Origin: a virus | DNA: 64,000 nt | IMG/VR virus record: IMGVR_UViG_3300010970_000150 | Location: 1 to 64,000 of that record | Reading direction: 5' to 3' (one strand) | Shown: positions 1 to 64,000 of the stretch, piece after piece | Layout of the letters: each line of letters begins with the position of its first letter | How positions within the stretch are numbered: position 1 is the stretch's first letter | Notes under the pieces: generated by a model | Databases searched by the model: none | Told to the model about the DNA's origin: nothing | Seen by the model: only the letters and a program-made list of their open reading frames with translations | Position numbers and translations under genes: made by a program

Positions 1-41
1 GAGATGACCTTCAAACTATAATCGCTAACCGATTCCTGTAA
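1..41 (+). CDS. Scaffold protein, C-terminal end (module A, partial)
   Basis: Only the last codons lie in the window. Reading from base 3 gives DDLQTIIANRFL followed by TAA at 39-41. The complete scaffold gene at 43493-44479 ends in DDLNSVIEDYL, also just upstream of a capsid gene. The match in sequence, position and stop makes this the tail of a paralogous scaffold gene. It shows that the first late module had its own scaffold and that the window starts inside a longer late operon. Confidence 0.65.
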   Translation, partial: DDLQTIIANRFL

Positions 42-73
42 TCATTCAAAACCCCTAAACCCTATATACTAAT

Positions 74-1105
74 ATGGCTAATCTCACAGAACCCTCCTTC
101 TCGTCTGGTAAGAGAGAAGAACTCGCTGACCTCATTGCTCTCGTTGATGCTAAGGATACTCCTTTCACCTCGATGGCTAAGAAGGGTAGCAAACCCGGAA
201 ATACTCTGTTCCGCTGGCAGGCTGATTCTCTTCCTACACCGAAGATTACTGGCACAGTCGATGGCACGGATGTTTCGACATACGAAAACTACACCAAGGA
301 TGGTGCTACCCAGTATCGTGCTGAACTCAGCAACTACATCCAAATCTTCAGACGCTCTGTCCGTGTGTCCCCGCTTACGCAGGATATCTCGACTATCGCT
401 GGTGTCCGTGATGAACTCGCTAACAATGTCGCTAAGGGCATTCAGGCTATCAAGCGTGATATGGAAGCCTCGATGTGTTCCGACAATGGTGCTCAGGCTG
501 ACGCTGGTGGTTCTACCCCCTACCTCACTCGTGGTCTCCACAAGTGGCTTCAACCGATTGCCACGAAGGATTCCGTCCTTCCTGTCATCGACCAGTTCTG
601 CACACCTACCGCCAATCGCTCGACTGTCGGTACTGCCGCCCTTACTGAATCCGTTGTCCAGAATGTCCTCACAGGCATCTATGGTCAGACTGGTCAGTTC
701 AAGGATTATGACCTCCTCTGCGGTACTGCCCTGAAGAGAGCGTTCACGAACCTCGTGTTCACCACGCCCTCCTCTGGCTCTCCGAACACCCAGACCGCCA
801 TCCGTACCTTCAATCGTGATTCGGAATCGTCTTCCTACATCGCCTCTGTTGATATTTTCGAGGGCGATTTCGGTAAGTTGAGACTCCACCCTTCCCACTA
901 CCTCAAGGCTTCCTCTGGCGTTGGTTCGACATTTGTCGGCTATGTCATTCCGTTTGACCAAGTCGAAGTGCGTTATGGTGGCAATGTCGCTGGCGTGACG
1001 GCTCTGCCGAACGCTGGTGGTGGCGAAGCCCGAATGATTGAAGCGGTTGCTGGACTTTGCGTCTACAACCCTCTGGCGTTCGGTGTGTTCGACTTCACAG
1101 CCTAA
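74..1105 (+). CDS. Major capsid protein A (SU10/DUF5309 type)
   Basis: A 343-residue head protein. The N-terminus KREELADLIALVDAKDTPF followed by an FRWQADSL segment is typical of the SU10 major capsid family (DUF5309), the HK97-fold shell protein of podoviruses such as phiSU10. It is about half identical by eye to the capsid protein at 44500-45528 and has the same length. No Shine-Dalgarno is seen; a TATACT box sits at 65-70. Arg codons are mostly CGT/CGC and Leu codons mostly CTC/CTT, unlike the AGA-rich internal protein genes downstream, as expected for a very highly expressed gene. Confidence 0.9.
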   Translation: MANLTEPSFSSGKREELADLIALVDAKDTPFTSMAKKGSKPGNTLFRWQADSLPTPKITGTVDGTDVSTYENYTKDGATQYRAELSNYIQIFRRSVRVSPLTQDISTIAGVRDELANNVAKGIQAIKRDMEASMCSDNGAQADAGGSTPYLTRGLHKWLQPIATKDSVLPVIDQFCTPTANRSTVGTAALTESVVQNVLTGIYGQTGQFKDYDLLCGTALKRAFTNLVFTTPSSGSPNTQTAIRTFNRDSESSSYIASVDIFEGDFGKLRLHPSHYLKASSGVGSTFVGYVIPFDQVEVRYGGNVAGVTALPNAGGGEARMIEAVAGLCVYNPLAFGVFDFTA

Positions 1106-1114
1106 TCCGCAGTA

Positions 1115-1480
1115 ATGTCAGACATCATTCAAAGTCTGGCTGACGCAGTCCCTGCCCACCTTCAAAAGAGGGTGGAGCAGGAACTCCTGTTGGGCTGGAG
1201 AATGAATGAGGTCAAGGCTAAGTCGGTTGCCAAGCAATCGGCTATTTTTCACAACAACAACGCCGCAAAAAGCGTTGATGGTATTGGCGAGAAAATCGCC
1301 TCTATCCCTCTGGATGCCTTTCACTACTGGTCTCACAGACTCGGCAAAGAATGCTGGTCTGATGACCAATTTGTGAACGACTTCATCAGAGATAACCCTG
1401 AGGTCGCAGTTAAAAATCGCATCAAGCGAACCTGCGTCCAAGGGGCAATTTTTACAGGTGACGGATATCTCATCAAATGA
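1115..1480 (+). CDS. Conserved phage protein following the capsid gene (A)
   Basis: A 121-residue soluble protein of unknown function, paralogous to 45534-45899. Shared segments are the N-terminus (PxHLQKxxExELxxGWRM), a central DAxHYWxxRLGxECWxDxQF and a C-terminal CVQG/VVQG. The position between capsid and adaptor genes suggests a small head-completion or decoration role, which is inference from place only. Its stop overlaps the next start (ATGA at 1477-1480), so translation is probably coupled. Confidence 0.7.
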   Translation: MSDIIQSLADAVPAHLQKRVEQELLLGWRMNEVKAKSVAKQSAIFHNNNAAKSVDGIGEKIASIPLDAFHYWSHRLGKECWSDDQFVNDFIRDNPEVAVKNRIKRTCVQGAIFTGDGYLIK

Positions 1481-2244
1481 GAACACAGAACTACTCCCAA
1501 ATCCTTTTTGACGCTCTCCAGTACTCTGGAAACGACCGCCAGAACATCACGGCAGAGACATTTGCTCAGTTCCGTGACTTCAGCAACGCTCGTATGCGTG
1601 AGGCTTGGGAGGCTAATAACTGGTCAGATGTCTGCCGCATTATTCCGTTTACTACAGCGGTTGATGTTAATAATGTAACATATTTCACACCTGCTTCAGA
1701 TGCTGGTGAAATCCTAGGAGTATTTACTAAGAACCCTCAGGAGACCACCAAGGCTGTCCAACTTCAGTACCAACTCTACGACAGCGGAACGGCTAAGAAG
1801 GTTATCCTGAACACGGCTATTGTCGATGGTTGGTATCTCTACCGAATTGCCTGCCCTGCTATTACAGGAGACCTCTATAGCCCTACTGTGGTGTACTATC
1901 AAGGCGTTCAGGTATACTTTGACGCTGGCTCTGGTACTGGCACTTTCACTCCTGTCCTAGGAAAGCCTCACACGGCTAATTTTTATACCTGTCTTGTAGC
2001 CTCTACGACTGCTGGGCAGAACCCTAATTCGCATCCATCATCTTGGGCTAAGGTAGAGATTCCTTATATCTTCTCTTCTTTTATGGCTTGGGCTTCTGCT
2101 TCTAACTGGCTTGTCTCTGAAGGACAAATCCAAGAGGCTGTTGTTATTGAGGAAAAGGCTAAACAGGTTCTTGATATGGAATACGACAAGACTCTTCGTC
2201 AACAGTCTCAGTTCGGAAGAATCAATATGACAAACACTTACTAA
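1477..2244 (+). CDS. Head-tail adaptor / tail tubular protein A-like (A)
   Basis: A 255-residue protein in the slot normally held by the gp11-type adaptor of podoviruses, which joins the portal to the nozzle. The N-terminus (LFDALQYSGNDR) and a QFRDFSNARMREAWE helix match the paralog at 45896-46666. A middle insert with KPHTANFYTCL, N-x-N and a Trp near residue 188 resembles the small carbohydrate-binding-like insert common in these adaptors. The C-terminal helices (WLVSEGQIQEAV) would contact the portal. Function is assigned by gene order plus general resemblance. Confidence 0.6.
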   Translation: MRTQNYSQILFDALQYSGNDRQNITAETFAQFRDFSNARMREAWEANNWSDVCRIIPFTTAVDVNNVTYFTPASDAGEILGVFTKNPQETTKAVQLQYQLYDSGTAKKVILNTAIVDGWYLYRIACPAITGDLYSPTVVYYQGVQVYFDAGSGTGTFTPVLGKPHTANFYTCLVASTTAGQNPNSHPSSWAKVEIPYIFSSFMAWASASNWLVSEGQIQEAVVIEEKAKQVLDMEYDKTLRQQSQFGRINMTNTY

Positions 2245-2248
2245 TACA

Positions 2249-2548
2249 ATGGCTAACATCTCATTCACATCTCCTTTTATTCGTGGCTTTACCCATACCG
2301 ATGTTACAATTGGTACATCTGCCTCTACAGCCCTTGCGGTTGCCGTTACACCCGAAAGGCGTGTCAGCGTCATTATTCAGAACCAACACGCTTCGGCACT
2401 CCTTACTGTCATCTTAGCCGCCGATGGTACTGCTGGATTAAAGGTCAAGGCTGGCGAAAGCATTAGTCTTGATAACTACAACGGCATCATCCGTTGCTTA
2501 TCTGATACTGCCTCGACTCCTGTCCATATCGCCTACGCTGTTTGCTAA
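2249..2548 (+). CDS. Small virion protein, possible head decoration (A)
   Basis: A 99-residue, Ser/Thr/Val-rich, predicted beta protein. The core VSVIIQNQHASALLTV and SISLDNYNGIIR segments are shared with the paralog at 46666-46971. Short beta proteins of this kind between the adaptor and tail genes are often decoration or fibre-base proteins; that role is inferred. The last base of its stop is the first base of the next ATG (TAATG). Confidence 0.55.
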   Translation: MANISFTSPFIRGFTHTDVTIGTSASTALAVAVTPERRVSVIIQNQHASALLTVILAADGTAGLKVKAGESISLDNYNGIIRCLSDTASTPVHIAYAVC

Positions 2549-3402
2549 TGGGCGTTGATTTCCATTGGATAGGTACGACTATATCCTCTGGGTCTAGTCA
2601 TAACGGATTTAGCAAGATTGTGTCGTTTCCAAGCGTTGCTGGCTTCCCTGCGTACGGAACTGAGATTTCTAGGGCTTATAACACGCCCTATTCTGCTGGG
2701 TCTGTAATGGTTACAGTAAATGGAGTAAATTACTACAGTCAGTTCGCTGATTTCGTCACATATGCGGACGGGGCTGGAGGCACATTTACGGCTTGGGAAA
2801 ACATCAACACTTACGGATATAATGGCGTTCCATTTGCGACATATAATCATACATCTCCGTATCCGCAGACAACATATTACGACTTTGGTGGATATATTGG
2901 AGGTCAATATACTCAGTATTATACTCAAGATTTATATCTGCACAATGGTACTGGAAGTTATAATGTCGAGCAGAACGGAGTCAGTTATTACTCTTACGGG
3001 ACATTCATCGCACAAAGTTCTACCGCAGAGACGATGTATTATAACGGAACTTCTGGCCCAGTTCCGACAGGCAGAAACGAATTAGTTGATTACAAGTGGG
3101 ATGGTAGCGGTGGTTACTTCACGGCGTTTGCTGGCTACTCTGGAAGTTATTACTCCTACGGCACAGTTGTTGAATACGGCTATACGAATATGTATAATTC
3201 CCAATATATTAATGGGAGTTATTATGACGATGGAACTTATACCAATACTGATGCTTGGATTCATAACGGAAGCGGCAGTATCATCCAAGGAAGCGTTTCT
3301 GGGCTAGGTTCTTATTATGCTTACGGAACATACATCACATCTGATGGTATGTATAATTACTATTGGAATGGCTCTGGTGGATATTATACTGAAAATATCT
3401 GA
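2548..3402 (+). CDS. Tyr/Gly-rich repeat protein, probable surface/adhesin protein (A)
   Basis: A 284-residue protein started at the ATG overlapping the preceding stop. An in-frame TTG at 2542 would add two residues, but the paralog at 46971 starts at the matching ATG. It consists of many short repeats built on YYSYGT, YNGSGSY and YYDDGTY, which suggests a beta-solenoid or beta-hairpin array suited to binding glycans. From residue 162 to the end it is identical to the paralog; the first 161 residues are diverged. No catalytic motif is seen. A role in host recognition is inferred from composition and from its neighbours. Confidence 0.55.
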   Translation: MGVDFHWIGTTISSGSSHNGFSKIVSFPSVAGFPAYGTEISRAYNTPYSAGSVMVTVNGVNYYSQFADFVTYADGAGGTFTAWENINTYGYNGVPFATYNHTSPYPQTTYYDFGGYIGGQYTQYYTQDLYLHNGTGSYNVEQNGVSYYSYGTFIAQSSTAETMYYNGTSGPVPTGRNELVDYKWDGSGGYFTAFAGYSGSYYSYGTVVEYGYTNMYNSQYINGSYYDDGTYTNTDAWIHNGSGSIIQGSVSGLGSYYAYGTYITSDGMYNYYWNGSGGYYTENI

Positions 3403-3417
3403 CAACTCATAAACTTT

Positions 3418-3600
3418 ATGGCTTCTGAAACTATCATTCAAAAAGGCTGGACTGCTTTCGTCAAAGACGATAAGTGCTTTGGCTATCAAGAGTTCACAAG
3501 AGAGGGCAAGTACTATGGCGTTCTTACGCTTATCAATAAGCCCACCGAGTCTCAACTGAAGGCTGAACTCAAGCGTCTCAAAATTTCTCTACCTAAATGA
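3418..3600 (+). CDS. Small conserved protein (A)
   Basis: A 60-residue soluble protein, identical at the DNA level to 47841-48023 because it lies inside the long exact repeat. The sequence is basic with a short helical C-terminus (ESQLKAELKRLKISLPK). No recognised family. The stop overlaps the start of the next small gene (ATGA at 3597-3600), so both are probably translated together. Confidence 0.55.
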   Translation: MASETIIQKGWTAFVKDDKCFGYQEFTREGKYYGVLTLINKPTESQLKAELKRLKISLPK

Positions 3601-3704
3601 TTACCCTTATCCTTTCTACAATCACCTTTCTTGGTGGCGTTTATGTTGGTGCTCGCTGGGCTGACAAACTCAAGGATATCTACTATTCCATCGTATCTAG
3701 ATAA
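3597..3704 (+). CDS. 35-residue single-pass membrane peptide (A)
   Basis: The reading frame MITLILSTITFLGGVYVGAR begins at the ATGA overlap with the previous gene and ends in a TAATG overlap with the nozzle gene. Residues 1-18 form one hydrophobic helix with a GGVYVG motif, followed by a charged tail. The perfect coupling on both sides and the exact copy at 48020-48127 support a real gene. Function is unknown; an inner-membrane or lysis-related role is only a guess. Confidence 0.5.
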   Translation: MITLILSTITFLGGVYVGARWADKLKDIYYSIVSR

Positions 3705-6004
3705 TGCCTAATGAATTCCTAAAGGACGGAGATATCAGTTTTGTCGGGCTTAACAGCCGTGACAATCCTGCATCTTTGTCTGCTGGAATTGTTAGCAGGT
3801 CTCAGAATTTCAGAATGGATAGGGGTGTTGCAACCGCAAGAAAAGGTCTGCAACGCAAGACTATTGGCTCTTTGGTTGGGCAAACCATCTACGGCACAGG
3901 CACATACATCCTTTCTTCTGGACAAGAAGTTATTGTTATTGTTGTTGCAGATGGTCTATACAGTTACAACCCGCAGACAGAAATTCTTTCCTCAAAGGTC
4001 TATTTCCCTAGCAGGGTAACAGGGAAGACGCTTTCATCTTCTGATTCGCTTACTGTTACAGTTACATCAGCCGCCCACGGACTGCTGGCTGGTGCAAGTG
4101 TGTATGTAGAATGCAGTAGCGTAGGGTATACTGGATTGTTTGTTGTTTCATCTGTTGCAACAAACACATTCACCTACACAATGCCCTCTGTTGCAAGTGC
4201 AGGGGCTGTGTCTGGTGTTGCCTGTAGTTATAGTGCCGCACAGTTAGTTACTACCCCAGACGGCTGTGATGTCTGTAATGCGTTTGACAAGGTTTTTATC
4301 AGTCGTGGCTTTGATAAGCGTCCGTTGATGTGGGACTTAAATGTAACCATAACTGCCCTTCCTGTTTCTCCTTCTTCTGGTCACCAGTTCCCTAACTGCT
4401 CTGGTCTGATGTTCTATGCAAATAGACTTATTGCCCTAGGAAAGCACCACAACGAGCCAACTGCACTCAGAAACTACGACACAGTTTCCGTAAGCAACTT
4501 CCTAGATTATGAAATGTGGGATGCCCTTGATGCGTTCACCATCAACAATGGCGGCAACGACCAAATAGTTAGCATCTCTCCGTGGACTCTTAATGAGTTC
4601 TTGGTGTTTATGCGTAACAGCATCTTCTATATTGGCGTTGGAACTAGTAGGTATATATCTGGAGATGCTCTTTCGGCAGACTCGTATGTTAGAACCCTTG
4701 CTACGGACATCGGCTGTTCGGCACGAAAGTCAGTCGTACAGGCTGGCGGTGGCGTGTTCTTCCTATCTGACAGCGGTGTTTACTTCCTCCAGCCTCAACC
4801 CGCTTCTGCGGAGTCGATGAAGTTGCTGACTATGGCTGACCCAATCTCAGCCCCGATTGACAATGTTATCCAGCGTATCAACAAAAACTATGCCTACCGA
4901 GCCGTTGCTACTTATTGGAACAATCGCTATTACCTTGCAGTTCCGCTTGACGATAGTACTGTCAATAATACTGTACTTGTATACAATTTTATTCTGAGGC
5001 AATGGGAGTCGGTTGATACATATCCTACGCTGGTAACTACAAAAAATCCCCTTACGGCTGATGTTTGGCAGTTTGGTGGCACTTATCCAAATTATATAAA
5101 TAACGGGGATATATATATTCAAATTACTAAAAATTCTGCACTTCCTAATCACGGACTTGCTGTTAATGATTATGTAACTGTAAATTTTGCCAATGATTCT
5201 TATTCTGGAGCAACACTTGTTGTCGGGAAGCATCCACCTAACGGAACATACAAAGTATTAAGTGGACAGCCGTTTTCTGATGTATATTTTACAATTAAGA
5301 TTCCATTAGACTCATTTGAGTCTCTTCCGTTTACTGGAAGTGACACGACTCCAAATTATATTTATACCTCTGGGCTTAGTCCTGCATTTTCTAAGGCTGA
5401 ATCAATTGCCCTTAAAGATTTCATTGTTGTTAAAAAGAACAACCAGAGAAGAATGTTTATTGTAGATAATGCACAGGGCATCTTTTTGACTGAGGAACTA
5501 GACTGGGATGAGTTTGGAGACTCACTTGGTGGCCCTATTTTGCCGTCTCCGTTAGATTCAGACACCCCTGCAAGCATTGCACAGGGTAAATATGGTAATC
5601 TAATTTTGGTGGCTACAACGGACTCAACAGGAGCACCAAATGCTAATGTGATTATTCTAAATCCACTTGAGTTTACAAAAAACGATATTAACGCTGTTCT
5701 TCAAACACGAAAATACTCATTCCTAGGTATTGGAGATAAGCGTTTTAGTTCTTATGTAGCAGAAATGGTTACCTCTGGAGGTGACTATATTGAAACATAT
5801 GCCGATGTTTCTAATCCTGATGTATACTTTAGGGTTGATGCATTTGGTGCGGCTGGCTATGAAGACTATGTAAGAGCCAATCCAATTAGAAAAACTGGTT
5901 CTGGTATGAGCATCAAATTTATTTCATATTCAAAAAGACCTTCTATTCGCTCTGTGTTTGTAAATGCACAAATTCAGAAACATAACAATCTAAACAAGAA
6001 ATAA
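3704..6004 (+). CDS. Tail nozzle / tail tubular protein B-like (A)
   Basis: A 766-residue protein. The start FLKDGDISFVGLNSRDNPASL followed by RGVATARKGLQ is typical of large podoviral tail-tube or stabilisation proteins of the gp12/nozzle class, which form the channel below the adaptor. An inserted beta domain (about residues 113-170, LTVTVTSAAHGL to NTFTYTM) resembles the FCCH-like beta domain frequent in phage tail proteins, and recurs in the fibre gene that follows. The first 546 residues are identical to the paralog at 48127-50430 and the remainder is diverged. Starts by TAATG overlap. Confidence 0.65.
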   Translation: MPNEFLKDGDISFVGLNSRDNPASLSAGIVSRSQNFRMDRGVATARKGLQRKTIGSLVGQTIYGTGTYILSSGQEVIVIVVADGLYSYNPQTEILSSKVYFPSRVTGKTLSSSDSLTVTVTSAAHGLLAGASVYVECSSVGYTGLFVVSSVATNTFTYTMPSVASAGAVSGVACSYSAAQLVTTPDGCDVCNAFDKVFISRGFDKRPLMWDLNVTITALPVSPSSGHQFPNCSGLMFYANRLIALGKHHNEPTALRNYDTVSVSNFLDYEMWDALDAFTINNGGNDQIVSISPWTLNEFLVFMRNSIFYIGVGTSRYISGDALSADSYVRTLATDIGCSARKSVVQAGGGVFFLSDSGVYFLQPQPASAESMKLLTMADPISAPIDNVIQRINKNYAYRAVATYWNNRYYLAVPLDDSTVNNTVLVYNFILRQWESVDTYPTLVTTKNPLTADVWQFGGTYPNYINNGDIYIQITKNSALPNHGLAVNDYVTVNFANDSYSGATLVVGKHPPNGTYKVLSGQPFSDVYFTIKIPLDSFESLPFTGSDTTPNYIYTSGLSPAFSKAESIALKDFIVVKKNNQRRMFIVDNAQGIFLTEELDWDEFGDSLGGPILPSPLDSDTPASIAQGKYGNLILVATTDSTGAPNANVIILNPLEFTKNDINAVLQTRKYSFLGIGDKRFSSYVAEMVTSGGDYIETYADVSNPDVYFRVDAFGAAGYEDYVRANPIRKTGSGMSIKFISYSKRPSIRSVFVNAQIQKHNNLNKK

Positions 6005-6005
6005 T

Positions 6006-7166
6006 ATGCCACAAATCTCTAAAGGCGATACATTTGCCAACAATCAGCAACTTACAGCCGCTAGACTTAATCAGTTAGTTGATGCGGCTACTATCACAGT
6101 TAATGTGATTACAGACCAGACTCCTATTGCGTCAAATACACTTGAAGCGACTGACACCACAATTGTGAGTGATTCTGGTGTCTTTAAAAAAGCCGCTATT
6201 TCCGATTTTGTTGGTAGCGGTATTCCTGTTATTTCTCCCAGTGTAACATCTACTGCTAATAAAGACATTACCATTACTCCATTTGATGGTGTTTCTGTTG
6301 TTGGTAGCAACTACATCAGCACAGATGGAATTACAGTTACAGTAACTACTATTGCCGCTCACGAACTTTCTGTCAATCAGGTGATTACAATCTCTGGTGC
6401 TGGAACTGGATATAATGGCACTTTTAAGATTACAGAAGTTACTACATATACTTTTAAATATGTTCTTTTTGTTGCCGCAACAACACTTACACCTGTTGCT
6501 ACTGCTTGTACCTACATTAGAGAAGGAACAGCCAAGATTGCTGGACAGGCTGTTGTTTCAGATAATCTGTTTGTAAGTGGAAATGTAAATGCTCCAGTAA
6601 TTCAGTCTACATCTGTTGCAACAACAAATGTCACTTCCGACACTGCTACAATTAAAACAACAAATGTAACTACGGCACTTCAAATTTCTGGAACTCCTGT
6701 ATGGGGTCTTGTTTCAATTACAGATACTACAATTCCATTTTTTCAGTGCAATGGAACAACAGCAAGTGGAATTTCTACAACTTGTAATCAGTGGGTTACA
6801 TTTTTAACTCTAAGCGGACTTACAAAAACAAATAAAGAACAGTGGATTGTTGAAGCAGATTTTCCGTGTAATCAGTATACTCTTTACAGTGCTAGATTTA
6901 GAATTACTGTTGGTAGCACAGGTGCGGTTTATGCTATGCAGTTTAATTACATTCAGAATTATTCAAACTTTTTACTAAATCAGATTAAGATGTCTGCTCT
7001 TATTACTGAAGGTACAGTTCTTACAAGCGATTCTATCAAGATTGAGGTATTTTATAACTGCTCTGTTGTTGGGCCTTCTAATGTCTGTAATATTGGATAT
7101 GGCGGGGGGCTTGTTGACCCTACAGTTACATCTAGAGTTAGAACAACAAAGTACATTAAGCCGTAA
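6006..7166 (+). CDS. Tail fibre / receptor-binding protein candidate (A)
   Basis: A 386-residue protein with a conserved N-terminal anchor (KGDTF..QQLTAARLNQLVD and NTLEATDT..VSDSGVFKKA) shared with 50432-51670. An FCCH-like beta domain follows at about residues 109-155. The C-terminal half, from about residue 235, has no clear similarity to the other copy. A conserved anchor with a swapped distal half is the usual pattern of phage fibres. The gene is more AT-rich than the capsid genes. The receptor is unknown. Confidence 0.6.
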   Translation: MPQISKGDTFANNQQLTAARLNQLVDAATITVNVITDQTPIASNTLEATDTTIVSDSGVFKKAAISDFVGSGIPVISPSVTSTANKDITITPFDGVSVVGSNYISTDGITVTVTTIAAHELSVNQVITISGAGTGYNGTFKITEVTTYTFKYVLFVAATTLTPVATACTYIREGTAKIAGQAVVSDNLFVSGNVNAPVIQSTSVATTNVTSDTATIKTTNVTTALQISGTPVWGLVSITDTTIPFFQCNGTTASGISTTCNQWVTFLTLSGLTKTNKEQWIVEADFPCNQYTLYSARFRITVGSTGAVYAMQFNYIQNYSNFLLNQIKMSALITEGTVLTSDSIKIEVFYNCSVVGPSNVCNIGYGGGLVDPTVTSRVRTTKYIKP

Positions 7167-7595
7167 GTGTTGCCAGAAAGGTTAAAAATTGTACACGACT
7201 ATATCCTTCAAGCAAGGAGCAGGTCTAAGCGTATAGTTTTTGACATTATACACCTTGAAGAGTGGATTAAATGGGCAGACAAAAATGGGTTTCTTTTCAC
7301 TAATACTGAAAACGGAAAGGTAGATGGAGTTGTTGTAATCTACCCAATTGGAAGATGGGGAAAGGCTCCTATTCTAAGCCAAGTCCTTGGGCAATGCGGA
7401 TTTAAGGGAACACCAACAGACTACTTTATTATGGATGCTTTAGTTGACAATTCCAATTCAAGGTCAATTATATGCTCTAATATCTGTAAAGCATTTCCTC
7501 AAATTGAAAGTGACCCTGAGTCTCAATTGTGGTGTCAAAAGGGTGACAGGATAACAAAACTCTCTAAAAATCATACTATAAATCTTAAAAACTAA
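7167..7595 (+). CDS. Conserved protein between fibre and internal protein genes (A)
   Basis: A 142-residue protein starting at GTG immediately after the fibre stop. It occupies the same place as the 141-residue protein at 51670-52095, and both carry an EEWIKWADKNGFLF / ELITYLHWADTFQYLF type segment followed by a YPI or YPV strand. The family is not recognised. The position suggests a fibre-assembly or chaperone role, but nothing in the sequence proves this. Confidence 0.5.
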   Translation: MLPERLKIVHDYILQARSRSKRIVFDIIHLEEWIKWADKNGFLFTNTENGKVDGVVVIYPIGRWGKAPILSQVLGQCGFKGTPTDYFIMDALVDNSNSRSIICSNICKAFPQIESDPESQLWCQKGDRITKLSKNHTINLKN

Positions 7596-8473
7596 TGGGT
7601 TCTACAAAAGTTCAAGCACCACCTCCTAGGGATTACTACAAGGAGTCGATGGATACAATTCGAGCACAAATCGATATGGCTCCTCTGCTTCTGGATGCCG
7701 AAAAAAGACTTGTTCCTCAGTGGCAACAGTTGCAATTAGAGCAGATGCGTGGTCAGGCTAATAACCTGCAAACATTCTATGGAGAAGTAATGACTCCATT
7801 TTCAAAGTTGGCTGGCAAATATGCTACTGAAATGGGTGCTAATGCTATGACTCCACTTGCTCAGTCTAGTAGAAGTGCTTACGAGTCTTCCCTTAATGGT
7901 GGTGCTGAAATTCAAAATAGACTTAGAGCATCTGCAATGAATGACCTTGATGCTGGAAGAGGACTTACTCCTGAAATGCAAAAAGTGGGTGACCAGTCTG
8001 CTCGTTCTGCCTTTGCCGCAAGAGGTCTGGGTACTGGATATCAAAGTGCTATGCAGGAAGTGCTTAATAATTACAATCTTGGAAATCAGCGTGAAGACAG
8101 GGCCAGAACATTTGCTGGTGCTGTCCTTGCCACAGACCAGAACATTGCTCAGGCTGGATACAGCCAGTATGGTGCTCCAATGATGCAGGGTGTTATGCAG
8201 GGATTTAGCCCTACTGGCATTGCCGCTAATGCTATGGGAATGAATCAAAGCCTTGGCCCGACATACCTCAACCCTCAAGACCAGATGGCTCAAAACATTT
8301 ACGCCAATAACTACAATGGTCAACTTCAGGCCAATGTTGCTACTGCTCAGAACAAGTCTGCACTTACTGGTGGACTTCTTAGTGCGGCTGGAAGCATTGC
8401 TGGTTCTGCGTTTGGTGCTGGTGGTATGTTTGGCAAGTCTACTGCGGCTACAAACAACTTCTATAACTCTTAA
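7595..8473 (+). CDS. Internal virion protein, Ala/Gln-rich (A)
   Basis: A 292-residue protein. It starts GSTKVQAPPPRDYYKES and continues as long amphipathic helices rich in Ala, Gln and Met, ending in a Gly/Ala-rich segment (LTGGLLSAAGSIAGSAFGAGG) that could insert in membranes. Such features are typical of the small podoviral internal (gp14-like) proteins ejected with the DNA. The paralog at 52100-53176 shares the start and the DRARxFA-type middle segment but has about 70 extra C-terminal residues that are absent here. Confidence 0.55.
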   Translation: MGSTKVQAPPPRDYYKESMDTIRAQIDMAPLLLDAEKRLVPQWQQLQLEQMRGQANNLQTFYGEVMTPFSKLAGKYATEMGANAMTPLAQSSRSAYESSLNGGAEIQNRLRASAMNDLDAGRGLTPEMQKVGDQSARSAFAARGLGTGYQSAMQEVLNNYNLGNQREDRARTFAGAVLATDQNIAQAGYSQYGAPMMQGVMQGFSPTGIAANAMGMNQSLGPTYLNPQDQMAQNIYANNYNGQLQANVATAQNKSALTGGLLSAAGSIAGSAFGAGGMFGKSTAATNNFYNS

Positions 8474-8475
8474 TT

Positions 8476-10443
8476 ATGCCTAGTCCTTTTTCTAAATACA
8501 CTGGAGAACAGGTTCAGCAAATCAATATCCTGCCTTATACACAGGCAATGGCTAATAATACCCAGCAAGCGATTGCTGGTGTTGGAGTAAACATTGCAAA
8601 GGCTATCGAGGGATACAGAGCGGCAAAAGATGAAAGAGAGTTTCTAAAGGCTCAGGTTCAGGCAATTACTGGAAAGTATATTGTACAAGACCCAACTGAA
8701 GATGCTCCTAAGAATGTAGTTAAGGCTGAGGCTCCTGACCATATCAGTCAGATTGCAACTAAGGCTATTAATTCTGAAGATGGATGGGATGGCCTTTCTT
8801 CATCTGATATGCGTGGCTTTTTGGCAAACCACCAAAGAACTCAGGCTGAAGCAAGAGTTGCATTTGAAGAACAGTATAAGACAGAAAATCTTAACCTTCA
8901 GAAAAAGCAGTATCTACTTCAAGAAGAAGCCAATCGTATGGCTAGGCAAAGGAATTTCTGGGAAGTTAAGAAAGCCAGAGATGAAGCGGCTATTCAGGAT
9001 GCTAAACTTGAAGTTCTTAATGCAGAAGTTGACCCTGTTGTTAGGCACACATTTACCAAAAAAGAAGAAGTAAAGACTGCTACATTTTACAATCAGACTA
9101 CTGGTGAAGAGTGGAATGGCCCTGTTGCCGAGGCCGCTACGGCCCTTGGCGTTAAGCCAGAAGACATTGTATCCCAGCAACAGTATGATGCCCTTGTTGA
9201 AGGTCTTAAGGCTAAGCCTGAGCAGGTTGTTGGTCGTATTTACTCAAGAGACGCAAACTTTGACCCTACGCTTCCATTTGATAAACAAAGCGGAGTTCGC
9301 ATAAAGGATGAAGACGGAGTTGAGAGAACCGACCCTCAAAGATTTGTTGAAGGTATGTACAGGGCCAGTCTTAAGGCTGGCGTTAACCCTGATGCGGCTA
9401 AGCGTCTTTTCTTTACTAACAAAGAAACAGGCGGTTTCAACACAAGCATTAATGTCAACGAAGAGACTTGGGCGGCGGCAACAAAACTTGCTACAAAGCC
9501 ATCTATTCAGGCCGTTCTTAAGCGTGATGGACATACATTGACTCCTCCTGTTGCTACAGGAATTAATAAGTTTGCTCTAGTTGAAGGCAGTGAGGGTGGT
9601 TATACTAACGAAAATAAGGTTACTACTGAGATTAAACTCAATGAAAGAGAAATCTGGGATGCCAAGTATGAGGCTATGGCTGAAAAATTTAGAGCAAGAG
9701 GAAAGCAGGTTCCATTTTCTAGAAATCAACTTGATACGCTAATTGGAGATAAGAGTGTTCCTTCTATGACGCTTCCTAACGGACAGCGTGTTTATGTATT
9801 TGGTACAAAGCCTTATACTGAGTCTCAACTTAATGCTCTTGCCAATGGTGTTGATGTTGATGGTGGCGTTGCGGCTGATGAAACAGTTGGTCACGCTAAA
9901 CTAGTTCAGTTTGATGGCTGGCTTAGACAGTTTAACCAGCCTAAGGACATTGGTGCTGGTGTTAAGGTGCAGTTTAAGGGCGGCTATAGGCAGTTCCGTG
10001 GCGATATGGAAAAGGACAAGGAAGCCCTTTCTCAGGCAATGATTGATATTCCTAAGGTTACTCGTGTGGCTGATGGAATGATTAAACTTACCAATGAAGG
10101 TTTTGCTAAGAAGGTTATGTCTCCCCAGTGGAATGCAGAATATGAAAATCTTAGACTGACGGCTGAAACGATGAGAACCTACTTTATCGCCAAGGGTCAG
10201 GAAACCGACAAGGACAATGCAAGACTTGCGGCAATTGTTGCCGACCAAGGATTGTGGCTTAAGGCCAACCCTGAATTGGCTAAGAAGATTATTGAGAACT
10301 TCAGGGAAATTGTTGTTGAAGGTTCCTCAAGAAGGCTTGCAGAGGCTGGGTTTGCAGTATCTAGTCCTAAGGCTAATATCGATAGAACGGCACTTCGCAA
10401 GTTGCTCGATGAGGCTGAATCCAAGTTTGCACCTAAAAAGTAA
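8476..10443 (+). CDS. Internal virion / ejection protein (A)
   Basis: A 655-residue, highly charged, largely helical protein without a signal peptide. The start PSPFSKYTGEQVQQINILPY parallels the N-terminus of the 853-residue protein at 53182-55743. It lies between the small internal protein and the giant polyvalent protein, the usual place for podoviral internal core (gp15-like) proteins. No enzyme motif was recognised. A Lys-rich helical segment lies at about residues 140-205. The stop overlaps the next start as TAATG. Confidence 0.5.
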   Translation: MPSPFSKYTGEQVQQINILPYTQAMANNTQQAIAGVGVNIAKAIEGYRAAKDEREFLKAQVQAITGKYIVQDPTEDAPKNVVKAEAPDHISQIATKAINSEDGWDGLSSSDMRGFLANHQRTQAEARVAFEEQYKTENLNLQKKQYLLQEEANRMARQRNFWEVKKARDEAAIQDAKLEVLNAEVDPVVRHTFTKKEEVKTATFYNQTTGEEWNGPVAEAATALGVKPEDIVSQQQYDALVEGLKAKPEQVVGRIYSRDANFDPTLPFDKQSGVRIKDEDGVERTDPQRFVEGMYRASLKAGVNPDAAKRLFFTNKETGGFNTSINVNEETWAAATKLATKPSIQAVLKRDGHTLTPPVATGINKFALVEGSEGGYTNENKVTTEIKLNEREIWDAKYEAMAEKFRARGKQVPFSRNQLDTLIGDKSVPSMTLPNGQRVYVFGTKPYTESQLNALANGVDVDGGVAADETVGHAKLVQFDGWLRQFNQPKDIGAGVKVQFKGGYRQFRGDMEKDKEALSQAMIDIPKVTRVADGMIKLTNEGFAKKVMSPQWNAEYENLRLTAETMRTYFIAKGQETDKDNARLAAIVADQGLWLKANPELAKKIIENFREIVVEGSSRRLAEAGFAVSSPKANIDRTALRKLLDEAESKFAPKK

Positions 10444-13400
10444 TGCCTAAAGAAATTGTATACTCTAGCGAAGAAGCATATAACAATGCTGTTCGCAGTG
10501 GAAATGTTAAGACTCCCAATGAGGAAGATGTTGCTGATATCAATCAACCGCTAGACGGCCCTGCTACAGCGGCTATCAAGGAAGAAATGACACCCGATGA
10601 AAAGGGTGAATATGTGGCTCAGATGATTAGCAGGTATGGAATACACGGATATGTTCCTACTTTTGAAGAGGCTATGGCTCATAGGGCTTGGAAGTCCAAG
10701 CAGGAAGTAAGTGCTTGGGAATCTATTTCTGGAGCGATGGAACATACTGCTGGTACGCTTGCTAATGGTGCTTGGGAACTGACTAAGGATGTTGCCACAC
10801 TGAAGGTTCCTAAGGTGCTTGGTTCTGTCGTTGAGGGTGCGGCTCTTGGAACGAAGAACTGGTTGTATATGTATGAGCAAGCCAAGTACGATGAAGATTC
10901 TTGGCTCCACAAAATGCTGTACGATACGCATTCTTCCGACCAAGACTACTACTGGAACCTGAAACAGTCGATTGAAACAAACAAGATGATTGCGAATGAT
11001 GAGCGTGATGGCATCATTGTTCCTCATCAAATTAACATTGGCGGTATGGATATTGACCTGACTAACCCTGCGGTTGTTCAGGCTATTTCTTATGTTGCAG
11101 ACCCTTCTTGGCTACTGCCAGAACTTGGCATTGAGGCTACTATTGCCAAGGGTATGCGTGGTGCGGCTGGCATTCTTCAGTTGAACGAACAACTTACTAA
11201 GGCCAGCGTATTTTCTACAAAGAAGGCTTCTACTCTTGCTGGTAAAGTTGGAGAAAAGGCTGGTGCTCTTGCTGGTCTTGTTGAAAGAACAGAAGAGAAA
11301 CTGATTGAATCTTTTAAGAATCTGACAGGAATGGATGCAGGAATTAGGGGTAGTGGTCAGGCTATCTATAAGGATAACCTTGTTCGTGGTGCGGCTGAAG
11401 GAGTTGGTGCTAACAATCTGCGTATTCCTGCTTGGGGTGTTACTACGCTTACTTGGGGTGCGGCTAAGATGACTGAAGTTGCGGCTAAGACCGCTGAACT
11501 TGGATTTGAACTTGCAAGTCAGGAATCAAAGATTGTTGGCCTTAGAATGTCTGAGCGTATTGCGGCTGAGTCTGCAAACCCTGTTGTAGCAAACCTTGCC
11601 AGAACTTGGTCTGTTACTGCGTCTCCTATGCTTGAATGGGGTACTGCTACTGCCAGAACATCGCTACATTCGGCTATGTATGGTGGTGCGTTTGGCCTTG
11701 TTATGGGTGGTGAAGACGGCTTCTATAACGGCCTTGGTACTGGCTTTGTTCTTGGTGGTGCATTCCACCAAATTGGCGTTGCCCACGGAGCAGTGTCTGG
11801 TGGCAATGCGGTTCAGGATGTTGTTAAGAACTTCCTTTGGGCTACCCAGCATTTTGAATACCACAATCAGGAGGGTCTTGCTAGACTGCTTCAGATTGTC
11901 GAAAAGGAGGGTGGCACTAAGGCTAAGTTGTCTACGATGGCTCAGGTCGGTGCGGCTGAAAGACTTCAGCGTAATGAGCGTAGGCTGTACCTGACGGAAG
12001 AACGAATCAAGAAGATGGCTCTTAGCCCTGAATGGGCTAAGTATGTTGAACTTCTTAATGACCCTAACTTTGGCGGTGTTACATTCCATCATACTGTCAA
12101 CGGAGAGAATGTAACTATCATCAATGTGGATAGGGCCGCTAAGTCTGCCCTCAGCGAAGAACTATTGCACACAGTTTTGCTTAACGACAGATACGCAGAG
12201 CCTTTCAAGAAGGCGGCTGTTGAAGCCCTTATTGGAACTGAAGACAATGCTGGTGCTCTTTACAGAATGCCAAAGGATGATGCTGTCAGACTCCTTGAGG
12301 CATTCAGAGATTCTTACCTCAAACTGGAAGGTTCTCTTAGTGATACAAACCCTGCCGCAATGGAGGCTATTCATCAGGATTTCAATCGTTCCATTGAGCA
12401 ACTTAAGAGGGGTGAAAGACCTACAACGCTTAGAACTGCCTTTGAAGAATTCCTGACCTCTTACTGGAATAGATTCATCGAAGAAAAGCCTATTGATTAC
12501 CTGCTTAATGGTGGTGACCTTGGCCTGATTAGAAACAGCATTGAGTGGGGCAAAGATGTGTATAGGGATATTATGCACAAAGACCTTACTGCCGCTGGTG
12601 CTAACTTTAAGTGGGGTACTAACCCTGATAATTTCTTTATCGAACAGAACACCAAGCAGAGAATTAGAATTCCGATGCTTGATAAACTGATGCGTCACTA
12701 TGTTAAGGAACTTGGTGGCGAAAGATACAAGGGATGGAAGAAGAATCCTGTTGTTCACTCCGACACTGGCGTTGCTTTTGCCAATGAACTTGAACATCTG
12801 TTCAACAAGGAAGGTGGTACTAAGGCTGAAATTCTTTCTGACGAAGTGTTGGCTGGTAATCAGACAAAGTCTTTGTTTGCCATTGTTGATGAACTATCTA
12901 AGGCTCCCTCTGACAAGCGTGGCCTTAAGTTTTCTTTCTATCAGGGAAACTCTGACAAGCCTGAGTATCAGTTCTCTTCTGCTAAGCCAAAAAAGCCTAA
13001 TCAAAAGGACAAAAGACCGACTCATCACGACAAGGAAAAGACTGTTGCTATGCCAACATCTAAATCTGATGATGCTCATTGGGCTGTAACCAGAAAAAAG
13101 TTAAAGGAAGTTTTTGGTGAAGATGTTAATTCTACACTTGAAGATGCTGATGTTAAGAACCTCAGAAAAAAGAAAGGTGAAATTCAGGAAGTCGATGTTG
13201 AAGAAAATGTTGGCTGGGACAAGATGGAGAGAGACGATGACGGATTCTGGAAGAGCAACTGGCAGGGTAATCCTAGAATTAAGATTACAGGTAAGGCTAC
13301 TGACTATGAACTGAAGGTTCTGGCTAAGTATCTTCCTGAGAACACTGTTAAGCGATTTGCTCAACTTAACACTGTCATTGAACGCTCTAGACAGGGTATG

Positions 13401-16400
13401 CTTGGTTCTATCAGCAATACCCTACAGGCTCCTATTCTTACTAAGAGCAGAGAAAAGGAAAGCGGTGCTAGAGAGCGTGGCTTTAAAACCAGACACAGCA
13501 CTTTCATTCCTGTTGAAGTTAATATGTACTTCCAGAGAACTAAGGTTGGCGAGCCTAACGAGGCTGGAGTTCAGAAGTACAAGATGGGTGATGCTCAGTT
13601 GCTTGTTAAGGCAATCGATATGGATGCCTTTATGACAAGAGTTGACTACTCTTGGAACAAGTTGGACGAGAAGGGCGTTGACTATAAAATGGTCAGACGA
13701 CTGTTTGGCACAAAGGAAAACCTTGTCGAAGCCGCTAAGGCTTTGCTTAGCAACTACAGCAACGGAGAAAAGGCTGAGGCTGGTGCTAAGATGTTCCAGT
13801 CTAACACGACATCGATTCGTGAAGCCGCTCATATGCGTGACATTGTAAACGCTGTCATTGGCTTCCACCCTACAAAGGAAATGCTTCAGAGTGGTATGAA
13901 GATGATTAGCCGCTCTGAGGGCAACTACCCTCTTAAGATGCAGAGAAGAAACACCGATAAAAAGGTGTCTATGCCTACTGTTATGACTGACTTTAACATC
14001 AGTCGTATTGGTACTCTTCGTGCTCTTGATGGCGAAGGATTCAGATATGACCACGACAATGCCTATGTCCGTTCTCAGTTTAACTTCTCCCCTGCCAAGG
14101 GTGGTCGTGACCACGAAGGCAGTTTCATTCCTGCCAGTGCTGAGCGTATCCTTAAGAACACTGTCTACAGAAACAAAGACGGAGAAGTGCTTGCTGTTTA
14201 TGACCTGAAAAAGGCCACTGCCGAAAGATATAAGATTACAACTGAGCCTTCTGTTTACGACTATGTCGATGATGGTCTTGGTCGTATGTTTGACATTGCG
14301 ATTCCTACGCTCAGAGGCTCTCAGTATTCTACGCAAAGCGGGTGGGTTCATTATACCCCTGACGGCTTTGAGGCTGGCCTTGTTGCAGATAAGCGTCTTG
14401 TCACTGGGTACATTGATACGCAGAGACACCTAGACATTAGCCAGATTCCTCACAACGCAGACTACAAGACTGCGATTGACACTGTAGTTCAGCGTGTTTC
14501 TCAGATTACTTCTAAGAATGCAGAACAGGTTCTTAACGACATCCTGAAACTTAGAGATGAAGACGGCACTACATTTAGAGAACTGTATTCAAGTCAGCCT
14601 GAAAGCATCCTACAGCACGAAGGAAGAAGTATGGATAACTGGCTTCTTACCAGAGACAATATCGACTTCTTTAACAATCTTGGCATTCACTCTGTCGAGT
14701 ACCTTGCACTTAACGAACTGAACGGAAACGAGTACTCCGCTGTTGCCGTCTATGACAACAAGAGATTTATTGAAAATGTCAGCAAGCGTTCACAGACAGA
14801 GCAGTTTAACTTCTCTCCTGCAAAGACAGTTCACGAAAGATTTGAGAAGGTAATTGCTAAGGCTGGTCACGAAAGAGCGTTGCTTGATTATGTCCTCAAT
14901 GAGAATGGAGAGGCTGTTCCTAACACGAGAAAGATTGGTCAGCACGACATCAAAAGAATCATTGATGAAGAGCGAGCCAGCATTCAGAAGACTATTGATG
15001 ACCTAAAGAAACTTAAACTTACTCAGGAAGAAATCCACGAGCGTGGAGTTAAGGTTCTTGTACCTATGGTTAAGGCAAAACTCAGGGCTGAGTTCAAGTT
15101 TGCCCCTGACGCTGTCCTACAGCAGATTGCAGAAGTTTCCCTTAGAGGATACAACATCACAAGTGGAGGCAATATTGTGATGAACGACAGCGTATTTATT
15201 AAGAATGCCAGAAGGTATGGAATCACCTCCAGAAAGTTGCTTGAGACTGGCATTCCTATGCTTGCTCACGCCGCTGAGATGACAGAAGCAGAGTTTGCGG
15301 CACTCAAGATGTTCCCCAAATACAAGGAAATCCTGAGACAAGGACGAGAAGCAGAACTTGCATTCCTAAAGACAGAGGAAGGTAAGAATATGTTTGAGCA
15401 TATTAACCAGCATATTATGGTTAAGCACGGAGGTTGGTCTGGCTTCTTTGATGCTATTGATAAGCGTCACCAAGGATTGATGCTCTTCGTTGATAAGGAG
15501 ATTATGGTAAAGAAGTCGGTAGACGGCTCTCAGATTTCAGCAATCAATCAGAAGAAACTGAAGGAACTGTTCGTAAAGAAGACCAGAGAGTTTGTTCTTG
15601 AGTCTCTCAGAAAAGACAACCTGTCGCTCGCTCAGCGTAAGGCACTCAATGAACTTCATAACCTTGGCAGAATGGAGTACGCAAACCCTGAAGGTCTTAT
15701 CAAGGAGACATTCTTTGACAGGGAGTCTGAACTTGCCTACACAAGACTTAACGAACTTCAGGCTAAGATTGACAGTATTTGGACTCAGGAGGCCAGTGCT
15801 AGAGTAGACGATATTCTTTCTGCTTACAACATTGAGGGCAGAAACGCCACAGCCATTGAGTGGGTTCGTGCCAATCTTTATGACGAGTCTGCCAAAGGTC
15901 TGCTTGAACTTGGCACTCCTGAAGCAATCAAAAGAGCCGTTGAACTGTATGCGTTCTTCAGCAAGGAAGCACACGGAGAGGTCTTTGATGTACAACAGGC
16001 GATAACAAAGAACTATGTTGATGCTCTTGCTAATCTTGAAAGCAAGGGTTACTACGGCTCTAACTGGGCGTTACAGGCACACGCTGGTAAACACTTTGAT
16101 GTTACTGATAAGTATGTTCTTGGAACTCATATGTGGAGATTTGAAGGTTCTGACTACACAGTAATTGAGCGTCTTCCTCATAACGGAGAACTGTCTACCG
16201 CTGAATCAATGAAGTGGAAGTACATTGAAATGTATGACCGCAACGGAAAGGTTATTTTTTCTGATAGATTCCTAAAGGAGTCTAGCGATAAAGAAATTGA
16301 TAATGCTAGAAAAAACTTTTTAAGACTTGCCACAAAGAAAGTAGACAATGCGGCTAGAAAACTTGGTCTGTTCTCAGACCATTACGAAGTAGTTGGCCCC

Positions 16401-19400
16401 AAGAAAGACTTCATCCTTAGAAGCCTTATGGATGAAAAGGGTCAGGCTATCCCTGAAAACTTTGACAACTGGGAACTGAGAGCAAAGGGAGACACCTATG
16501 TAGCCATTCAGCGTACAGACCAAGGCACTGATATCCAGTCTGTGCTTAACAAGAACGGCTCTTACGCAGGATTTAAGATTCTTCCTGAGATGACTCTTGA
16601 TGCAAATGGAAACAGAGTTGATTCTGGAAGAACACGCCTTGGCCCTTCTGGTCAGAAGACGACTGTAAAGGCTGAGATTGAAACGCTTAAAAAGATTCTT
16701 GCTGAAGGTGCTCCTATTACCATCAGGAAGGAAAAGAAGGTAAGAGAAATCAAGAAGGTAAAGGGAGGCTACGGCAATGGTAAGCCTGTCTATGAAACTG
16801 TTACCAAGATTGTATTTGAAGACACAGGCAAGAGAAGACCGCTTGAACTTTCTGAAAAGGTTCATCTAAGCGAACAACTTACTAGACTTCAGGGAATCCA
16901 ATATGGTGATACTGGAACCATTTTCCAGATTGATGGTAAGTATAACATTGTATTCCCTCCTGATGCTGAGGGTATCAATACGATTGAGAAAAGAACTAAG
17001 GCTCTTAGACAACTTAAGACATCTCAGTCTCCTAACATTGCCTTTGATGCATACCTTGACCGAGTCTACAATGACTTTGGCAAGAGACTTAGGGAGAGAA
17101 AGAGAACCGAACAGCGTCTGATTGACACAATCCTCTCTGACGGAGAGAACGGAAACCTTGCGAAGATGAAGGCTCTTGAGGCTGAGATTCGTGATGGTGA
17201 GTCCAAGTGGAAGCAGTACATCAAGAAGCGTACACAGGAACTCAATGTTGAACAGAAGCGTAATAAACTTCCCCCTCTTAATGTACTTGATGTAATCAAG
17301 ATTATCGAGAAGCAGTTGGATGCGGCACAGAAGGGTTCCGTATACCACGGAGACAAGGTTCTAGTTCTTGAACACCAACTTAGACAGTATGGTGCTCTTG
17401 AAAGAATGGAATTGATGTCCGAAACTGAGAGAGATGCGTGGATGACCCAGTATGCATTCCTCAAGGAAGACGGCAAGGCAGACCAGCACCTACTTGCTCC
17501 AGACCCTGCTGAGTCTAAGATGGCTTTTGTCCAGAGAATCAGACAGCAGATTCTTCAGTCTAAGCAGAAGCAGGTTGAGTTTAGAAGGTCTTACGATGAG
17601 ATTAACGGACTTGTTGAAGGCAACAGTGCCATCAAGGAGAAGGCTCTCTATCAGATTGAGTTTCTTGCTCAGCAGTATGCCGCCGCCAAGGGCCACAAAC
17701 TTAGCGACAAGTTCCTCCGTGAGGTAACACTTGAAGAGGCTATGGAGAATAGTGGTTCTTCTAGATACGGAGTTAAGGAAACAAAAATCAGCGTTGATTC
17801 ACTGAAGAAACTTGGACTGCACCCCAAGACACAGCCTAGATATATGCCTGATGAGTTTGGCATTCTTGGCAAGGGTTCTAAGTCGTTTACTACTCACGAA
17901 GAATACAAGAAAGCCTTTGAAGAAGGACTCACTTATGTCAGAGACAGATGGCATACCGCCTCAAACAAGGACGCTTTGGAACTTCAGGGCATCCTTGATA
18001 TGGGCTTCCAGCATTTGACCAGTGGTGAAAGCACTGCTGAAAAGAATGTCAGCAAGGAACTGGAAAAGATTAAAAAACTTAGCAAGATTCAAGACCCAAA
18101 GTTGAAGGCTTGGATGCTAGACCCGCTTAACCAGAACTTCATCGATGATGTAATCAAGAAGTACAAGGACAATTTCTACGATAAAGATGAAGCAATCAGG
18201 GCTATCGAAGAGAAGTATGATTTTGAGCGTCTTGGTAAGTATGGAAGAATCCTGAAGGGTGCTGAGGCAAGACTGCGTGAAACCAACCAGTCTCTTGCTA
18301 ATCATTTCATCGAACTGGACAGCCTTACTAACATCAGTCAAGCGTTTGGAAACCAGTTCAGACTTCCTGATGGCTCGCTTGACCTGAGAGCGGTTGAAAA
18401 CATTGAAACAATTGAGAAGTCCAAGAGAGCAAAGGAAATTGTTTCCATTGTACGCAAACTTGAGGCTAAGCGTCTTGCACTTGAAAAGAGAATCAAGAGT
18501 GCCATTGATTCTGTAGAAGACCCTAACGCTCCTGCTGGTGCTCATACGGAAGAGTTCAAACAGATGGTGGCTGAGCGTAAGATTGCCCAGCAGGTCAGGG
18601 ATAGGGTTGCTGAAAACGAAAAGCAGAATGCCACTCAGATGGAGCAGTGGAGAACTGAAGCCAGAGCAGAAGCAGAACAGTTGTTCCAGCGTTACAACAA
18701 GAGGGCTACTGAACTTGGTATGCGTGACTCTGAAGTAAGAATCGACCCTGCCAGCCCAGATGGACAGCGGTTCTTCTTTATGTTCCCCTCACTGTCTTGG
18801 GACTTCTTTGGCCCTATTCATTCCTTTGACTGGTCTGTTACTACTGATACCTATGGCCCTCACGCTGGTGAGTCTGCTGTTGGTGAGACATTCAGAAGCC
18901 TTAGAGGTAGCACTGAAAACGAGGTAGCCTCAAATGAGCGTAGGCGTAACGCTGGTCGCACAGTTTATCTGGCTGACTATATGTTCCGTGCCGAACAGAT
19001 TAAACTGTACCACGAAAAGAACCCTGATGCCAAGATGACAGCCGAGCATTCTATGCTACTGTCCTTGTTCCATCCTGAGGTTGCTAAAGACCCTGTCTTC
19101 ATCGACAAGCAAAGCAAGATTGCCCCTGACAAATTGGCAAGACAGATGGAACTGTCTCAGGGTATCAGAGACAAGTTCAAGAGCGGAACTGAGCGTGAAA
19201 GATTTGTCCGCACCTATGCGTATGAAGCCCTTCAGTTGCTTATGGGTTCTCAGTCCCTGAGAATCGAAGCGTTCAAGAGACTCAGAGGTCTTAATGATGT
19301 TGAGTTTGAGTCGTTCAAGAACTCAAGAAGCCCTGAGCAGGTTGAAGCCGCACTCAGAGACAAGGAAGTGATTGAGAACGCTATGTACTTGATTCGTGAC

Positions 19401-20978
19401 GCTAATGGTTACGCATTCCTAAAGCCTCAGGCCGATTCTAATCCTTATAACTGGAAGACTGGCGAAGTTGCTAACGGAAAAGACAAGCCACTGCTTAAGG
19501 ACAAGAAGCGTCAGGCGTTCCTTACTGGACACGGAGGACACTTCGGTATCCCCATTGACAGCCTTGTCAGAATGGAAGGCTTTAAAAAGGTCTGGGAAGA
19601 AGAACTTGGTTCCTACTCTACGACCTCTATGTTTGATGAAGGTAACCAGTCCTACATCAAGCGTAAGTACGAAGAAATGCCCCTGTGGCAGAGAATGAAC
19701 CTGCAAACAAGCACAGCCAACAGGCTTATGCTTGAGAACAAGCAGGGTATGGCACAGTACCAGCAGGAAGCACACGACAGAAGAGCCAACAAGCCTCTCT
19801 GGTTCCCAGAACAACTTGATAGGGTTGAGCACGGAGGTGATTTTTCCAAAAACGCTGACTACGAGTATCAGAGAGTCGAAAAACTTCTGACTACAACTCT
19901 TGCGGTTGAGTCTTCTATTCAGAAATTCAAGAAAGATGGAGTGAAGGCGTTTATTACCGAAAGACAGTTTGCCCTTCATCACTTGCTATCGCTAAACGAT
20001 GGTCTTGCCTTCTCCAATCTGGACTGGAGCAACACTGATGCAGGCTCGTTCCGAGAATCCAATGACGGAAGATACATCATTAAGAAGGTTGGCGATGACC
20101 ACTTCGAAGTGTTCTTTGCTGGCGAGAAGATTAAGAACGCCAGCGGTGTTCAGGTTCTTGAGATTCCTACAGTCCAAATGGGCATTGTTGAGAATGTAAC
20201 TCAGGCTCAGGTGCTTGTCAGATTCTACGAAGACGACATTAAGGGTATCAGGATTGCCTCTAACGCTATCACTGGTGGAGACAACAACACCCCTTGGAAG
20301 GTGGGCAATCAGCCTATGCCAGCCGACAAGACTGGTGCTGTAATCAAGTCCATTAAGTACGCTCCTCAGTTCTCTGAGACAGTCATTAAACTGTATGAAC
20401 AGAACAAGGGTTCGCCTCACTACTCTCAGGTGATGCGTGATATGCTGGCTGAACTTAAGTTTGATGGTGAGAACTACGCAGAGAACCAGTATGTTCAGTA
20501 TGTAACTGCAAACGGAACCATTGATACTCCTTTTGTGCTTATTACTCCTACAAGGGAAGGAGAACTAGCACGAACGCACACAAGGGGTACAAACTCTAGC
20601 GGTCACACAGTGTGGGAACTCAAGCCCAAGGTTGAGGCTCCTGATGTTCCTGCTACTGGCTCTACGCCTGATGCGGCTGAGAATGTTCACGCCCCTGTAC
20701 ATACATCTGACAACAAACCCACGGCCCCCGAAACACAGGCCGTGTCTGATGCCTCCAGTTGGAGAATCGAGTCCAGAATCCCCTCCAAGGCTGGAGAAGT
20801 GTACTCTGAATGGGCTACCATCAGAAACAAACTGAACTACCTTATGGTGCGTCTGAGAGACGAGAAAGGTATCTCTGTGTTCAGGCTGTTTAACCCTGCT
20901 TCTGGCTATGTAGGCCAATTTCGCAGAGAACAGGAAGCGGTTGACGCTGTCCTCAGAGAGGAGAGAACTAAGCGATGA
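10443..20978 (+). CDS. Giant polyvalent virion protein A (3511 residues)
   Basis: One uninterrupted 3511-residue reading frame. Residues 1-480 are similar to the other giant protein at 55752-63512, including a Gly-rich zipper near 415-445 (GGAFGLVMGGEDGFYNGLG) that could cross membranes; this part probably belongs to the ejection apparatus. At 572-576 the metallopeptidase site of the paralog (HELFH) is replaced by EELLH. About 1300-1450 has a layout reminiscent of ADP-ribosyltransferase-like polyvalent domains, but this is weak. The linker F-N/K-F-S/A-P/S recurs at about 844, 1213, 1455 and 1551. Charged coiled-coil-like stretches fill 1900-2800. A Pro-rich linker precedes a C-terminal domain shared with the paralog (FRLFNPASGYVG). 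Such multi-domain proteins are injected with phage DNA and often protect it; the targets here are unknown. Confidence 0.7.
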   Translation: MPKEIVYSSEEAYNNAVRSGNVKTPNEEDVADINQPLDGPATAAIKEEMTPDEKGEYVAQMISRYGIHGYVPTFEEAMAHRAWKSKQEVSAWESISGAMEHTAGTLANGAWELTKDVATLKVPKVLGSVVEGAALGTKNWLYMYEQAKYDEDSWLHKMLYDTHSSDQDYYWNLKQSIETNKMIANDERDGIIVPHQINIGGMDIDLTNPAVVQAISYVADPSWLLPELGIEATIAKGMRGAAGILQLNEQLTKASVFSTKKASTLAGKVGEKAGALAGLVERTEEKLIESFKNLTGMDAGIRGSGQAIYKDNLVRGAAEGVGANNLRIPAWGVTTLTWGAAKMTEVAAKTAELGFELASQESKIVGLRMSERIAAESANPVVANLARTWSVTASPMLEWGTATARTSLHSAMYGGAFGLVMGGEDGFYNGLGTGFVLGGAFHQIGVAHGAVSGGNAVQDVVKNFLWATQHFEYHNQEGLARLLQIVEKEGGTKAKLSTMAQVGAAERLQRNERRLYLTEERIKKMALSPEWAKYVELLNDPNFGGVTFHHTVNGENVTIINVDRAAKSALSEELLHTVLLNDRYAEPFKKAAVEALIGTEDNAGALYRMPKDDAVRLLEAFRDSYLKLEGSLSDTNPAAMEAIHQDFNRSIEQLKRGERPTTLRTAFEEFLTSYWNRFIEEKPIDYLLNGGDLGLIRNSIEWGKDVYRDIMHKDLTAAGANFKWGTNPDNFFIEQNTKQRIRIPMLDKLMRHYVKELGGERYKGWKKNPVVHSDTGVAFANELEHLFNKEGGTKAEILSDEVLAGNQTKSLFAIVDELSKAPSDKRGLKFSFYQGNSDKPEYQFSSAKPKKPNQKDKRPTHHDKEKTVAMPTSKSDDAHWAVTRKKLKEVFGEDVNSTLEDADVKNLRKKKGEIQEVDVEENVGWDKMERDDDGFWKSNWQGNPRIKITGKATDYELKVLAKYLPENTVKRFAQLNTVIERSRQGMLGSISNTLQAPILTKSREKESGARERGFKTRHSTFIPVEVNMYFQRTKVGEPNEAGVQKYKMGDAQLLVKAIDMDAFMTRVDYSWNKLDEKGVDYKMVRRLFGTKENLVEAAKALLSNYSNGEKAEAGAKMFQSNTTSIREAAHMRDIVNAVIGFHPTKEMLQSGMKMISRSEGNYPLKMQRRNTDKKVSMPTVMTDFNISRIGTLRALDGEGFRYDHDNAYVRSQFNFSPAKGGRDHEGSFIPASAERILKNTVYRNKDGEVLAVYDLKKATAERYKITTEPSVYDYVDDGLGRMFDIAIPTLRGSQYSTQSGWVHYTPDGFEAGLVADKRLVTGYIDTQRHLDISQIPHNADYKTAIDTVVQRVSQITSKNAEQVLNDILKLRDEDGTTFRELYSSQPESILQHEGRSMDNWLLTRDNIDFFNNLGIHSVEYLALNELNGNEYSAVAVYDNKRFIENVSKRSQTEQFNFSPAKTVHERFEKVIAKAGHERALLDYVLNENGEAVPNTRKIGQHDIKRIIDEERASIQKTIDDLKKLKLTQEEIHERGVKVLVPMVKAKLRAEFKFAPDAVLQQIAEVSLRGYNITSGGNIVMNDSVFIKNARRYGITSRKLLETGIPMLAHAAEMTEAEFAALKMFPKYKEILRQGREAELAFLKTEEGKNMFEHINQHIMVKHGGWSGFFDAIDKRHQGLMLFVDKEIMVKKSVDGSQISAINQKKLKELFVKKTREFVLESLRKDNLSLAQRKALNELHNLGRMEYANPEGLIKETFFDRESELAYTRLNELQAKIDSIWTQEASARVDDILSAYNIEGRNATAIEWVRANLYDESAKGLLELGTPEAIKRAVELYAFFSKEAHGEVFDVQQAITKNYVDALANLESKGYYGSNWALQAHAGKHFDVTDKYVLGTHMWRFEGSDYTVIERLPHNGELSTAESMKWKYIEMYDRNGKVIFSDRFLKESSDKEIDNARKNFLRLATKKVDNAARKLGLFSDHYEVVGPKKDFILRSLMDEKGQAIPENFDNWELRAKGDTYVAIQRTDQGTDIQSVLNKNGSYAGFKILPEMTLDANGNRVDSGRTRLGPSGQKTTVKAEIETLKKILAEGAPITIRKEKKVREIKKVKGGYGNGKPVYETVTKIVFEDTGKRRPLELSEKVHLSEQLTRLQGIQYGDTGTIFQIDGKYNIVFPPDAEGINTIEKRTKALRQLKTSQSPNIAFDAYLDRVYNDFGKRLRERKRTEQRLIDTILSDGENGNLAKMKALEAEIRDGESKWKQYIKKRTQELNVEQKRNKLPPLNVLDVIKIIEKQLDAAQKGSVYHGDKVLVLEHQLRQYGALERMELMSETERDAWMTQYAFLKEDGKADQHLLAPDPAESKMAFVQRIRQQILQSKQKQVEFRRSYDEINGLVEGNSAIKEKALYQIEFLAQQYAAAKGHKLSDKFLREVTLEEAMENSGSSRYGVKETKISVDSLKKLGLHPKTQPRYMPDEFGILGKGSKSFTTHEEYKKAFEEGLTYVRDRWHTASNKDALELQGILDMGFQHLTSGESTAEKNVSKELEKIKKLSKIQDPKLKAWMLDPLNQNFIDDVIKKYKDNFYDKDEAIRAIEEKYDFERLGKYGRILKGAEARLRETNQSLANHFIELDSLTNISQAFGNQFRLPDGSLDLRAVENIETIEKSKRAKEIVSIVRKLEAKRLALEKRIKSAIDSVEDPNAPAGAHTEEFKQMVAERKIAQQVRDRVAENEKQNATQMEQWRTEARAEAEQLFQRYNKRATELGMRDSEVRIDPASPDGQRFFFMFPSLSWDFFGPIHSFDWSVTTDTYGPHAGESAVGETFRSLRGSTENEVASNERRRNAGRTVYLADYMFRAEQIKLYHEKNPDAKMTAEHSMLLSLFHPEVAKDPVFIDKQSKIAPDKLARQMELSQGIRDKFKSGTERERFVRTYAYEALQLLMGSQSLRIEAFKRLRGLNDVEFESFKNSRSPEQVEAALRDKEVIENAMYLIRDANGYAFLKPQADSNPYNWKTGEVANGKDKPLLKDKKRQAFLTGHGGHFGIPIDSLVRMEGFKKVWEEELGSYSTTSMFDEGNQSYIKRKYEEMPLWQRMNLQTSTANRLMLENKQGMAQYQQEAHDRRANKPLWFPEQLDRVEHGGDFSKNADYEYQRVEKLLTTTLAVESSIQKFKKDGVKAFITERQFALHHLLSLNDGLAFSNLDWSNTDAGSFRESNDGRYIIKKVGDDHFEVFFAGEKIKNASGVQVLEIPTVQMGIVENVTQAQVLVRFYEDDIKGIRIASNAITGGDNNTPWKVGNQPMPADKTGAVIKSIKYAPQFSETVIKLYEQNKGSPHYSQVMRDMLAELKFDGENYAENQYVQYVTANGTIDTPFVLITPTREGELARTHTRGTNSSGHTVWELKPKVEAPDVPATGSTPDAAENVHAPVHTSDNKPTAPETQAVSDASSWRIESRIPSKAGEVYSEWATIRNKLNYLMVRLRDEKGISVFRLFNPASGYVGQFRREQEAVDAVLREERTKR

Positions 20979-21274
20979 GCGACCCTACCCTCCAAGACCT
21001 TCTTGACGAGTTCAAGAAGACAGGGTGGCTGTTTGCCATTCTTGGAGGGGCTGGTATGCTGGCTAGGCTTATCCTAACTGACGAAAAGTATCACACGACC
21101 CGCTGGTTTAGAATGGTAATGGCAGGGGCTATTGTAGGGGTAATCTGCTATTTTGCCCTACATCAGACTTCTATTGACCCTTTCTATAAAAGCGTACTAT
21201 GCTCAATTTCAGGTTCTATTGCCCCTGAGTTGTTTAACTGGGTGCGGAAGAAATTTTTACAAAAAGCCGAATAA
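20975..21274 (+). CDS. Holin-like membrane protein (A)
   Basis: A 99-residue protein with three hydrophobic segments (about residues 18-36, 47-64 and 72-88) and charged ends, ending in KKFLQKAE. Small size, three helices and a place directly before a spanin-like lipoprotein gene suggest a holin, resembling the LydA/superfamily III layout. The close paralog is at 63509-63814. It starts by ATGA overlap with the giant protein gene, and it is one of the few genes with a purine-rich GAGGAGAG stretch upstream. Confidence 0.6.
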   Translation: MSDPTLQDLLDEFKKTGWLFAILGGAGMLARLILTDEKYHTTRWFRMVMAGAIVGVICYFALHQTSIDPFYKSVLCSISGSIAPELFNWVRKKFLQKAE

Positions 21275-21276
21275 CT

Positions 21277-23292
21277 ATGGCAAACATTGATAATATCGAC
21301 AGAGAGGCTCTAAGAGAAGCCTTTACTCGTTATGCTCATAACGAGATTGACACTGCCACAAAAAGATACCGAAGGGCTGGTGAGGCTATGAATCTTAGTG
21401 GAAGGTATTCGGCTGGAAACAATGTTTTGACATTAGACCCTCTTGTAAAATACAGATTTGCAGGAAGAGAAGCAATTGACGACTTGGAATTTAGTGAAGC
21501 AGTAAATGCTAATCCTGACAGGACTTGGTCTGACAGCAGATATCATACCCCATTCTTTACCCAAGGAGTTCCTTATTGGGGTATTGGTGATATGGTTATG
21601 AAAGGCACAGGAACCAACATTGGAAACGAACCTTCAAACCCATTTCTTATTGCGACATATGGAGACAACTGGATTTCATCTGCAAATGGAGAAAATTTAG
21701 ATTTAGGTGACAAAGATATTGATAGAGAAGCCATTAAATATCTTGCAGAACAGCGAGGTCTTAACGCAGACAAAATAAAAACAATTCAAGGTTTTTCGGA
21801 TGAATCAAACCAGATTACATCTAAAATTAGAAAAATACTTCAGGGTATTGAAGCAAGAGACATTGCACATAGAAAAGAAATTCCTAACTCAAAAATAACA
21901 GCAGAAGATTATTTAGAAAGGTCTGTATCAATTCCAGAAGTAGATGATTTGCTTAAACAGCATAAAGCACTTACAAAAAGAATTCATAAATTTGGCCCTG
22001 AAATTTCAACACATATTTTAGGCGATTCTTCAAAAGGAATTCTTCCTTGGAGAGAGCAGTTTGCAAAAACAAGTTCAAATCCTAACACTCAAGCAATAGC
22101 AACCTATCTTGAATCAACAAAGGCAATAGAAGAACTTTTCCCACCTAATATTCACGATTTTAAAAGACCTTGGAATGAAAGAACTAGTTGGGGTAAAGGG
22201 TTTCTTGCAAGATATCCAGAAATGGCATTATCTCCTGTTTGGGGTGATTATTCTCCAGACCTGCAAAGACTTCATAAACTTGATAGGTCAGTTAGTGCAA
22301 ATGCAGTAGGACTTTCAAATGTGCTTGATACAACAAATTTAACTCCAGATGAATTTGGCCTTGTTCAAAACCAAGACGGAAGTTTTAGTGTTAATCCAAC
22401 AATAAAAACAGGACTTAAAAACAAAGAGCCATTTTACCTTGATGTTTCAAGCGATGAAGATTTGTTCAAGAAAATTAAAGAAGGAAGAGCAACTACAGCA
22501 GAGGTGTCCAGAGCGTTTGGATTAGGTGCTTTAAAAAACACTGGATACAGAACATCGATTGGAGACGAAAGATTAGATTATATGGCTTTTCCCAATGACA
22601 ACATTGAAACAATGCCTAGTGTTGTTATTCCAAAAATAACAAAAGGAGAGCCTTTTAAAGTTCCTGCAAGTTCTGTTCAATTGGCTAATAGACCTTTTGC
22701 CGTATGGGAATGGAGTAAGGGAAAATTTAATCTAATAAATGAAGGAAACAATAATCCAATTGGAGGAAGTAAACCAATCCCAACTGAAAGCATTGCTAAA
22801 AATGGGCCATATCCAGATATGACCAACCAAAGAGTTGAAGATTTATTTAAACGAAACAGCAGAAGAGGCTTTGCGGCTGTTCCAAAAGGTCTTGAACGAT
22901 TTGTCGGTAATGTTGTTATGGACGCACAGGTAAATTTCAACAATTCTAAATCGTTTAGCAATCAGTATGTAAATGAACCAGCATTTAGAAATGCAATTAA
23001 CGGACACATTGTTGACAAAGCAGGTTCTATTGGCAAGGTTGTTGGAGCGGCGGCACTAACCGCACACGCTCTGAAGGAAGGCCCAGTTGACGCACTGGTT
23101 ACGGCAACGCTTGGCCCTATTGGAAGAGTTGCTCCTGAATCTCAATACGGCTCTTCTGCATACAGGGAAATGGTAGCCGCTCAACAGGCTGAAGACGCTC
23201 GCAGGGCCGCTATTACCGCTCAACAAATTAAATTCTATGAAGACAATACTGATTCTATCAACGCTACTCGTAGGCTGTTCCTCGGTCAGTGA
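21277..23292 (+). CDS. 671-residue orphan protein inserted between holin and spanin (A only)
   Basis: No family recognised. It has no equivalent in module B, where the spanin-like gene directly follows the holin. The middle (about 21700-22900) uses AT-rich codons such as AAA, TTA and ATA much more than the flanking genes, suggesting separate acquisition. The C-terminus has an Ala-rich segment (VVGAAALTAHALKEGPVDAL) and a basic, Gln/Ala-rich helical tail. The last 56 bases encode the lipoprotein signal of the next gene in another frame. It could be a further injected protein or a cargo gene. Confidence 0.6.
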   Translation: MANIDNIDREALREAFTRYAHNEIDTATKRYRRAGEAMNLSGRYSAGNNVLTLDPLVKYRFAGREAIDDLEFSEAVNANPDRTWSDSRYHTPFFTQGVPYWGIGDMVMKGTGTNIGNEPSNPFLIATYGDNWISSANGENLDLGDKDIDREAIKYLAEQRGLNADKIKTIQGFSDESNQITSKIRKILQGIEARDIAHRKEIPNSKITAEDYLERSVSIPEVDDLLKQHKALTKRIHKFGPEISTHILGDSSKGILPWREQFAKTSSNPNTQAIATYLESTKAIEELFPPNIHDFKRPWNERTSWGKGFLARYPEMALSPVWGDYSPDLQRLHKLDRSVSANAVGLSNVLDTTNLTPDEFGLVQNQDGSFSVNPTIKTGLKNKEPFYLDVSSDEDLFKKIKEGRATTAEVSRAFGLGALKNTGYRTSIGDERLDYMAFPNDNIETMPSVVIPKITKGEPFKVPASSVQLANRPFAVWEWSKGKFNLINEGNNNPIGGSKPIPTESIAKNGPYPDMTNQRVEDLFKRNSRRGFAAVPKGLERFVGNVVMDAQVNFNNSKSFSNQYVNEPAFRNAINGHIVDKAGSIGKVVGAAALTAHALKEGPVDALVTATLGPIGRVAPESQYGSSAYREMVAAQQAEDARRAAITAQQIKFYEDNTDSINATRRLFLGQ

Positions 23293-23818
23293 GCCTCCTG
23301 TAATCATTTCTAACAATGGTCAAAAAGATGCGTACATCGACAAGGTCGAGGCAGTCGTCTCTGAGTCGGCTTCTGCTCTCACTGCTGTCGCTCCTACCCT
23401 CCCTGCTGGTATCCCTAGAGAAATTGTCGAAGGGCAAGTCACGAGACTGAGCGGTATTGCCAAGCCTTCTGTTGAAAAGGTAAAAGAGTTTGAGCGTGTC
23501 ATTCGTGAGAAAGACCAAAAGGCCGTTGAGGCAGACAAGGCTAAGGCGGCTAAGGTTGATTCCGAAACAGACAGGCTATGGGCAGTAGTAGAGGAACAAA
23601 ACCAGAAACTGAATGAAGCAGTCGCACTGCGAGAACAAGCAGAACTGAAAGTAAAACAAGAACGAAAGACAACAATGCTTTACCAAGCGTCTTCTGCGTT
23701 TTTATTCTTATGTGTAGTTGGAGTTCTGGTAGAAGCATTTACGCCATTTAAGAAGGCTGGGTTTATCTTGATTGGAATCTCCACGCTACTCGGTGGACTG
23801 CTTCTGTATCTCGCTTGA
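23237..23818 (+). CDS. Spanin-like lipoprotein with C-terminal membrane helices (A)
   Basis: A 193-residue protein. The N-terminus MKTILILSTLLVGCSS is a lipoprotein signal with lipobox LVGC (Cys14). An Ala/Lys/Glu-rich coiled coil follows (about 75-140), then two hydrophobic helices (about 148-169 and 174-193). A lipid anchor at one end and membrane helices at the other is the plan of one-component (u-)spanins such as T1 gp11, which fuse the outer and inner membranes at lysis. Two C-terminal helices rather than one is unusual. The start lies inside the 671-residue gene. The paralog begins at 63811. Confidence 0.6.
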   Translation: MKTILILSTLLVGCSSVSEPPVIISNNGQKDAYIDKVEAVVSESASALTAVAPTLPAGIPREIVEGQVTRLSGIAKPSVEKVKEFERVIREKDQKAVEADKAKAAKVDSETDRLWAVVEEQNQKLNEAVALREQAELKVKQERKTTMLYQASSAFLFLCVVGVLVEAFTPFKKAGFILIGISTLLGGLLLYLA

Positions 23819-23821
23819 CAA

Positions 23822-23896
23822 ATCAGCCCCGCTTGGCATCTTCCACACGCTTACAAAGGTTGGGGGCGTGGTAGCGTTGTGCCATTTGGGGCTGAT
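23822..23896. ncRNA. Long imperfect stem-loop in the convergent gap
   Basis: Between the plus-strand late genes and the minus-strand early genes, ATCAGCCCC (23822-23830) pairs with GGGGCTGAT (23888-23896). Inside it TGGCA (23834-23838) pairs with TGCCA (23880-23884), and CCAC (23843-23846) with GTGG (23868-23871). No U-run follows. It may be a two-way transcription barrier or a structured RNA; transcript data would be needed to choose. Confidence 0.45.
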
Positions 23897-23911
23897 GTAA
23901 GAACTGGTAAT

Positions 23912-23935
23912 GCGTCCTACGCCTACATAGGATGC
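23912..23935. terminator. 8 bp hairpin in the convergent gap
   Basis: GCGTCCTA (23912-23919) pairs with TAGGATGC (23928-23935), one pair being G-U, across an eight-base loop. It sits just before the stop of the first minus-strand gene and, with the preceding long stem, probably separates the two converging operons. There is no U-run on either side, so simple rho-independent action is uncertain. Confidence 0.4.
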
Positions 23936-23943
23936 AGTAGCCG

Positions 23944-24261
23944 TTAGTCCCAATCGAAGTCTGGTTCTGGTAGATAGTCCTCGTCAGTCAGTTTGTCATC
24001 CTGAAGGATAGGCTTAGGGTCTGGCATAGACTTGATGGATTTCTCCATATTGAACACTACCATAGACTCTGCTTGGTCATAGGTCAGGCCATCTTTCTCC
24101 ATAAAAACCTTGATGACTAGTTCGTAGTCATAGATGATTCCTCCAGTCATAACGCACTTACCAAGTATTGCACCATCGAGCCACTCACGAGGCTCTAGGA
24201 AGGTGCAACCCTTGTAGCGTTCAGAATTTTCTTTAAGGTCAGCCTTTGAAACTTTTCTCAT
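23944..24261 (-). CDS. Hypothetical acidic protein, last gene of the minus-strand operon
   Basis: A 105-residue acidic protein ending in DEDYLPEPDFDWD. No family recognised. The central part (YDYELVIKVFMEKDGLTYDQAE) reads like a short helical domain. It overlaps the upstream HTH gene by 23 bases and is followed by the two hairpins of the convergent gap, so it closes the early leftward transcript. Confidence 0.5.
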   Translation of the reverse strand: MRKVSKADLKENSERYKGCTFLEPREWLDGAILGKCVMTGGIIYDYELVIKVFMEKDGLTYDQAESMVVFNMEKSIKSMPDPKPILQDDKLTDEDYLPEPDFDWD

Positions 24262-24520
24262 AGGATTTCTTTTTGAACTTGTAGCAGGGAACCTTACGAA
24301 CGGCTACCACGCTTACCCTTCTTCTTGCCCAGATTACTTCTAGTTTTTCGTCTGTTAGATACTCGGTTAGTTTTCTTTGGCAGACTCTGTGGTTCATTCC
24401 GAACTTTTTCGCAATGTCTCTGGATGTATAATACTGGGATGGAATAGATTCCTCCGACACTCGCTTGTACCTTGTGTGGTCGCTCGCCAGTGCGTTCAAG
24501 AATTGAATCGTGTTCTTCAT
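24239..24520 (-). CDS. Small helix-turn-helix-like DNA-binding protein
   Basis: The chosen start is the ATG overlapping the phosphoesterase stop (ATGA at 24517-24520), giving 93 residues. An earlier start at 24571 would run through the phosphoesterase gene. The segment YTSRDIAKKFGMNHRVCQRKL is a plausible helix-turn-helix and the protein is strongly basic at the end (KKKSYEKSFKG). It is probably a DNA-binding regulator; the target is unknown. Confidence 0.5.
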   Translation of the reverse strand: MKNTIQFLNALASDHTRYKRVSEESIPSQYYTSRDIAKKFGMNHRVCQRKLTEYLTDEKLEVIWARRRVSVVAVRKVPCYKFKKKSYEKSFKG

Positions 24521-25272
24521 TCTTGGTGGTGGCTGAAGATGAACTTTTCTCCGACTCGGTGTGCTTGCCAAACCTTCCAGTTTTTATTGTGTACAAATCC
24601 GTACATCCATCCAGTACCCCACTTAGAAGTTGCCAATCGATTTTTTGCATAACGCATTTCACGCTTCTTACAGAGACACCCTCCTGAAAAACCAACAGTA
24701 CCTCTGTATCGCTTTGCATTAGTCTGCTGAATGGAATGGATGTGTCCCATAAGCACTGCCCCTTCCTCAAGTCCGTAGTGGATTGCGTGTTCTTCAACTG
24801 CTCTGATTCCACAAGTGTAGCCGTGTACTGTTCGGACAAGACCCAAGGTGTGAACCCCCTCTTCAGCGTGATAGGGGTAGATTTTTTTACACCCAACCTT
24901 CTTAAGATTGGAGACAATTTCGTCATCAAGGTCTTGGCAAAAGTCCTTAACGATTCCATTAGTCGATGAGTGAATGAAGTGGCTGATTCGGTCTTCGTGG
25001 TTTCCATAGTGAAAAACTGTGGGTTTTAGTTCATTGATAAATTGCAAGCCAGCCTCGACATCATCGTGCAAGGATTCGGCTTCCTCCTTGCCGCTGGCTC
25101 CAGACCTGAGACTACGAAAATCGAAGCAGTCTCCCAAATGGATGACCTCGTCAGGCTGGTAGTCCTGAATGAAATCAAACAGTTGTTTTGCGGCTTCGGT
25201 ATCTACCATATCTCCGTGGTTATCACCAACGGCAACGAACTTTATTTTTTTGCTTTTGTTTTTTTGGGACAT
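24517..25272 (-). CDS. Calcineurin-like metallophosphoesterase
   Basis: A 251-residue protein with the full metal-binding pattern of the calcineurin-like phosphoesterase fold: GDNHGD (D17, H19), GDCFDF (D48), GNHE (N91, H92) and a late GHIH. This predicts a two-metal phosphodiesterase or phosphatase. The substrate cannot be read from sequence; phage members act on nucleic acid ends or nucleotides. It lies in the leftward early operon between small unknown genes. Its first codons overlap the small gene upstream. Confidence 0.8.
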   Translation of the reverse strand: MSQKNKSKKIKFVAVGDNHGDMVDTEAAKQLFDFIQDYQPDEVIHLGDCFDFRSLRSGASGKEEAESLHDDVEAGLQFINELKPTVFHYGNHEDRISHFIHSSTNGIVKDFCQDLDDEIVSNLKKVGCKKIYPYHAEEGVHTLGLVRTVHGYTCGIRAVEEHAIHYGLEEGAVLMGHIHSIQQTNAKRYRGTVGFSGGCLCKKREMRYAKNRLATSKWGTGWMYGFVHNKNWKVWQAHRVGEKFIFSHHQE

Positions 25273-25373
25273 AAGGGTTGTTCAGGCTCCTGAGGTTTAG
25301 AGGTTTCGTATTGTAGCAACTTGTACCTTAGTTCAGCGACTTCGTTGGTAAGGTACAGCATTGCTTGAACCAT
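25242..25373 (-). CDS. Small 43-residue hypothetical protein
   Basis: An open frame starting MVQAMLYLTNEVAELRYKLL, with a heptad-like pattern suggesting a short coiled coil, and ending in a Lys-rich tail. It fills the gap between two real genes and overlaps the phosphoesterase start by 31 bases. Support is only gap filling, strand agreement and a plausible amphipathic helix. Confidence 0.35.
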   Translation of the reverse strand: MVQAMLYLTNEVAELRYKLLQYETSKPQEPEQPLCPKKTKAKK

Positions 25374-25377
25374 CTCT

Positions 25378-25545
25378 TCATACTTTACTGTTTTCGGAGT
25401 CATCTGGGATTTCAAAATTGTGACCGCTGACAGTCTTGATTGGCTTTTCTTTGGTGGCTCGCTTTAGAGCATCAATCAGTTCTTCAACGCTGATTCCTAG
25501 CATAAATGCACAAGCCTTAAGACTATTTTGCTTCGTGTGATTCAT
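25378..25545 (-). CDS. Small 55-residue hypothetical protein
   Basis: Frame MNHTKQNSLKACAFMLGIS to a TGA at 25378-25380. The segment CAFMLGISVEELIDALKRAT looks like one helix-turn-helix-like unit. It overlaps the next gene upstream (25523-25708) by 23 bases, like other pairs in this compact operon. No family recognised. Confidence 0.4.
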   Translation of the reverse strand: MNHTKQNSLKACAFMLGISVEELIDALKRATKEKPIKTVSGHNFEIPDDSENSKV

Positions 25546-25708
25546 ATTTGTTCAGTGAGAAAAGATAAGCCCATCGAGCCTTGGCATCGTTAAAGTATCG
25601 CTTGGTTGCAATAAATTCTGATGTGGTTTGGTTCTTTAACCCAGCCACAAGATGACCGCCTTCGTGGGCTGGTCGCTTCCAAGTACGCTTGCGTTTCTTG
25701 GTGCTCAC
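25523..25708 (-). CDS. Small basic protein
   Basis: A 61-residue protein with a strongly basic start (STKKRKRTWKRPAHEGGH) and a Tyr/Trp-containing helix at the end. No family recognised; the basic face could bind nucleic acid. Its start overlaps the stop of the lysozyme-like gene by four bases. Confidence 0.45.
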   Translation of the reverse strand: MSTKKRKRTWKRPAHEGGHLVAGLKNQTTSEFIATKRYFNDAKARWAYLFSLNKYESHEAK

Positions 25709-26121
25709 AGGATGCCTCTGGCACGATTAAGTGCAGGGTAATCAAGGTTGGTATTTAGTTTACGCTTAAAGGCTCCAGTAACGCCCATACAATAGCACAT
25801 ATAGACACGCATAGGAGTAGGCTTGATGCCATTAGATTGAAGAGTCTTTACAATCCATTCGCAGTGCCATTGGGCTACCTGCCGTGCAATTGGATAATTG
25901 AATGCGTTAGACTTGTTGTAAGGCCAGTTGGCTAAGTTACGCTTACAAGCATCCTCCCAAGCGGAGCGGTGCAATTGATAGGCTCCAAGAGCCTGACCTT
26001 TATCTGAGACGGCAGTGCAGTGATTGCTAGACTCGATGACGGCTAATTTATTCAAAAAGTCGTCCGTAATTTCCATCGCCTGTGCTTTGAGACACAGGAG
26101 AAGTAGCGTTGCGTATTTCAT
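25705..26121 (-). CDS. Exported lysozyme-like / lytic transglycosylase endolysin candidate
   Basis: A 138-residue protein with an N-terminal hydrophobic signal (MKYATLLLLCLKAQA) and a transglycosylase-like core: E30-S-S-N as the likely catalytic Glu motif, then S39 and G46-A-Y-Q, which correspond to the ES and GLMQ motifs of SLT/lysozyme-fold enzymes. It would cut peptidoglycan glycan strands in the periplasm. It is the only candidate endolysin in the window. Its place in the leftward early operon, away from holin and spanin, is unusual, so an entry-related or accessory role is possible. Several Cys may form disulphides. Confidence 0.6.
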   Translation of the reverse strand: MKYATLLLLCLKAQAMEITDDFLNKLAVIESSNHCTAVSDKGQALGAYQLHRSAWEDACKRNLANWPYNKSNAFNYPIARQVAQWHCEWIVKTLQSNGIKPTPMRVYMCYCMGVTGAFKRKLNTNLDYPALNRARGIL

Positions 26122-26130
26122 TGGTGAAAA

Positions 26131-26202
26131 TGTCCCTGCTAGGAATCGAACCTAGATAATTCGCTTAGAAGGCGAATGTTCTATCCATTGAACTACAGGG
26201 AC
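26131..26202 (-). tRNA. tRNA-Arg (TCT)
   Basis: The reverse complement folds as a 72-base cloverleaf: acceptor GTCCCTG/CAGGGAC, anticodon stem TTCGC/GCGAA with loop CTTCTAA, so anticodon TCT, and T arm CTAGG-TTCGATT-CCTAG. The discriminator is A and no CCA is encoded. It reads AGA, a codon used heavily in the large late genes, which suggests it supplements the host supply. Confidence 0.92.
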
Positions 26203-26210
26203 AAGGTCAG

Positions 26211-26933
26211 TTAGAAGGGAACTTCGTCTTGGGATTCAGATTCAGGTTCACCATTCTGCTTCAACGCCCAGAGAGCCTGTGCAGACTTCTTGAGCGACTG
26301 GTCTTTAGCACCGACCTTACCAGTCTTTTCCCACGGCTTAGGCTCCCACTTGTTGGCCCAATAGTCGAGGTCGCTATCAGGAAGGGCAGACAAGGCAGTA
26401 CCCTTGTTCTTGCCAAACGGAACAGCGAGTTCGAAATCGATTCCAACGCTACCAGTGTGGGGTGCGACAAATGTAGCGATAGGAGCCGACTTCTTTACAG
26501 CCACAGGAGCAGAGGCAGTCTTAACTACTCGGTCTGCTTCACAGTCATCATCAGTAGTAGCCAGACCCCCAATAGAAGCCAAGCAATAGCGTCTCAGGTA
26601 GGTCAGGATAGCACCAGCCTGTTGACCAGTAGCCTGTTCACCAACAGGAACAATGCAGGAGGATTCGATGCTCGTGCCATTCTTATGGGCGATGATGGTC
26701 TTGATGCCGATGCCATTGTCGTGGTACTCAGAGGTTGGCAGTTGAATCACAGTAAGGCCGTGCTTGTGGAACAGGGGCTTAAGGTAAGACAAATGAGCCG
26801 ACAGGCTGGCAAATTTCGACTTAAAATGCGGATTGAAGTCATCCGCAACAATGTCCTTCGTCTCAGAATGCACATTTCCTAGTGCGATGTACAACTCAGA
26901 CAGGTTAGGCTTAGGAATAGTATCGTCTTGCAT
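26211..26933 (-). CDS. ERF-family single-strand annealing protein
   Basis: Carries the ERF signature: NPHFKSKFASLSAHLSYLKP, KHGLTVIQLP, GTSIESS and TGQQAGAILTYLRRYCLASI, followed by an acidic TDDDCEAD. These proteins anneal complementary single strands in phage recombination and concatemer formation. The C-terminal third (from about residue 165) is a Lys/Trp-rich segment likely to bind DNA. The start at MQDD (26933) leaves a clean gap to the upstream gene; 26978 and 27020 are alternative starts. It works with the RecE-like nuclease and RusA encoded in the same operon. Confidence 0.85.
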   Translation of the reverse strand: MQDDTIPKPNLSELYIALGNVHSETKDIVADDFNPHFKSKFASLSAHLSYLKPLFHKHGLTVIQLPTSEYHDNGIGIKTIIAHKNGTSIESSCIVPVGEQATGQQAGAILTYLRRYCLASIGGLATTDDDCEADRVVKTASAPVAVKKSAPIATFVAPHTGSVGIDFELAVPFGKNKGTALSALPDSDLDYWANKWEPKPWEKTGKVGAKDQSLKKSAQALWALKQNGEPESESQDEVPF

Positions 26934-26955
26934 ATCGATTCGTTTCCAGAGTTCG

Positions 26956-27171
26956 TTACTTCTTGCTAACCACTTCATCGTTAACCTTTCGGCTATTGGA
27001 TGCATTGATTCGAACAGCATTGCCTTGGTCGTTGATGAACGAATAGTACAGATAGTGCTTAACCTTTACAGGCTTCAGCAATCGTGCCATTCGACCATCT
27101 GGGAGTACGATGTACTTCCGTGCGTTATTGACCTCAATGATAGAGGTCGTTTCGTTATTTTGGGTTTCCAT
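26956..27171 (-). CDS. Small conserved-looking protein upstream of ERF
   Basis: A 71-residue protein started at the ATG at 27169-27171. A longer frame from 27348 would overlap the loader gene fully and is rejected. The sequence ARKYIVLPDGRMARLL and HYLYYSFINDQGNAV suggests a small beta protein. No function recognised. It lies between the helicase loader and ERF genes. Confidence 0.5.
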   Translation of the reverse strand: METQNNETTSIIEVNNARKYIVLPDGRMARLLKPVKVKHYLYYSFINDQGNAVRINASNSRKVNDEVVSKK

Positions 27172-27187
27172 ATGTTTGGGTGGGAAA

Positions 27188-27874
27188 TTACTGAGCGGCT
27201 CCGTAGATTCGGAAGTAGTCCTTAAGTCTGCGAATGATTGCAGAGCCTGTCTCTCCGTTTGAGAATCTGTCGGATAGTCCGCTTCCGTTGTAGTTGGTTG
27301 TGATGATGGTTGAGCGTTTATTGGAAGTCCGCTCGTCAATGATTGCAAACAAATCGCTCTCCATACGCTGAGTCAAGCGTTCTTTACCTAAATCGTCAAT
27401 GACCAGCAGAGAGCAAGCCACGAGGCGTTCAATCACCTCTCCGTGGTTCTGGTTTGCGAAACCTTCCTCAATTTGCTGTTCCAGTTTCCGCATCGTCAGG
27501 AAATTGCTGTGCTTCGGGTAGAAGTGGAGCCAGCCCTTGTTGAACATAGCCCAAGCAGTGCGTGTCTTGCCAGTTCCAGTGACTCCGTGCAACAGGACGC
27601 TATGCTCAGGATGGTACTCCTTCAGTGCGGTCTGCATCTGCGGAGCCAACTTGCTTTCCACAGTGTCGAGAAAGCCAATCGGAGTGGAAGGATGGGTTGA
27701 TTTGAAGCACCAGTTGTGCTTGTCAAAAACATCCTTGTAGATGTACGGATACTCGTGATGCTCCTTGGTCGGGAAGCAGTTCAAGCACACGGACACGAAT
27801 GGTTTGAACTTCTGGCTGTTAGCGTCCCACACAGGGGTCGCATCAGACTTGCAGTGAATGCACTTAGAAGCCAT
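27188..27874 (-). CDS. DnaC-like helicase loader (AAA+ ATPase)
   Basis: A 228-residue protein with an N-terminal four-Cys zinc motif (C5, C8, C30, C33), Walker A GVTGTGKT (97-104), Walker B LLVIDDLG (D160, D161), then a sensor segment TTNYN. The layout is that of DnaC/phage P-type loaders, which place the replicative helicase on an opened origin. It overlaps the putative initiator gene by 11 bases. No phage helicase or polymerase is encoded in the window, so it probably loads host DnaB. Confidence 0.85.
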   Translation of the reverse strand: MASKCIHCKSDATPVWDANSQKFKPFVSVCLNCFPTKEHHEYPYIYKDVFDKHNWCFKSTHPSTPIGFLDTVESKLAPQMQTALKEYHPEHSVLLHGVTGTGKTRTAWAMFNKGWLHFYPKHSNFLTMRKLEQQIEEGFANQNHGEVIERLVACSLLVIDDLGKERLTQRMESDLFAIIDERTSNKRSTIITTNYNGSGLSDRFSNGETGSAIIRRLKDYFRIYGAAQ

Positions 27875-28493
27875 TGGCGTGGTCGTTATTGGTTAGCGTT
27901 TTGGTTTTGTTGGCGGTTACTACAAAAAGACCCTGCCAGCCGAAAGCAATGCTTTTGTTGATTGAAGCAATTGCGTTTATTTCGTTTGCCCAAGAACCAA
28001 GCATTGTCAACTGCTCCTGTTGCGTCATCGCTGACAAGGGCTTCTTGATTTGCTTTCGATAATCAATCCATTTGTCCCAAGCCGTCTTGAATGCTTCTGC
28101 GTAAGGAAGGGTTAGGGTAGGTTTATCCTCTTTTTTATCTGCTGTTCTATCTGTAGGAAGTCTACTTCCCCCCCTGCGGGAAATAGGTTTCCCCCTCCCT
28201 AGGAAATCTGTAGCACCCACCAAGGCTTGCTTCTCCACTGTCCGTAGGATGCGTTTGCCGTTCACTTCGATGCGGACTACCAACTGGAAGTCGATAAGGG
28301 TTTTGAGGACATTCTTGACCTGTCTGTCGCTCAGTTGCAGGGTCTGTGCAAGGTAGCCGTTAGAGGCGTAACAGCCCTCTTCATTGTCGAGGGCGTTCAC
28401 GATTCCGTACACCACCTTCTCGGTGATGGTAAGGGTTTCCATCTGGAAGACCTCTACAGGAATCCAGACACCAGTGAATGATGGCTTGCTCAC
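27864..28493 (-). CDS. Replication initiator (winged-helix, lambda O-like organisation)
   Basis: A 209-residue protein. Residues 18-78 form a winged-helix domain (ITEKVVYGIVNAL, GYLAQTLQLSDRQVKNVLKTL, then a beta wing with VVRIEVNGKR). Residues about 93-110 are a Gly/Arg-rich linker, and the C-terminus carries a helical AWDKWIDYRKQI domain. The linker DNA holds the G-rich repeats also found at 36153-36207, just as lambda O carries its iterons inside the gene. It lies beside the helicase loader gene. The function as origin-binding initiator is inferred from domain plan, partner and repeats. Confidence 0.7.
   Translation of the reverse strand: MSKPSFTGVWIPVEVFQMETLTITEKVVYGIVNALDNEEGCYASNGYLAQTLQLSDRQVKNVLKTLIDFQLVVRIEVNGKRILRTVEKQALVGATDFLGRGKPISRRGGSRLPTDRTADKKEDKPTLTLPYAEAFKTAWDKWIDYRKQIKKPLSAMTQQEQLTMLGSWANEINAIASINKSIAFGWQGLFVVTANKTKTLTNNDHANGF
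28168..28218 (-). repeat. Iteron-like G-rich repeats inside the initiator gene
   Basis: On the minus strand, two units of the form ATTTCC-NNN-G-run: GATTTCCTAGGGAGGGGG (28208-28191) and CTATTTCCCGCAGGGGGGG (28186-28168). The ATTTCC cores are 23 bases apart. The stretch 28218-28200 reads GGGTGCTACAGATTTCCTA and matches 17 of 19 bases with 36189-36207. This is a candidate initiator-binding site and part of the replication origin. Confidence 0.65.
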
Positions 28494-29284
28494 AGGCTTC
28501 CGTAATTGATGTTCAGGTCACCAAGGACACCGCCCTGTGGGCCTTCCCAGAAGTCGCTCTGCTTGCTATCACCATAGTCGTGCAACTTCATCTTAACTGC
28601 GTTCATCCACTTGAACAGTTCTGTAGGCTCAATCTCCCAAAACGCACAGGTGCTAGGCTCAGAAGTTTCAACTGCAATAAATTCAAACCTGAACGGCCTA
28701 CGATATACTTCTTCAGCCAGTAGACAATAAAAGCCAGCCTGTACCCAGTACATTCTGTCCTTCACTGTGTACCTAAACTTTTCACCAGATACATCATCAC
28801 AACTTTTGATGTCCCTGATGATGCCGTTTTCAATGTCAATGATATCAAGACGAGCCTTGCAATCGTGACCGAACAACTTGCCAAGCAGGACAACCTCAGT
28901 GCGGACATCAGCCTGTGCCGCCATCCTCTGCCAGTCAGAATTCTGCTTGATGGCGTTGATAGCCCGAAGCACCACGGCCTCTGAATCGGCCTTCAGGATG
29001 GTCTTGCCAGCCGCACCCTCCTCAAAGGCTTGCTTGATGGCCTTACCCTCCTTGGTACGACCATCCACATCGGGATAGTAGGCGATGGTCTTGAGGTAAT
29101 CCTGAGGCTGGAGCATAGCCGTGTGGATGGCAGTGCCAATCCTCATAGCCTCGGTTGTCTCAACCTCCTTCTGGTTACGGAAGTGATAGGGTGAGCGGAA
29201 GAACGCCTTGAAGCGGGAAGCATTCAGGGCGGGAAGAGAGCGGTATTCGCTCTCCGACATAGTGCTGACTAGTGCGTTATTCAT
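28490..29284 (-). CDS. PD-(D/E)XK exonuclease, RecE C-terminal-like (DUF3799)
   Basis: A 264-residue protein resembling the putative exodeoxyribonuclease VIII nuclease domain: LNASRFKAFFRSPYHF, GTAIHTAML, a CKARLDIID strand and IIRDIKSCDD supplying the D...D-x-K core, then a Gln-containing helix (YWVQAGFYCLLAEE). It would degrade one strand of duplex ends to give 3-prime overhangs for the ERF protein. The stop overlaps the initiator start by four bases. Confidence 0.8.
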   Translation of the reverse strand: MNNALVSTMSESEYRSLPALNASRFKAFFRSPYHFRNQKEVETTEAMRIGTAIHTAMLQPQDYLKTIAYYPDVDGRTKEGKAIKQAFEEGAAGKTILKADSEAVVLRAINAIKQNSDWQRMAAQADVRTEVVLLGKLFGHDCKARLDIIDIENGIIRDIKSCDDVSGEKFRYTVKDRMYWVQAGFYCLLAEEVYRRPFRFEFIAVETSEPSTCAFWEIEPTELFKWMNAVKMKLHDYGDSKQSDFWEGPQGGVLGDLNINYGSL

Positions 29285-29727
29285 TGGTTGTTTTGGTCGA
29301 AGTACATTTGCACAGATGGCTCCGTGCTCCAGTACTTCTCAATCTGTATGCTCCAGATTTGGGCATCGTCAAGCCAGTATCCGATTCTGGTAAATTCATC
29401 CAGAATGACCTTGACAACATTGTCCACATCTGGTTTGGTGGTTTTTACAAGTGTTTTACACTTGCTAATTTTTGGTAAAAGATACTTTGGGGGGCTATAG
29501 TACAGCCTGATGTAGACCCTAAGTGGCCCCTCGCAGGGCTTATCAGGCTTTCCAGCCACCATATACGGCCTAGCAAGGTCTACCCAAGCGGATACCTTGT
29601 TGTTTTTCATCTTGCCTACAAACATTTTGCCGCTCTTAGACCTAAGAACCCTCAAATTGGCCTGATGAGTGCTTTTGGGCGGCTCGATGGGCATAACTAA
29701 CCAACATTGACTTGTAGGCAAATTCAT
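29281..29727 (-). CDS. RusA-like Holliday junction resolvase
   Basis: A 148-residue protein with the RusA hallmark KPDVDNVVKVILDEF followed by GYWLDDAQI, which supplies the acidic active-site residues. A Lys/Arg-rich N-terminal half and a YYSPPKYL loop also fit. It resolves branched recombination or replication intermediates before packaging. It is the first gene of the leftward operon; the divergent plus-strand gene begins only 16 bases away. Confidence 0.85.
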   Translation of the reverse strand: MNLPTSQCWLVMPIEPPKSTHQANLRVLRSKSGKMFVGKMKNNKVSAWVDLARPYMVAGKPDKPCEGPLRVYIRLYYSPPKYLLPKISKCKTLVKTTKPDVDNVVKVILDEFTRIGYWLDDAQIWSIQIEKYWSTEPSVQMYFDQNNQ

Positions 29728-29735
29728 AATATCGT
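29707..29735 (+). promoter_or_regulatory. Possible promoter inside rusA for the divergent gene
   Basis: TTGACT at 29707-29712, 17 bases, then TATCGT at 29730-29735. Initiation would fall at or next to the ATG at 29744, giving a leaderless or nearly leaderless message. The -10 box is poor, so this is tentative. Confidence 0.3.
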
Positions 29736-29743
29736 TGTTTTAT

Positions 29744-30199
29744 ATGGAATCTGAATCCAAATACGAAAGAGTCAAGAATGATAAAAAATCAACAACTCTT
29801 GAAAAACTTGACGCTAAAAAGAAGGAAGAAATTGTGTGGATGACCGAACAGGGCCATACACAGAAGGAAATTGAGGAAAAAGTTGAGGTTTCCAGTCACA
29901 CTGTGGTCGCTGTACGCCAAGATATGGGCAGTCAGGAGTCCTTAGACCTAAAGACTTACAAGGCCAAGACTTCTGACCTGTTCAAGTCCATCATTATGAA
30001 GGGTGCTCTCAGGCTTGATACTGAGATTGATAAACTGCCTATCAGCCAGATGCCTTTGGCCCTAGCAATTCTCATCGATAAGGTACAGACCCTTAATGAC
30101 CAGCCTGTCGTGGTCACTGAGCATCGCCTTAGAATCAAGCACGAAGATATTAATAAAATGATTTCGGGCGAGATTGTTGACCTTCCAGATTCAAAGTAA
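29744..30199 (+). CDS. Helix-turn-helix protein, possible small terminase-like regulator
   Basis: A 151-residue protein started at the ATG at 29744; an in-frame TTG at 29735 is less likely. The N-terminal half holds a helix-turn-helix (MTEQGHTQKEIEEKVEVSSHTVVAVRQ). The C-terminal half (ISQMPLALAILIDKVQTLND) resembles the oligomerisation helix of phage HTH proteins sometimes called small terminase-like. It could be the small terminase, although it lies 9 kb from the large subunit, or a transcription regulator of the divergent region. Confidence 0.55.
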   Translation: MESESKYERVKNDKKSTTLEKLDAKKKEEIVWMTEQGHTQKEIEEKVEVSSHTVVAVRQDMGSQESLDLKTYKAKTSDLFKSIIMKGALRLDTEIDKLPISQMPLALAILIDKVQTLNDQPVVVTEHRLRIKHEDINKMISGEIVDLPDSK

Positions 30200-30310
30200 G
30201 GCAATTTTATCCCAAAACGATTTTGTCAAAAATCTTATAGGGTTAGGTCTTAACAGGGTAACAGAAGGAAGGTTTGGTGTCGGTTTGGCTCGTGCGTTGC
30301 AGATTTTTGA

Positions 30311-30339
30311 TTTCTCGACAGCGGTTATCGGGTATAATG
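30311..30339 (+). promoter_or_regulatory. Early promoter P1
   Basis: TTTCTCGACA (30311-30320), 12 bases, then TATAATG (30333-30339). The same arrangement and spacing occur at 35351-35379, including ATCGG before and ATGT after the -10 box. The TATAAT box is perfect but no good -35 lies at 17 bases, so the conserved upstream element may be a non-standard -35 or an activator site. It drives the gene at 30480. Confidence 0.6.
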
Positions 30340-30412
30340 GATGTAAGCAAGTAGTGTAGGTCGCACCGATTCGGGTTCGGGTTCCACGATGGGACTCACC
30401 GAAACATCTGCG

Positions 30413-30442
30413 TCACTCGTTAACCCAAATCAAAACGAGTGA
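30413..30442 (+). other. Leader hairpin downstream of P1
   Basis: TCACTCGTT (30413-30421) pairs perfectly with AACGAGTGA (30434-30442) across a 12-base A/C-rich loop. It lies in the untranslated leader between P1 and the ATG at 30480. The P2 leader has a similar hairpin with an A/C-rich loop. It may stabilise the message or bind a regulator. The rest of 30200-30479 shows no other clear signal. Confidence 0.45.
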
Positions 30443-30479
30443 GTGGAAGGTGCGTACTGAAACGAAAGCGATATACGAT

Positions 30480-31004
30480 ATGGAAACTAAAACTAACCTG
30501 ATGGAACTGCTGGCGAAGATTCAGTGCGTGGAAGTGTTCACCTTCCACCCCTTCAACTACTCCGCTCCGATTATGGGCGAAGACAAGTACGAGGGCGAAG
30601 GCAAGTTCCTCAAAGCGTTCAACGCTATCCTGCGGACGAGCGGTCAGCCGTTCATCTACATCACCGAAAAAGATGAGAGCGGCTGGTGCTATCGCCGCTC
30701 CATCACTGCATATAAGTTCGTGCAGTTGCTCGGCCTTGAAATCCTCAGCACTGGTCTGAAAGGTTTCACCGCACGGATGTTCGCCAACGAAAACGGAATG
30801 GGCAAAGATGCCGAAGCCGTCATCGCTGACAACACCAAGGAAGTCTACGCTTCCTTCGAAGATGGCGAACGCTACTGGAAGAACCTCGTGGCTCAGGAAC
30901 AGGAAATCGCTGATGCCAAGGCTCGCAAGGATGCGATGGAAGCCGCCATCAAGAAGTATAACGAGACGAAGGGTGGCGAAGAGAACATCGCTCTGGACGC
31001 TTAA
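30480..31004 (+). CDS. Early protein of unknown function under P1
   Basis: A 174-residue protein started at the ATG at 30480; a GTG at 30450 would extend into the leader. No family recognised. The C-terminal third is a charged helix (QEQEIADAKARKDAMEAAIKK). It is preceded by its own promoter and leader hairpin and followed by a very strong terminator, so it is a single-gene transcript. Its codons are GC-richer than those of the internal late genes, suggesting high early expression. Confidence 0.55.
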   Translation: METKTNLMELLAKIQCVEVFTFHPFNYSAPIMGEDKYEGEGKFLKAFNAILRTSGQPFIYITEKDESGWCYRRSITAYKFVQLLGLEILSTGLKGFTARMFANENGMGKDAEAVIADNTKEVYASFEDGERYWKNLVAQEQEIADAKARKDAMEAAIKKYNETKGGEENIALDA

Positions 31005-31028
31005 CACGAACCAGTAACACCGACTGTG

Positions 31029-31071
31029 GAGAGGAGAGGCGAGCAATCGCTTCTCCTCTCTGCTTTTATTT
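31029..31071 (+). terminator. Strong rho-independent terminator with GCAA loop
   Basis: A 14 bp stem (31029-31042 with 31047-31060, one G-U pair) is closed by a GCAA tetraloop and followed by TGCTTTTATTT. It ends the P1 transcript just before the gene at 31093. Confidence 0.85.
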
Positions 31072-31092
31072 CCTCCCAAACACATACCATAT

Positions 31093-31869
31093 ATGGACGA
31101 CACAGACTGGAAGAAGACCAAACAATTGTTCAACTTCGACAACGCAAAGACGAAGAAGGGCAATCACCTCGGATACAGCACTGCTATCCTCTACCTCGCA
31201 TCATCCGACTTGTCGGGTGTTGTGAATGTATGCAAACACGCCACGAAGGAATGTCGTGAAGACTGTCTCGTGTTCGCTGGCCTCGCAGGAATCTTTCCGA
31301 AGATTAATGCGGCTCGTGTTCACAAGACCAAGTGGATGCATATGTACCCAGATACTTTCTGGGCGAAGGTTGACCGAGAGATTCTCAATCACGAGAACCT
31401 CTGCTATCGCAACACGAAGCGATTGAAGCGTAAGTTGAAGCCTTGCGTTCGTATCAACGGCACATCGGATATCTGGAACGAGCATATGCAAACGCTTATG
31501 CATCGTTACCCTGATGTGCAGTTCTACGATTACAGTAAGGACTTCAATCGCATCGTTGACTGGACGATGGACAAACTGCCGCTCAACTATCATCTCACCT
31601 ATTCGTATGGTGGTGGAAACACCAACAACGCAAAGTGGTGTCTCGATAACGGAGTGAATGTTGCTGTCGTCTTTGATGTGAAGCGTGGCAAGCCGTTGCC
31701 AGTAACGCATTGGGGATACGATGTAGTCGATGGTGACACGCACGACCTTCGCTTCCTCAACAGGCCGTATGCTGGTCAAGGCTCAGTCATCGGACTCCGT
31801 GCGAAAGGCAAAGCATCTGGCAAAGAAGGACGAAGCAATTCGTTCATCCAGAAAGGCGTTGCCTCGTGA
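31093..31869 (+). CDS. GP88-like conserved phage protein
   Basis: A 258-residue protein resembling the phage gene product 88 family: FNFDNAKTKKG near the start, AILYLASSD, then a cysteine cluster CKHATKECREDC, INAARVHKTKW, CVRINGTSDI and VQFYDYSKDFNR. The family is widespread in phages, but its role is not established to my knowledge. The Cys cluster suggests a metal site, and the alternating strands and helices suggest a barrel-like fold, both inference. Followed by a GTGA-coupled zinc-ribbon gene. Confidence 0.6.
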   Translation: MDDTDWKKTKQLFNFDNAKTKKGNHLGYSTAILYLASSDLSGVVNVCKHATKECREDCLVFAGLAGIFPKINAARVHKTKWMHMYPDTFWAKVDREILNHENLCYRNTKRLKRKLKPCVRINGTSDIWNEHMQTLMHRYPDVQFYDYSKDFNRIVDWTMDKLPLNYHLTYSYGGGNTNNAKWCLDNGVNVAVVFDVKRGKPLPVTHWGYDVVDGDTHDLRFLNRPYAGQGSVIGLRAKGKASGKEGRSNSFIQKGVAS

Positions 31870-32036
31870 GCGACTGCAACTGCGGCAGTAAGAAGCCAGC
31901 GTACTGGCTCAACGATGGTCACGGAATTCCTCTCTGCAAAGTCTGCGAAGACTGCGAAGAGAAGAAACTCAAACGCTATCGCCCCGATATCCTCGACTCT
32001 TATGAAGCGGAAGAACCTATCGACTCCGATTGGTAA
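31866..32036 (+). CDS. Small zinc-ribbon protein
   Basis: A 56-residue protein starting at GTG in a GTGA overlap with the previous gene. Metal ligands C4-N-C6 and C24-K-V-C27-E-D-C30 are spaced as in a zinc ribbon. The C-terminus is acidic (EAEEPIDSDW). The family is common beside early phage genes but its function is unknown. Followed by a strong terminator. Confidence 0.6.
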   Translation: MSDCNCGSKKPAYWLNDGHGIPLCKVCEDCEEKKLKRYRPDILDSYEAEEPIDSDW

Positions 32037-32050
32037 GAACAGGATTTCTC

Positions 32051-32095
32051 AGTGGGAGGAAGAACACGAAGTTCTTCTTTCCACTTTTCTTTCTC
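32051..32095 (+). terminator. Rho-independent terminator after the GP88-like pair
   Basis: A 15 bp stem (32051-32065 with 32071-32085, two G-U pairs) with loop ACGAA, followed by TTTCTTTCTC. The remaining gap to 32210 is an A/C-rich leader ending in ACGCATATG; no promoter was clear. Confidence 0.8.
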
Positions 32096-32209
32096 AGGCA
32101 ACTGAGGAAACCCAAACCTCCAACAGCGTGAACCCCGCCCAACCTAACAGGGAAGTATCGCTGACGGAGCAAACCGAAACGAAACATAACTAACAAACAC
32201 ACAACGCAT

Positions 32210-33010
32210 ATGAAAAACCTGATTGGTAAAGCCCTCGCTTGGTTCCTCCCTGCGAGCAAAACGGAACACACGCTTCTCGACTTAGAGATGCGTATTATGG
32301 GACTGGAACAGGATGTTCATCACCTCAAAGGTTTGCTTCAAACCGACAGCATCTCGCTGGCTGGTATGAGCAAGCAGAGTCACGATGAGCACTTCCAGAC
32401 CATCGTTCGCAAGTCCGTTGAAGAGTCGTTCGACTTCGATACGCTTGTCGAAGAGGCGATTGAGAATCACGACTTCACCGATAGCGTCAGCGATGCACTC
32501 GATGATGCCATCAGCAATCGTGATTGGGATTACGAACTGCGTGAGGCTATCGACTGGGACAAGGTTGCTGACAAAGTCGTAGGCAAGATTGATTGGTCTG
32601 ATGTTATCAGCGACAACTCGTTGCTGACCTCTGACGATATCGACCTCAATGACCTGATGCTCCAGTCGGAGCAGATGTCCGATGACGATGTGATGAAGCG
32701 TAGCGACCTGAGCGATGAAGTCGTAAACGAGTTGAAGCGTGACTGGTTCACGCAGATGCTCAAAGACGAAGTCAAGGCTCACTTCAAGTCCACGCTGTCT
32801 GAGGCTCGTGAGACTGAGGACGCAAATGTCCGCAACTGCATCGATGACGAAATCGAAATCAAACTCGATACGCTTATCCGTGAGCAGATGACCAGCAAGT
32901 TCGGTGAGCAGTGGGACAACTGGTACAACGAGAACACTCGTCATTGCGTGAAGGTTATCCTCGGTGAGTTCCTCGCCGCCGCTTACGAACAGACCAAGGA
33001 GACTAAGTAA
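32210..33010 (+). CDS. Acidic early protein of unknown function
   Basis: A 266-residue protein, strongly acidic (many Asp/Glu/Ser, few aromatic residues after residue 15). The N-terminus (NLIGKALAWFLP) is a short amphipathic helix. The middle is a row of short Asp-rich helices (DWDYELREAIDWDKV, DWSDVIS) that look like degenerate repeats. Highly acidic phage proteins can mimic DNA, but that is speculation. It has its own A/C-rich leader without Shine-Dalgarno. Confidence 0.5.
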   Translation: MKNLIGKALAWFLPASKTEHTLLDLEMRIMGLEQDVHHLKGLLQTDSISLAGMSKQSHDEHFQTIVRKSVEESFDFDTLVEEAIENHDFTDSVSDALDDAISNRDWDYELREAIDWDKVADKVVGKIDWSDVISDNSLLTSDDIDLNDLMLQSEQMSDDDVMKRSDLSDEVVNELKRDWFTQMLKDEVKAHFKSTLSEARETEDANVRNCIDDEIEIKLDTLIREQMTSKFGEQWDNWYNENTRHCVKVILGEFLAAAYEQTKETK

Positions 33011-33011
33011 T

Positions 33012-33263
33012 ATGTCCAAGGTATCTGAAAAGCGGCTCGCAGAACTCGTCTCTATGTTGGAGATTCCCGAAACCATTCAGCGTGAGGATTATCCTCCTGC
33101 ATCGCTGAGCGGTAGCGGAAACATCTTCATCGACATCGCCGCCGCTTCACGAGCGTGGCGTAAGGTCGATGTTGGCGTATCCAACAGGATTATGAGCGTC
33201 ATCAACGGCAACTGCGAATCCGAACACGAGGTAGACGCTCTCCTCAACCACATTACCCTTTAA
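33012..33263 (+). CDS. Small early protein
   Basis: An 83-residue protein started at the ATG two bases after the preceding stop. A longer frame from 32964 would overlap the previous gene and is rejected. It is helical, with an SGSGNIFIDIAAASRAWRKV segment. No family recognised. Confidence 0.5.
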   Translation: MSKVSEKRLAELVSMLEIPETIQREDYPPASLSGSGNIFIDIAAASRAWRKVDVGVSNRIMSVINGNCESEHEVDALLNHITL

Positions 33264-33365
33264 CCCAGAGTAATTTATTCCGTCCAACAATTTGTGCGAA
33301 AAGCGAAGGGATTGCGTCAGGTTCCAACGCCTAGTAGCACGAAACCAAAAAACACAACCAAAACT

Positions 33366-34307
33366 ATGCTACACAGCATCCAGACAGCCGCTGACCTGTC
33401 TCTAATCCGTCAGCAATACGAGCGTGAAGTAGAAATGCATCACGCCAACAGCCCGAAGGTTACTTCGGGTTCCAACGCCCACAACTATTCCGTTCGCTCT
33501 GTGCCGCTCTACACGGCCAGTGGCGTTCCTGCGAATTGCTGGGGCAATCAGCGGTGCGACAATGGTGTCATCATCGGGAAGACTTCCGATAAGTACGGCA
33601 TCATTCAGAACGATGTGTTCGAACGCACCATCCGCACTGGCTTCGAACAGAATGGTCTGTCGCCTACTGCGTTCCAGTCCATCGTGACTCGCCGTGGTGC
33701 TCGCACTCATATGCAGTTCGACTTCGCCACTGAGAAGGCCGACATCACTCGCAAGGGTGATATCGTTGCGTTGCGAATCACCGCTAAGAACTCGTTTGAC
33801 GGCACTAGCCGCTCTTCGATTTCTGTCGGTGCTCTGCGACTTGTCTGCACGAATGGTATGACATCCTTCCGTGAGGATATGATGTTCTCTGTGCGTCACA
33901 CTTCCAATGTGAACTACGAGTTTGTCAACGATGTCGTGATTCAGGCGATGAGCGAATGGTCTTCGCTTCGCACTGTCTGGCAGAACCTAGCCAACATCCC
34001 GCTCACGCAACAGCAGGGTTGGAACGCTATCGAGAATATGGTGAACCGAGGTTACCTTGGTGCATCTGTTCGCAAGCGTGTCCACGATGTGTGGTCTGTT
34101 CCTAATTACGATGCCGACAAGGCTCGTAACTTGTGGAACTTGTACAACGCTCACACGCAGGTGCTCACCCACCAGTTCAGCGAGCAGAAGTACGAGATGA
34201 CGAACCGCACTTCGTCTCAGGTTCTCCACGCACTGCACCACGCCACCACGAGTCACGATGAGTTCATCAACCTCATCGCCTCTCCTGACGAGGTTCGTAG
34301 CAACTGA
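33366..34307 (+). CDS. DUF932 family protein
   Basis: A 313-residue protein started at the ATG at 33366 after an A/C-rich leader; in-frame upstream starts lie in the untranslated part. The sequence shows the DUF932 plan: an N-terminal strand set, YGIIQNDVFERTI, ISVGALRLVCTNGM and VRHTSN, ending in a helical LHHATTSHDEFINL. Members are common in phages and plasmids and their role is not firmly established. A GCAA-looped hairpin follows. Confidence 0.75.
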   Translation: MLHSIQTAADLSLIRQQYEREVEMHHANSPKVTSGSNAHNYSVRSVPLYTASGVPANCWGNQRCDNGVIIGKTSDKYGIIQNDVFERTIRTGFEQNGLSPTAFQSIVTRRGARTHMQFDFATEKADITRKGDIVALRITAKNSFDGTSRSSISVGALRLVCTNGMTSFREDMMFSVRHTSNVNYEFVNDVVIQAMSEWSSLRTVWQNLANIPLTQQQGWNAIENMVNRGYLGASVRKRVHDVWSVPNYDADKARNLWNLYNAHTQVLTHQFSEQKYEMTNRTSSQVLHALHHATTSHDEFINLIASPDEVRSN

Positions 34308-34314
34308 TAACGCA

Positions 34315-34344
34315 GGGACTCATCATCGCAAGGTGGTGAGTCCC
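34315..34344 (+). terminator. GCAA-looped hairpin after the DUF932 gene
   Basis: A 13 bp stem (34315-34327 with 34332-34344, including G-U pairs) capped by GCAA, the same loop as the terminator at 31029. No U-run follows, so it may attenuate, protect the upstream 3-prime end or mark a processing site rather than fully terminate. Confidence 0.5.
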
Positions 34345-34354
34345 ACCTATCATT

Positions 34355-34555
34355 ATGATTACGATTAACGCAGTGACGCTGACCAACGCACAGTTGGAAG
34401 CACTAATCAAGTTGGTGAATCGTGGCTGGGTATTGGACTACTCATCCATCGTCAAACTTCCCGCAGAGGAGTGCATTATGATTGCTGTCTCTGGCCCTAA
34501 CACTGGTGCGAAGATGTTCTTCGGCATCGAAGCAGACGGATACACGCACTCGTGA
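34355..34555 (+). CDS. Small early protein
   Basis: A 66-residue soluble protein (ITINAVTLTNAQLEALIKLV) of unknown function. Its stop overlaps a GTG start (GTGA), the coupling style repeated through this operon. Confidence 0.5.
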   Translation: MITINAVTLTNAQLEALIKLVNRGWVLDYSSIVKLPAEECIMIAVSGPNTGAKMFFGIEADGYTHS

Positions 34556-35004
34556 GCCTCAACTTCGAATTCGCTGAGGGCATTGACCGCAAGTTGATTG
34601 AGTACACGCAAGCCGATGGTTCGCTCCATTGGCTTCCTCGTGCTCAGTCGTTTGTGTTCTACCAGATGGGATTGCAGTTCGACATCGATGGTGAGATGAC
34701 CGATGCCAAACTTATTGAGTGTGCGAGGCGTATCGCACTGCTCGATATGATGGCTCATCACGCTCACTATTGGGAAGTTGTTGATGGTGTCACCATTGGT
34801 TACCGCCACTCACTCGCTGATGTGGTAACTTACTGGGGACTTACCACCAATGTTTCTCACAAGACGAGAACGCAGTGGGACGCATACTTCCAGAAGTGTT
34901 GGATTAACGCTAACAACAGGCGTTTCGATTCCGATGTGAAGGAAGTAATCGCTCGATTGTCCAAGCGTGTGCCATTCAGCACACATAAGAACACCGAGTC
35001 GTGA
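34552..35004 (+). CDS. Hypothetical early protein
   Basis: A 150-residue protein beginning at GTG overlapping the previous stop. Aromatic-rich, with IALLDMMAHHAHYWEVVDG in the middle and a basic C-terminus. No family recognised. Coupled by GTGA to the next zinc-finger-like gene. Confidence 0.5.
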   Translation: MSLNFEFAEGIDRKLIEYTQADGSLHWLPRAQSFVFYQMGLQFDIDGEMTDAKLIECARRIALLDMMAHHAHYWEVVDGVTIGYRHSLADVVTYWGLTTNVSHKTRTQWDAYFQKCWINANNRRFDSDVKEVIARLSKRVPFSTHKNTES

Positions 35005-35189
35005 GCGTATTCCCTCGCAAGCCAAGAGCCAAGGCTGGGTACAGATGCTGTGCTATGTGTCGCAAGACTAAGAAGAACGAATCGTTCCATCTTCTTAGCA
35101 CTAAGACCAAGTACCTGTCATCATACTGCAAGCCTTGTATGTCCATCTATATGCGTAGCAGGTATCTCTATCATAAGAAGAATGCCTAA
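35001..35189 (+). CDS. Small Cys4 zinc-finger-like protein
   Basis: A 62-residue basic protein with two CxxC pairs (CAMC and CKPC) about 25 residues apart and a Tyr/Arg-rich end (YMRSRYLYHKK). This resembles the metal knuckle of HNH/endonuclease VII-type proteins or small zinc fingers, but no His-Asn active site follows, so a nuclease role is not supported. Confidence 0.5.
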   Translation: MSVFPRKPRAKAGYRCCAMCRKTKKNESFHLLSTKTKYLSSYCKPCMSIYMRSRYLYHKKNA

Positions 35190-35253
35190 CGCAGTAGAGG
35201 TCGCAGTAGTTACGCTGTGGCTTATCGCTATGATTCGAATCTCACGCAAGTGA
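35182..35253 (+). CDS. 23-residue hydrophobic peptide
   Basis: Frame MPNAVEVAVVTLWLIAMIRISRK, one short membrane-type helix with a basic end. It overlaps the previous gene by eight bases. Size, coupling and hydrophobicity suggest a small membrane peptide, but coding cannot be proven from this alone. Confidence 0.35.
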   Translation: MPNAVEVAVVTLWLIAMIRISRK

Positions 35254-35308
35254 GTTTCAATTAAGGCAAAAATCTTGCGTGCCATCAGGTTTTACTAAGC
35301 ACACAAGC

Positions 35309-35356
35309 AGTGGGTAGCAGAACATCAAACACTCTGCTATCCACTTTCACTTTCTC
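35309..35356 (+). terminator. Hairpin terminator immediately before P2
   Basis: A 13 bp stem (35309-35321 with 35333-35345, one G-U pair) with an 11-base loop, followed by TTCACTTTC. It ends the operon from 32210 and insulates P2, whose conserved element starts six bases later. Confidence 0.7.
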
Positions 35357-35379
35357 GACAACAATCATCGGATATAATG
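35351..35379 (+). promoter_or_regulatory. Early promoter P2
   Basis: TTTCTCGACA (35351-35360), 12 bases, TATAATG (35373-35379), then AATGT. Same elements and spacing as P1 at 30311-30339. It drives the gene at 35463. Confidence 0.6.
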
Positions 35380-35418
35380 AATGTGTACCCGCTACGGCAC
35401 TGACGCACGAGCGAGTAC

Positions 35419-35443
35419 CCGCACGAACCAACAACAAGTGCGG
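35419..35443 (+). other. Leader hairpin downstream of P2
   Basis: CCGCAC (35419-35424) pairs with GTGCGG (35438-35443) across an A/C-rich 13-base loop. Same position and loop style as the hairpin after P1. Confidence 0.4.
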
Positions 35444-35462
35444 TGACAGTAACGACACGCAT

Positions 35463-35870
35463 ATGAAACAGAAAACCAAGAAGCAAATCGAAACGCTCAA
35501 CGCTCAGGCGTTCATCACCACCATCAACTCGCTCGCCGCTATCGCGGTGAAGTCGAAGGTGAAGGAGAAGACGAAGGGCGGCAAGGTGAAGCACATCATC
35601 AAGCCCACGCTTGATGAAGCGAAGGCGTGGCTGATGGTGAGCGAGTCACTGCTCGCAAGCGTCATCGCCACTGCGGCCAAAGCGAAAGCCGATGCGAAGG
35701 ACGCTGATGAAGGCCACGCATTCAAGGGCGAAGTCGGAGTCACCTGCGGCAAGGTGAAGTCGCTCAGCGTTAACGACAAGAAACTGATGGCGATTGCATC
35801 GGCTCAGATGAAGCGTGCCGTGAATCTCAAATCATTCGCTCCGCTCTTCGCCGCTCACATTTCCAAGTGA
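35463..35870 (+). CDS. Lys/Ala-rich early protein under P2
   Basis: A 135-residue protein from the ATG at 35463, very rich in Lys and Ala (VKSKVKEKTKGGKVKHIIK, ATAAKAKADAKDADEG). Low complexity and basic charge suggest nucleic-acid binding. A dedicated promoter and leader suggest strong early expression. No family recognised. Confidence 0.55.
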   Translation: MKQKTKKQIETLNAQAFITTINSLAAIAVKSKVKEKTKGGKVKHIIKPTLDEAKAWLMVSESLLASVIATAAKAKADAKDADEGHAFKGEVGVTCGKVKSLSVNDKKLMAIASAQMKRAVNLKSFAPLFAAHISK

Positions 35871-35926
35871 GTGTTATCGCACTGGCATTGCTGCTGATTG
35901 TGATGCGTTGCTTAGACAGTAAGTGA
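35867..35926 (+). CDS. 19-residue hydrophobic peptide
   Basis: Frame MSVIALALLLIVMRCLDSK starting at GTG in a GTGA overlap with the preceding stop. A single hydrophobic helix. Coupling resembles that of the real genes in this operon; evidence is otherwise slight. Confidence 0.3.
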   Translation: MSVIALALLLIVMRCLDSK

Positions 35927-35978
35927 TGCGTTGATACAGTCACGGCATTGTGAGAAAGAACTCTCGCTCTCCACTCAG

Positions 35979-36207
35979 GTGGGGGGCGGGGGTTCTCCTC
36001 ACTTTTTGTCCACCCTCCTTTACGGATTACAACACACACATTATATTTGCAAAAGACATATAAGTCTGTGTAGGAAGGGGGTTATTAGGGGGATAGTGGG
36101 TTATGTATGTCAAGCGTTATCTGTTAGTTTAGCGTTTTGGGTAGGGGGAAATGTATTTCATAGGGGGGTGAAGTGTATTTCCTAGGGGGGGTGCTATGGA
36201 TTTCCTA
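35979..36207 (+). repeat. G-run repeat region, candidate replication origin
   Basis: Part of the 413-base gap between 35871 and 36283, which holds only one doubtful small gene. Plus-strand G-runs of five or more occur at about 35981-35986, 35988-35992, 36077-36081, 36088-36092, 36144-36148, 36163-36168 and 36185-36191. The last three units share an ATTTC-based core: GTATTTCATAGGGGGG at 36153, GTATTTCCTAGGGGGGG at 36175, and GGATTTCCTA at 36198, spaced 22 and 23 bases. The same units lie in the initiator gene (28168-28218) in opposite orientation. Iterons with two-turn spacing fit an initiator-bound origin; the G-runs could also fold as quadruplexes or mark a packaging site. Confidence 0.6.
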
Positions 36208-36250
36208 CATATAGAATAGTCTCATAGAATAGTACATCGATACAATAGGG

Positions 36251-36277
36251 TTGACATAAGCATTCATTGAGTAATCT
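36251..36277 (+). promoter_or_regulatory. Possible promoter before the pre-packaging operon
   Basis: TTGACA at 36251-36256 and TAATCT at 36272-36277 with a 15-base spacer, shorter than ideal. The ATG at 36284 follows seven bases after the -10-like box. Placement at the start of a new plus-strand gene run supports it. Confidence 0.35.
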
Positions 36278-36283
36278 GAGGGA

Positions 36284-36769
36284 ATGAACATCAAAGAAAG
36301 CGACCTGATTGCGAAGAATGGCTGGCTGAAGTCCGATTTGAAGGCGGTTCGCCACGATGCCATCGAGTTTGAGGGTATGCGGCTCTGGTTTCGTGAGGAA
36401 TCCAAGAAGCCTAAGCATCTCCAGACCATTTGGTGGACTGATGTTGGCGTTATGTATCTGACTGAGTACTTCAGAGTTAAGAAAGAAATGGAAACTCCGA
36501 CTCCTATGGAGGAAAATAGGGTTATGTCCAAGGAAGAGTTTGCTAAATCGGTAAATAACTCTAAGTGGGTAGGCCGTATTGTTAGAAATGGCTACAAAAA
36601 CTTCAACACAGTTATGGTCGAACACGACTCTGGGTTTATGCTTCTAGTTAATTGTCGTAACAATAAAACTCTTCCGAAGAACTCGTATGTTGAAGTTGAC
36701 ACCAAGAACAATCGTCACACCATTCGCAAATCCGCATTTAAATCCTATGAAAAAGCCAAGCAAGCCTAA
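36284..36769 (+). CDS. Hypothetical protein, first gene after the candidate origin
   Basis: A 161-residue protein. The first half contains Trp-rich segments (NGWLKSDLKAVRHDAIEF, TIWWTDVGVMYLTEYFRV). The second half looks like a small beta-barrel (WVGRIVRNGYKNFNTVMV, LLVNCRNNKTLPKNSYVEV) such as an OB or SH3-like fold. Nucleic-acid binding is plausible but unproven. Overlaps the next gene by 23 bases. Confidence 0.5.
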   Translation: MNIKESDLIAKNGWLKSDLKAVRHDAIEFEGMRLWFREESKKPKHLQTIWWTDVGVMYLTEYFRVKKEMETPTPMEENRVMSKEEFAKSVNNSKWVGRIVRNGYKNFNTVMVEHDSGFMLLVNCRNNKTLPKNSYVEVDTKNNRHTIRKSAFKSYEKAKQA

Positions 36770-36938
36770 CAAGCCTAAGTTTAAACAGCCCGATGCTATG
36801 CACGAGGCTCTTGATATTCCTAAGTACAGCAAGATGGAGGCCGATGATGGCTCTGAAAGCGAAGGTATGAAGCACGAAAAGTCCGAATCGAAGAAGAAAG
36901 AGTGCAAGGAGTGCAAAAAGAAGCCCTGTAGATGCTAA
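36747..36938 (+). CDS. Small Lys/Cys-rich protein
   Basis: A 63-residue protein started at the ATG inside the end of the previous gene. Very basic, ending in KKKECKECKKKPCRC with four Cys, suggesting a metal site. No family recognised. Confidence 0.45.
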   Translation: MKKPSKPNKPKFKQPDAMHEALDIPKYSKMEADDGSESEGMKHEKSESKKKECKECKKKPCRC

Positions 36939-37039
36939 ATGAGCCAGATGATGAAGACGAAGAGGAGTCCACAGACCCTCTAGACTTTATCTGGCTTGAA
37001 AAAATTGACCCGATGCGTTGCTTCGCAACGCACAGATAA
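36932..37039 (+). CDS. Small 35-residue acidic peptide
   Basis: Frame MLNEPDDEDEEESTDPLDF to a TAA at 37037-37039, overlapping the previous gene by seven bases and stopping just before the next ATG. The acidic composition complements the basic neighbour. The last codons run through the hairpin at 37014-37032. Confidence 0.35.
   Translation: MLNEPDDEDEEESTDPLDFIWLEKIDPMRCFATHR
37014..37032 (+). other. Perfect hairpin before a late-region gene
   Basis: TGCGTTGC (37014-37021) and GCAACGCA (37025-37032) form an 8 bp perfect stem with a TTC loop, ten bases upstream of the ATG at 37042. No U-run follows. It may be a transcript processing or protection site at the start of the late block. Confidence 0.4.
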
Positions 37040-37041
37040 CA

Positions 37042-37584
37042 ATGGCTCAACCTTTTAATCTTCCTCCTTTGCCTCAATGGCGTGGCTATACAGCCGCTAA
37101 CAATGCTGACCCTGCTATGTACTCGATGGATGGTCGTTGGTACAAGGAAGGCCAGACCATCAATAACGGCTATACAATTGGCCCTCGTGACCCTAAGACT
37201 GGTCAACTGAGTCTCCTGTATCAGGGAGGTGCTTTGCCTATCTCTATGGCTGGTTCTTCTCCGTTGCCGATGCCTGAAGTGCCTGAGTTTAAGAGAGTGT
37301 TTACGATGGGAGGAATTCCGTATACCGAGGCAGACCTTGCTAGGATGCAAGAGTTGAACAAAGATGGAGAACTGGATATGGATATTGAAAGGGCTAAAAA
37401 ATCGGCAATTAGATACCAAGTAGACCCTACTCTTCAAATGATGTTTGGAAAGTACAACGAAATGCAAAACAAAAGAATGTTCGAAGAAATGCAAAAAGAA
37501 GTGCTTCGTAAAGAACTAGCACAACAAGGGTTTAATCTTGAAAGTTCTGTCATTACTCCAAACGAAGATATTGATTACCAGTAA
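37042..37584 (+). CDS. Hypothetical protein upstream of the tRNA
   Basis: A 180-residue protein started at the ATG at 37042, after the hairpin. The Pro-rich N-terminus (AQPFNLPPLPQWRGYT) and a Gly/Pro-rich middle precede charged helices (MFEEMQKEVLRKELAQQG). It resembles small virion-associated proteins in composition only. No family recognised. Directly followed by tRNA-Thr. Confidence 0.5.
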   Translation: MAQPFNLPPLPQWRGYTAANNADPAMYSMDGRWYKEGQTINNGYTIGPRDPKTGQLSLLYQGGALPISMAGSSPLPMPEVPEFKRVFTMGGIPYTEADLARMQELNKDGELDMDIERAKKSAIRYQVDPTLQMMFGKYNEMQNKRMFEEMQKEVLRKELAQQGFNLESSVITPNEDIDYQ

Positions 37585-37659
37585 GCCACAGTAGCACAAT
37601 GGTTGTGCAACAGTTTTGTAAACTGTAGGTTGTCGGTTCAAGTCCGACCTGCGGCCCCA
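37585..37659 (+). tRNA. tRNA-Thr (TGT)
   Basis: A cloverleaf with acceptor GCCACAG/CTGCGGC (one A-C mismatch), D stem GCAC/GTGC, anticodon stem ACAGT/ACTGT with loop TTTGTAA, so anticodon TGT, and T arm GTCGG-TTCAAGT-CCGAC. CCA appears to be encoded at 657-659 of the 37 kb block. It reads ACA. The acceptor mismatch makes it slightly imperfect but it is probably functional. Confidence 0.85.
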
Positions 37660-37663
37660 CTTT

Positions 37664-38044
37664 ATGGAAGAAGAATGGAAGCCAGTACCAATTGAGCAAT
37701 TTAAGGGCTTGTACGAGATTTCAAGCCTAGGGAGGCTCAGGGCTTGCCCTAAGACCACAAGTGACGGCAGAAGGCTTCCTGAGCGGCTTGTTAAGCCTAC
37801 TGTAATCAACAGTGGGTATCTTCAGTTCAAGTTGCACAACAATAAGTTTAGGTTTAATGTAAACGCACATAAACTTGTTGCAATTACTTTTGGACTTATA
37901 TACTGGAACGAACATTCCAATTCTAATTTACAAATTAACCACATTGACGGCAATAAGCACAACAATGCGGTTTCTAACCTTGAAGCGTGTACACCTAGTG
38001 AAAACCTTCAACACGCTTGGAGAACTGGACTAAGAAAAAACTAA
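37664..38044 (+). CDS. HNH endonuclease with NUMOD4 motif
   Basis: A 126-residue protein. The N-terminus WKPVPIEQFKGLYEISSLGR is the NUMOD4 DNA-binding motif. The HNH core reads AHKLVAITF, then NHIDGNKHNNAVSNLE. This is the free-standing homing endonuclease type that cuts and spreads to unmodified relatives. It starts four bases after the tRNA-Thr and lies upstream of the terminase. HNH proteins near terminases can also assist packaging, but the NUMOD4 form favours a mobile gene. Confidence 0.88.
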   Translation: MEEEWKPVPIEQFKGLYEISSLGRLRACPKTTSDGRRLPERLVKPTVINSGYLQFKLHNNKFRFNVNAHKLVAITFGLIYWNEHSNSNLQINHIDGNKHNNAVSNLEACTPSENLQHAWRTGLRKN

Positions 38045-38045
38045 T

Positions 38046-39323
38046 ATGGCTGAACCTATTGACCTTGACGAAATCTTTTCACCTTATGCCCTAGGACAAT
38101 CTAGGGAAAAAATGAAAGGAAGAGACAATTCCTCTGTAATTGATATTGTAAAAGATGCATTTAAAGAAGGCAGAGGGGGCTATTTGCTTGGAGGAGCAGG
38201 TGTGGCTACAGTAGGCGTTGGTGTCAAAAAGGCTTGGGATAAATCTCTTAAATCCAGTTTGGCGATGGTTCAGGATGCGGCTAAGGCTGAAGCCGAAGCA
38301 GTTGCAAAAGCCAAAGATGCTGGATTCAGAGTAAGACCTGTTACCTTGAATAAACCATTGGTTGGCACTATGTCTGGTGCTACTTCTCAAGGTGTTGGTC
38401 TTCCTGTTGCTGAAGCAGAACAACTTGCATTAGCAAAAGATATTACAAGAAGTAAATGGCTTCGTCCGTTTGGCCTTGGTCAATATGCTGATTCTGCACT
38501 GACTCCTAAACTTGAAATCAATCCTAGGGTGCTTAGAATTGCTGGACAGGGTGAACAAACTCTTGGCCTTACCCAAATGACAATGGCAGATGCTCCAAGG
38601 TCGTTTGTTGTTCCAGCCAGCAAGATTCCTGAAATTGTTGAAGGAACTACTAAAGAAAATGTCCCTGCTACATCGCCGTCTGTAGGTCGCACTATGGCGG
38701 CTGATATGCCTGCCCCTAGGTCTGGCCTTCCCTACAACAATTACCAAAGAGGTGCTAGAGCATTGTATAATATGCAGTATGGAAATGCTGGTATTCCTCT
38801 TAACTCTGCTTCAAATATTGGAAAGGCTTTGTTTAAAAGCGGTGCTGGATTACAGGCTATTATGGAAGGTACAACTGCCGCATATGATACTTGGCCTGAA
38901 TTTCTTGGAGGCAGTGGAAATAATGTTTACGGAAGAACTGTTGAAGAACTAAGAAGGGGTGTTAACCCTGAACTAGACCCATTTGCTTATAATGTAGTTG
39001 CTCCTTTTGGTGGAGGTCTTGCCACTACAAAGCGTTGGGGATATGGTGCGGCTAATGCGGCACTTGCTGGAGCACCAATGATGTACAACATCATTCAGGA
39101 AAACAGAGAAATGGATGCAAAAACTCAAGCAAGCCTTGAAAAAGCATTTGCTGAAAAGCCAGAACAATTTAATCCAGACGAACTTGAAAGACAAAGACTT
39201 AGAAGAATTGAACTGGGCGTTGCTACTTCTAGTGATGAATTTAGATTAAATACACCAGAAGCACATCAAGCATATAAAGCAAAAGTAAAAGAACTTGAAG
39301 AAAAGAAAAAGTCTAAGAAGTGA
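38046..39323 (+). CDS. 425-residue hypothetical protein before the terminase
   Basis: No family recognised. Residues 40-60 form a Gly-rich hydrophobic stretch (GGYLLGGAGVATVGVGV), followed by Ala/Lys helices. A second hydrophobic Ala/Gly segment lies near 325-350, and the C-terminus is highly charged (VKELEEKKKSKK). The plan suggests a membrane-active or virion-associated protein. Its stop overlaps the terminase GTG start by four bases, so it is translated with the packaging genes. Confidence 0.55.
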   Translation: MAEPIDLDEIFSPYALGQSREKMKGRDNSSVIDIVKDAFKEGRGGYLLGGAGVATVGVGVKKAWDKSLKSSLAMVQDAAKAEAEAVAKAKDAGFRVRPVTLNKPLVGTMSGATSQGVGLPVAEAEQLALAKDITRSKWLRPFGLGQYADSALTPKLEINPRVLRIAGQGEQTLGLTQMTMADAPRSFVVPASKIPEIVEGTTKENVPATSPSVGRTMAADMPAPRSGLPYNNYQRGARALYNMQYGNAGIPLNSASNIGKALFKSGAGLQAIMEGTTAAYDTWPEFLGGSGNNVYGRTVEELRRGVNPELDPFAYNVVAPFGGGLATTKRWGYGAANAALAGAPMMYNIIQENREMDAKTQASLEKAFAEKPEQFNPDELERQRLRRIELGVATSSDEFRLNTPEAHQAYKAKVKELEEKKKSKK

Positions 39324-40927
39324 TTGATTCTGAATTCAAGCCAACGCCTCATCCAGTCATCAAGATGCCAGACATCAAGATGTTGGTTGAGCGTTTTGGT
39401 ATTGAAAAAACAGCCCAAATTCTTGAACTAAGAGAAGACAAAATTCTTGCAGAGCAGGTAGACCCTTATCGTCACGGATTTGAGCCTGACCACTGGAAAG
39501 ACGCTGACAAAATTATCAAAGATAAACAGGAACTGCTTGTTCTTGGTGGAAATCGTGCTGGCAAGACTGAATGGATGGCTAAAAGAGTCATTCAAACGCT
39601 TATCAACAAGGAAAAGTCAATGGTTTGGTGTCTACATACGACTCAAAAATCCAGCATTCAGATGCAACAGAATGTTGTCTGGAAGTATATGCCTCCAGAA
39701 TTAAAAAATTGCAAAAAGACCAAGGTAACAAACATCGCATACAGCCAAAAAAACGGATTTTCTGAAGAATCTTTCATTCTTCCCAATGGTTCTCAGTGCG
39801 TGTTTATGAATTATGCTCAGAAACGAGATGTCATTGAAGGTGGCGAGTGTGATTTGGTATGGTGCGATGAACTTGTGCCTATGGATTGGGTCGAAACCCT
39901 CCGCTATCGACTGGTTACACGAAGAGGAAAACTGGTAATCACTTTTACGCCTGTTGCTGGGTACTCACAAGTCGTTAAGGAATTTGTGTCTGGTTCTAAA
40001 TTTACAAAAACGCTTCCTGCTACTGTCCTAGACCAGAATGTTGTTCATTGTAATGGTGCTCCAAGAGGGCATATGCCATATACTGCTGAAAGCCATCGTG
40101 GAAATGCTGGGGTTATGTGGTTTCACTCTCAACTTAACCCCTATAACCCATTTGATGAACTGATTAAGACTTTGCAAGGTAAAAACCTGTATGAGAAGAA
40201 AATCAGAGCCTATGGATGGGCAGATAATACTGTAGGCAACCAATTTCCAAGATTTGGAGAGCATAACATCATCAAAGATAGCGATGTACCCTCTGAAGGG
40301 ACTAACTATATGGTAACCGACCCTGCTGGAGCCAGAAACTGGTTTATGCTATGGATGCGGGTCGGAACTGATGGTAATTATTACATTTACAGGGAGTTCC
40401 CAGACATCAGTTATGGCGAATGGGCCTTGCCGTGTGAGAAACCAGATGGCAAGGAAGGTATGGCTCAGCGTAATGGTGCTGGTATGGGTATTGACGATTA
40501 CAAGCGTCTTATCCGTTCCCTAGAGGGGTCAGAGGAGATATTGGAAAGGTATATCGACCCTCGTGCAGGTGCAACACAGGCGGTTGGTCGTGACGGAGGA
40601 ACATCAGTCATTGAACTACTAGACTCAGGCGATGACCCAATGTATTTTGCACCTGCGGCTGGTGTGGCTATCGAACAAGGGGTTGCTATGATTAATGACC
40701 TCCTTGCATATGACATCTGTCAACCGATATCTCCGCTCAACCAGCCAAAACTTTTCGTAACAGACAGTTGCAAGAACCTTATATACTCACTCAAGGAGTG
40801 GACTAACGCAGACGGAGATAAAGGGGCTTCAAAAGACCCTGTTGACTGTTTGCGGTATTTAGTTGTTATGTCTCCTATTCATATTGACCATTCTAAGAAT
40901 CCAGTGAATCAACCCTTTTCATACTAA
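39320..40927 (+). CDS. terL: Terminase large subunit
   Basis: A 535-residue DNA-packaging motor. The ATPase half has Walker A GGNRAGKT (76-83) and Walker B DLVWCDE (178-184, with catalytic E184). The nuclease half has VTDPAGARNW (D334), an IDPRAG segment near 412 and a DPVDCLRYL segment near 509, which provide the acidic cutting residues. Starts at GTG overlapping the preceding stop. No adjacent small terminase is seen; the HTH protein at 29744 is a distant candidate. Joined to the portal gene by TAATG. It is the only terminase in the window although two capsid modules are present. Confidence 0.92.
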   Translation: MIDSEFKPTPHPVIKMPDIKMLVERFGIEKTAQILELREDKILAEQVDPYRHGFEPDHWKDADKIIKDKQELLVLGGNRAGKTEWMAKRVIQTLINKEKSMVWCLHTTQKSSIQMQQNVVWKYMPPELKNCKKTKVTNIAYSQKNGFSEESFILPNGSQCVFMNYAQKRDVIEGGECDLVWCDELVPMDWVETLRYRLVTRRGKLVITFTPVAGYSQVVKEFVSGSKFTKTLPATVLDQNVVHCNGAPRGHMPYTAESHRGNAGVMWFHSQLNPYNPFDELIKTLQGKNLYEKKIRAYGWADNTVGNQFPRFGEHNIIKDSDVPSEGTNYMVTDPAGARNWFMLWMRVGTDGNYYIYREFPDISYGEWALPCEKPDGKEGMAQRNGAGMGIDDYKRLIRSLEGSEEILERYIDPRAGATQAVGRDGGTSVIELLDSGDDPMYFAPAAGVAIEQGVAMINDLLAYDICQPISPLNQPKLFVTDSCKNLIYSLKEWTNADGDKGASKDPVDCLRYLVVMSPIHIDHSKNPVNQPFSY

Positions 40928-43146
40928 TGCAATCTACTAATTATAACGATGAAACAGCAGACCAACTGCTTTATGCGTCCAAAGAGCCAAATATTCAGGC
41001 TCTTCACGCTGAGTTGGCTCGTTCTTACCTTTTTGGTGCTAATGTCACAGAACTCAATCTGAATGATGACCTTAGATTTTGCAGATGGAATGGTCAGACT
41101 TCTGACGGCAAAAAATTTAGCAAAAACCGAGACGAAGATGACCCCGCTTTGCCTTGGGAAGGCTCTTCTGATGTAAGAGTCAGACTTATTGATAGAGTCA
41201 TTAACGAACAGGTTTCCCTGTGGATGAACTCTCTTAAGAATGCAAAACTTGGCGTTACAGGAAGAACTTCTGAAGACGCTCAGTCTGCTGGTGCTATGTC
41301 AACGCTTCTTGAGTATGTTGGTGCTGGAAGAAATAAGCAGGAAATGAGAAGAGAAGCCGAACTGCTTGCTCAGTACACAAATCAGTATGGTTGGTCTGTT
41401 ATGCATATTGGGTGGGAACAGGAAATTGGTATGCGTGAGCAAAAGTTTACCATCACGGATTTGGTCAATATGGCCCAACAAGCCGCAGTTAATAATCCGC
41501 AGTCTCCGTTGGCTTCTCTTCCGTCTATGGTGATGAACAAGGAGCAGGAAGAACTTGCCGTTGCTGTTGCTCAGTCAGCCCTGCCTACTTACGAAGAAAA
41601 GGAAATTAGACGGATGGTTAAAGAACTTAGGGAAGAAGGTTTTACCAGCATTTTTGAGGAAGCGATTATGAAGAACCTTCCTATTGTTACGGCCCTTAAG
41701 CCGTATGATGAGATTACATTCCCTCCTGAAACAATTGACCTTCAGAAAGCCAGAATTATTTTCAGAAGAGTCTATATGACCGAAGTAGAGGTTCGTGCAA
41801 TGATTAACACGGACGGATGGAGTGAAGAAGGAATTGAAGAGGCTGTTAAGACAAAGGGACAGTTCTTCTGGTATCGTGACCCTAACATTGTTCCTATTAA
41901 TAGACTTAATCAGGATTATCGTCTTAGAACAAACAACCTTATTGAAGTCTGTTACGCATACTACAAGCAGTTGAATGAGAACGGAAATCCCTGTGTTTAT
42001 TACACAATTTTTTCTCCTAACGCTGGAACAGAAGTTTGCCTTAAGCACGACAAACTTGGTTATGCTCACGGAAAGTATCCTTTTGTAGTTCTTCGCAGAG
42101 AACACATCAGAAAAGCAGTTTATGAAAGCAGAGGAATCACTGACATTCTCCAAACCGACCAGTCTGAACTTAAGGCTCAGCAGGACTCCCTTAGAGATAG
42201 AACCGCTATCGAAACAGTCCCTCCTATTATGGTTAAGCGTAGGGGTGTTGGTGGTATCGGCAGAATTGGCCCAGCGATGCAAATCCCTGTCACTGGCCCT
42301 GATGACTTTAAGTTTATGGAGCCACCCAAGGGTACTCCTACTATTGCGGAGTTTGTAATTGCTAATGTTGAAAAGAGCACGGCTACATACTTTGGGCTTA
42401 ACCACCTAGAGACACCGCCTCCTTTGGCTCAGATGCTTCAGCAATCTTCCGTTGATAACTGGCTTACTGCTTGGTCTGAAATCTATACCCAGATGCTTCA
42501 ACTTTGCCTCCAGTATATGGATAGTGAAGAATTGGCTCGTATTGCTGGCGTAGATATCCCAAAAGGCATTGATGATATTGCCAAACAATACGACTTCGAA
42601 GTACGCTTTGACATCAGAAATCTCTATAGCGACCTTGTTATGGAGAAACTTCAGGCGATTAGTCAGTTCGTTATTCCGCTTGATTCTGCTGGTGTTATTG
42701 ACCGCTCCAAGTTGGTTCAAAAGGCAGTTGAAGCAATTAGTCCTGATGCCGCTAAAGAACTTGTTATCAATCAGCAGTCTGCTTCTCAAAAGATGTATCG
42801 TGATGTTCAGACGGATATTGGAATGATGATGCTTGGTAATGAAGCCAACTATGTGGAAAATGACCCCACGGCTCAGACCAAGATGCAGTACCTTCAGGAC
42901 ATTATGCAGAAGAATCCTAAGGCTCAACAGGCGGCTCAGTCTGACCAAATCTTCCAGATGCTTATCCAGAACTACCAGAAGAATCTTCAGATGTCTGTGA
43001 TGCAACAGCAGAACAAGCAGATTGGAAGAATTGGCGTGTCTCCTATGGCTGACAAGATGCAGGAAATGGTTCAGCAGTCTCAGGTTAACCTTAATAACGC
43101 CAAAACCCAGCAGATTAACCAAGGTCAGCAGGGAGGCGGTTACTAA
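40927..43146 (+). CDS. Portal protein (podovirus type)
   Basis: A 739-residue protein directly after the terminase. The size and N-terminal DPALPWEGSSDVRVRLID segment fit large podoviral portals, which form the 12-fold channel at one head vertex. The long C-terminus is rich in Gln and Asn helices (QNYQKNLQMSVMQQQNK) ending GQQGGGY, a barrel-forming type of tail. Its stop overlaps the next start (TAATG). Confidence 0.88.
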   Translation: MQSTNYNDETADQLLYASKEPNIQALHAELARSYLFGANVTELNLNDDLRFCRWNGQTSDGKKFSKNRDEDDPALPWEGSSDVRVRLIDRVINEQVSLWMNSLKNAKLGVTGRTSEDAQSAGAMSTLLEYVGAGRNKQEMRREAELLAQYTNQYGWSVMHIGWEQEIGMREQKFTITDLVNMAQQAAVNNPQSPLASLPSMVMNKEQEELAVAVAQSALPTYEEKEIRRMVKELREEGFTSIFEEAIMKNLPIVTALKPYDEITFPPETIDLQKARIIFRRVYMTEVEVRAMINTDGWSEEGIEEAVKTKGQFFWYRDPNIVPINRLNQDYRLRTNNLIEVCYAYYKQLNENGNPCVYYTIFSPNAGTEVCLKHDKLGYAHGKYPFVVLRREHIRKAVYESRGITDILQTDQSELKAQQDSLRDRTAIETVPPIMVKRRGVGGIGRIGPAMQIPVTGPDDFKFMEPPKGTPTIAEFVIANVEKSTATYFGLNHLETPPPLAQMLQQSSVDNWLTAWSEIYTQMLQLCLQYMDSEELARIAGVDIPKGIDDIAKQYDFEVRFDIRNLYSDLVMEKLQAISQFVIPLDSAGVIDRSKLVQKAVEAISPDAAKELVINQQSASQKMYRDVQTDIGMMMLGNEANYVENDPTAQTKMQYLQDIMQKNPKAQQAAQSDQIFQMLIQNYQKNLQMSVMQQQNKQIGRIGVSPMADKMQEMVQQSQVNLNNAKTQQINQGQQGGGY

Positions 43147-43391
43147 TGAAAGATTCTGAATACAGGGTTTCTGTTTTTGGTTTTACGCAACCAAATGAAC
43201 TCTGGGAGCATATTTTGTATATTATTGACATAAACGCAGAAGCAGAATCATCGGTTGCTACTGGGGTTGATGTTTCTGGTGAACAGCGTATCCACGCTTG
43301 CGGAAGAGCACAGGCTTGGAAAGACATCAAAACCCTTCTTCTTGAAGAGCGTAAAAAAGGGCTTGATGCTAACGGAATAAATAATTCGTAA
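43146..43391 (+). CDS. Small protein between portal and scaffold
   Basis: An 81-residue protein (VFGFTQPNELWEHILYIIDI, RAQAWKDIKTLLLEERKKG). No family recognised. It is one of few genes with a GGAGG-like sequence upstream. The position suggests a head-assembly accessory role, by context only. Confidence 0.5.
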   Translation: MKDSEYRVSVFGFTQPNELWEHILYIIDINAEAESSVATGVDVSGEQRIHACGRAQAWKDIKTLLLEERKKGLDANGINNS

Positions 43392-43395
43392 ATTT

Positions 43396-43476
43396 ATTTG
43401 ACAGTTGTAAAAAGAGTGTCAAATTAACCCCAACAGTTTCTGGGAGTCTGCAAAAACCCTGCCCTAAAAATAGGCA
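43396..43476 (+). promoter_or_regulatory. Inverted repeat and hairpin upstream of the scaffold gene
   Basis: ATTTGACA (43396-43403) is mirrored by TGTCAAAT (43417-43424) across 13 bases. The left arm contains TTGACA, which could be a -35 element, making this a possible promoter-operator for the scaffold and capsid genes, though the -10 at 17 bases is poor. A second hairpin, TGCCCTA with TAGGCA around AAAA, lies at 43460-43476. This is the only gap of about 100 bases inside the otherwise packed late operon. Confidence 0.4.
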
Positions 43477-43492
43477 CTTTAGACCTTATCTA

Positions 43493-44479
43493 ATGACCAC
43501 AGAAAATAATAATCAGGGAGAAATGAACGAATCCCAGTCGCAAGACACAAACAGTTCAAACGAGCAGAATGGTGCTCGCACTGCCCACGACCTTAACAGT
43601 CGCTTGGCAGAACTACTTGGAGACGACCCACTTATCGCCCAAGCGGAAGCAGACGAAGCCGATAGTAATCAGTCTGAAGACCAAGAATCAGAAGGTGAGC
43701 CAGAAACGGACACCAATACTGAGGATGGCGAAGAGGTTCATTCACAGTCCGAGGATAATGAAGATGAAAATGTCTCTCGTGGAGTACAGAAGAGAATTGA
43801 TAAACTGACTGCTAAGCGTAAGGATGCGGAAACGCAACTGGAAGCCCTGCGGAAAGAAGTCGATGACCTGAAGGCTCAACAGAGTGCTCCTAGTAAGAGT
43901 ACAATTCTTCCTGATGTTCCTCATTCCAATCTGGATTCCGTTGCAGAAATCGAGGCAGAGATTGCCCAAGCACGAAATGTTAGAAATTGGGCTGAGGCTA
44001 ACGCAGAAGGATTTACACAGACTAACGAGGACGGCACTGAAACATATTATGACCCTGCCCAAATCAGGCAGATTAAGGTTAATGCGATGAAGGCTCTTGA
44101 AGAGTCCCTTCCTCAGCGATACCAGTATATTCAGGCCAGAGACAGTATCGACCCTGTTGCTAATAAGGAGTACCCTTGGTGGAAGGATAAGTCCAGTGCT
44201 GAACGGCAGATTGCCGAGAAGTTCCTGAACGCATTCCCGCAAATCAAGAAGTTTCCTGATTACAAGATGGTGATTGGCGACTATATTCGTGGTGTCAAAG
44301 CACGGGAAAACAACCTTAAGTCTAATAAGGCAATTCCGAAGGCTCCTACATTCCCTCGTTCAAGCGGTTCAGTGCCAACTATGAATAAACAGGACATTCA
44401 GAAAGGCAATGCAATGGCTCGTTTCCAGAAGACTGGAAAAGTTGATGACCTTAATTCAGTGATAGAAGATTACCTGTAA
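43493..44479 (+). CDS. Scaffold protein
   Basis: A 328-residue protein with a very acidic, Glu/Asp/Ser/Gln-rich first third, a coiled coil (about 105-140, KLTAKRKDAETQLEALRKEV) and a basic C-terminal part that ends DDLNSVIEDYL. Placement between portal and capsid genes and this charge pattern are typical of podoviral scaffolds, which guide capsid assembly and then leave. A homologous C-terminus is present at 1-41. Confidence 0.8.
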   Translation: MTTENNNQGEMNESQSQDTNSSNEQNGARTAHDLNSRLAELLGDDPLIAQAEADEADSNQSEDQESEGEPETDTNTEDGEEVHSQSEDNEDENVSRGVQKRIDKLTAKRKDAETQLEALRKEVDDLKAQQSAPSKSTILPDVPHSNLDSVAEIEAEIAQARNVRNWAEANAEGFTQTNEDGTETYYDPAQIRQIKVNAMKALEESLPQRYQYIQARDSIDPVANKEYPWWKDKSSAERQIAEKFLNAFPQIKKFPDYKMVIGDYIRGVKARENNLKSNKAIPKAPTFPRSSGSVPTMNKQDIQKGNAMARFQKTGKVDDLNSVIEDYL

Positions 44480-44499
44480 ACCCTAATTATTATACTACT

Positions 44500-45528
44500 A
44501 TGGCTTCTCTAACAGAAAGAAATATTGTGAGCGGTAAGCGTGAGGCTCTTGCGGACATCATCTCGATGATTGACGCTAAGTCCACACCCTTCACCTCTAT
44601 GGCCCCGAAGGTTGCTAAACCTGGCAACACTCTCTTCCGCTGGCAGGTTGACTCCCTCCCGACTGTGACCGCTGAACAGGCTGGCATTGTCGATGGTACG
44701 GATGTCTCCCCGACTGCTGATACTAAGAACTATGTCAAGGATGGCTCCAGCCAGTACCGCTATGAACTGTCCAATCATATCCAGATTTTCCGTGAAGCCG
44801 TCCGTGTGTCCCCGCTGACACTCGACATCGCTGTCGTGGCTGGTGTGAAGTCTGAACTTGCTAACAATGTGTCTAAGGGCATCGAAGTTACCAAGCGTAA
44901 GATTGAAAAGACCCTCTGCTCTGCTAACCTTCCGTTTGCCGATAACGGCTCGACTCAGGGTTACGCTACTCGTGGTCTGGACTCGTGGGTCAAGAATGAC
45001 TTCACTGGCGACACTTACCTTACTGTCCCCTCGTCCTTCCGTACTCCTACTACCTCTATCTCGACTGTTGGCACTGCTAACCTTGATGAGACGGCTGTTC
45101 AGGACATCCTTGCCTCCGTCTTTAACCAGACTGGTCGTATGCAGGAATTCGATGGTATCGTTGGCTACAAGTTGAAGCAAGCGTTCACCAACCTGACCTA
45201 CACGACTAAGCAGGGTACAGGCACTGCCCCGATGCAGGCTATCCGCACCCTCAATCGTGAGCAGGGTCAGAACTCCTACATCTCTGGTATCGATGTCTTC
45301 GAAGGTGACTTCGGCTCGATTCGCCTCCACACCTCGCTCTTCCTCAAGAACAACTTCTGCGGTTACCTGCTGAATATGGACTTGGTTGGCGTTGGCTACG
45401 GCGGCAATATCGCTCAGGTCAAGGAACTGACTGACAATGGTGGTGGCCCTGCTCGTCTTATCGAAGCCGTGGCTACTTGCATCGTCAAGAATCCGCTTGG
45501 CCTCGCTAAGTTCGACTTCTCTGCCTAA
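44500..45528 (+). CDS. Major capsid protein B (SU10/DUF5309 type)
   Basis: A 342-residue paralog of the protein at 74-1105. Shared segments are SGKREALADIISMIDAKSTPF, LFRWQVDSLP, VRVSPLT and FEGDFGSIRLH. The middle (about 130-185) and several loops differ, so the two shells would be antigenically distinct and may not co-assemble. TATACT lies at 44491-44496, three bases before the ATG, as in copy A. Codon use is strongly biased to CGT/CGC, CTC and ACC/ACT. Confidence 0.9.
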   Translation: MASLTERNIVSGKREALADIISMIDAKSTPFTSMAPKVAKPGNTLFRWQVDSLPTVTAEQAGIVDGTDVSPTADTKNYVKDGSSQYRYELSNHIQIFREAVRVSPLTLDIAVVAGVKSELANNVSKGIEVTKRKIEKTLCSANLPFADNGSTQGYATRGLDSWVKNDFTGDTYLTVPSSFRTPTTSISTVGTANLDETAVQDILASVFNQTGRMQEFDGIVGYKLKQAFTNLTYTTKQGTGTAPMQAIRTLNREQGQNSYISGIDVFEGDFGSIRLHTSLFLKNNFCGYLLNMDLVGVGYGGNIAQVKELTDNGGGPARLIEAVATCIVKNPLGLAKFDFSA

Positions 45529-45533
45529 GGTTG

Positions 45534-45899
45534 ATGGCTGACGACATCGTCCAGTCGTTGGTTGAAGTCATCCCTCCTCATCTTCAAAAAGAGATGGAGA
45601 GGGAACTCATCAACGGCTGGAGGATGCGTGAGTCAGTTGCTAAGGCTGAATCGATTCAACACGGACACTTCGATAGGTTTAATGAAGCCAGAGAAGTGGC
45701 TGGTCTTGGTAGGAAAGTAGCCCAAATCCCCGCTGATGCGTACCACTATTGGGGCCAGCGTCTGGGCTATGAATGCTGGAAAGATAAGCAATTTATGAAG
45801 GAATTTCTTCGTGACAACGAGCAGTGTGCTGTTCGTAATTATGTCAAGAAGACAGTCGTTCAAGGCACTGTATTCGGTGCAGATGGCTTCGCAGTATGA
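45534..45899 (+). CDS. Conserved phage protein following the capsid gene (B)
   Basis: A 121-residue paralog of 1115-1480. The start is set at the ATG at 45534, which aligns with the paralog start; an in-frame TTG lies one codon upstream. Conserved blocks are PPHLQKEMERELINGWRM and DAYHYWGQRLGYECWKD. Unknown function. ATGA overlap with the adaptor gene. Confidence 0.7.
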   Translation: MADDIVQSLVEVIPPHLQKEMERELINGWRMRESVAKAESIQHGHFDRFNEAREVAGLGRKVAQIPADAYHYWGQRLGYECWKDKQFMKEFLRDNEQCAVRNYVKKTVVQGTVFGADGFAV

Positions 45900-46666
45900 G
45901 ACTTACCAATTTTTCACAAATCCTTTTCGATGCCCTGCAATTCAGTGGCAACGATAGGTACAACATTAGCAAGGAGACTTTTGGTCAATTCCGAGACTTC
46001 TGCAATTCCCGCCTAAGAGAGGCTTGGGAAGGGCAAGAGTGGTCTGACCTTTGTCGTGTCGAGCAGTTCACAACTGTCTATGATTCTGCTGGTGTTGGTT
46101 ACTTTATTCCAGCCACTGACTGTGGCGAGGTTCTTGGTGTATTTAACCTAAACCCCCTGCTTTCGAGCAGGGCTGTTGGTATGACATATCAGTTGTACGA
46201 TACTGGCACAGAACAGCGTATTGTGCTTGAAAAGACTACTATCCTTGAAGGTTGGTATTATTACAGAACTAAAGTTCCTGTTTTGACTGGAGAACTTTAC
46301 GATTCTAGCATTCCGTACTACCTTGATTCTCAGATGTATTTTGATTCTGGTTCTGCTACTGGCACATATATGCCTGTAGACGGAAAGCCTCATACTGCTA
46401 ATTTTTATACTTGTATTGATAATACATCTTCTGGTCAGACTCCGTTGACAAATCCAGAAAAATGGAAACTTGAAAAGATTCCTTATATTTTTGCTCAATT
46501 TATGGCTTGGGGTGCTTGTGCTAATTGGCTTGTGTCTGAATCTTTATTCCAAGAGGCTCTTGCTATTGATGCTAAGGCTAGACAGGTTCTTGACGAAGAA
46601 ATCGACAAGATTGTCAGACAGCAAAACCAGACACCTAAACTTAAATTTACAAACCCATACAGATAA
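45896..46666 (+). CDS. Head-tail adaptor / tail tubular protein A-like (B)
   Basis: A 256-residue paralog of 1477-2244. Strongly conserved N-terminus (NFSQILFDALQFSGNDR), a QFRDFCNSRLREAWEG helix and the KPHTANFYTC insert. The C-terminal helix KIVRQQNQTPKLKFTNPYR corresponds to the portal-facing end in copy A. Same TAATG coupling to the next gene. Confidence 0.6.
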   Translation: MRLTNFSQILFDALQFSGNDRYNISKETFGQFRDFCNSRLREAWEGQEWSDLCRVEQFTTVYDSAGVGYFIPATDCGEVLGVFNLNPLLSSRAVGMTYQLYDTGTEQRIVLEKTTILEGWYYYRTKVPVLTGELYDSSIPYYLDSQMYFDSGSATGTYMPVDGKPHTANFYTCIDNTSSGQTPLTNPEKWKLEKIPYIFAQFMAWGACANWLVSESLFQEALAIDAKARQVLDEEIDKIVRQQNQTPKLKFTNPYR

Positions 46667-46971
46667 TGTCCGCTTCTAATATCCAAATCTCTTCTCCGTT
46701 TCTTAGGAAATTTACTCACGCTACTTTTAGCGTTGATACTACTGCTTCTACTGTGCTTGATGCGGCTATTACACCCATTCGTAGAATTTCTGTAATTGTT
46801 CAGAATCAACACGCATCTGCTATCATTAAAGTTCGTTTTTCTGAGTCTGGCACTGAGGGTTTTCTTGTTAAGCCGTTTGAAAGCATTTCGCTAGATAACT
46901 ACAACGGACATATTAGAATTAGTTCTGACACTGCCGCTACTCCTGTTCATATCGCCTACGCTACGGCTTAA
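46666..46971 (+). CDS. Small virion protein, possible head decoration (B)
   Basis: A 101-residue paralog of 2249-2548. The shared centre ISVIVQNQHASAIIKV and SISLDNYNGHIR point to a conserved beta core. The ends vary more than the centre. Starts and stops by TAATG overlaps. Confidence 0.55.
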   Translation: MSASNIQISSPFLRKFTHATFSVDTTASTVLDAAITPIRRISVIVQNQHASAIIKVRFSESGTEGFLVKPFESISLDNYNGHIRISSDTAATPVHIAYATA

Positions 46972-47825
46972 TGGGAGTTAATTTAAATTGGATTGGTAAA
47001 ACCATTGCCTCTGGGCCTAGCCACAGTGGGTTTGGTTATATTGTATCTAATCCTAGTGGTATTTCGTACCCTGCTTACGGAACTGAAATCTCTAGGACTT
47101 ATTACACGCCCTATTCTGTTGGGTCTGTAATGGTTGTCGTGAATGGGGTAAATTACTACAGCCAGTTTGCTGATTTTGTTACATATGCTGATGGTGCTGG
47201 AGGCACATTTACGGCTTGGGAAAACATCAACACTTACGGATATAGTGGTGTTCCGTTTGCGACATATAATTACACTCCTCCGTATCCGCAGACATCATAT
47301 TACGACTTTGGTGGATATATTGGAGGTCAATATACTCAATATTACACTTCTACAGGATATCTTTACGATGGTTCTGGAAGTTATACTACAGAGAATGCTG
47401 GAGTTAGTTATTACTCTTACGGAACATATATTGCACAAAGTTCTACCGCAGAAACGATGTATTATAACGGAACTTCTGGCCCAGTTCCGACAGGCAGAAA
47501 CGAATTAGTTGATTACAAGTGGGATGGTAGCGGTGGTTACTTCACGGCGTTTGCTGGCTACTCTGGAAGTTATTACTCCTACGGCACAGTTGTTGAATAC
47601 GGCTATACGAATATGTATAATTCCCAATATATTAATGGGAGTTATTATGACGATGGAACTTATACCAATACTGATGCTTGGATTCATAACGGAAGCGGCA
47701 GTATCATCCAAGGAAGCGTTTCTGGGCTAGGTTCTTATTATGCTTACGGAACATACATCACATCTGATGGTATGTATAATTACTATTGGAATGGCTCTGG
47801 TGGATATTATACTGAAAATATCTGA
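46971..47825 (+). CDS. Tyr/Gly-rich repeat protein, probable surface/adhesin protein (B)
   Basis: A 284-residue paralog of 2548-3402. The first 161 residues differ at many sites (for example GYIVSNPSGISYPAYGTEIS). Residues 162-284 are identical because the long exact repeat begins at 47454. Both copies keep the YYSYGT/NGSGSY repeat style. The junction inside a repetitive adhesin-like gene is a natural crossover point. Confidence 0.55.
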   Translation: MGVNLNWIGKTIASGPSHSGFGYIVSNPSGISYPAYGTEISRTYYTPYSVGSVMVVVNGVNYYSQFADFVTYADGAGGTFTAWENINTYGYSGVPFATYNYTPPYPQTSYYDFGGYIGGQYTQYYTSTGYLYDGSGSYTTENAGVSYYSYGTYIAQSSTAETMYYNGTSGPVPTGRNELVDYKWDGSGGYFTAFAGYSGSYYSYGTVVEYGYTNMYNSQYINGSYYDDGTYTNTDAWIHNGSGSIIQGSVSGLGSYYAYGTYITSDGMYNYYWNGSGGYYTENI

Positions 47826-47840
47826 CAACTCATAAACTTT

Positions 47841-48023
47841 ATGGCTTCTGAAACTATCATTCAAAAAGGCTGGACTGCTTTCGTCAAAGACGATAAGTGC
47901 TTTGGCTATCAAGAGTTCACAAGAGAGGGCAAGTACTATGGCGTTCTTACGCTTATCAATAAGCCCACCGAGTCTCAACTGAAGGCTGAACTCAAGCGTC
48001 TCAAAATTTCTCTACCTAAATGA
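47841..48023 (+). CDS. Small conserved protein (B)
   Basis: A 60-residue protein, base-identical to 3418-3600. Unknown function. Overlaps the next small membrane peptide gene by ATGA. Confidence 0.55.
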   Translation: MASETIIQKGWTAFVKDDKCFGYQEFTREGKYYGVLTLINKPTESQLKAELKRLKISLPK

Positions 48024-48127
48024 TTACCCTTATCCTTTCTACAATCACCTTTCTTGGTGGCGTTTATGTTGGTGCTCGCTGGGCTGACAAACTCAAGGAT
48101 ATCTACTATTCCATCGTATCTAGATAA
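48020..48127 (+). CDS. 35-residue single-pass membrane peptide (B)
   Basis: Base-identical to 3597-3704: one N-terminal hydrophobic helix and a charged tail, coupled on both sides by ATGA and TAATG overlaps. Confidence 0.5.
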   Translation: MITLILSTITFLGGVYVGARWADKLKDIYYSIVSR

Positions 48128-50430
48128 TGCCTAATGAATTCCTAAAGGACGGAGATATCAGTTTTGTCGGGCTTAACAGCCGTGACAATCCTGCATCTTT
48201 GTCTGCTGGAATTGTTAGCAGGTCTCAGAATTTCAGAATGGATAGGGGTGTTGCAACCGCAAGAAAAGGTCTGCAACGCAAGACTATTGGCTCTTTGGTT
48301 GGGCAAACCATCTACGGCACAGGCACATACATCCTTTCTTCTGGACAAGAAGTTATTGTTATTGTTGTTGCAGATGGTCTATACAGTTACAACCCGCAGA
48401 CAGAAATTCTTTCCTCAAAGGTCTATTTCCCTAGCAGGGTAACAGGGAAGACGCTTTCATCTTCTGATTCGCTTACTGTTACAGTTACATCAGCCGCCCA
48501 CGGACTGCTGGCTGGTGCAAGTGTGTATGTAGAATGCAGTAGCGTAGGGTATACTGGATTGTTTGTTGTTTCATCTGTTGCAACAAACACATTCACCTAC
48601 ACAATGCCCTCTGTTGCAAGTGCAGGGGCTGTGTCTGGTGTTGCCTGTAGTTATAGTGCCGCACAGTTAGTTACTACCCCAGACGGCTGTGATGTCTGTA
48701 ATGCGTTTGACAAGGTTTTTATCAGTCGTGGCTTTGATAAGCGTCCGTTGATGTGGGACTTAAATGTAACCATAACTGCCCTTCCTGTTTCTCCTTCTTC
48801 TGGTCACCAGTTCCCTAACTGCTCTGGTCTGATGTTCTATGCAAATAGACTTATTGCCCTAGGAAAGCACCACAACGAGCCAACTGCACTCAGAAACTAC
48901 GACACAGTTTCCGTAAGCAACTTCCTAGATTATGAAATGTGGGATGCCCTTGATGCGTTCACCATCAACAATGGCGGCAACGACCAAATAGTTAGCATCT
49001 CTCCGTGGACTCTTAATGAGTTCTTGGTGTTTATGCGTAACAGCATCTTCTATATTGGCGTTGGAACTAGTAGGTATATATCTGGAGATGCTCTTTCGGC
49101 AGACTCGTATGTTAGAACCCTTGCTACGGACATCGGCTGTTCGGCACGAAAGTCAGTCGTACAGGCTGGCGGTGGCGTGTTCTTCCTATCTGACAGCGGT
49201 GTTTACTTCCTCCAGCCTCAACCCGCTTCTGCGGAGTCGATGAAGTTGCTGACTATGGCTGACCCAATCTCAGCCCCGATTGACAATGTTATCCAGCGTA
49301 TCAACAAAAACTATGCCTACCGAGCCGTTGCTACTTATTGGAACAATCGCTATTACCTTGCAGTTCCGCTTGACGATAGTACTGTCAATAATACTGTACT
49401 TGTATACAATTTTATTCTGAGGCAATGGGAGTCGGTTGATACATATCCTACGCTGGTAACTACAAAAAATCCCCTTACGGCTGATGTTTGGCAGTTTGGT
49501 GGCACTTATCCAAATTATATAAATAACGGGGATATATATATTCAAATTACTAAAAATTCTGCACTTCCTAATCACGGACTTGCTGTTAATGATTATGTAA
49601 CTGTAAATTTTGCCAATGATTCTTATTCTGGAGCAACACTTGTTGTCGGGAAGCATCCACCTAACGGAACATACAAAGTATTAAGTGGACAGCCGTTTTC
49701 TGATGTATATTTTACAATTAAGATTCCATTAGACTCATTTGAGTCTCTTCCGTTTACTGGAAGTTACACGACTCCAAGTTATATTTACACCTCTGGACTT
49801 AATCCTACCTTTTCAAAGGCAGAGTCTGTTTCGCTTAAAGATTTCATTGTTGCTAAGAAAAACAATCAAAGACGGATGTTCTTAATTGATAATGTGCAAG
49901 GCGTATTCTTGACAGAAGAACTAGATTATGATGAGTTCGGAGATTCTATTGGAAACCCAGTTCTTCCAAATCCTATAACTGGCGTTGACACTTTAGCAAA
50001 CATTGCACTTGGGTTATACGGAAACCTTATTTTGGTTTCATCCCTTACGGAAAGCGGTGCTCCTAACCCTAATGTAATTATTCTTGAGGCTTTGGCGTTT
50101 AGCAAAAATGCTATTAACGCAGTTCTTGAAACAAGGCAGTATTCATTTAATGGAATAAACGACAAGCGTTTCAGTTCCTACGAGGCAAACCTTCTAACCT
50201 CTGGCGGTGAATACATTGAAACATATGTAAATGTTCTTAACCCAGATATTTCCGTAAAGGTAGACGCACTAGGCTCTTCTTCACTTGAAGACCACAACAG
50301 AAGTAATCCTATTAGGAAAACAGGTTCTCACGCATCCATTAAGTTCATCTCTTACTCTAAGAGACCCTCTATTCGCTCTGCCTTTATTTACGCCAAGCAA
50401 CAAAACAAAAACAATTTAAACAAACAATAA
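48127..50430 (+). CDS. Tail nozzle / tail tubular protein B-like (B)
   Basis: A 767-residue paralog of 3704-6004. Residues 1-546 are identical (exact repeat). The remaining 220 residues share the framework (SFNGINDKRFSSYEANLLTSGG, SIKFISYSKRPSIRSAF) with many substitutions. If both copies are expressed they would share the upper nozzle and differ only at the end next to the fibre gene, which may reflect matching to different fibres. Confidence 0.65.
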   Translation: MPNEFLKDGDISFVGLNSRDNPASLSAGIVSRSQNFRMDRGVATARKGLQRKTIGSLVGQTIYGTGTYILSSGQEVIVIVVADGLYSYNPQTEILSSKVYFPSRVTGKTLSSSDSLTVTVTSAAHGLLAGASVYVECSSVGYTGLFVVSSVATNTFTYTMPSVASAGAVSGVACSYSAAQLVTTPDGCDVCNAFDKVFISRGFDKRPLMWDLNVTITALPVSPSSGHQFPNCSGLMFYANRLIALGKHHNEPTALRNYDTVSVSNFLDYEMWDALDAFTINNGGNDQIVSISPWTLNEFLVFMRNSIFYIGVGTSRYISGDALSADSYVRTLATDIGCSARKSVVQAGGGVFFLSDSGVYFLQPQPASAESMKLLTMADPISAPIDNVIQRINKNYAYRAVATYWNNRYYLAVPLDDSTVNNTVLVYNFILRQWESVDTYPTLVTTKNPLTADVWQFGGTYPNYINNGDIYIQITKNSALPNHGLAVNDYVTVNFANDSYSGATLVVGKHPPNGTYKVLSGQPFSDVYFTIKIPLDSFESLPFTGSYTTPSYIYTSGLNPTFSKAESVSLKDFIVAKKNNQRRMFLIDNVQGVFLTEELDYDEFGDSIGNPVLPNPITGVDTLANIALGLYGNLILVSSLTESGAPNPNVIILEALAFSKNAINAVLETRQYSFNGINDKRFSSYEANLLTSGGEYIETYVNVLNPDISVKVDALGSSSLEDHNRSNPIRKTGSHASIKFISYSKRPSIRSAFIYAKQQNKNNLNKQ

Positions 50431-50431
50431 T

Positions 50432-51670
50432 ATGTCCCAACTTTCTAAAGGAGATACATTTGCTGACGGACAGCAACTCACAGCCGCCAGACTTAACCAA
50501 CTCGTTGACTCTGGTCAAGTTCTTGTCGGTGCTATTACAGAGCAGACGGCTGTCACCGCTAACACCCTAGAGGCTACCGATGCAATCCTTGTGAGCGATG
50601 CTGGTGTGCTTAAAAAGGCTACTATTGGAGATGTAATTGGCTCTGGGCTTCCTATTACGGCTTCTTCTGTTACAACATCTGCTATCAATGGTGCTCCTAA
50701 TGCTGATGTAATTCTTACGCCAAACGATGCTGTTGTTGCTACAAGCAAGGTATTTACATCTGCTGATGGAATTACTGCTGTTGTTACCTCTGTTGCTCAC
50801 GCTCTTGAAACAGGACAAGTTGTTAACATCACAGCCAGCATTGCGGATTACAGCGGATTATATGCTATCACAGTTCTAACAGTAGACACTTTTAGTTACA
50901 AGATTAGACAAACTACACCTGTTGCCGCTAGCGGAACTTGTTCTTATACAAGAAAAGGAACTGAATTGGTTAAAGGAAGTAAGTCTTCTTTGTATAATTC
51001 TTATGTTGGTGGTTCTAGTACAATTGAAGGTTCTCAAATTGTTAGAGGAAATGAAAGCATTGATGGAAATCTAGATGTCGTTGGAACGATGTCGGTCAAG
51101 GGGCAATCTACATTTACGCTTGCCCCTATGCTTGGGACTACTGCGATTAATCCACGCCTTGACTACTTTGTTCAAACCAGAACACAGGGACAATTTACTT
51201 CTGGATGGGGTGGTCTTCAGAATCTTGCTAATATATATGGCACTAAAATTACGCCACTTAACATTACATTTACTCCACAAAAGGCTGGAAACAAGGTTCT
51301 CCTTACTTGGACTATTTTTGGAGAATGTCAATATGGTTCATTTAATGTATTTCTTGTGACTAGAACTCCTAATTCTGGCGTTGGTGCTGGTGTTGCTGTT
51401 GCACTCCCAGACTCTGTTGACTCATCTAATAATACTTGGTCAGGCGTTTCTACATATTATGATGGAAGCGATGACCAGACACCACAAGTTATTACTGTAA
51501 AAATTATTGATAATAACACCCTAGATGTTGATTGCACTTATGCTGTTCATTTTAGGGCTTCGGCTAACGGAACTAATACTTTCTTTTTAAATAGAACCGT
51601 TACTAGTACTGGCAGTTTTAGTCACAACTCTGGTATGTCCCTAGGACACGCTCACGAAATCTATATTTAA
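50432..51670 (+). CDS. Tail fibre / receptor-binding protein candidate (B)
   Basis: A 412-residue protein. The N-terminal anchor (SKGDTFADGQQLTAARLNQL) and the FCCH-like domain (about 114-165) match copy A. From about residue 230 the sequence is unrelated to copy A by eye and looks like a separate beta domain (FTPQKAGNKVLLTWTIFGEC, ending GMSLGHAHEIYI). Exchange of the distal half suggests different host receptors for the two modules. Confidence 0.6.
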   Translation: MSQLSKGDTFADGQQLTAARLNQLVDSGQVLVGAITEQTAVTANTLEATDAILVSDAGVLKKATIGDVIGSGLPITASSVTTSAINGAPNADVILTPNDAVVATSKVFTSADGITAVVTSVAHALETGQVVNITASIADYSGLYAITVLTVDTFSYKIRQTTPVAASGTCSYTRKGTELVKGSKSSLYNSYVGGSSTIEGSQIVRGNESIDGNLDVVGTMSVKGQSTFTLAPMLGTTAINPRLDYFVQTRTQGQFTSGWGGLQNLANIYGTKITPLNITFTPQKAGNKVLLTWTIFGECQYGSFNVFLVTRTPNSGVGAGVAVALPDSVDSSNNTWSGVSTYYDGSDDQTPQVITVKIIDNNTLDVDCTYAVHFRASANGTNTFFLNRTVTSTGSFSHNSGMSLGHAHEIYI

Positions 51671-52095
51671 TGACACTTGGTGACCTCATCGACTACATCA
51701 AGACGAACCGCAACAAGGGTCGTGGGGAAGCCTTTGGCTGGTCGGACGATGAGTTGATTACCTACCTACATTGGGCTGACACCTTCCAGTACCTGTTTGT
51801 TGTATCGGATGAAAATGGCTTTGCTGGGTGTTCTATAATGTACCCAGTAGCCGTCCCTGCCGAGGGCGAGCAAGCAGAACTAATGACTTTTAAGGCAAAT
51901 ATCCCTCTTTCTGAGGAAGGTACTGCCGCCCTATGTATAATGGACTTTGTGGCATCCACACCTGAGGCAAAGAAAAGCCTTGTAACCCAACTTAAAGAAC
52001 GCTACCCAAACTGGGAAAAGCAGGAAAAGTTGGCTTTGAGGTTTGGTGTAGTAAAGAAACTCTCTAACAAATACATAAACCTTTTAACTACTTAA
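51670..52095 (+). CDS. Conserved protein between fibre and internal protein genes (B)
   Basis: A 141-residue protein in the same slot as 7167-7595, sharing the helix with LHWADTFQYLFVV and a following YPV strand. The first residues (TLGDLIDYIKTNRNKGRGEAF) are helical. Unknown function. Its ATG shares a base with the fibre stop. Confidence 0.5.
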   Translation: MTLGDLIDYIKTNRNKGRGEAFGWSDDELITYLHWADTFQYLFVVSDENGFAGCSIMYPVAVPAEGEQAELMTFKANIPLSEEGTAALCIMDFVASTPEAKKSLVTQLKERYPNWEKQEKLALRFGVVKKLSNKYINLLTT

Positions 52096-52099
52096 TATA

Positions 52100-53176
52100 A
52101 TGGGAAGCAAAAAAATCTCCGCACCCCCTCCTCGTAACTACGCTCAGGAAATGAAGGATGCCATCAACGCTCAAATCGAAATCCAGCCTAAGTTGCTGGC
52201 TAGCGAGAGAGAGTACCAGCCGCAGTACCAGAAACTCCAGCAGGAGATGATGGACAACCAACTGAAGTTCCAAGCGGAATCCTACGGCAAGTTCATCCCT
52301 CAGGCGGCTGAACTGAGCAGTCAGTACGCTACGGCTATGTCCCCTGTGTACGGACAGATTGGCGAGTCTGCTATGGGGGCTTACAGGCGTGGTATGGGGG
52401 CTGAGACTATGGGTCTGTACGATACGATGGCTCAGCAGGCTCAAGAAGGTCTTCAGGCTGGTTCTGGGCTTACTGCTCAAATGACTCAGCAGTCCCAGCA
52501 GGCGGCTAGGGCGGCAATGGCGGCTAGGGGTCTCACAGGCAATCAAGCAGTCGCTCAAGAGGTTCTAGGTAGTTACAATATGGGTGTGGCTCGTGAGGAT
52601 AGGGCTAGACAGTACGCTCAAAGCACCTACGGACTAGGAGCACAGAATGCTCAGCAGGCTATGGGCAGTTACGGCAGTCAAATGCTTACTCAGGCTAATG
52701 CTTACTCCCCTGCTAATATGTACGGCTCTGCCTACAATATGTCTCAGGGACTTGGTGCTCAAATCTTTCAACCTGAATCCCAATACAACTCTGCTCTTAT
52801 TGGTGCTAACCGCCAAGAGGCTATGCAAGTCAAGATGGCTAACCAACAGGCTAGCAATTCCTTTACCTCTGGTCTTATGGGTATGGGCGGTGCTATCATT
52901 GGCGGTATGGCTACTGGCGGTACTGGATTCTTTGCTAAGCCTCCCGTTCCTTGTTGGGTTGCTAGAGAAGTCTATGGAGAAGAAAACCCCAAATGGCTCT
53001 TCTTCCGTGAATGGCTTGAGACATCTGCTCCTAAGTGGTTTCATCAACTGTACCTTGAAGAAGGCGAGCAGTTCGCTGAATACATTAAGAACAAGCCTTT
53101 CCTCAAGGCTATCATCAGGCTTTGTATGGATGCGGTTATCAAGTTGAACTACAACTCTAATCAAATCCCTGCCTAA
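52100..53176 (+). CDS. Internal virion protein with C-terminal CWVAREVYG domain (B)
   Basis: A 358-residue paralog of 7595-8473 with the same start (GSKKISAPPPRNYAQE) and Ala/Gln/Met-rich helices. It carries an extra C-terminal block of about 80 residues (PVPCWVAREVYGEENPKWL, APKWFHQLYLEEG, FLKAIIRLCMD). This small helical block is found at the ends of varied phage tail proteins. Copy A ends before it. The Gly-rich segment before the block (GLMGMGGAIIGGMATGGTG) may be membrane-active. Confidence 0.6.
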   Translation: MGSKKISAPPPRNYAQEMKDAINAQIEIQPKLLASEREYQPQYQKLQQEMMDNQLKFQAESYGKFIPQAAELSSQYATAMSPVYGQIGESAMGAYRRGMGAETMGLYDTMAQQAQEGLQAGSGLTAQMTQQSQQAARAAMAARGLTGNQAVAQEVLGSYNMGVAREDRARQYAQSTYGLGAQNAQQAMGSYGSQMLTQANAYSPANMYGSAYNMSQGLGAQIFQPESQYNSALIGANRQEAMQVKMANQQASNSFTSGLMGMGGAIIGGMATGGTGFFAKPPVPCWVAREVYGEENPKWLFFREWLETSAPKWFHQLYLEEGEQFAEYIKNKPFLKAIIRLCMDAVIKLNYNSNQIPA

Positions 53177-53181
53177 TTTTT

Positions 53182-55743
53182 ATGGCTAAAACTTTTGGAC
53201 AGTATACTGGTGGCATCCAACCCATCCAAGGCATCAGCGAATTCGGTGCTCAGCAAGCGGCTAGCATAGAGCGTACTATGGGCGGTCTTGCTAATACCAT
53301 TACTAAGACCTATGATACACTCAACCAGCAGGAAGAAGAGAACTCCGCTAACAAGGAACTGATTAAAGGTCAGTCTGGAAACCTTGCCGCTATCAAGAAG
53401 TTGATGGATGCCAATCCTGACACCAAGGATAGTCCTTTGTCTCAGAGCATCACCGAAATGATTGCCAAGTTGGATTCCGCTGGTGACCTCAATCGTGGAC
53501 AACTCAAGGGACTCCTGAAGTCCTCTGAAGTCTTCACATCCCAGTTGCCCCTTACGATGCAGTTGCAGGATAAGGCGTTCTTGGCTCAGACTACTGCTGG
53601 CGTTCAGAAGGCTCTTGCGGCTCTCAAGAATCAGACAGTCAAGGATAGCAAAGGCTACGACATTCCTGTTCCTAGTTTTGCTGGTGGAAGCCCTGAGAAG
53701 TACCAGAAAGACCTACAGACCTTTTTTGAACAACACAAGAAGGACAACCCTGAGGTTCAACTTGATGTTGGCAAGGCTGTCAGAGATTCCGTTCAACTTC
53801 AAATCCAGCGGTTCACTAATGACCCTGACCTGACCAAGGCTGACCCCACTTACAAGCAACACCTAATCAGAGGCTTTGAAGCCCTCAGCAAGCGTGATGC
53901 ACTTACCGACAAACTTGCAACTCAGTCCTCTGAAGAGTATGGTACTGGTGAAAATATTATGGGGCAAGTTGGTGATATTGCAACACAGGACAAACTTGCT
54001 ACTTCAGCCCCTGCTGACATCCGCAGGGGAGAACTTGCGGCTGACGCTTTAGAGGCTCAGCGTAAGGCTGGAAATCTTCCCCCTGTTGCTGGCGTTACAC
54101 CTGAAACTGTTAATGTTGGTGAGCCGCTATCTGCCGTTCAAAAGGCTATAAACGCAGGAAAGCCTGTTTTTGAAGAACTTAATAAAGCAAAAGCAGACCT
54201 TGAAAAGTCTGATGATAAGATTACTCGTGATTTCACATACAAGAATGGAGAGTATGTTGACAAGAATGGAAAGGCTGGAGGTTACGCTGATGCAAAAGCA
54301 AAAAGAGATGCACTAAGAGAAAAAGTCGGCACTCTCACAAAGAAATACAATGACATTAAAATTGGAGATTTCCAAGACGATGTTCCTACTAGGGCTGAAG
54401 AAGAAATCCTTGCCGCAAATCAACTTACAGAAGAAGGAAAGTTTAAGGCTATGGTTGGAGTTAAGGCTGATAAATTTGAAAAGAAATACCTTGAAGAGTT
54501 GTTGCTTGATGTAAAGAAAGGTGGCTATGTTGGCTTTGGAGATAGAATGGCTCAAAATGCCGTTGGCAATGAACGACTAACAAACGAAGTTTTTAGAGAC
54601 CCTGATGTTGAAAGATTTGCTGGCAGGCGTTCGTCAATAGAGGCAATGGATGAAGTCACAAAAAAGAGACAAGATTTATTTAAATGGGTTGGAGAACTTA
54701 GAGACAAGCAAGGACTTGGACTGACGGAAGGTGGCAAGGATATTCGTCCTGCTCAAAAACTTGCCGTTCTTAGCGAACTTGAAAAAAGGATTTCAGACAT
54801 TGATAAGCGTCTTGCAAATCCTGTTCCCGCTAAAATTGTGACTCCTGCCGATGCAAGAGCACAAGCCGCTGGCATTGTTGCTGGAGGGGAAGCCCCAGCC
54901 GCTGAAGCACCCAAGCCTGACATCTATGCGATGGGCTTTGATTATAAGATGACAATTCCGGGGGTCTTTGTTAATGAAAGACCTCTCACCTACGATGAAG
55001 AGAGAGAAGGAGTTCGCAAGTGGTTTGAAGAAAATCACAATGGCGTTGTTCCTACTACTATTGATTCTATCTATAAGACTATCAGACCTGAAGCGGCTCT
55101 CAAATTTGCAAAAGGTCCGAATGGAGAAAATCTAATGCACACAGATAAGGGTTGGACGCAGATGACCCAATTGACTCAGCCTAAGGGTATGACCAGCGAA
55201 GAGCAAAGTGACGAAACTCTCTTTAAGTTTGGTCAAGTTGTTAATGGAAGAAGAGAACCTATGGAGGCTGTTAAGGGTTCTGGCATTATGGTAGTTGGAA
55301 ACTTTGGTGGAGGAAAGAAAAGAGCCGAAGCGTTTGCACAGAACCTTCAGGATGTAGCCACCCTTCAGGAATCCATTCCTGCACTTATAGAAATGTTTAA
55401 GAAACCCGGTCACTCAATCAGTATATTGAATCAAAAAGAACACGGCATTGCTATGTCTCACTTGGCAAAGATTCGTGCCGCCATTCGTGTTGAAACTGTC
55501 GGAACTGGACCAGTTGCTCTTCCTGAACACGAAATGATTAACAAACGCCTTGGTGACCCCAATGCCACCCTTACCTTTGACACAACTGAAATTGCTAAAT
55601 TGCAAGAGATTCTTAATACAGGCAAAAGCAATTTACAGAGACAGGGCGTTGGGCTTAATGTTACCTTTAGACCTCCCTCTAAAAACGGACAAAATCCTGT
55701 ACAGCAAAATAGAGTTGCCAATGCCATCAGCAGAGGTAACTAA
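53182..55743 (+). CDS. Internal virion / ejection protein (B)
   Basis: An 853-residue charged helical protein in the place of the 655-residue protein at 8476-10443. The starts align (KTFGQYTGGIQPIQGISEFG), but the rest is largely diverged and about 200 residues longer. It includes a central KKGGYVGFGDRMAQNAVGNE stretch and an Ala/Pro-rich hinge (GGEAPAAEAPKP, about 570-585). No enzyme motif recognised. Confidence 0.5.
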   Translation: MAKTFGQYTGGIQPIQGISEFGAQQAASIERTMGGLANTITKTYDTLNQQEEENSANKELIKGQSGNLAAIKKLMDANPDTKDSPLSQSITEMIAKLDSAGDLNRGQLKGLLKSSEVFTSQLPLTMQLQDKAFLAQTTAGVQKALAALKNQTVKDSKGYDIPVPSFAGGSPEKYQKDLQTFFEQHKKDNPEVQLDVGKAVRDSVQLQIQRFTNDPDLTKADPTYKQHLIRGFEALSKRDALTDKLATQSSEEYGTGENIMGQVGDIATQDKLATSAPADIRRGELAADALEAQRKAGNLPPVAGVTPETVNVGEPLSAVQKAINAGKPVFEELNKAKADLEKSDDKITRDFTYKNGEYVDKNGKAGGYADAKAKRDALREKVGTLTKKYNDIKIGDFQDDVPTRAEEEILAANQLTEEGKFKAMVGVKADKFEKKYLEELLLDVKKGGYVGFGDRMAQNAVGNERLTNEVFRDPDVERFAGRRSSIEAMDEVTKKRQDLFKWVGELRDKQGLGLTEGGKDIRPAQKLAVLSELEKRISDIDKRLANPVPAKIVTPADARAQAAGIVAGGEAPAAEAPKPDIYAMGFDYKMTIPGVFVNERPLTYDEEREGVRKWFEENHNGVVPTTIDSIYKTIRPEAALKFAKGPNGENLMHTDKGWTQMTQLTQPKGMTSEEQSDETLFKFGQVVNGRREPMEAVKGSGIMVVGNFGGGKKRAEAFAQNLQDVATLQESIPALIEMFKKPGHSISILNQKEHGIAMSHLAKIRAAIRVETVGTGPVALPEHEMINKRLGDPNATLTFDTTEIAKLQEILNTGKSNLQRQGVGLNVTFRPPSKNGQNPVQQNRVANAISRGN

Positions 55744-55751
55744 TAATTTAT

Positions 55752-58700
55752 ATGCCTGAAGAACTCTACAATACTCCTTCTAACAACAGCGGCGTGGCAA
55801 GTGGCTGGCTGGCTGTTAATGGAGTTGGACAACAAGACCAAGCCCTTCAGGGAATGAATGAAGATACAAAGGCTTACATTGAGACGCTTCCTCCCTCAGA
55901 AAGACAAAAGGCTATTGATGAGTTCAATGCCCCCCTTTCAGGTATGGAGGTTTACGAAGCCCTGAAGCAAAGCCCTGATTTCAAGCCCACGCACGAGGAG
56001 TACACCAAGTACCTCGCTTACGACAAGGAACATAAAACTTCCGTCCTTGAAGGTCTTGGTATGCTCGGTGAGGGTATGAGTGCCGTTATGGGTGACTTAG
56101 GTAAGGCGGCTGGTGCTGTCATTGACCATCCTATGTCTGGGCTGGCAAAAGCCCCTGCATCCCTCATTGAGGCGTTTGCACAGGGTACTCGCAACCTCTA
56201 TGGTATGGTGGCTCAGTCTGCTAGCCCTGATAGCGTGTTGTTCAAGATGAAGAACGCTCTTGCTGGCGATGGTACTGTTGACGGCTACAATCAATTCCTA
56301 GAGGCTCGTAAGTTCAATAAACATTCTGCGGCTCTTGCTGAAGGCAAGGAGACCCTAGTTATGGACAAGGATGTCATTGACCACGACCTCACTTTGGCGA
56401 TGTCTTATATCGCTGACCCTACACTATTTATTCCGTTTGGCAATGCGGCTTCTGCGGCTATGAAGGCTGTTGGTATGGGCGAGAAGATTGCCCTTATGGG
56501 TGGCAGAGCCGCTTCTATTAAGGCGGCTGTCATTGGTGGCGGCTTGAAGTGGGGCGTTGGTGCTCCCATTGAAGCACTTGCTAGTGTCACCAGAGGTACA
56601 ATTGAAAGAGGTGCGGCTCTTGGTGGTGCTGTCTTAGAAACCACTACAGGCATCTCTGCGGCTGAACTCAAGGCTACGGCTAAACTTTCTGCCGCTGGTA
56701 CGACCACGGCTTCTGCTCTTGGTGGTCATATTCCTATTATCTCTGATATCAGCAACACCTATGTTGCGGCTGGTGCGGCTAGAGGCTTTGGTGAAGCCAT
56801 TGGTGCTGTTGGTGAACAGATTCAGAAACAAGGCTTTAATCGTGGATACAACTCTTTTGCTCGTGAGGCTTTTGAGCAGACAAAAGGTCTTTCTCCCCAC
56901 GCCAAGGGACTCCTGAAAGTACTTGATGCCGTTGACCCTATGTTCTCATATGGCTATGGTACGGCTGTTGGTGCTGGACACGGAGCACTCATTGGTGGCA
57001 CTCTTGGATACCTGAACGCTGGAGAAGAAGGTATGTACCACGGAATGGGTGCTGGTATTGCCCTTGGTGCTACTGGTGCTGTGGGTGGCAGGATGTTTGC
57101 TGATGTTGCTGGTGGCACTAAGATGGCTAGAGCAGAAATTCAAGGAGGCTTTGTCATTGAAAATATGAGGGCTGACAAGCACATCAACTTAGAGGCTACT
57201 GAACTCTACCTTGAACTGGCTACTCGCAATGGAGACAGGGCTGGTGCTTTGCAAGTCATTGGAGGTCTAGACAGAGTTGCTCCTGATATGAGACTCATCC
57301 TTGGAAATGTAGAAAGCCAAAAGAAACTTCTTCAATCCAAAGGACTTAACGAACACGGACATAAGGTTGACCCTAAGACTGGAAAGGTTGAAATGCGTAA
57401 TGGAAAGCCTATTGAATACGAAGCCCCCCTTGCTGGCTTCTATGGTGGTGAAGGTTTTGTTATGCACACCGACAGAGATGGCAACGGCAAACAACAGGTC
57501 ACAGTTGTGATTAACACAGACGCTCTTGCTAGTGGCAAAAAGAATGTGATGCACCACGAACTTTTCCACGCTGTCTTCAAGACAACGATTATGGAGAAGA
57601 TGTTCAGAGACAACTTTGCTGAGGCTATCCTTGGAAAGTTTGATGCTAATGGCATTAAAGTCAAGGACTCTGAAATTAACCCCAAGGAGTTCAAGGCATT
57701 TGTTACACGAGAACTTGCTAACACAGTAGACCCTGCTACGAATAAGAAACTTGCTCCTGCTGAACTGACTAGAAGACTTAAAGAGTTCGATTATCACCTT
57801 GCTGAATATCAGAAGGCTGGAACTACGGCTAAGATGAATCCTGACTCTGCCAAGGCTCTTAACTATCTTGTTGAAGAATTTGGTGCTCACTACGCTACAC
57901 AATTTATGAAGGGTAAGCCTGTTGACTATCTGTTCAGAGGAGCAGAGTACACAGGTATGCAAGGCGTTATGGACAGACTCCACAACGGATTCCTAGACTT
58001 CTGGCAGGGTCAGACTGGTAGGCAGAACCCAACCTTTGGAGACTTTACAGCCAAGGGCTTTGATGAATCGTTTGCACCCAATAAAGGCAAGCGTACACTC
58101 GACCAAAGAAGCCCTGCTCTTGACTATATGGTGCAAGACCTCCTGCGTTCGGTTGCTGGTAAACGCAAGGGAAGCACGAATTCTTTTGATGTTAGAACGA
58201 TGTCTCCTGAGGCTCGTAACGCTTACTTCAACAGTTCTGGTATGGATGGAGTCAGGGCTTACTACGACAAGGACGGCAAACTCCGTAATGTCACAGAGGC
58301 TCAGGTAACGGCTGAACGACTTGAAGTCGGTAAGGCTATCCACGAATCCCTGTCTAAACTTGACCCTAAGGAAACCGCAGGTCTTGCTGACTCTGACGGA
58401 AATTTTGGTTCTTCCTCTACGCTTGGCACTAAGTTTAACGACACAGTACTGGCTCACCTTGTTAAAGAAGGTCACATCAGCCAGCAACTCGCTGAGCGTA
58501 TTAAGACTGTTCAGGACATTGTCAGCGGTCAGGGTTCTAATCGTGTCTCTTATCTCTACAAAGGAGCGTCACACGAAACAGAAGTTGGTCCAAATTCCCC
58601 TCGTCTTTACGGCAAGGATGTTCCTATCACAGCCAGAGAAACAATTGTTGTTGGTTACAAGATTACAATTAAAAAGGACGGCACTATGTCTCTCGTGATG

Positions 58701-61700
58701 AAGGGGCTAGATGCTAAGGTGATGGACGAAAGAGGAAACATTCAATGGGCTAAGCCTGAAGTCAGAGCACTCTGGCAGGGCGATAGAAACGCCTTTGACC
58801 AGTCGTTTATGGAGTACCTCAGCAACGCTAGTAAGGCTAGCACGGACAGGACTCGTGTTGAGTCTTCCCTGCTTCCTTCTCTTGCTATGGGTGACGGACT
58901 TGGTGCTGAGCGTAGAAATGTGATGCACCAGTTCCTTGGTATGGCTAAGCGTAAGGACGCAGGGTACTTCAACACTCCCATTGCTGAGATTCCTAGAGGC
59001 AAGACATCTGTCGTTACTAACTTCACAATGGACACTATGAGTCCTATGCGAAGCGACTCTCCTATTCGTTACGACTTCAACCTCGACAACGCCCACAGCG
59101 ACCTCAGCAGAAACTTCAAGGTGTCCGATATGGACTACGAGAAGACACCTCAGGGTGATGTGTTTACTCACGCATCTAAGTACAAGATTGTTGCGGTCAA
59201 AGACCAGCAGGCTCACCTGTACGATGCTAACGGAAAATCCCTTGGTGCGTTTAAGGACAAAGACCTCGCTGGAGTTGCTATGGAAAAGGCTTATGCGGCT
59301 GAGCGTGCTGAAACAGAAGTTCGCATTGAACGCATTAAGGAAGACCAACAGAAGCAACAGCAGAACTTCAAGGTGTGGGATGAAGGAACTATGGAAGAAG
59401 GTAGAAGGCTTGGAGACATCTTTGAGACAGAGCAAGGCAAGGCATTCGTTCACGGCACTACTCTTATCCGTCAGACTCGTGAAGAGTTCTACAGCGACAA
59501 TTTCTCTAAACTCCGTCAGGCTGACCCTGACACAGTTATGGCAGTCACGGAGCAAATTGCTCAGCGTGGCTATGCCCTCAGAGACCTCAGAACTAAGGCT
59601 TACGACAGACTTCAGGCTGAACTAGCCAAGGGCAAAGGTAAGGAATACAAGTTGGCTCGTGACCAGTACGATGTAATCGTCTCTCACGCTGACCGCTACA
59701 ATGACATCTTGCTTGCCTACGAAAGAGCCACCAGAGCCAAGACCAATGGTCAAGGCATCCTAGACTACATCAACACCCACAGACGCACCTCCACAGGCTA
59801 TGACAATATGGCTAAGGTGTTCTTTGGAGACCACTACGACTCCCAGTTCCAGACAGGTAAACCTGTCACTACAGTCGCTACACACGGCACAAGCAGTCAC
59901 GAACTGCTGACCTCCAGAGAGTTCGACCCTAAACAGTCTGGCTCTAAGCACGGAGCAGAGCACGACAAGGTTGGCATCTTCCTTTCTGGAGAGACCAAGA
60001 CCTCACACGGCTACGCTGACCCTAAGGAAAAAGACTTTGGCTATCGTCAAGTCAGAGCCGCTATCAAGTTCAATAATCCTCTGGTCGTTGACGCTCAGTT
60101 TAAATGCTATAGCCCTGATGTCTACGAAGGCTATATGAAGAAGGTCAGAGATGGTGGTCACGATGGCGTTATCATCAAGAATGTTTACGATGGTGGTAGT
60201 GCTGATACTGTCTTCATCGTCAATAACGACTCTGTTAAGGCGAACACGGCTATCATCGACACGCACATCGGTATGGAGCGAGTCAAGAGACAGTCTGAAA
60301 GCATCAGCGATATCTCCGCAGACAGCGACCAAGGCTCTGTCAGATACCCGATTCAGGAGTCTATGCCTCGTGGCAAGGATGTCCGTGTTGGTTCTCAACT
60401 AGGTTTATCTTGGAAGGTAGATGATGCAAATGCTCCTAAGGAATCCGCACAGGACTACAGCCGTCTCAAACTCATTAGAGAAACCCTTCCGATGCTTATC
60501 CCTGAGATTTGGGAAAAACTTAAGAAGACAGGTAGAATCATCAAGAACTACGACCCAAGAGAAATCCTTGGCGAAGTTTTCGTCATCAATCCTGACGCTA
60601 TGATTGCAGGCAATGTAAAGATGGGTGACACTACCCTTATCGGAGAAGCCCTAGGTGGACCGAACTTTACTATGGGCGAAGGTGCGAGGGCTGGCAATGA
60701 AGTTTGGGCTAACACCAAGACTGCGGCTGGTACATACGAGAAACAAATTGCTGACATCGTTGACCGAAAGATTAACGACTTAAACAAAGAAGCAAGAAGA
60801 CAGAAGTGGTCTAAAGAAAGAATTGATGCGGAGATTGCCAACATCACTACGCATATGGTTATCACAAAAGGAACGAACCAGAAGCCCCTGAGCAACCCTA
60901 CGGCATTCAAGGGTGCGTCTGATATCATCAAGACATTCGTTAAAGAAAGTATGCTTAGCGAGGCTGATGTAAAAGCGATGTTCCAGAAAGAATCTGAGAG
61001 CACAGTTCCTAAAGGAAAGGACAAGAAAACTGGCAAGTTCCCTGTGGACGAGAAAGGCGTTAGACTCCGTGAGAGATACCACGCTGATGTAATCGACTTC
61101 AAGGACATTATGGAACTCCCTCTGGGCGAGTTCTTGGCTGAGGTTGGAAGACGAGCAGAGAAATCGTTTGAGACTAGAGGTGACCTGATGAAGGACACCC
61201 TAAAGCAACTGGCTCAACTTCCTTCTATGAAGAAAGACGCTAAGAGTCTTGCAAAGATGAGAGCGATGTTTGATGACCCAAACTTCAAACTTAATAGAGC
61301 CGAGAACCTAGGAGAAGCAATCGCCACTAAGTTTTCCGAGCCTTACACGGATGGACTTAAGACATCTGAAGCCTACGCTTCTGTTTCCTTCAAGGGCAAG
61401 GCTAAGGTCGTGAAGGGTTCTCACCCTGACTATCCTTACTCAATTGTCCCAGCAGGAATGGGAGAGCCTACTTTCCACCTATGGTCTGACGCTATTGCCA
61501 TTCAGAAACTTGTAGATAAAACAGTTGTTCCTTTTGAAGCCCCGTCTGGTTCTCCTGCTAAATATCTCGATATGTCTAAACTAACGCCTGCTGAGGCTGG
61601 CAATCAACTTGGGTCTAACTCTGTGGGCTATACTAAGGCTAAGATGAAACCGCTTAAAGACATCCCTGCAAGACCTGAGGGCGAAGGACGCATCGGTATG

Positions 61701-63512
61701 AACTATAAGGTTGATGACATCGCTGGTGCTCCTCGTGAGGGCGGTGCTAAGACTTATACTGAAGGCAACGCTGAGTGGAAGGGTCAGTTCGTTGGACGCA
61801 TTGCTGAGCAAAATCCAGACAAGGTAAAAGGGTTGCAAATTAAATACATCGAAAACAAGACAATGTTTAAGGACAAGAACCTTGTTACTGTCGTTCTTCA
61901 TAACGAAGACGGACAACAGGTTGGTATTCTTAACGCTGATGTCTACAAAGATGGCACGGCTAAGATTGTTGACACTCAAGTGGCTGAGCAATTTGGCAAC
62001 AGAGGCTATAGCAAACTAATGCTTTCTGAACTTGGCGAGCGTATCAGAAGCCAAGGAGTCAAAGAAGTATACGGAGAGGTTGTTGATAAACTGGACAGAC
62101 CTACCAAAGCCAGAAAGTCTGCTTGGGGTAACGCTGAACTAGACCCTGAATCTATTTCCAATATGTCTGAAAGCGGTCAAGTTACTGTATCTAAACTTAA
62201 TCCTGACGCACACTACAAGGTGTCTGACGCAGAGATTGCACAAGTACAAGAAAAGGTTGATATGTTAAAGTCTATAGTAGATAGATATGAAAGATTTAAA
62301 GATGCTAAGGGCAGAGAAAACTCTGACAATAAGCGTAGATACTGGGATGCTAAGCGAGAGTACAACAAACTTAATGACTATACGCTGAAGCCTATGCTTG
62401 CTGAGATGCAAAAGCAAACTCCTGATACTACGCCTAACCTAAAGCCTTTTGAAGGCAACTTCAAGGTGAGCGATGCGGTTAAGACAGGCGTTGTTAAACT
62501 CGATGAAATCATTGGACGGCTTACTAAGACAGACAACATCTCGCCCTCTCTCAGAGATGCAATGAAGGCGTTGAAGGACGCTGTGCGTAAGCAGGATGCT
62601 ACAGACGAGGTGCTTATCCCTGAACTTAGAGAAGCCTACGATGCAATGGTAAGAAGCATTGATGACCAGATGGCTGGTGCATCGCTAACTCCTATTGATT
62701 CCCTCAAGGAAATCAACAAGGCTCTCAAGCCTCTTGATAAGAAGATTCAAAAGAACTCTGAGCGTATCCAGAAGAACGCTAGAGATGCACAGGAGGCTGA
62801 TATGGCTGAAGGTGCTGATGTCGAAAGTCAGGGCATCCAAGAAAGACAAGCGGCTAATCGCAGAGATATGGAAGAAGGTGCTAGCCTTGAGTCCGACCAA
62901 TCAACCGCTGAGATAGACCGCAGGCGTGGTGATGCCAGACTTGATATGGAAGAGGGTGCTAACCTTGATTCTGACCAAGTCCATCAACAGATTGGCGAGT
63001 ATAATGCAGACCAGAACGAAGCGGCTAATGTTGAAGCGGCTCAGCCTCGTAACCAGAACCTGCCTCCCCAGTTCCCTAACCCTGCCCCGACTGTTCCTGC
63101 TGGTCTCCCTAGTTACAAGCCGTCAGGTACGCCTGCCTTCCCTAGACCCCCTGCCACGCCTGCCCTGCCTCAGGTCAAGCCTAGCGGGGCTGTTCCGTTC
63201 CCCAGACCTCCCGCTACCCCTGCACTCCCAAGAGGCTCTATAGCCCCTCCTCCCCCCCAAGGAACGCCTGCTCCGAACCCTCTAGCACCCAGCCTTACAG
63301 CCGCTAAGCCTCTTCCCAAGTTGTCGGCTTGGAGAGGTTGGACGCTTGAAAAGGGTCTTAACGGAGGCTTCTGGAAGAACGCTGTCGGCTGGATGATTGT
63401 AGTCCAAGCGGATAAGTTCAAGGTGTACAACCCTCAAAAGGCTATGCTGGGAATCTATCAAGACCTAGAACAAGCCAAGCGGAGAGTCCAAAGGGCTGAG
63501 CCTAAGCAATGA
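55752..63512 (+). CDS. Giant polyvalent virion protein B (2586 residues) with protease, ART-like and GNAT-like domains
   Basis: Residues 1-480 resemble the start of the 3511-residue protein, including a Gly zipper near 395-440 (GALIGGTLGYLNAGEEG). A zinc metallopeptidase signature HELFH lies at 602-606, with a likely third ligand in VEEFGAHYA (E708/E709). About 1372-1500 has the ADP-ribosyltransferase-like polyvalent plan: HGTSS at 1378, GIFLSGETKTSHGYAD, FNNPLVVDA, GHDGVIIKN and VFIVNNDSVKAN. About 2045-2112 resembles a GNAT acetyltransferase (VGILNADVYKDGTAKI, QFGNRGYSKLMLSELG). A linker N/H/S-F/Y/W-K-V-x-D recurs at 1121, 1205, 1553, 1984, 2154 and 2236. Three DMxEGAxxxS repeats start at 2350, 2372 and 2398, then a Pro-rich linker, then the C-terminal domain shared with copy A. 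It is likely injected with DNA to modify host proteins or block defence. Confidence 0.75.
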   Translation: MPEELYNTPSNNSGVASGWLAVNGVGQQDQALQGMNEDTKAYIETLPPSERQKAIDEFNAPLSGMEVYEALKQSPDFKPTHEEYTKYLAYDKEHKTSVLEGLGMLGEGMSAVMGDLGKAAGAVIDHPMSGLAKAPASLIEAFAQGTRNLYGMVAQSASPDSVLFKMKNALAGDGTVDGYNQFLEARKFNKHSAALAEGKETLVMDKDVIDHDLTLAMSYIADPTLFIPFGNAASAAMKAVGMGEKIALMGGRAASIKAAVIGGGLKWGVGAPIEALASVTRGTIERGAALGGAVLETTTGISAAELKATAKLSAAGTTTASALGGHIPIISDISNTYVAAGAARGFGEAIGAVGEQIQKQGFNRGYNSFAREAFEQTKGLSPHAKGLLKVLDAVDPMFSYGYGTAVGAGHGALIGGTLGYLNAGEEGMYHGMGAGIALGATGAVGGRMFADVAGGTKMARAEIQGGFVIENMRADKHINLEATELYLELATRNGDRAGALQVIGGLDRVAPDMRLILGNVESQKKLLQSKGLNEHGHKVDPKTGKVEMRNGKPIEYEAPLAGFYGGEGFVMHTDRDGNGKQQVTVVINTDALASGKKNVMHHELFHAVFKTTIMEKMFRDNFAEAILGKFDANGIKVKDSEINPKEFKAFVTRELANTVDPATNKKLAPAELTRRLKEFDYHLAEYQKAGTTAKMNPDSAKALNYLVEEFGAHYATQFMKGKPVDYLFRGAEYTGMQGVMDRLHNGFLDFWQGQTGRQNPTFGDFTAKGFDESFAPNKGKRTLDQRSPALDYMVQDLLRSVAGKRKGSTNSFDVRTMSPEARNAYFNSSGMDGVRAYYDKDGKLRNVTEAQVTAERLEVGKAIHESLSKLDPKETAGLADSDGNFGSSSTLGTKFNDTVLAHLVKEGHISQQLAERIKTVQDIVSGQGSNRVSYLYKGASHETEVGPNSPRLYGKDVPITARETIVVGYKITIKKDGTMSLVMKGLDAKVMDERGNIQWAKPEVRALWQGDRNAFDQSFMEYLSNASKASTDRTRVESSLLPSLAMGDGLGAERRNVMHQFLGMAKRKDAGYFNTPIAEIPRGKTSVVTNFTMDTMSPMRSDSPIRYDFNLDNAHSDLSRNFKVSDMDYEKTPQGDVFTHASKYKIVAVKDQQAHLYDANGKSLGAFKDKDLAGVAMEKAYAAERAETEVRIERIKEDQQKQQQNFKVWDEGTMEEGRRLGDIFETEQGKAFVHGTTLIRQTREEFYSDNFSKLRQADPDTVMAVTEQIAQRGYALRDLRTKAYDRLQAELAKGKGKEYKLARDQYDVIVSHADRYNDILLAYERATRAKTNGQGILDYINTHRRTSTGYDNMAKVFFGDHYDSQFQTGKPVTTVATHGTSSHELLTSREFDPKQSGSKHGAEHDKVGIFLSGETKTSHGYADPKEKDFGYRQVRAAIKFNNPLVVDAQFKCYSPDVYEGYMKKVRDGGHDGVIIKNVYDGGSADTVFIVNNDSVKANTAIIDTHIGMERVKRQSESISDISADSDQGSVRYPIQESMPRGKDVRVGSQLGLSWKVDDANAPKESAQDYSRLKLIRETLPMLIPEIWEKLKKTGRIIKNYDPREILGEVFVINPDAMIAGNVKMGDTTLIGEALGGPNFTMGEGARAGNEVWANTKTAAGTYEKQIADIVDRKINDLNKEARRQKWSKERIDAEIANITTHMVITKGTNQKPLSNPTAFKGASDIIKTFVKESMLSEADVKAMFQKESESTVPKGKDKKTGKFPVDEKGVRLRERYHADVIDFKDIMELPLGEFLAEVGRRAEKSFETRGDLMKDTLKQLAQLPSMKKDAKSLAKMRAMFDDPNFKLNRAENLGEAIATKFSEPYTDGLKTSEAYASVSFKGKAKVVKGSHPDYPYSIVPAGMGEPTFHLWSDAIAIQKLVDKTVVPFEAPSGSPAKYLDMSKLTPAEAGNQLGSNSVGYTKAKMKPLKDIPARPEGEGRIGMNYKVDDIAGAPREGGAKTYTEGNAEWKGQFVGRIAEQNPDKVKGLQIKYIENKTMFKDKNLVTVVLHNEDGQQVGILNADVYKDGTAKIVDTQVAEQFGNRGYSKLMLSELGERIRSQGVKEVYGEVVDKLDRPTKARKSAWGNAELDPESISNMSESGQVTVSKLNPDAHYKVSDAEIAQVQEKVDMLKSIVDRYERFKDAKGRENSDNKRRYWDAKREYNKLNDYTLKPMLAEMQKQTPDTTPNLKPFEGNFKVSDAVKTGVVKLDEIIGRLTKTDNISPSLRDAMKALKDAVRKQDATDEVLIPELREAYDAMVRSIDDQMAGASLTPIDSLKEINKALKPLDKKIQKNSERIQKNARDAQEADMAEGADVESQGIQERQAANRRDMEEGASLESDQSTAEIDRRRGDARLDMEEGANLDSDQVHQQIGEYNADQNEAANVEAAQPRNQNLPPQFPNPAPTVPAGLPSYKPSGTPAFPRPPATPALPQVKPSGAVPFPRPPATPALPRGSIAPPPPQGTPAPNPLAPSLTAAKPLPKLSAWRGWTLEKGLNGGFWKNAVGWMIVVQADKFKVYNPQKAMLGIYQDLEQAKRRVQRAEPKQ

Positions 63513-63814
63513 GCCAAGACCCTCAATCCTTTGACGCTCTAATTGAAGAGTTCAAAAAGACTGGATGGCTCTTTGCTGTCCTTGGTGGGCTTGGTATGCT
63601 GGCTAGGCTTATACTTACGGACGAAAAGTACGAGGTTATGAGATGGTCACGAATGATACTTGCGGGTACTATTGTTGGAATCATCTGTTATTTCTCCCTA
63701 GGCAACACGGACATCGACCCTTTCTATAAGAGCGTTCTGTGCAGTATCTCTGGCTCTATCGCTCCAGAGTTGTTTAACTGGGCGAGACGCAAGTTTCTCC
63801 AGAAGACCAAATGA
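63509..63814 (+). CDS. Holin-like membrane protein (B)
   Basis: A 101-residue paralog of 20975-21274 with three hydrophobic segments and conserved FKKTGWLFAVLGGLGMLARL and DPFYKSVLCSISGSIAPELF. It starts by ATGA overlap with the giant protein gene and ends by ATGA overlap with the spanin-like gene, so no orphan gene separates them here. Confidence 0.6.
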   Translation: MSQDPQSFDALIEEFKKTGWLFAVLGGLGMLARLILTDEKYEVMRWSRMILAGTIVGIICYFSLGNTDIDPFYKSVLCSISGSIAPELFNWARRKFLQKTK

Positions 63815-64000
63815 GTTTACAAAGCCTGACAATGCTATTTGTGTTTGCAACCTTAGTGGGTTGCACGACAGCCCCTACAGATAAGCCTGTCATCATCATT
63901 AACAAAGACAAGGACACCTACATTGACAAAGTCGAAGCCATCGTTTCTGAAGCGGGTTCTGCCCTTACTGCTGTCGCTCCTACCCTTCCTGTTGGAGTTG
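63811..64000 (+). CDS. Spanin-like lipoprotein (B), partial at window end
   Basis: The first 63 codons of a paralog of 23237-23818. The signal MLFVFATLVGCTTAP contains the lipobox LVGC (Cys18). IDKVEAIVSEAGSALTAVAP is nearly the same as in copy A, while the signal peptide differs in sequence and length. The gene runs off the window. In copy A the corresponding start lies inside the 671-residue gene. Confidence 0.65.
   Translation, partial: MSLQSLTMLFVFATLVGCTTAPTDKPVIIINKDKDTYIDKVEAIVSEAGSALTAVAPTLPVGV

What the first reader, a model, noticed from the sequence alone, without database searches (positions are those of the whole stretch)
28168..36207. Same G-rich iterons in the initiator gene and in the 36 kb gap
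ATTTCC-TAGGGGG-type units with 22-23 bp spacing occur at 36153-36207 (plus strand) and at 28168-28218 (minus strand, inside the putative initiator). 36189-36207 matches 28218-28200 at 17 of 19 bases. Lambda-like phages carry initiator-binding iterons inside the O gene; a second, oppositely oriented set 8 kb away suggests a two-part origin, an origin plus a regulatory or packaging element, or DNA looping.
Basis: partly seen in the sequence, partly recalled or inferred. Interest (0 to 1): 0.8.

Follow-up and report, generated by a model that had tools for sequence, protein, structure and literature searches.

The report
Phage with two matching replication origins
An uncultured 44-kb bacteriophage carries the same three-unit binding array for its replication initiator twice, once inside the initiator gene and once 8 kb away in front of its late genes; the pair is conserved in 14 related genomes and absent from 13 sister genomes, so it looks like a two-origin replication system of the kind known from phage SPP1.

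Summary
Three dyad iterons (14-bp 5-4-5 palindrome plus G-run, 22-23 bp period) lie inside the O-like initiator gene (28156-28215, minus) and in the intergenic gap (36147-36205, plus); each array is followed by an AT-rich, ATAGAAnAG-type tract. Searching each genome with its own initiator array finds the gap array as the only other site: score 44-86 against a background of 24-38. It is present in 14 distinct relatives, always on the opposite strand and 7.4-9 kb from O. Thirteen sister genomes with the same in-gene array lack it. Synonymous diversity in O falls threefold over the array, which encodes the initiator's disordered linker. Best reading: two copies of an O-type origin in one phage, working like oriL/oriR of Bacillus phage SPP1 (the second site a late origin or fork barrier). 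Binding of one initiator to both sites is strongly inferred; what the second site does is not shown. The 88-kb source record is two ~44-kb phages joined through a 2.3-kb identical segment; both arrays belong to one of them. Packaging element and G-quadruplex are not supported; late-promoter control is a live rival.

The parts
27864..28493 (-). O-like replication initiator gene, 209 aa: winged-helix N-terminal domain, disordered linker, helical C-terminal domain
28156..28215 (-). In-gene iteron array: three 14-bp dyads at 28202-28215, 28179-28192 and 28156-28169 with G-rich linkers
28118..28155 (-). AT-rich tract after the in-gene array (TACAGATAGAACAGCAGATAAAAAAGAGGATAAACC), candidate unwinding element
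   Evidence: unwinding inferred
36147..36205 (+). Gap iteron array: three units at 36147-36160, 36169-36182 and 36192-36205 with G-run linkers
36208..36250 (+). AT-rich tract with ATAGAATAG repeats after the gap array, candidate unwinding element
   Evidence: unwinding inferred
36251..36256 (+). TTGACA conserved in all ten aligned gaps, ahead of the first late ORF; possible -35 of a late promoter, no clear -10
36284..36769 (+). First ORF right of the gap, 161 aa, no family match
35957..35996 (+). Terminator-like hairpin with T-run at the left side of the gap
27188..27874 (-). DnaC-like helicase loader, downstream neighbour of the initiator gene
28490..29284 (-). Exonuclease (DUF3799 / exonuclease VIII-like)
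29281..29727 (-). RusA-like Holliday junction resolvase
26211..27020 (-). Erf-like single-strand annealing protein
39320..40927 (+). Large terminase subunit, about 3 kb right of the gap array; backbone marker

Best explanation
Phage A of this record has two copies of one O-type replication origin. Shown: each copy is three iterons (a 14-bp 5-4-5 dyad, degenerate in some units, plus a G-run, period 22-23 bp) followed by an AT-rich tract; one copy lies in the initiator gene and encodes the initiator's disordered linker, the other in the intergenic gap before the late genes, in opposite orientation, so that the two AT-rich sides point away from each other. Inferred: O dimers bind both arrays. The in-gene copy starts early theta replication with the adjacent DnaC-like loader. 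The gap copy acts as a second origin, or as an initiator-bound fork barrier from which the phage's recombination proteins (exonuclease, Erf annealing protein, RusA resolvase) start concatemer synthesis, as proposed for oriL and oriR of phage SPP1. Within this, I put one initiator binding both arrays at about 0.85.
For: Self-search with each genome's own O array gives the gap as the sole second site in all ten A-clade genomes tested (44-82 against 28-34) and in further loci (44-86 against 24-32), always on the opposite strand. The array is among the best conserved parts of the gap, and its AT-rich follower is conserved too. O-gene synonymous diversity drops to 0.15 over the array. The flank of the last dyad agrees between the two arrays in 13 of 13 genomes (TA or C-type), including L083, whose O groups with TA genomes. 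Replication and recombination genes next to O: loader, exonuclease, Erf, RusA. SPP1 has the same plan: 44-kb genome, oriL inside gene 38, oriR intergenic, both made of direct repeats plus an AT-rich unwinding element, about 13 kb apart (PMC6316719; PMC3485210).
Against: No binding, replication or read-depth data. Whole-array similarity between a genome's two arrays is not above what kinship predicts (diagonal mean 45.8, near relatives 47.0). In the gap the left half-sites are often degenerate. One-array sisters keep exonuclease and Erf, with endonuclease VII in place of RusA, so a second array is not needed for concatemer formation in this group. GC skew does not discriminate.
Confidence: 0.6

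Rival explanations
1. The gap array is an operator: initiator bound there activates or represses the adjacent late promoter (TTGACA at 36251-36256), tying late transcription to initiator level or to genome copy number. It is not used as an origin.
For: The array lies about 45 bp upstream of a TTGACA conserved in ten of ten gaps and about 80 bp upstream of the first late ORF. The domain is a winged helix, common in transcription factors.
Against: The AT-rich ATAGAATAG tract that follows the array resembles the one after the in-gene origin, which an operator does not need. No convincing -10 follows the TTGACA. Sisters without the array keep the same gene order.
Confidence: 0.2
2. The gap array is a copy-number or incompatibility control: it titrates the initiator or pairs with the in-gene array through initiator bridges (handcuffing or looping over 8 kb) to shut off early theta replication.
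For: Iteron plasmids use extra iterons this way (general knowledge). Opposite orientation and a steady 7.4-9 kb distance would allow pairing.
Against: The conserved AT-rich tract is not needed for titration. Distance varies by more than 1 kb between genomes. Thirteen sister genomes do without it.
Confidence: 0.13
3. The second array is a by-product of assembly: it belongs to another phage joined in this 88-kb record.
For: The record does join two phage genomes through a 2,311-bp identical stretch.
Against: Single-genome relatives, one of them (G008) with a 123-bp terminal repeat, carry both arrays in one genome at the same spacing.
Confidence: 0.01

Closest known systems
Bacillus phage SPP1 oriL/oriR with initiator gp38 (G38P)
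   Same: About 44 kb genome; one origin inside the initiator gene, a second with the same kind of repeats plus AT-rich region in an intergenic stretch of the late region; helicase loader, exonuclease, annealing protein, Holliday junction resolvase (PMC6316719, PMC3485210)
   Different: About 8 kb apart here against ~13 kb; initiator kinship to gp38 not tested; SPP1 was not in the collections, so repeats and orientation were not compared; no experiment here
Phage lambda O protein and ori-lambda
   Same: Iterons inside the O gene with dyad units (ATCCCTCAAAACGAGGGA), 20-24 bp period, followed by an A-rich tract; the neighbour gene P is a replication protein (PMC7466680)
   Different: Lambda has four iterons; here three per array, G-run linkers and a second array. 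A second array in lambda was not searched for here
Phage P4 ori/crr (from memory, a lead only)
   Same: Two distant cis sites with the same initiator-binding repeats
   Different: P4 uses the large alpha primase-helicase; no homology tested and no paper read here
Single-array sister phages (B half of this record, G011-G013, G018-G026)
   Same: O gene with in-gene dyad array; same O and terminase orientation
   Different: No second array anywhere between O and the terminase gene

Membership tests
O-type (lambda-like) in-gene replication origin | O-like initiator with N-terminal DNA-binding domain, linker and C-terminal domain | tested here: met
   phrog_678 E 6e-16, HTH_36 E 2e-7, AF2 model with two domains and a disordered linker
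O-type (lambda-like) in-gene replication origin | Dyad iterons inside the initiator gene under DNA-level constraint | tested here: met
   86 of 114 units with 4-5 of 5 arm pairs against 13.5% of controls; pS 0.15 against 0.48
O-type (lambda-like) in-gene replication origin | AT-rich tract next to the iterons | tested here: met
O-type (lambda-like) in-gene replication origin | Initiator binds the iterons and opens the DNA | not testable with these tools
   needs protein
SPP1-type dual origin (oriL/oriR) | Second array of the same repeats at a distant intergenic site | tested here: met
SPP1-type dual origin (oriL/oriR) | AT-rich region at the second site too | tested here: met
   conserved ATAGAATAG tract; unwinding itself not tested
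SPP1-type dual origin (oriL/oriR) | Initiator homologous to gp38 | not tested
   SPP1 record not in the collections
SPP1-type dual origin (oriL/oriR) | Fork stalling at, or initiation from, the second site | not testable with these tools
   needs infection experiments
G-quadruplex element | Four G3+ runs with loops of 1-7 | tested here: not met
   none at either array, also not with loops of 1-12

The most novel reading that the evidence does not exclude
The initiator itself is the late-gene switch: by filling the gap array, which becomes more abundant as the genome replicates, O activates or times the adjacent late promoter, so that one protein and one motif couple origin firing to late transcription.
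Probability: 0.15. Interest if true: 0.7.

Novelty: new member of a known kind. Interest (0 to 1): 0.5.

Why it matters
Two initiator-bound origins in one phage genome are documented for SPP1, and the fork-barrier role of the second site there is still a proposed model. Here a large group of uncultured phages divides into genomes with and without the second array while O-terminase orientation is kept. This natural comparison would let the role of a second origin be tested between close relatives.

Tried and rejected
Packaging element: nothing supports it, and the array has the same unit and AT-rich follower as the in-gene array. G-quadruplex: no canonical motif, and several relatives have C-runs instead of G-runs on the same strand. 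Assembly artefact: rejected by single-genome relatives. Array-by-array covariation: inconclusive beyond kinship except for the terminal flank. GC skew: minimum near 6.8 kb, not informative and confounded by gene direction. Rfam: only a tRNA in 27-38.5 kb. Solved structures by sequence: nothing convincing; by fold: weak winged-helix and plasmid-initiator matches, none at E below 0.001. Cultured relatives: no DNA match for O and only an irrelevant short match for the gap array; best large terminase match 30% to Phage C75C1, whose short initiator gene shows no such array by eye; a distant O-like gene in Pseudomonas phage Cruim01 has in-gene CCTATTCGGAAAA repeats. Hosts: the genome collection gave only weak partial matches. 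SPP1 could not be fetched as a positive control.

Full report
Source. The window is part of an 88,287-bp viral record with a 55-bp terminal repeat, so it assembled as a circle. It holds two complete, diverged phage genomes head to tail (A about 5.3-49.7 kb, B the rest). They share a 3.6-kb segment at 91% identity that contains a 2,311-bp identical stretch (3031 and 47454); elsewhere only patches align, at about 71-88%. Relatives are single genomes with at most one large terminase gene each; three have 123-127-bp terminal repeats at 40.2, 41.1 and 44.2 kb. G001 (43.2 kb, large terminase 99% identical to A) carries A-type head and tail genes on one contig. So the natural unit is a 40-46-kb phage, and both arrays of the finding belong to phage A.

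Initiator. The 209-aa protein at 27864-28493 matches O-like replication initiators (phrog_678 E 6e-16) and HTH_36. Next to it are a DnaC-like loader, an exonuclease, a RusA resolvase and an Erf annealing protein. The AF2 model (mean pLDDT 68.6) has a winged-helix part up to about residue 92, a disordered stretch 93-125 and a helical C-terminal domain. The disordered stretch is what the in-gene array (codons 91-112) and its AT-rich tract encode.

In-gene array. Units are 14-bp dyads (5-4-5), for example GGAAG-TAGA-CTTCC. Over 38 initiator genes, 86 of 114 units have 4 or 5 of 5 arm positions complementary, against 13.5% at random positions with the same freedom. The arm sequence changes on both sides together (GGAAG/CTTCC, GGCAA/TTGCC, TGCGG/CCGCA, TGCAA/TTGCA, CGAAG/CTTCG). 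Lambda iterons are dyads too. Synonymous diversity among 14 O genes is 0.15 over the array and 0.48 elsewhere, which shows constraint on the DNA itself.

Gap array. 36147-36205 holds three units of the same format, on the other strand, followed by CATATAGAATAGTCTCATAGAATAG. Each genome was searched with its own in-gene array. The gap was the second-best place in the genome in A, G001, G002, G004, G005, G006, G007, G008, G009 and G010 (44-82, next best 28-34; in G006 the site is split over the contig ends and gives 54 and 42). The same holds in L019, L083, L085 and L086. Distances from O are 7.4-9 kb; the strand is always opposite. Shuffled 44.4-kb genomes give a best score of 31.1 on average, 38 at most. 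In an alignment of ten gaps the array, the ATAGAATAG tract and a TTGACA ahead of the first late ORF are conserved, with a terminator-like region further left.

Distribution. B, G011, G012 and G013 (whole genomes) and G018-G026 (whole interval from O to the terminase gene) have the in-gene array and no second one. By large terminase identity to A the measured genomes separate: 72-99% with the second array, 64-66% without. On the O tree the label needs 2 changes against 11 in shuffles. The C-run initiators (L089, L090, L095, L102, L117) group with A-type O but, where a terminase was found, sit on the one-array backbone. This suggests that initiators were exchanged while the gap array stayed with the late-gene backbone (inference).

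Coupling between the arrays. The bases after the last dyad agree in all 13 genomes compared (TA in both or C-type in both), and L083 shows the C-type in both although its O groups with TA genomes. Whole-array scores show no self-preference beyond kinship. This supports one protein reading both sites but does not prove it.

Mechanism. The plan matches SPP1: a 44-kb genome, oriL inside gene 38, oriR in an intergenic stretch of the late region, both of direct repeats plus an AT-rich unwinding element; gp38 bound at oriR is thought to stall forks and trigger the switch to concatemers (PMC6316719; PMC3485210). I take this as the best model for phage A. Shown here: anatomy, conservation, distribution. 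Inferred: binding, initiation, fork stalling. The main rival is control of the late promoter by the initiator.

Caution. The one-array phage B also carries exonuclease, Erf and a resolvase of another family (endonuclease VII), so the second array cannot be a general need of this replication mode. The self-search background and the absence calls depend on similarity to each genome's own in-gene array; a second site with a quite different sequence would be missed.

Noticed in passing
window 3031-5341 and 47454-49764: A 2311-bp identical stretch shared by the two phage halves of the 88-kb circular record; either a figure-eight misassembly or a real cointegrate after recombination between coinfecting phages.
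   Followed up: partly
36077-36092 and 36108-36115: GGGGGTTATTAGGGGG followed by TGTCAAGC, conserved in most A-clade gaps and also in phage B (about 81.16-81.21 kb of the record); on the opposite strand it reads TTGACA-N20-TAATAA between C-runs, perhaps a leftward promoter.
   Followed up: partly
L002 about 17255-17340 (81.25-81.34 kb of the record), L092, L096, L142: One-array relatives have at the late gap a TTGAC / CCCCC-TTATGTA-CCCC / CCCCC-type element, in several followed by a CCCCC..GGGGG hairpin, where A-clade phages have the second array.
   Followed up: no
L089, L090, L095, L102, L117: In these initiator genes the G-runs between dyads are C-runs on the same strand, while the dyads are kept.
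   Followed up: partly
29281-29727 against L002:9186-9551: Resolvase swap: RusA-like in phage A, endonuclease VII-like in phage B, both just upstream of the exonuclease gene.
   Followed up: partly
L016/G006 contig end, L010 contig start: Two relatives' contigs break inside the G-runs of the late gap; sequencing dropout or a physical end.
   Followed up: no
10443-20978 and 55752-63512: Giant ORFs of 3511 and 2586 aa among the late genes of each phage; the first 1000 residues of the former have no Pfam match.
   Followed up: no
37585-37659, 37664-38044: tRNA-Thr directly followed by a NUMOD4/HNH homing-endonuclease-like ORF.
   Followed up: no
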